Origin: Chloroflexota bacterium
GTDB taxonomy: Bacteria; Chloroflexota; Anaerolineae; Promineifilales; Promineifilaceae
Reading direction: 5' to 3'
NCBI GenBank assembly: GCA_024223125.1
Contig: JAAEOP010000985.1
Coordinates: 1-13,006, forward strand
DNA: 13,006 bases
The translations under genes and the position numbers were made by a program. This document shows, one piece after another, positions 1 to 13,006 of the stretch (position 1 is its first letter; every line of letters starts with the position of its first letter). The notes under the pieces were generated by a model that worked only from the letters and a program-made list of their open reading frames with translations, ran no database searches and was not told where the DNA came from.

Positions 1-26
1 ATATGATTCAGTTTCAAAATCCTTCT

Positions 27-1634
27 TTAGAAACCAACGGCCGTGCCATCATTGCGTGGTTCGCTGCCGCCGATAAGAACTCCAGATTCAGGATCGCGTA
101 CTATGACCTGCCCTCCACCAAAATGTATTCGCTGATGGGCTGGAAAAAGATCGTGGCCGCGTCGGGTTAATTCTCCACGAATGTTGTTGGAAACGGCCGC
201 TTCCAGAGCCACAACTTTATCTTTGAGCCAGTTAAAACGAGGCGCATCCAGAGCTGTCTGTGGGTCCATCCTGTATTTCACCAGATTTAAGCCCACTTGT
301 AAATGGCCCTGAGGCTGCATGAAGCCGCCCATAACGCCAAAACTGCTCCACGCCTGATTACCTTTCGTGATGAAGCCGGGGATGATGGTGTGATACGGCC
401 GTTTGCCCGGCGCCGCTTCATTGGGATGTCCGGGAACCAGACTGAAATTTGCGCCCCGATTTTGCAATTGAATTCCTGTTGTACCGGCCGTTAAACCACT
501 GCCAAAACCCATATACAAACTTTGAATCCAGCTAACCATATTGCCGGCTGCATCGGCTACAGAAAGGTAAACTGTGTCGCTATGTGGTGAGGGATTACCG
601 GCCGTGGGCTGCAAAGCAGAATCGGGCTGGATCAGGATTGCTCTTTCTTGGGCGTATCGGGGGTTTAAAAGTCCGGCGATGGGCACATTCACTTGCCGGG
701 GGTCGCCAATAGTGGCGTGAGCATCGGCAAAAGCCAACTTCATGATTTCTATCAGGGTATGGTAATAATCGGCCGAGCCGTAGGGCATCTGGTCAAGATT
801 GGCGTGTTGGGCCAGGTTGAGGGCAATAAGAGCAGTTAAACCCTGTCCATTGGGCGGAATTTCATGAAAGGCATACCCGTTGCCAAAGGGAACGGCTAGA
901 GGATTGACCCATTCTGGCTGGTAGTTGGCTAAATCTTCCATGGTTAAAACGCCACCAGCTTGTCGCACACAATCCACAATTTGCCGGGCAATGTCGCCGT
1001 GATAGATGGCATCGTCACCATCCTGAGCTAGGGTTTGCAGGGTTTGGGTAAATTCAGGGTTTTGAAAGCGTTCGGCGGGGCAGGGGGCACGGCCGTGTGG
1101 TAGCCAAACGCGCTTTGAATCGGGATGCTGACTTAAGATGTGGGTGGAACGCTGCCAACTCATGCCGATTCGTTGGCTGACCGGGAATCCATTTTGAGCG
1201 TAGCTTATGGGCCGTTGTAGCAATGTGTCTAATCCCATCGTGCCAAAGCGAGACAAAGCCGCTTGCCAGCCACGTACACTGCCGGGCACGGTTACAGGAA
1301 GAGGGCCACGGACGGGAAAAGTTTCATGTCCATGTTGGCGCACGAGATCGGCCGTTAAACCCATGGGCGCTGGGCCGCTGGCATTCAGACCGAACAGTTT
1401 CTTTTTATCAGCCATCCAGATAAGCCCAAAAGCATCGCCACCGATGCCGGTGGAGCAAGGTTCTACAACGCACAAAGTGGCTACGGCCGTAATTGCCGCA
1501 TCTACTGCGTTACCCCCTCGTTTCAAAATATCCAGGCCAGCCTGGGCAGCCAGGGGTTGGCTTGTAGCAACAATACCATTGGTAGCAATAACATTTGAGC
1601 GCCGGCTGGGAAAGGTAACTGTTTCAAAGTTCAT
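27..1634 (-). CDS. ggt: gamma-glutamyltransferase family protein (Ntn hydrolase)
   Basis: This 535-residue protein matches the gamma-glutamyltranspeptidase family, which cleaves gamma-glutamyl bonds such as that of glutathione and transfers the glutamyl group to water or an amino acid. The N-terminus (ATNGIVATSQPLAAQAGLDI, then RGGNAVDAAIT and GIGGDAFGL) and the C-terminus (GGSEPRNDGTAVGF) are both canonical, so the gene is complete. The proenzyme should cut itself before Thr354 in the HSDTVYLSVAD motif, giving a large subunit of about 353 residues and a small one of about 182. GFGSG (about 376-380), PGKRPYHTIIPG (409-420) and MGGFMQPQGH (435-444) are the usual small-subunit motifs. There is no signal peptide, so it is probably cytoplasmic, closer to the YwrD-like branch than to periplasmic E. 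coli GGT (inference). No Shine-Dalgarno precedes the ATG. A TAAAAT at 1643-1648 lies only 8 nt upstream, which suggests a leaderless mRNA. The substrate is not certain. Confidence 0.93.
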   Translation of the reverse strand: MNFETVTFPSRRSNVIATNGIVATSQPLAAQAGLDILKRGGNAVDAAITAVATLCVVEPCSTGIGGDAFGLIWMADKKKLFGLNASGPAPMGLTADLVRQHGHETFPVRGPLPVTVPGSVRGWQAALSRFGTMGLDTLLQRPISYAQNGFPVSQRIGMSWQRSTHILSQHPDSKRVWLPHGRAPCPAERFQNPEFTQTLQTLAQDGDDAIYHGDIARQIVDCVRQAGGVLTMEDLANYQPEWVNPLAVPFGNGYAFHEIPPNGQGLTALIALNLAQHANLDQMPYGSADYYHTLIEIMKLAFADAHATIGDPRQVNVPIAGLLNPRYAQERAILIQPDSALQPTAGNPSPHSDTVYLSVADAAGNMVSWIQSLYMGFGSGLTAGTTGIQLQNRGANFSLVPGHPNEAAPGKRPYHTIIPGFITKGNQAWSSFGVMGGFMQPQGHLQVGLNLVKYRMDPQTALDAPRFNWLKDKVVALEAAVSNNIRGELTRRGHDLFPAHQRIHFGGGQVIVRDPESGVLIGGSEPRNDGTAVGF

Positions 1635-1642
1635 ATTATGTC

Positions 1643-1648
1643 ATTTTA
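1643..1648 (-). promoter_or_regulatory. possible -10 element of a leaderless ggt transcript
   Basis: On the minus strand TAAAAT (5 of 6 to TATAAT) ends 8 nt before the ggt ATG and no ribosome binding site is visible. A start site about 7 nt downstream of the -10 would place the mRNA 5' end at or next to the start codon. The matching -35 region would fall at about 1666-1671, inside the LexA operator, but no good -35 hexamer is present there. Confidence 0.35.
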
Positions 1649-1655
1649 ACTTAAG

Positions 1656-1684
1656 TTGACACCGAACAGGTGTTCGTGTATACT
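1656..1684 (+). promoter_or_regulatory. sigma70-type promoter of lexA
   Basis: A consensus -35 TTGACA (1656-1661) is separated by exactly 17 bp from TATACT (1679-1684, 5 of 6 to consensus). Transcription should start near 1690-1692, giving a leader of about 68 nt before the lexA ATG at 1759. The spacer contains the LexA operator, which predicts autorepression by blocking RNA polymerase. Confidence 0.88.
1663..1676. promoter_or_regulatory. LexA operator (SOS box), CGAAC-N4-GTTCG type
   Basis: CGAACAGGTGTTCG is a perfect match to the CGAAC-N4-GTTCG inverted repeat known as the LexA box of Bacillus and other Gram-positive-type LexA proteins. It lies between the -35 and -10 of the lexA promoter and 29 bp upstream of the divergent ggt start, so it could also affect ggt. 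Confidence 0.93.
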
Positions 1685-1687
1685 TTG

Positions 1688-1701
1688 CGAACAAATGAGC
1701 G
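1688..1701. promoter_or_regulatory. possible second, weak LexA operator
   Basis: CGAACAAATGAGCG matches 8 of the 10 fixed positions of CGAAC-N4-GTTCG. It starts 25 bp after the main operator and covers the expected lexA transcription start. The left half-site is perfect and the right half is degraded, so a low-affinity or auxiliary site is possible but unproven. Confidence 0.35.
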
Positions 1702-1758
1702 ATTTTATAGTGGCTGGTGACTTGATTGGTGAAGTTATTAGTTTTGGAGTTTTGAATC

Positions 1759-2439
1759 ATGAGTGAAAAACCCTTATCAACCAGACAAAAAAACATGATG
1801 AATTTTATTGCGGAGTATGTGGTGGGTCACGGTCGTCCGCCGACCATTCGTGAAATTGGCAGCGCGGTTAACATCAGTTCCACATCAGTTGTCAATTATA
1901 ATCTGACCCGACTGAAAGAGAAAGGTTTGTTGGAGCGGGATGCTGAGGTATCACGCGGACTGCGTTTAACAACTAAATCGCAAGAGATATTTGGTTCCGT
2001 GCAAAATGCGATGGTGGAAGCAGTTGCAAATCTAATTCGTGTGCCCCTGTTAGGTAACATTGTTGCCGGTGAACCAATTGAAGTAGGCCACGATGATTTT
2101 GCATCTTATGATGAGGATGATGCGGTCGAATTGAGCAGTACAATGCTAGCGGGTAAGACAGATGATTTATTTGCTCTGCGGGTCAGTGGAGATTCAATGA
2201 TTGACGCTATGGTAAATGATGGCGACCTTGTGATTATGCGTCAAGAGAATACGGCCCGGAATGGCGATATGGTAGCCGTTTGGCTGAGTGATGATACCAC
2301 TACCTTGAAATACTTTTACCATGAAGGGGACCAAGTTCGTTTACAGCCAGCCAATCCTACAATGGAACCGATTTTTGTTGATCCCAAAGATGTGCAAGTA
2401 CAGGGCAAGGTGATGATGGTTCTGCGGCAGACGGCGTAG
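1759..2439 (+). CDS. lexA: LexA repressor, SOS response regulator and self-cleaving S24 protease
   Basis: LexA represses DNA-damage genes until RecA filaments on single-stranded DNA trigger its self-cleavage. The 226-residue protein has an N-terminal winged helix-turn-helix (about 8-70, with RPPTIREIGSAV and STSVVNYNLTRLKEKGLL) and a C-terminal S24 peptidase domain. The cleavage site Ala103-Gly104 is in GNIVAGEP. The catalytic serine is Ser146 in VSGDSMIDA, and the general base is Lys184 in TTLKYF. All are present, so the repressor should be functional. It is slightly longer than typical LexA (about 200-210 residues), with extra sequence in the inter-domain region. The ATG at 1759 has GGAG at 1746-1749, 9 nt upstream. 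The gene has its own LexA-controlled promoter and a terminator right after it, so it is probably monocistronic. Confidence 0.97.
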   Translation: MSEKPLSTRQKNMMNFIAEYVVGHGRPPTIREIGSAVNISSTSVVNYNLTRLKEKGLLERDAEVSRGLRLTTKSQEIFGSVQNAMVEAVANLIRVPLLGNIVAGEPIEVGHDDFASYDEDDAVELSSTMLAGKTDDLFALRVSGDSMIDAMVNDGDLVIMRQENTARNGDMVAVWLSDDTTTLKYFYHEGDQVRLQPANPTMEPIFVDPKDVQVQGKVMMVLRQTA

Positions 2440-2461
2440 GCCGGCACTAAGGTAATGAGTG

Positions 2462-2489
2462 AAGGACGGCCGTGTTGCCGTCCTTTTTT
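2462..2489 (+). terminator. rho-independent terminator of lexA
   Basis: A perfect 9-bp stem, AAGGACGGC (2462-2470) with GCCGTCCTT (2477-2485), has a 6-nt loop and runs directly into a T-tract ending at 2489. It lies 22 bp after the lexA stop. The left arm and loop contain one copy of the dispersed ACGGCCGT octamer (2466-2473). Confidence 0.92.
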
Positions 2490-2500
2490 GTTTCGATAAA

Positions 2501-2518
2501 TTAGAACAAATGGTCTAA
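2501..2518. promoter_or_regulatory. inverted repeat, possible degenerate LexA operator
   Basis: TTAGAACAAATGGTCTAA is an imperfect 18-bp palindrome, with 6 of 7 arm positions paired around a 4-bp centre. Its core GAAC-N4-GGTC differs from the LexA core GAAC-N4-GTTC at one of eight positions, but the outer C and G of the consensus are A and T. It lies 46 bp upstream of the FtsK-like gene and after the lexA terminator, where an operator for that gene would be expected. No convincing promoter was found around it. Confidence 0.35.
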
Positions 2519-2563
2519 CGTTGAATTGCAGGTGTGATGTGTGGAAAAAATAGGAAGGGAGAG

Positions 2564-3739
2564 ATGTCAGACCAGGAAAATATACAAAAAAATATTTATG
2601 AACAACGATTAAATCATCAGTTAGAAATCCAATCGCGACAGATTGACTCGATACTATCTCAGCATGAAATACCGGCTCAAGTTGCCGGTGGACGTGTACA
2701 GTCTCGCTCTATCCGCTTCGATTTTTATTCGCATCTGGAGTCAGGTTTGGAACGGCTGCGTGGTATTACCCAGGATTTGCTATTGGCGCTGGGTGTGCCA
2801 GATGGCAAGCTGGTGAATGAAAATGGAAACTGGCAGCTTTTTGTAACTCGGCCAGAAGACCCACCGGTGTCGTTGCTAGATTTACTGCCGATTTTGCCAG
2901 AGTTGCCGGCAATGAGTGTGCCGTTGGGAGTAGATGAAGACGGCCGTCCGGTCATATTTAATTTCTTGCAAGATGGTTTAACTCATTGTCTCATTGCTGG
3001 CAATAATGAAGCCGGGAAGACATCCTTATTACGGGCCATTGGTTTATCTTTGGCATTGGCATACAAGCAATCTCAATTGCAGATTGTCATTTTAGATGTC
3101 AGCCAAAAGTCAAAACATACCGACCATCCTCATTTGGACCCTTTAACATTTTTACCGCATATGTTAGGACCGGTCGCTCATGGGGTTGAGGAATTGGCCG
3201 AGTATTTAAAATTTCTGGTCGCGGAGACAAAATACCGACAGGAAGAACGACTACAAACACCGCGAATTGTTGTGCTAATTGATGAGGTGATGAATCTGCT
3301 GGCAAACGGTGATGAGGCTGTACGAGCGGATTTGGCGCAAGTAATCCAACGAGGTGGCGAGGCTGGTATATATATTCTTATGTCAACAGAGCGTCCAGAG
3401 TCTTCTCATTTAAGCAGTTTGATGCGGGCCAATTTACCGGCTCGTCTGGTGGGGCGAGTAAACGATGCTTCTCAGGCTGTAGCTGCCGTCGGGAAAAATG
3501 ATTCTCAGGCGAAGTATTTATTGGGGAAGGGGGATTTTCTGGCCTATATAAATGGCGAGACGACTCATTTTCAGGCCGCTTATATTGGGGATTATGATCT
3601 TCATTTGGCTTTGCAAACATTACACCGGCAGCGCTCACGGCCGCTGCTGGCACACCCCATTTCATTGCCTCAAAATGGGAACACGGCCGTTCAGGATAAT
3701 CAATTTAGAGTGAATGGTGATGGTGTGGAAATAGATTAA
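2564..3739 (+). CDS. compact cytosolic FtsK/SpoIIIE-type ATPase
   Basis: The protein resembles the DNA-motor core of FtsK/SpoIIIE. Residues about 38-115 look like the FtsK alpha subdomain (RSIRFDFYSHLESGLERLRG, then LLLALGV). Residue 118 onward carries MSVPLGVDEDGRPVIFNF, the lead into the RecA-like beta domain. Walker A is GNNEAGKT (146-153) and Walker B is IVVLIDE with Asp240-Glu241. GIYILMSTERPE (268-279) matches the FtsK region that usually reads TQRP, and LLGKGDFLAY (319-328) the conserved LLGxGDML. There is no membrane segment at the N-terminus and no DNA-reading gamma domain at the C-terminus, so it is not the cell-division FtsK. The ATG at 2564 is chosen because AGGAAGGGAG (2552-2561) precedes it; an in-frame GTG at 2534 adds 10 residues but has no good ribosome site. 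Similar short ATPases serve in DNA transfer, but the role here is unknown. Confidence 0.85.
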   Translation: MSDQENIQKNIYEQRLNHQLEIQSRQIDSILSQHEIPAQVAGGRVQSRSIRFDFYSHLESGLERLRGITQDLLLALGVPDGKLVNENGNWQLFVTRPEDPPVSLLDLLPILPELPAMSVPLGVDEDGRPVIFNFLQDGLTHCLIAGNNEAGKTSLLRAIGLSLALAYKQSQLQIVILDVSQKSKHTDHPHLDPLTFLPHMLGPVAHGVEELAEYLKFLVAETKYRQEERLQTPRIVVLIDEVMNLLANGDEAVRADLAQVIQRGGEAGIYILMSTERPESSHLSSLMRANLPARLVGRVNDASQAVAAVGKNDSQAKYLLGKGDFLAYINGETTHFQAAYIGDYDLHLALQTLHRQRSRPLLAHPISLPQNGNTAVQDNQFRVNGDGVEID

Positions 3740-3757
3740 GCGTGGGAGGATGACATA

Positions 3758-3982
3758 ATGCAGATAGGCATGTTGTGGCTGGATGATGATCAGAAACGAC
3801 CGTTGGAAGAAAAAGTGCAACGGGCGGTAGAGTATTATTGGGAGAAATACGGCCGTTGGCCGGAGCTTTGTCTGGTTAATCCAACGGAGATTTCAGATAA
3901 AATGAGGGTGGGGAAAGTAGAGGTAACGTCGCGCCGGACGGTACTTCCTCATCATTTTTGGTTAGGAATGAAAAATGCCTGA
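3758..3982 (+). CDS. small protein of unknown function, partner of the FtsK-like gene
   Basis: This 74-residue protein is not recognised. It starts 18 bp after the FtsK-like stop, with a strong ribosome site GGGAGGA (3743-3749) 8 nt before the ATG, so it is very likely translated and co-transcribed. It is soluble and rich in Trp and charged residues (EEKVQRAVEYYWEKYGRWP), followed by a section containing NPTEISDKM and RRTVLPHHFW. No membrane span, Cys cluster or obvious helix-turn-helix is visible. The pairing suggests it assists the ATPase, for example as an adaptor (inference). Its TGA (3980-3982) directly touches the TGA of the converging response regulator in the palindrome TGATCA. Confidence 0.75.
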   Translation: MQIGMLWLDDDQKRPLEEKVQRAVEYYWEKYGRWPELCLVNPTEISDKMRVGKVEVTSRRTVLPHHFWLGMKNA

Positions 3983-5212
3983 TCAGGAAAGTTCTCGCAT
4001 TAGTATGGAACGGCTACCACCCTGGACTAAAGTTAATTGAGCGTGGAAGGCACGGCCGTCAACCATAATCTCCGATTCCATAATAATTTGCCCATCTGGG
4101 GATTGGGTAATAAATTGAACAATTTCTTTATCCTTAATGAGCTTGTGAATGGGGATGCCATTCAGCTTTGCATCCGGCAGCTTAAAAGCTAATCGCCCAG
4201 CCTTATTTATCATTAGAAGTTTTGAATCTTCATCAATCACCAGAACTGGGTCATTTGTGTGGTCAACAACCGCGCTCAATGTTTCTCTTTCTCGTTCAAT
4301 ATCTGTATAAATATTAGCATTATTTATTGCGATGGTAGCATAACCGCCTAATGCCGATAAGGCTCGTGTGTCATTGCTGTCGAAAGATGTTTCTTTTAAT
4401 CGGTTTGTAACACCCAGCACTCCAATCGGTTTATTTTGCAAAATCAAGGGTACATAGATAAGTGATTTTACCAAAAGTGCGGTATGGGTTCGTTTCCATT
4501 GAGAATCATTCCCAATGGCGATGGCTCGCTTTGTTTGCAGCACTTTGCCGGCCAAACTGTCATTCACACGCTTACGCATGGATCGTGCTTTAGAATCCAG
4601 ATTCTTTGAAGCCCGAATGTAAAGTTCGCCATGTTCTTCATCGAGCAGCATGAGGGAACCTTCTTCGGCGCCAACAACATACACGGCCGCTTCCACAACC
4701 CGGTGTAAAACCTCTTCCAAGTCCAATGAGGAGGCCACCGATTTACCCACACCATAGAGAACATTTAATTCTTGTGCTCGCCTTTGCAGTTGCGAATTGC
4801 TCTCCATGAGCTGTTGTACCAACTGGTCGCGTTCTCGTTGCAAACGGCTTTCACGTAATGCTTTATCTACCGAGTCGCTAATTTCATCGGCATCAAATGG
4901 TTTGATAACGTAATCACGAATACCTAGCCGGAAAGCCGATACGGCCGTTTCCTCTGAGCCATGAGCGGTAGCTAGAATTGCGGGAATTTCAATACCGCGT
5001 TCTTTTAACTTTTCTAGTACCTCAAGCCCGGTCAAACGGGGCATTTGCTGATCAACAATCATCAGGTCAGGCTCTTTTGCTATCGCCATTTCCAGGCCCA
5101 TTAACCCGTTAGACGCTTGCATAACCTCAAAGCCTTTTGGTTGCAATATGTATTCACATAGAAAGTCTCGAATTTCTTGTGAATCGTCAATGACAAGTAC
5201 GCGCTCGTACAT
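3983..5212 (-). CDS. REC-GAF-PAS response regulator without output domain
   Basis: This is a 409-residue cytosolic signalling protein. The receiver domain (1-120) has the acidic pair Asp9-Asp10, phosphoacceptor Asp54 (MIVDQQMPRLTG), Thr82 and Lys104 (VIKPF), so all the switch residues are present. A coiled coil of about 118-155 leads to a GAF domain (about 158-305) and a PAS domain (about 310-403). The chain stops at RSILMRELS, where paralogues such as the cyclase at 9398-11359 read AILRDITELKR and continue into an effector domain. It therefore has sensing and receiving parts but no kinase, DNA-binding or enzymatic output, and may act by protein contact or be a truncated relic. I start it at 5212 (MYERVLVIDDS) because AAGGA lies 9 nt upstream. 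An in-frame ATG at 5311 would add 33 unrelated residues. Confidence 0.9.
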   Translation of the reverse strand: MYERVLVIDDSQEIRDFLCEYILQPKGFEVMQASNGLMGLEMAIAKEPDLMIVDQQMPRLTGLEVLEKLKERGIEIPAILATAHGSEETAVSAFRLGIRDYVIKPFDADEISDSVDKALRESRLQRERDQLVQQLMESNSQLQRRAQELNVLYGVGKSVASSLDLEEVLHRVVEAAVYVVGAEEGSLMLLDEEHGELYIRASKNLDSKARSMRKRVNDSLAGKVLQTKRAIAIGNDSQWKRTHTALLVKSLIYVPLILQNKPIGVLGVTNRLKETSFDSNDTRALSALGGYATIAINNANIYTDIERERETLSAVVDHTNDPVLVIDEDSKLLMINKAGRLAFKLPDAKLNGIPIHKLIKDKEIVQFITQSPDGQIIMESEIMVDGRAFHAQLTLVQGGSRSILMRELS

Positions 5213-5496
5213 GATTTTTGTTCCTTGCGTCGGAAATAAAATAAGTAATGATTCAGAGCCTATATTATCTACATCACGGACTATATTACTACTCGGTAGA
5301 TAACCTTGCAACCCTTCACAAACACAGTATTAATGATAGAACGAGATTACACGTTGCGAATTATAATATTAACTATTCATCTACCGTCAGTGCAACGCAC
5401 TTACAAAAGGTTATTTTGAGGTACATTACTCTGAAAAAGCGTGTTGTACTTGTTTAGTTGCTTTTAGGAATGAAATTTATATAACTTGTACATTTA

Positions 5497-5527
5497 GAAA
5501 TCCGATTTCTCCGAAAAATCGGATTTC
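5497..5527. repeat. perfect 12-bp inverted repeat (hairpin)
   Basis: GAAATCCGATTT (5497-5508) and AAATCGGATTTC (5516-5527) are exact reverse complements around a 7-nt loop. No T-tract follows on either strand, so it is not a canonical rho-independent terminator. It could be an intergenic repeat of the MITE or REP kind or a protein-binding palindrome. Confidence 0.8.
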
Positions 5528-5651
5528 CTTGCTCAACTTGAAAATTTGCTATCCCTTAATTTTGATATGAAAAATGTATTACTATTGAGAAAAGTTGTCC
5601 TACAGATGTCCATGAGATAGCATGATGACGTAATAATACAGCCATCAATCA

Positions 5652-5722
5652 AAAAGTCACGCTTTTCTCTGGTGCAGAATAGCACATAATTGCCCAAAAG
5701 CTTGACTTTTCCAGAGAAAGCG
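5652..5722 (+). promoter_or_regulatory. structured leader upstream of the lipoprotein gene
   Basis: CGCTTTTCTCTGG (5660-5672) pairs with CCAGAGAAAGCG (5711-5722), 12 bp with one bulged T. Inside the loop a small GTGC/GCAC hairpin (5672-5685) is possible. A second pair, AAAAGTCA (5652-5659) with TGACTTTT (5703-5710), crosses the first, so the two helices either form a pseudoknot or exclude each other. The right arm ends 15 nt before the chosen start codon and includes the only purine-rich stretch (AGAGAAAG), so folding could affect translation. It matches no riboswitch class I know. Confidence 0.35.
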
Positions 5723-5737
5723 AACATTTACGTTGTG

Positions 5738-7588
5738 ATGATGAAGAGATTTTGCATTAATTTTGGGAAGATGAGACCTGGAGTTTGGTTTCTGGTTATA
5801 TTTTGGTTTGTAACGGGTTGTGGTCAGCAGAACCCTGATCCTGAAGTTGCCAATGAAATAATCGTAACTGAAGTGGTGACAGTTGCCGGTGAGGAACTTA
5901 CCATTACGCGCGTGATTGAATTGACACCTACGCCAACAGCTACACCGGCGATTGATAAAATTCTAGAGACATCAGGGCCGGTTACTCTGGATATTGGTTT
6001 TGTGCGCGAGACGCCGCCCAACATTGATCCCCAAAAACCAGTCACGGCCGATAGCATTGATCTGATTGAGAACCTTTTTGTGGGTCTCACAAGATTTAAC
6101 CATGAGACGAACCAGATTGAGCCGCAGTTGGCGGAAAGATGGGAGGTAGATGACAACGGCCGTGTCTGGACTTTTTATTTGCGCGATGATGTGAATTGGG
6201 TACAGGTGTCAGAAGCGGAGGTGGATGAGCAACTACAGGTAGAGCCAATACGTCCCGTAACGGCAAATGATATTGTCTTTGCTGCCAGGCGTGTTTGCAG
6301 CCAGGAAACCGGAACGCCGGATGCTTTTTTGTTGTTCATCATTGAAGGATGTGAGGCCGTTAACACTCTCTCACGGCCAAGGCCGGCAGATTTGGAAAAA
6401 ATCGGTATTCAAGCCTTAAATGATCACACATTACAGGTATCTTTAACCAAACCGGCCATGCACTTTTTAACGTTAACCAGTTTGTGGTTATTACGGCCGT
6501 TGCCGCCAGAACTCATCGAAGAATTTGGTGACGATTGGCAAACCGATGCTGAATCACAGTTGGTTACTAGTGGCCCCTTCTTCCCCGAAAATAAATCTTT
6601 ACGCACACTACACCGTAATCCATTATGGCTCTTGCCATTATCAGGCAATGTCGAGCAAATAAATCTCCATTTTCTGGAGAGTGATGAAACATCTCTGGAA
6701 ATGTGGCAGGAAAATGAACTAGATGTCATAGATACTGCCAACCTCAATATCGGCAGCCTTGATGAAGCCACTCGTGCCAGCCTAACACTTATAACTGATC
6801 AGACGGTGCATTATTTGGGATTTAATTTTGATAGTGGTGTATTTCGTGAAGCTCAAATTCGCCGAGCATTTAGTGCAGCTATTGATCGGGAACAATTGGT
6901 AGAACAGCTATTTGGCGACCAGGCACTGGGTATGAAACATCTACTGCCACCAGGTGTCATCGGCGCTTCGCTAATTGATCAAGTTGGCGTAGGGTATAGT
7001 CCTGATTATGCTCGCCAGCAGTTAGCCGATAGTGGCTTCCGCAACTGCCGCTTTATGCCCGACTTTACTATATTGGTCAGTTTGTCAGACCTTTCTTTGC
7101 AGCAGGCTGAATTGATCCGGCGAATGTGGATTGAGGAGTTGGGCTGCGCTGAAGACCAAATCAGTATTGACCAGGCTCAGTTTGGCACACTTTTAGCCAA
7201 TACCAGACAAAGCGCCGGGGCGCGTCGTCCTGATATTTGGGAACTAGCCTGGGCTGCTTATTTTCCTGACGCCCATAATTTAATGGGGGACTTTTTGCAC
7301 TGTGAGGAAGGGGAAAATCGTCGCCATCAACCTTGCACGGCTGTAGATGATGATATGCGACAAGCTAACACGTTGACGGACCCCGTTGAACGTGTACAAA
7401 TGTATCGCCGTGTGGAAAATGAGCTTTTTGGGGAAAATGGCTTGATGCCAATTGTACCCCTTTATGTGCGCGGCGAATCTATTCTGGTGCAAAATTGGCT
7501 CTCATTTTCAGCGGCCATATCTGGCGGTGAGCAGTACGATACATATCACATTGATATGGCCCGCAAAGAGTTGGAACGTAGCCGGTAA
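5738..7588 (+). CDS. family 5 (peptide/nickel-type) ABC transporter substrate-binding lipoprotein
   Basis: This 616-residue protein is an extracytoplasmic solute-binding lipoprotein of the SBP_bac_5 (OppA/DppA) group, which usually captures oligopeptides, sometimes other solutes, for an ABC importer. A lipoprotein signal sequence (1-28) ends in the lipobox VTGC with Cys28. Next comes a linker of about 35-75 rich in Val, Glu and Thr, ending in TPTPTATP, of the kind common in Chloroflexota lipoproteins. The binding domain follows (about 80-600), with the family signatures LIENLFVGLTRFN and LAERWEVDDNGRVWTFYLRD near its start and IRRAFSAAIDREQLVEQLFG in the middle. I start at ATG 5738 because it gives a proper signal peptide; 5741 is equally possible, and no strong ribosome site is present. 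No permease or ATPase gene is in the window, so it is an orphan here. rsmG begins 3 bp after its stop, implying co-transcription. Confidence 0.92.
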   Translation: MMKRFCINFGKMRPGVWFLVIFWFVTGCGQQNPDPEVANEIIVTEVVTVAGEELTITRVIELTPTPTATPAIDKILETSGPVTLDIGFVRETPPNIDPQKPVTADSIDLIENLFVGLTRFNHETNQIEPQLAERWEVDDNGRVWTFYLRDDVNWVQVSEAEVDEQLQVEPIRPVTANDIVFAARRVCSQETGTPDAFLLFIIEGCEAVNTLSRPRPADLEKIGIQALNDHTLQVSLTKPAMHFLTLTSLWLLRPLPPELIEEFGDDWQTDAESQLVTSGPFFPENKSLRTLHRNPLWLLPLSGNVEQINLHFLESDETSLEMWQENELDVIDTANLNIGSLDEATRASLTLITDQTVHYLGFNFDSGVFREAQIRRAFSAAIDREQLVEQLFGDQALGMKHLLPPGVIGASLIDQVGVGYSPDYARQQLADSGFRNCRFMPDFTILVSLSDLSLQQAELIRRMWIEELGCAEDQISIDQAQFGTLLANTRQSAGARRPDIWELAWAAYFPDAHNLMGDFLHCEEGENRRHQPCTAVDDDMRQANTLTDPVERVQMYRRVENELFGENGLMPIVPLYVRGESILVQNWLSFSAAISGGEQYDTYHIDMARKELERSR

Positions 7589-7591
7589 AAT

Positions 7592-8305
7592 ATGATCTCA
7601 GACTTTTTTTTATGCCACACGGCCGACTACAATTTGCAACTCACCGGGCAGCAGCAGACCCAGTTTTCTATGTATCTGGCGTTGCTATTGGAATGGAACG
7701 GCCGTATGAATCTGACGGCCGTGCGCAAGCCAGAAGCGATTGAGCAGCGTCACTTTCTGGATGCTTTGTCTTGTATGACGGTGATGGGAGATTTGAACGG
7801 CCGTGCCCTCATAGATGTCGGAACTGGGGCTGGTTTCCCTGGATTGCCCCTCAAGGTGGCTTTTCCTGAGAGTAAAATGACATTGGTTGAAAGCGTTGCT
7901 AAAAAATGTCGTTTTCTGGAAGCGGTGGTTTCTGAATTGGGATTGAGCGATGTGCAGGTCATCACAGAGCGGGTTGAACTCATTGGTCAGCAGGCGGCAC
8001 ACCGCGCCCGGTATGATTGGGCTGTGGCCCGTGGTCTGGCTGAAATGCGTGTCCTGGCGGAATATTTGCTGCCTTTATGCCGGGTTGGGGGGACAGTGTT
8101 GGCTCAAAAAGGAGAAAGTGCAGCGGGGGAAACAGTTGCAGCTGCTAATGCTATTCATCTGTTGGGCGGTGGAAAACCCACACTGTACCCTGTGCAAATT
8201 CCTGGTACGACACAAACGCATCATCTGGTCACTGTACCCAAGATTGCGAATACGCCAGACAAATATCCTCGGCGTGTGGGGCTGCCGACTAAACGGCCAT
8301 TGTAA
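7592..8305 (+). CDS. rsmG: 16S rRNA (guanine527-N7)-methyltransferase RsmG (GidB)
   Basis: RsmG transfers a methyl group from S-adenosylmethionine to N7 of G527 in the 530 loop of 16S rRNA. In several bacteria its loss gives low-level streptomycin resistance. The 237-residue protein is full length for the family. WNGRMNLTAV (35-44) and RHFLDAL (53-59) form the typical N-terminal signature. The SAM-binding motif is IDVGTGAGFPGLPLKV (74-89), followed by LVESVAKKCRFLE (98-110), YDWAVARGLAEM (141-152) and LAQKG (170-174). The ATG at 7592 lies 3 bp after the lipoprotein stop with only a weak ribosome site, so translation is probably coupled. The gene is apart from mnmG and parAB, its frequent neighbours. 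A mobile element begins within a few bp of the stop codon but does not disrupt the gene. Confidence 0.96.
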   Translation: MISDFFLCHTADYNLQLTGQQQTQFSMYLALLLEWNGRMNLTAVRKPEAIEQRHFLDALSCMTVMGDLNGRALIDVGTGAGFPGLPLKVAFPESKMTLVESVAKKCRFLEAVVSELGLSDVQVITERVELIGQQAAHRARYDWAVARGLAEMRVLAEYLLPLCRVGGTVLAQKGESAAGETVAAANAIHLLGGGKPTLYPVQIPGTTQTHHLVTVPKIANTPDKYPRRVGLPTKRPL

Positions 8306-8306
8306 A

Positions 8307-8334
8307 TAATTACACATTAAGGCAAAAGTGTCAC
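8307..8334 (+). repeat. left terminal inverted repeat of mobile element
   Basis: This 28-bp arm matches the reverse complement of 9373-9400 at 25 of 28 positions. The shared core is CATTAAGGCAAAAGT (8315-8329). The outermost six bases, TAATTA, are palindromic and are repeated at 9395-9400, so they may be a target duplication rather than part of the repeat. In that case the true end is at 8313. Confidence 0.87.
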
Positions 8335-8768
8335 GAGAGCAAGAGTTTGGTATCATGAACGCTCACCAAATTTGAGTGCGGAGAACTGATTGACTGACAA
8401 ATCTCACAATTAACAAGTTTTGTATCTCTTGTTTCGCGTAAACGAAACTACTAAAAAACGAATTCTTGTGGCATATTTTCATGTATGACAAAACCAAAAG
8501 GATTCGTATATGAGCGAGTCGACGATACCATTGTTACTCTTATTTCGCGTAAAAAGGAAAGGCACTAAGGTGAATTTCCCAATTGCAGATAAACTTGTTT
8601 TGACACACCAAGCAAAGTCAGAATCTGTATTAACAAATCAGAAAGTGGTGTTAATTGCCAATGCCATTGTCCATTAGGCATCTGAACGCTAACGCGAGAA
8701 ATTTCAGCACGGATAAAAGCACGTAATAAACGTAACCCAGTTGGCAGCAATTCCAATTATGAAATTCA
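8313..8768. other. left part of the mobile element, no convincing gene
   Basis: This stretch is AT-rich and follows the left inverted repeat. It contains two 17-bp direct repeats (8426-8442 and 8537-8553) and a small inverted repeat GTTTCG/CGAAAC at 8431-8448. A 55-codon plus-strand frame at 8510-8677 and a 63-codon minus-strand frame at 8565-8756 overlap in opposite directions, and neither resembles a protein I know. Confidence 0.5.
8426..8553 (+). repeat. pair of 17-bp direct repeats inside the mobile element
   Basis: CTCTTGTTTCGCGTAAA (8426-8442) recurs as CTCTTATTTCGCGTAAA (8537-8553), with one mismatch and a spacing of 111 bp. The first copy also forms a short palindrome with the CGAAAC that follows it. 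They may be transposase-binding sites or leftovers of a duplication. Confidence 0.7.
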
Positions 8769-9195
8769 TCAGTCAGGAACAGGCTCAATTTCAAGCTGAA
8801 CATACATGAATTCGAGCAAATCCCCCCAGCTATCAAACAACAAGTAGCGCATCAAGGCACGCACATCATGGAAAAATGTGTCTCGCCGTCCCAACTCTTC
8901 ACGAATGAGACGATAGAGTTTATTGGTGAGGTGGAAAACAGTATGCAGTAAGAACGCTAACAAATTTAGGGTCGTTAGCGTCATGGCAAGATATTGGTCA
9001 CCATGCCCAAAATTATGTTCCAGATGATACCCCTTCGTTTTCAAGATATTGTTATTCTCATTCTCCACTTTCCAACGGGCCCGGCCACATTCAACTAGTT
9101 CTGTCACATTGCCTTCGGTGACGGGAATATTGGTTACCCAAGCATTGTGGTAAATTGTCTCACCGGTGTCTTTATGGGTAATATGCAGTTCACCC
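8769..9195 (-). pseudogene. DDE transposase, C-terminal fragment
   Basis: The last 140 or so residues of a DDE-type transposase are preserved. They begin near ELHITHKDTGETIYHNAWVT, pass through GRARWKVENENNN, KTKGYHLEHNFGHG and LTTLNLLAFLLHTVFHL, and end at EIEPVPD. The Glu in WKVENENN is probably the third catalytic acid. The Asp residues and the N-terminal two thirds are missing. The open frame continues upstream to 9332, but the predicted residues there do not look like transposase, so I place the break near 9195. I recognise the conserved block from transposases widespread in Chloroflexota and cyanobacteria but cannot assign the IS family from memory; IS4-like is a guess. It should be inactive. 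Confidence 0.8.
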
Positions 9196-9371
9196 CTGAT
9201 GAATTGCGGCAACGATTGGCACAAGTTAGTCGGGAAGAGTATGAAGCTGAACGCATTCGTTATGAATGTCGTCAAGCACAATTCCGTCGTCGGTACCGAT
9301 GGCGACATTGCAGGGATGCTGTTCTTGAACAACGGCTTGCTGATTGGGCTAAGGCTATTCCTAGCCTCTAA
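9190..9371 (+). pseudogene. possible 3' fragment of an unidentified gene
   Basis: On the plus strand, opposite and adjacent to the transposase fragment, an open frame reads FTPDELRQRLAQVSREEYEA and continues with a very basic, charged tail that closes with RLADWAKAIPSL at a TAA, 1 bp before the right inverted repeat. The charge pattern and codon use look coding, while the opposite strand over the same stretch does not. No start codon or 5' part belongs to it, because upstream of about 9190 the sequence is the antisense of transposase. It could be the C-terminus of the element's original gene on the plus strand. I do not recognise the family. Confidence 0.35.
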
Positions 9372-9372
9372 T

Positions 9373-9400
9373 GTGTTACTTTTGCCTTAATGCGTAATTA
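9373..9400 (-). repeat. right terminal inverted repeat of mobile element
   Basis: This is the reverse-complement partner of 8307-8334, with 25 of 28 positions matching. On the plus strand the core reads ACTTTTGCCTTAATG (9378-9392). Its last six bases (TAATTA, 9395-9400) include the complement of the cyclase stop codon (9398-9400). Confidence 0.87.
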
Positions 9401-11359
9401 CAGAGGGGGACGCTTGACCTGAGCGCGGTAAAGGATTTGTGGCCTGGTAATGCCTTGCAAAGCGACCGATCCCATTCGAGTAAAACCAATCTGACTGATA
9501 AGTTTGGGTTTGCTAGAGGACAGATCATCATGTACGGCCGTTGAAATGACAATTTGTCCATCCTCTGCCAGATCAACTAGACGCGAAGCTGTATTCATCG
9601 GTTGGCCTACCATACGGAAACTCATCCGCGATTCAGCTCCCACATTACCCATCAGCACATTCCCCATATCAATGCCCACGCCTAGCCCTAATTCTGTTCC
9701 CGCCCGCTGATACCACATCTGGCGTAAACTATTGAATTCGTTTTGCATGGCGACGGCCGTTTTCACAGCTCGGTCAGTTGCATCTGGCTGATCAAAAGGA
9801 GCATTAAACCCCACCAAGATTTCATCTCCCGTCATCTCGAAAACAGTGCCATCAAATTCAATTGCCACTTCCATCATGCGGGTGAAGAATTCATTGAGTT
9901 GTTGGATAACTTCGTCTGGCTCTACCCGGGTAATCATACCCCCGGTCCAGTTACGCAAATCAGCAAACATCACCACTGCCAGCCGTCGTTCACGCCGGGC
10001 CATCAATTCGGGTGCATTTTTTAGCACATGGTTCACCAGACGCGGCCCCATATACCGGGCAAAAGTTTCTTTTACCTGTTCCTTTTCATGCCGTTCTGCT
10101 GCCAGCTTTAATTTTTCAGCCCGTTTCAGTTCTGTAATATCGCGTAAAATGGCTGCAAATCCTACCCCCTGAATGGGAGAAATGTTGGCGTAGAGGATAC
10201 GGCTGTTAAACAGGGCCAATTCCCGGCCCTCAGTTTGGGTAGGCATCTCTTGAAATAGATGATTAACCAGTTCAAGCTGCGGTATTTCGGACAGCGATTT
10301 ACTGATGACTTCTTTGGTATGTACATTGAAAAGGCGGACGGCCGAATTATTGACCAATGAAATTTGCCACTGTTCATCCGTAATAATGATGGCGTCAGTC
10401 GAGTGGGTTAGAATGGTTTCCAGTTTGCGCTGTTCTTCACTGATCTCGGTAAATAAACGGGCGTTTATGATGGTTGCCGTCACGATGCTGCCGATAGTTT
10501 CCAAAAGATTCTTTTGCCCCGGTGTAAAATAACCCGGCGCCGGGTTATTTAGTATCAAAATGCCTTCCACCCGGTCTGGTCCTATTAGCGGTATGCCGAT
10601 GGCTGAACCGCTTTCACGGCGGTGATCTGGCAGGGTTATCCAGCGGTCATCCTGGGTGATATCATCTATTATTTCACTCTGTTTGTGTTTGAGAAGCCAG
10701 CTTCCTAAACCACGAGTCATGACTGCCTGTGTAACATGGTCACTGATAGTTACCTGTGATCCAGCCCGAATCATAAAGCGATGATAGACTTGCCCCTGCT
10801 CATCTAGCAGCATAATGTTACCTTTGGTTGCCCCAACGGCCGCCTGCGTTTGAAAAAGTGCATCAGCCATAACCGTTTCCAGGTTGAGTTGGGTGCTGAT
10901 GGCACGATTGATGTTGTAGAGCAGTTGCAGTCGGTTCCGTTCTTCTTCCAGCCGAAACCGGGCCCGTTTGACTTGACTGTAAGTACGAACGCGCACCAGT
11001 AGTTCTTCGCGTACATGGGGGCGTGATAGGAATTCATCGGCGCCGGCGCGTTTCCCTTCTATACGCGATTCCACACGGTTTAGAGCTGTGACCATGATGA
11101 TGGGAATGAGTTGGGTAGCTTGATCGCCTTTTAGAATACGGCAAACTTCAAAACCATCCAGGTCAGGCATCATCACGTCCAGCAAAATGACATCTGGATC
11201 ATGTTTCTGGGCCATTTCAATGCCATCTTTACCACCAGACGCTTCGATGGTTTCGTAGCCTTCCAGTTTTAATTGGGATGCCAGCAGCATCCGGTTTTCG
11301 CGGGTGTCATCTATGACTAATACAACAGCCGGTGCTTCTGTGTTTGTAGTTGTGTCCAT
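9398..11359 (-). CDS. REC-GAF-PAS-class III nucleotide cyclase
   Basis: This 653-residue cytosolic protein should convert a phosphorelay signal and small-molecule or redox cues into a cyclic nucleotide. The receiver domain (about 11-130) has Asp17-Asp18, phosphoacceptor Asp61 (LLDVMMPDLDG) and Thr91, but the usual Lys is Arg113 (LSRPH). A GAF domain (about 155-305) and a PAS domain (about 310-410, ending AILRDITELKR) follow, then a linker (KEQVKETFARYMGPRLVNHV) typical of GAF-cyclases. The class III cyclase domain spans about 457-650. The metal ligands are Asp467 (MFADLR) and Asp512 (TGDEI), and the transition-state pair is Asn589/Arg593 (MNTASR). At the two base-selecting positions it has Glu508 and Arg582, so ATP or GTP use cannot be assigned. 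The start at 11359 (MDTTTNTE) has a weak AGAG upstream; 11395 is the alternative. The stop codon touches the mobile element. Confidence 0.9.
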   Translation of the reverse strand: MDTTTNTEAPAVVLVIDDTRENRMLLASQLKLEGYETIEASGGKDGIEMAQKHDPDVILLDVMMPDLDGFEVCRILKGDQATQLIPIIMVTALNRVESRIEGKRAGADEFLSRPHVREELLVRVRTYSQVKRARFRLEEERNRLQLLYNINRAISTQLNLETVMADALFQTQAAVGATKGNIMLLDEQGQVYHRFMIRAGSQVTISDHVTQAVMTRGLGSWLLKHKQSEIIDDITQDDRWITLPDHRRESGSAIGIPLIGPDRVEGILILNNPAPGYFTPGQKNLLETIGSIVTATIINARLFTEISEEQRKLETILTHSTDAIIITDEQWQISLVNNSAVRLFNVHTKEVISKSLSEIPQLELVNHLFQEMPTQTEGRELALFNSRILYANISPIQGVGFAAILRDITELKRAEKLKLAAERHEKEQVKETFARYMGPRLVNHVLKNAPELMARRERRLAVVMFADLRNWTGGMITRVEPDEVIQQLNEFFTRMMEVAIEFDGTVFEMTGDEILVGFNAPFDQPDATDRAVKTAVAMQNEFNSLRQMWYQRAGTELGLGVGIDMGNVLMGNVGAESRMSFRMVGQPMNTASRLVDLAEDGQIVISTAVHDDLSSSKPKLISQIGFTRMGSVALQGITRPQILYRAQVKRPPL

Positions 11360-11438
11360 TTTTTGCAGTTCTCTTGTGGCTGGGTGTCTGCGCATATTTT
11401 GAGCAGGTTGGAACGATGATATCCAGAATGCCTAACTT

Positions 11439-11447
11439 ATTATAACA
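11439..11447 (-). promoter_or_regulatory. extended -10 promoter of the cyclase gene
   Basis: On the minus strand TGTTATAAT is a perfect extended -10 (TGn plus TATAAT). No clear -35 lies 17 bp upstream, which extended -10 promoters can do without. It lies in the gap between recF and the cyclase gene, about 80 nt before the chosen start codon, so the cyclase need not depend on recF read-through. Confidence 0.55.
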
Positions 11448-11460
11448 ACTGATTCTGACA

Positions 11461-11475
11461 AATGGTCTCACCATT
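11461..11475 (-). terminator. small hairpin just after recF, weak terminator candidate
   Basis: AATGGT and ACCATT form a perfect 6-bp stem with a 3-nt loop, 1 bp beyond the recF stop codon. Only a short TTTG follows on the minus strand, so termination would be weak. It may partly separate recF from the cyclase transcript. Confidence 0.3.
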
Positions 11476-11476
11476 G

Positions 11477-12703
11477 CTACTGGTGGACACGGCCGTTAAC
11501 GACTTTCAGATTTGTTGCTTGCTGCAAGAACTCCTTTGTAAACATACCGGGATCGGTGGCGGTTAAAATCGCCTGCTGCACTGACTGTACTGTTTGTAAT
11601 AGAGCGGCACGACGCTGTTCATCTAACTCGGCCATGACTTCATCTAGCAGCAATATAGGTTGATCTCCGGTTATGGCTGTCATCCATTGAATTTCAGCTA
11701 TTTTTAGGGCTAACAGGGCGCTGCGTTGCTGCCCGCGAGAGCCATAGCTGCTAAGGGCACGGCCGTTGAGCAAAAAACGCCAATCATCCCGGTGTGGTCC
11801 AATACTGGTTGTGCCGCGGGCCAGGTCTTTAGCTTCTACGGCCGTTAGTTCAGCCTCAAAACGAGCCGCAATCAATTGGGGGTCATGAACCTGTTCACAA
11901 AGCCAATCATCCAAGGCTGCGGCGGTTTCAATATCCCGGCTGCGACGGGAACCATTTCCGGCCAAGCGTGGCAAATAGCGTAGACGAATGGCTTCGCTGC
12001 CATTGGTTAAGGCTTCATAATGAACCCGCTGTGTCTCGCGGGCGATCTCTTTTAGAAAGGTAGACCGTCGGGAAAAAATCTGGCTGGCCAGGGTCACAAG
12101 CTTTTCGCTGAAGATGGGGAGAATACCTCGATTACCACTGCCTTCGGCCAACTGTCGTAAGAGCGCATTGCGCTGTTCAAGCACTTTATTATAACGAGAA
12201 AGGGTCTGGCAGTAAATGGAGTCTATCTGGCACAGGGTTATGTCCATATAACGGCGGCGTTCGCTGGGAGAACCGGTAATGAGTTGTACATCTTCGGGCA
12301 AAAATAAAACCACACGCAAATTACCTAATAAATCCATCAGCCGTACTTTGTGCCGGCCGACTAATGCTTCGCGCCGGAAACTATTGACTTTGCCTTGGTT
12401 ACGGCCGTTGCGCTCTTGAATCAGCCGCATTTCCAGATGACGTTTATCATCAGGGGTCATTATCTGGGCTACCAGTCGCCCGACTACCACCGGCTCTTCT
12501 GATTGGGTGGCTTCCCAATTCAGCAGTTGATGATCATAGTCTGCGTGAGGGGAACGGGTGGTAGCCAGATAGTAGATCGCTTCCAGCAGGTTGGTTTTAC
12601 CCTGAGCATTTTGCCCGTAAAGCAGGGTTGCTCCCGGTGAAAGGTTTAATTCTAAACGGCCGTAATTACGAAAATTCGTCAAAGATAAGTGCGAAATATG
12701 CAT
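11477..12703 (-). CDS. recF: DNA replication and repair protein RecF
   Basis: RecF is an SMC-like ATPase that binds gapped DNA and, with RecO and RecR, helps load RecA at single-strand gaps. RecA filaments in turn trigger LexA cleavage. The 408-residue protein begins MHISHLSLTNFRNYGRLEL, the family's usual start. Walker A is GQNAQGKT (30-37), the ABC signature is SYGSRGQQR (319-327), and Walker B is ILLLDEVMAELDE with Asp354-Glu355. SPSERRRYMD and TSIGPHRDDW are further RecF hallmarks. I start at 12703 because an in-frame extension to 12796 adds 31 residues with no family similarity. No good ribosome site is visible at 12703. The gene is away from dnaA-dnaN, its common location. It is followed in the same direction by the cyclase gene, which seems to have its own promoter. 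Confidence 0.96.
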   Translation of the reverse strand: MHISHLSLTNFRNYGRLELNLSPGATLLYGQNAQGKTNLLEAIYYLATTRSPHADYDHQLLNWEATQSEEPVVVGRLVAQIMTPDDKRHLEMRLIQERNGRNQGKVNSFRREALVGRHKVRLMDLLGNLRVVLFLPEDVQLITGSPSERRRYMDITLCQIDSIYCQTLSRYNKVLEQRNALLRQLAEGSGNRGILPIFSEKLVTLASQIFSRRSTFLKEIARETQRVHYEALTNGSEAIRLRYLPRLAGNGSRRSRDIETAAALDDWLCEQVHDPQLIAARFEAELTAVEAKDLARGTTSIGPHRDDWRFLLNGRALSSYGSRGQQRSALLALKIAEIQWMTAITGDQPILLLDEVMAELDEQRRAALLQTVQSVQQAILTATDPGMFTKEFLQQATNLKVVNGRVHQ

Positions 12704-12733
12704 AAAAACCAGATTTGCAAGGCGCCATTTGAG

Positions 12734-12761
12734 ACTTGTAGCCTGTAACTTGCAACTTGCC
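12734..12761. repeat. four degenerate 7-bp tandem repeats upstream of recF
   Basis: ACTTGTA, GCCTGTA, ACTTGCA and ACTTGCC follow one another without gaps. They recall heptanucleotide short tandem repeats known from filamentous cyanobacteria. The array is very short and lies in the recF leader. Confidence 0.45.
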
Positions 12762-12877
12762 TGAACGATGGTATACCAACACACCTTCACAAGCAATATA
12801 TGATGTTTGGATGAGTATAGCGAGAAATCGTGGGGATGAGGTAATATGGGTCAAAATAATACAATAGGAGAAGAAAA

Positions 12878-13006
12878 ATGACCCGACCCATGTCACGTGC
12901 AGCCCGGAAAGCGGCATTCATGAAACAAGCAACGCAAATGTTTGAGGAATTAGAGGATTGGTACGACCAAAATCAAGCAGCAACTTTTGAAGAAATAGAA
13001 ACACGC
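12878..13006 (+). CDS. transposase, N-terminal part, possibly ISKra4 family (runs off the window)
   Basis: The frame starts at ATG 12878 with AGGAG (12866-12870) 7 nt upstream and stays open for 43 codons to the window edge. It encodes a basic N-terminus (MTRPMSRAARKAAFMKQ) followed by MFEELEDWYDQ and AATFEEIETR. This resembles, from memory, the N-terminal region of ISKra4-type transposases, where FEELxDW and a TFxEIE-like stretch precede a cysteine-containing domain. The catalytic domain is outside the window, so the assignment is tentative. It is divergent from recF. The element's left end should lie between about 12780 and 12866, but I could not pick an inverted repeat from one end alone. 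Confidence 0.55.
   Translation, partial: MTRPMSRAARKAAFMKQATQMFEELEDWYDQNQAATFEEIETR

What the first reader, a model, noticed from the sequence alone, without database searches (positions are those of the whole stretch)
37..12663. Highly iterated palindrome ACGGCCGT, a HIP1-like genome signature with a different sequence
By eye I count 22 exact copies of one 8-bp palindrome in 13 kb. A random sequence of balanced composition would have about 0.2 (13,000 / 65,536). The copies use all three frames: Asn-Gly-Arg (7698), Thr-Ala-Val (7715) and Arg-Pro (6493). They fall in genes on both strands and with unrelated functions, so protein constraint cannot explain them. Three copies fall in the first 215 bp of rsmG, and three in the 350 bp from 11489. 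Cyanobacterial HIP1 (GCGATCGC) is the known parallel, with proposed ties to methylation, repair or chromosome organisation. I know of no description of this octamer. Absence from the IS debris fits a host-lineage signature that a newcomer has not acquired.
Basis: partly seen in the sequence, partly recalled or inferred. Interest (0 to 1): 0.8.

Follow-up and report, generated by a model that had tools for sequence, protein, structure and literature searches.

The report
Highly repeated palindrome in Chloroflexota genomes
One 8-letter palindromic DNA word is written thousands of times through the genomes of one order of uncultured bacteria, and in an apparent phage of theirs, and is kept at nearly every place where it can stand; a similar signature in cyanobacteria is still unexplained, and this offers a second, independent case with switched spellings.

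Summary
Confirmed: 22 ACGGCCGT in the window, shuffle mean 0.13. Relatives carry it genome-wide: 991-2,102 per Mb in 27 of 56 genomes of the order; none of 397 sampled Chloroflexota outside the order exceeds 471 copies. (1) Dialects: TCGGCCGA in G020 and G036 and GCGGCCGC in G052 keep the core CGGCCG; G032 uses TGCCGGCA. (2) Saturation: in 270 kb of G001, 487 of 529 synonymous-permissible places are filled. (3) Site-by-site maintenance with an 8-bp footprint: 425 of 452 copies kept between relatives against 628 of 1,341 control words; gains about 5 times faster and losses about 16 times slower than controls (few events). (4) A tailed-phage contig is equally saturated. The bias is similar (log-odds 4-6, or saturated) in all 24 host stretches measured (23 of 30 such genomes, plus the window), other dialects, the phage and HIP1 on one cyanobacterial plasmid. 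I read it as a HIP system driven by a per-site biochemical bias, probably motif-directed repair. The responsible factor was not found; no PF00145 or PF01555 methyltransferase is common to all HIP genomes.

The parts
37..44 (.). ACGGCCGT copy 1, in gamma-glutamyltranspeptidase gene (27-1634, -)
395..402 (.). copy 2, same gene
1089..1096 (.). copy 3, same gene
1483..1490 (.). copy 4, same gene
2466..2473 (.). copy 5, between lexA (ends 2439) and the FtsK-like ORF (starts 2534)
2940..2947 (.). copy 6, FtsK/SpoIIIE-like ORF (2534-3739, +)
3683..3690 (.). copy 7, same ORF
3849..3856 (.). copy 8, between genes (3739-3983)
4052..4059 (.). copy 9, response regulator/GAF/PAS gene (3983-5311, -)
4941..4948 (.). 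copy 10, same gene
6156..6163 (.). copy 11, SBP_bac_5 gene (5690-7588, +)
6493..6500 (.). copy 12, same gene (Arg-Pro frame)
7698..7705 (.). copy 13, rsmG (7592-8305, +), Asn-Gly-Arg frame
7715..7722 (.). copy 14, rsmG, Thr-Ala-Val frame
7797..7804 (.). copy 15, rsmG, Asn-Gly-Arg frame
9534..9541 (.). copy 16, response regulator/GAF/PAS/cyclase gene (9398-11395, -)
9753..9760 (.). copy 17, same gene
11489..11496 (.). copy 18, recF (ORF 11477-12796, -)
11759..11766 (.). copy 19, recF
11838..11845 (.). copy 20, recF
12401..12408 (.). copy 21, recF
12656..12663 (.). copy 22, recF, near its start

Best explanation
ACGGCCGT is the highly iterated palindrome (HIP) of an order of Chloroflexota. SHOWN: it is genome-wide in relatives, clade-limited in the sample, changes its flanking base pair between lineages around a constant core CGGCCG, fills nearly all synonymous-permissible positions, and is kept site by site with an 8-bp footprint. 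SHOWN, with small samples in places: the bias toward it is of similar strength (log-odds about 4-6) in coding DNA of many species and of a phage, and in non-coding DNA, and gains are faster and losses slower than for control words. INFERRED mechanism: a cellular system recognises CGGCCG plus a lineage-specific flanking base pair, and, when one strand of a new mismatch carries the complete octamer and the other does not, the outcome favours the octamer strand (motif-directed mismatch or heteroduplex repair, the kind of ratchet that Elhai 2015 proposed for HIP1). Any DNA that replicates long enough in such cells, chromosome or phage, converges on saturation. A change in the recogniser's flank preference rewrites the genome into a new dialect.
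For: Genome-wide counts and clade limit. Dialects. Occupancy 258/262, 164/182, 65/85 in the three frames of G001, and in the dialect genomes 109/127, 102/128, 90/129. Conservation 425/452 against 628/1,341; 8-bp footprint. Gains x4.9 and losses x0.064. Non-coding excess like the overall excess. Occupancy depends little on distance to the next site (trend p = 0.067), which speaks against a 'one marker per kb' function. A phage contig with head, portal and terminase genes shows 166/179 occupancy, hard to explain by chromosome-only functions. Similar strength across species and replicons is expected of an enzyme ratio and less of selection that scales with population size.
Against: No recogniser or methyltransferase was identified. 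Elhai's model calls for a methyltransferase of the site; five A-dialect genomes (G018, G023, G024, G039, G049) show no PF00145 match and no PF01555 match better than 9.5e-10, although they may be incomplete MAGs. The gain and loss factors also fit population-level fixation bias with S = 4.3 (predicted x4.39 and x0.058), that is, plain selection or biased conversion; they rest on 11 gains and 10 losses. The more even gaps in 120 kb of G014 (P = 0.001) lean toward selection. MutH-like or Vsr-like proteins were not searched for. The phage's host is unknown and its lifestyle was not established.
Confidence: 0.4

Rival explanations
1. Per-site natural selection: an abundant DNA-binding or DNA-end-processing factor (nucleoid protein, or a Chi-like recombination/protection signal) uses each copy, so each of some 10,000 copies carries a small advantage of about 2Ns = 4-5. 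Phages share the benefit as phages do with Chi (the last is recalled, not from a call).
For: Gain x4.9 and loss x0.064 are close to what fixation theory gives for S = 4.3. 8-bp footprint with no protection of neighbours. Slight drop in occupancy within 50 bp of another site (127 of 149 against 55 of 57 beyond 800 bp, trend p = 0.067). Gaps more even than the permissible-position null in 120 kb of G014 (P = 0.001).
Against: Strength similar across species, dialects, coding and non-coding DNA and a phage, whereas 2Ns should vary with population size. Mostly filled even where copies lie less than 50 bp apart (127 of 149). Gaps not distinguishable from the null in 270 kb of G001 (P = 0.11). No candidate factor.
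Confidence: 0.3
2. Methyltransferase-linked HIP as in cyanobacteria: a solitary methyltransferase of CGGCCG, GGCC or the octamer marks the sites for strand discrimination, replication timing or self-recognition.
For: An apparently solitary DPPY-type methyltransferase (G002, 317 aa; matches YhdJ and CcrM models, below their cut-offs) has orthologues in 13 of 30 A-dialect genomes against 1 of 26 others, Fisher p = 6e-4, not corrected for kinship; a broken fragment in G062 was not counted. Elhai 2015 reports methyltransferases for HIP1 and alternate HIPs (PMC4390886).
Against: Absent from 17 of 30 A-dialect genomes, including G014, G017, G018 and G019 next to the window. DPPY is typical of adenine enzymes (recalled), and the G dialect GCGGCCGC has no adenine. 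PF00145 does not track the HIP (16 of 30 against 10 of 26, p = 0.30). No specificity is known for any of these enzymes, and other methyltransferase families were not searched in the genomes.
Confidence: 0.15
3. Molecular drive by DNA uptake: competence machinery prefers fragments with the octamer, so copies spread by transformation (like DUS/USS, which also have dialects; the dialects are recalled).
For: ComEC (PF03772) in 50 of 56 genomes. Dialects and sequence-specific gain.
Against: ComEC is also present in genomes without this HIP (G004, G026, G027, G032). Occupancy does not fall much near other copies, though one copy per fragment should do. A tailed phage is saturated. The known uptake sequences discussed in PMC1939737 are not palindromes (passages).
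Confidence: 0.07
4. Passive trap: the octamer merely mutates less often (for example shielded by a bound protein) and so accumulates.
For: Losses are strongly reduced.
Against: Gains from one-off words are raised about 5-fold (inner positions x9.8, 6 of 43; outer x2.8, 5 of 109); neighbouring bases are not protected.
Confidence: 0.05

Closest known systems
HIP1 (GCGATCGC) of cyanobacteria and its alternates (TCGATCGA, GGGATCCC, GGCGCC and others; Elhai 2015, PMC4390886)
   Same: Octamer palindrome with a hexamer core holding two CpG, several hundred to about 2,500 per Mb, one-off words mostly at the outer positions, alternates in relatives. Similar codon-level strength: S = 4.8 for HIP1 on 50 kb of pSYSA (19 of 31 permissible places).
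   Different: Other phylum and other sequence (core CGGCCG); dialects at full strength in related genomes; no methyltransferase found that tracks it; found at saturation in a phage contig. The word 'phage' does not occur in the text of the 2015 paper.
DNA uptake sequences (DUS/USS)
   Same: Dense genomic repeats with sequence-specific drive; dialects (recalled).
   Different: Palindrome; little dependence on neighbouring copies; saturates a phage; competence gene ComEC does not track it.
Chi recombination sites
   Same: 8 bp, over-represented; may protect both host and phage DNA (recalled).
   Different: Palindrome, about 92-fold over-represented, most permissible places filled; no link to a recombination enzyme shown.
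Restriction-modification recognition sites (CGGCCG is the EagI site; recalled)
   Same: Palindromic core of a kind that type II enzymes recognise.
   Different: Strongly over-represented in hosts and phage, the opposite of restriction avoidance.

Membership tests
Highly iterated palindrome (HIP), in the general sense | One short palindrome far over-represented across the whole genome | tested here: met
   12,611 in 6.0 Mb (G001), 27 of 56 genomes at 991-2,102 per Mb; O/E 92 in 22 samples. The window's own genome could not be tested
Highly iterated palindrome (HIP), in the general sense | In coding and non-coding DNA, all frames | tested here: met
   545 coding, 44 non-coding, 2 at boundaries; phases 1/2/3 205/273/67; non-coding O/E 104-128 in three host sets
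Highly iterated palindrome (HIP), in the general sense | Deviations concentrated at the outermost positions | tested here: met
   One-off O/E 1.3-5.5 at positions 1/8, 0.3-1.5 at inner positions
Highly iterated palindrome (HIP), in the general sense | Alternate palindromes in relatives that lack the main one | tested here: met
   TCGGCCGA 9,414 in G020 and 7,668 in G036; GCGGCCGC 12,040 in G052; TGCCGGCA 3,665 in G032 (control column). Other genomes such as G026 and G027 show none in their samples
Highly iterated palindrome (HIP), in the general sense | Methyltransferase that recognises the palindrome | tested here: inconclusive
   PF00145 in 26 of 56 genomes, not tracking; PF01555 in 52 of 56 but weak in several HIP genomes; one solitary enzyme in 13 of 30; no specificity known
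Cyanobacterial HIP1 | Sequence GCGATCGC in a cyanobacterium | tested here: not met
   Sequence is ACGGCCGT; the nearest relatives' record titles name Chloroflexi/Chloroflexota or Anaerolineae
DNA uptake sequence | Drives preferential DNA uptake | not testable with these tools
   No strain at hand; ComEC in 50 of 56 genomes with or without HIP
DNA uptake sequence | Non-palindromic, oriented word | tested here: not met
   The octamer is its own reverse complement; DUES are not palindromes (passages)
Restriction site | Avoided in host and phage genomes | tested here: not met
   Over-represented in hosts and in phage contig G466
Chi-type recombination signal | Modulates a RecBCD/AddAB-type enzyme | not testable with these tools
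   No biochemical data

The most novel reading that the evidence does not exclude
These cells carry an unknown sequence-specific DNA maintenance system that, at any heteroduplex between the octamer and a one-base variant, restores or creates the octamer. It rewrites chromosomes and resident phages alike until nearly every permissible position is filled, changes protein composition on the way (permissible Thr-Ala-Val about 5-8 times commoner than in genomes without this dialect), and switches its written dialect by changing one flanking base pair. HIP1 of cyanobacteria would be a second instance of the same kind of enzyme activity.
Probability: 0.3. Interest if true: 0.92.

Novelty: new variant of a known kind. 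Interest (0 to 1): 0.8.

Why it matters
HIP1 was described in 1995 (reference seen), its role was still called a mystery in 2015, and it is known from cyanobacteria. An independent case of like strength in another phylum, with natural dialect switches and natural absences in related genomes and a phage that shares it, separates the hypotheses: it weakens chromosome-only, uptake and simple methyltransferase explanations, and turns the question into a gene hunt by presence/absence across 56 related genomes. The quantitative result (similar bias strength in every dialect, in a phage and for HIP1 on one plasmid) is a constraint that any explanation must meet. The octamer may also serve to assign phages, plasmids and contigs to hosts of this order.

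Tried and rejected
Chance or composition: rejected. Protein constraint: rejected, since all frames and non-coding DNA carry it and synonymous choices favour it. Restriction to this window: rejected. A fixed spacing rule: gaps in 270 kb of G001 are close to random (CV2 0.97, P = 0.11 against the permissible-position null), but more even in 120 kb of G014 (0.68, P = 0.001) and in pooled short samples (0.75; 3% of gaps under a tenth of the mean against 9.5% expected), so a mild evenness is not excluded. The first G015-G017 comparison was 34 of 34 in one direction; on more sequence it was 83 of 84 in that direction and 72 of 82 in the reverse, so I rely on both directions together. m5C methyltransferases: one group shared by G005, G057, G058 and G041 (66-76% identity) looked Dcm-like to me from memory (not from a call), so it was not taken as a CGGCCG enzyme. 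ComEC distribution: no discrimination. A TCGGCCGA triple-copy scan of viral contigs gave 6 loci; none resembles L299: the most were 7 copies in 12.6 kb and 5 in 2.7 kb, the latter including the triple itself. In the ACGGCCGT scan, 4 of 14 viral loci were dense (at least 2.5 per kb) and 10 were not (0.24-1.51 per kb). Structure prediction was not used, since there was no candidate protein worth folding.
Full report
OBSERVATION. The window has 22 exact ACGGCCGT against a shuffle mean of 0.13. The copies lie in seven genes and two gaps between genes; flanks look unrelated, and all one-mismatch words together occur 17 times. The window's genome is not held. RecF relatives that carry a name are called Anaerolineae, Chloroflexi, Ardenticatenaceae or Promineifilaceae, among others; the order is therefore perhaps Promineifilales, which is an inference, as no call names the order of G001.

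GENOME-WIDE AND CLADE-LIMITED. Of 13 genomes taken from the best of them, three are rich in the octamer: G001 12,611, G002 11,524 and G003 6,316 copies; G005 has 1,727, and the other nine, G004 among them (155), have 6-266. In the order of G001, 27 of 56 genomes have 991-2,102 copies per Mb and 30 of 56 at least 400 per Mb. In 400 genomes sampled from the phylum, three belong to this order; the other 397 have at most 471 copies. On a RecF tree of 48 rows the window groups with G014-G019 (100/97). The label 'high' (over 800 per Mb, 28 rows) needs 5 changes, at least 2 of them forced by well-supported branches.

DIALECTS. Four genomes of the order that lack ACGGCCGT have another palindrome instead. 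TCGGCCGA occurs 9,414 times in G020 (7.8 Mb) and 7,668 times in G036 (5.1 Mb); GCGGCCGC 12,040 times in G052 (8.0 Mb); TGCCGGCA 3,665 times in G032 (4.0 Mb, the control column). In A-dialect samples the other NCGGCCGN palindromes are not enriched (O/E 0.4-1.3). In G005, G056, G057 and G058 the hexamer CGGCCG itself is 9- to 11-fold enriched with looser flanks. So the core CGGCCG is shared and the flank is a lineage-specific setting. Most of the remaining genomes have no clear iterated palindrome: G026 and G027 show none in their RecF-region samples, G004 has only a mild excess of TGCCGGCA (886 copies; 4 of 14 places), and G041-G047 samples show weak shifts.

SATURATION. I asked where a protein would allow the octamer by synonymous codons alone. 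In 270 kb of G001 it is there in 258 of 262 Thr-Ala-Val places, 164 of 182 in the second frame and 65 of 85 in the third; codon usage of the same genes would give 42, 10 and 1. Pooled samples of 21 other stretches give 197/209, 255/282 and 65/93; ten genomes without this dialect give 6/21, 4/71 and 0/29. Permissible Thr-Ala-Val places are 3.3 (G001), 2.9 (G014) and 2.1 (pooled) per 1,000 codons against 0.39 in those ten, so amino acids have shifted too, though GC content differs between the sets. The T and G dialects are filled likewise (G036 102/128, G020 90/129, G052 109/127). Permissible places are partly a product of the motif, so these fractions measure synonymous preference and not the total effect. 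ORFs were called by length alone.

MAINTENANCE. In four pairs of relatives that do not overlap on the RecF tree (one grouping there, G016 with G018, is weakly supported), counted in both directions, 425 of 452 octamers are identical, against 628 of 1,341 control words of the same composition with two CpG. Over all 16 ordered comparisons it is 983 of 1,077 against 855 of 1,884. Identity is 0.956 inside the octamer, 0.761 at the adjacent base and 0.791 in the background (third codon positions 0.942, 0.627, 0.573). One-off words became the octamer in 11 of 152 cases against 460 of 31,050 for controls (x4.9; Poisson range of the 11 events gives about 2.4-8.7). Octamers became one-off words in 10 of 452 against 461 of 1,341 (x0.064). 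The implied S is 4.3, for which fixation theory predicts x4.39 and x0.058. Counts are small, and the two directions of a pair largely share the same events. Turnover is real at greater distance: G014-G018 kept 10 of 15 at 72% identity.

STRENGTH. A maximum-likelihood log-odds shift S against codon usage is 4.0-6.2, or saturated (34/34, 15/15, 33/33), in all 24 A-dialect samples measured: 23 of the 30 A-dialect genomes and the window (20/24, S 4.9). It is 4.5-4.6 in the T, G and TGCCGGCA dialects. Non-coding O/E is 104-128 in three host sets against 82-93 overall. The same method on 50 kb of Synechocystis pSYSA gives S = 4.8 for HIP1 (19 of 31 places). Small samples (one is 4.6 kb) have wide error.

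PHAGE. A scan of IMG/VR for three octamers in a row gave 14 loci, 4 of them dense. Record G466 (65.5 kb, 227 copies) has a major head protein (1e-89), portal (2e-71), terminase (4e-26), a tail protein and two adenine-type methyltransferase domains (20 of its ORFs were given). It has 3.4 copies per kb over 58 kb, with 166 of 179 permissible places filled. Records G462 (85 in 33.5 kb), G463 (226 in 100 kb) and G469 (106 in 46 kb) also carry it; G463 and G469 have partition genes and may be plasmids or integrated elements. That these elements live in hosts of this order is inferred from the octamer. Not all DNA in the hosts is filled: two methyltransferase loci have none (L092 of G038 and L098 of G019), as I would expect of recent arrivals.

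METHYLTRANSFERASES. PF00145 is found in 26 of 56 genomes and is absent from G001, G002, G003, G014, G017, G018 and others with the HIP. PF01555 is found in 52 of 56, but has no match better than 9.5e-10 in the HIP genomes G018, G023, G024, G037, G039 and G049. A solitary DPPY enzyme is associated (13 of 30 against 1 of 26) but absent from G014, G017, G018 and G019 next to the window. Completeness of the genomes is not given, so absence is soft evidence.

MECHANISM. The facts to be met are: 8-bp footprint; faster gain and slower loss; similar strength everywhere measured; little dependence on neighbouring sites; inclusion of a phage; one-base dialects; gain and loss of the whole state within one order. 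Motif-directed repair meets these most simply but has no identified enzyme; per-site selection meets the gain/loss numbers equally well and the constancy less well. I give them 0.4 and 0.3.

LITERATURE. Elhai 2015 (PMC4390886): abstract and outline, sections 2.3, 2.5, 2.6, 3.3 and the first part of 3.4 read, passages for further terms. Passages of PMC1939737 were seen. In the listings I saw no paper that describes ACGGCCGT as a genomic repeat or a highly iterated palindrome in Chloroflexota; the one paper holding the octamer is about DNA encryption. Two papers known to me on the spread and selection of HIP1 (2011, 2018) are not held, so I cannot say whether they mention this.

Noticed in passing
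L209 (G032), whole genome G032: TGCCGGCA acts as the iterated palindrome (12 of 16 permissible places filled; 3,665 copies) while CGGCCG is depleted about 10-fold (1 copy in 12 kb): a switch of core and not only of flank.
   Followed up: partly
G005, G020, G052 samples (L183, L180, L179): GCCGGC is nearly absent (0-1 copies; O/E 0-0.1), which looks like restriction avoidance.
   Followed up: no
L006, L008, L009 (other Chloroflexota): Other over-represented GC palindromes: GCCGCGGC 24 in 21 kb (L006); GCGCGCGC and CGCGCGCG 13-22 each in 21 kb (L008, L009). Possibly further HIP-like states.
   Followed up: no
L231/L136 (G002), L232 (G001) and 12 more genomes: A conserved, apparently solitary DPPY-type DNA methyltransferase (57-94% identity to G002's) found in 14 of 56 genomes, 13 of them HIP genomes.
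   Followed up: partly
window 8769-9332 (-): 187-aa ORF without Pfam or NCBIfam match; the transposase reading of the first stage is not confirmed.
   Followed up: partly
L312 1924-4661: Phage contig G466 carries a PAPS-reductase/DUF3440 protein next to a SNF2-type helicase gene.
   Followed up: no
L308 (IMG/VR): CGCCGGCG 28 times in 12.5 kb at 64% GC: perhaps another iterated palindrome in a viral record.
   Followed up: no
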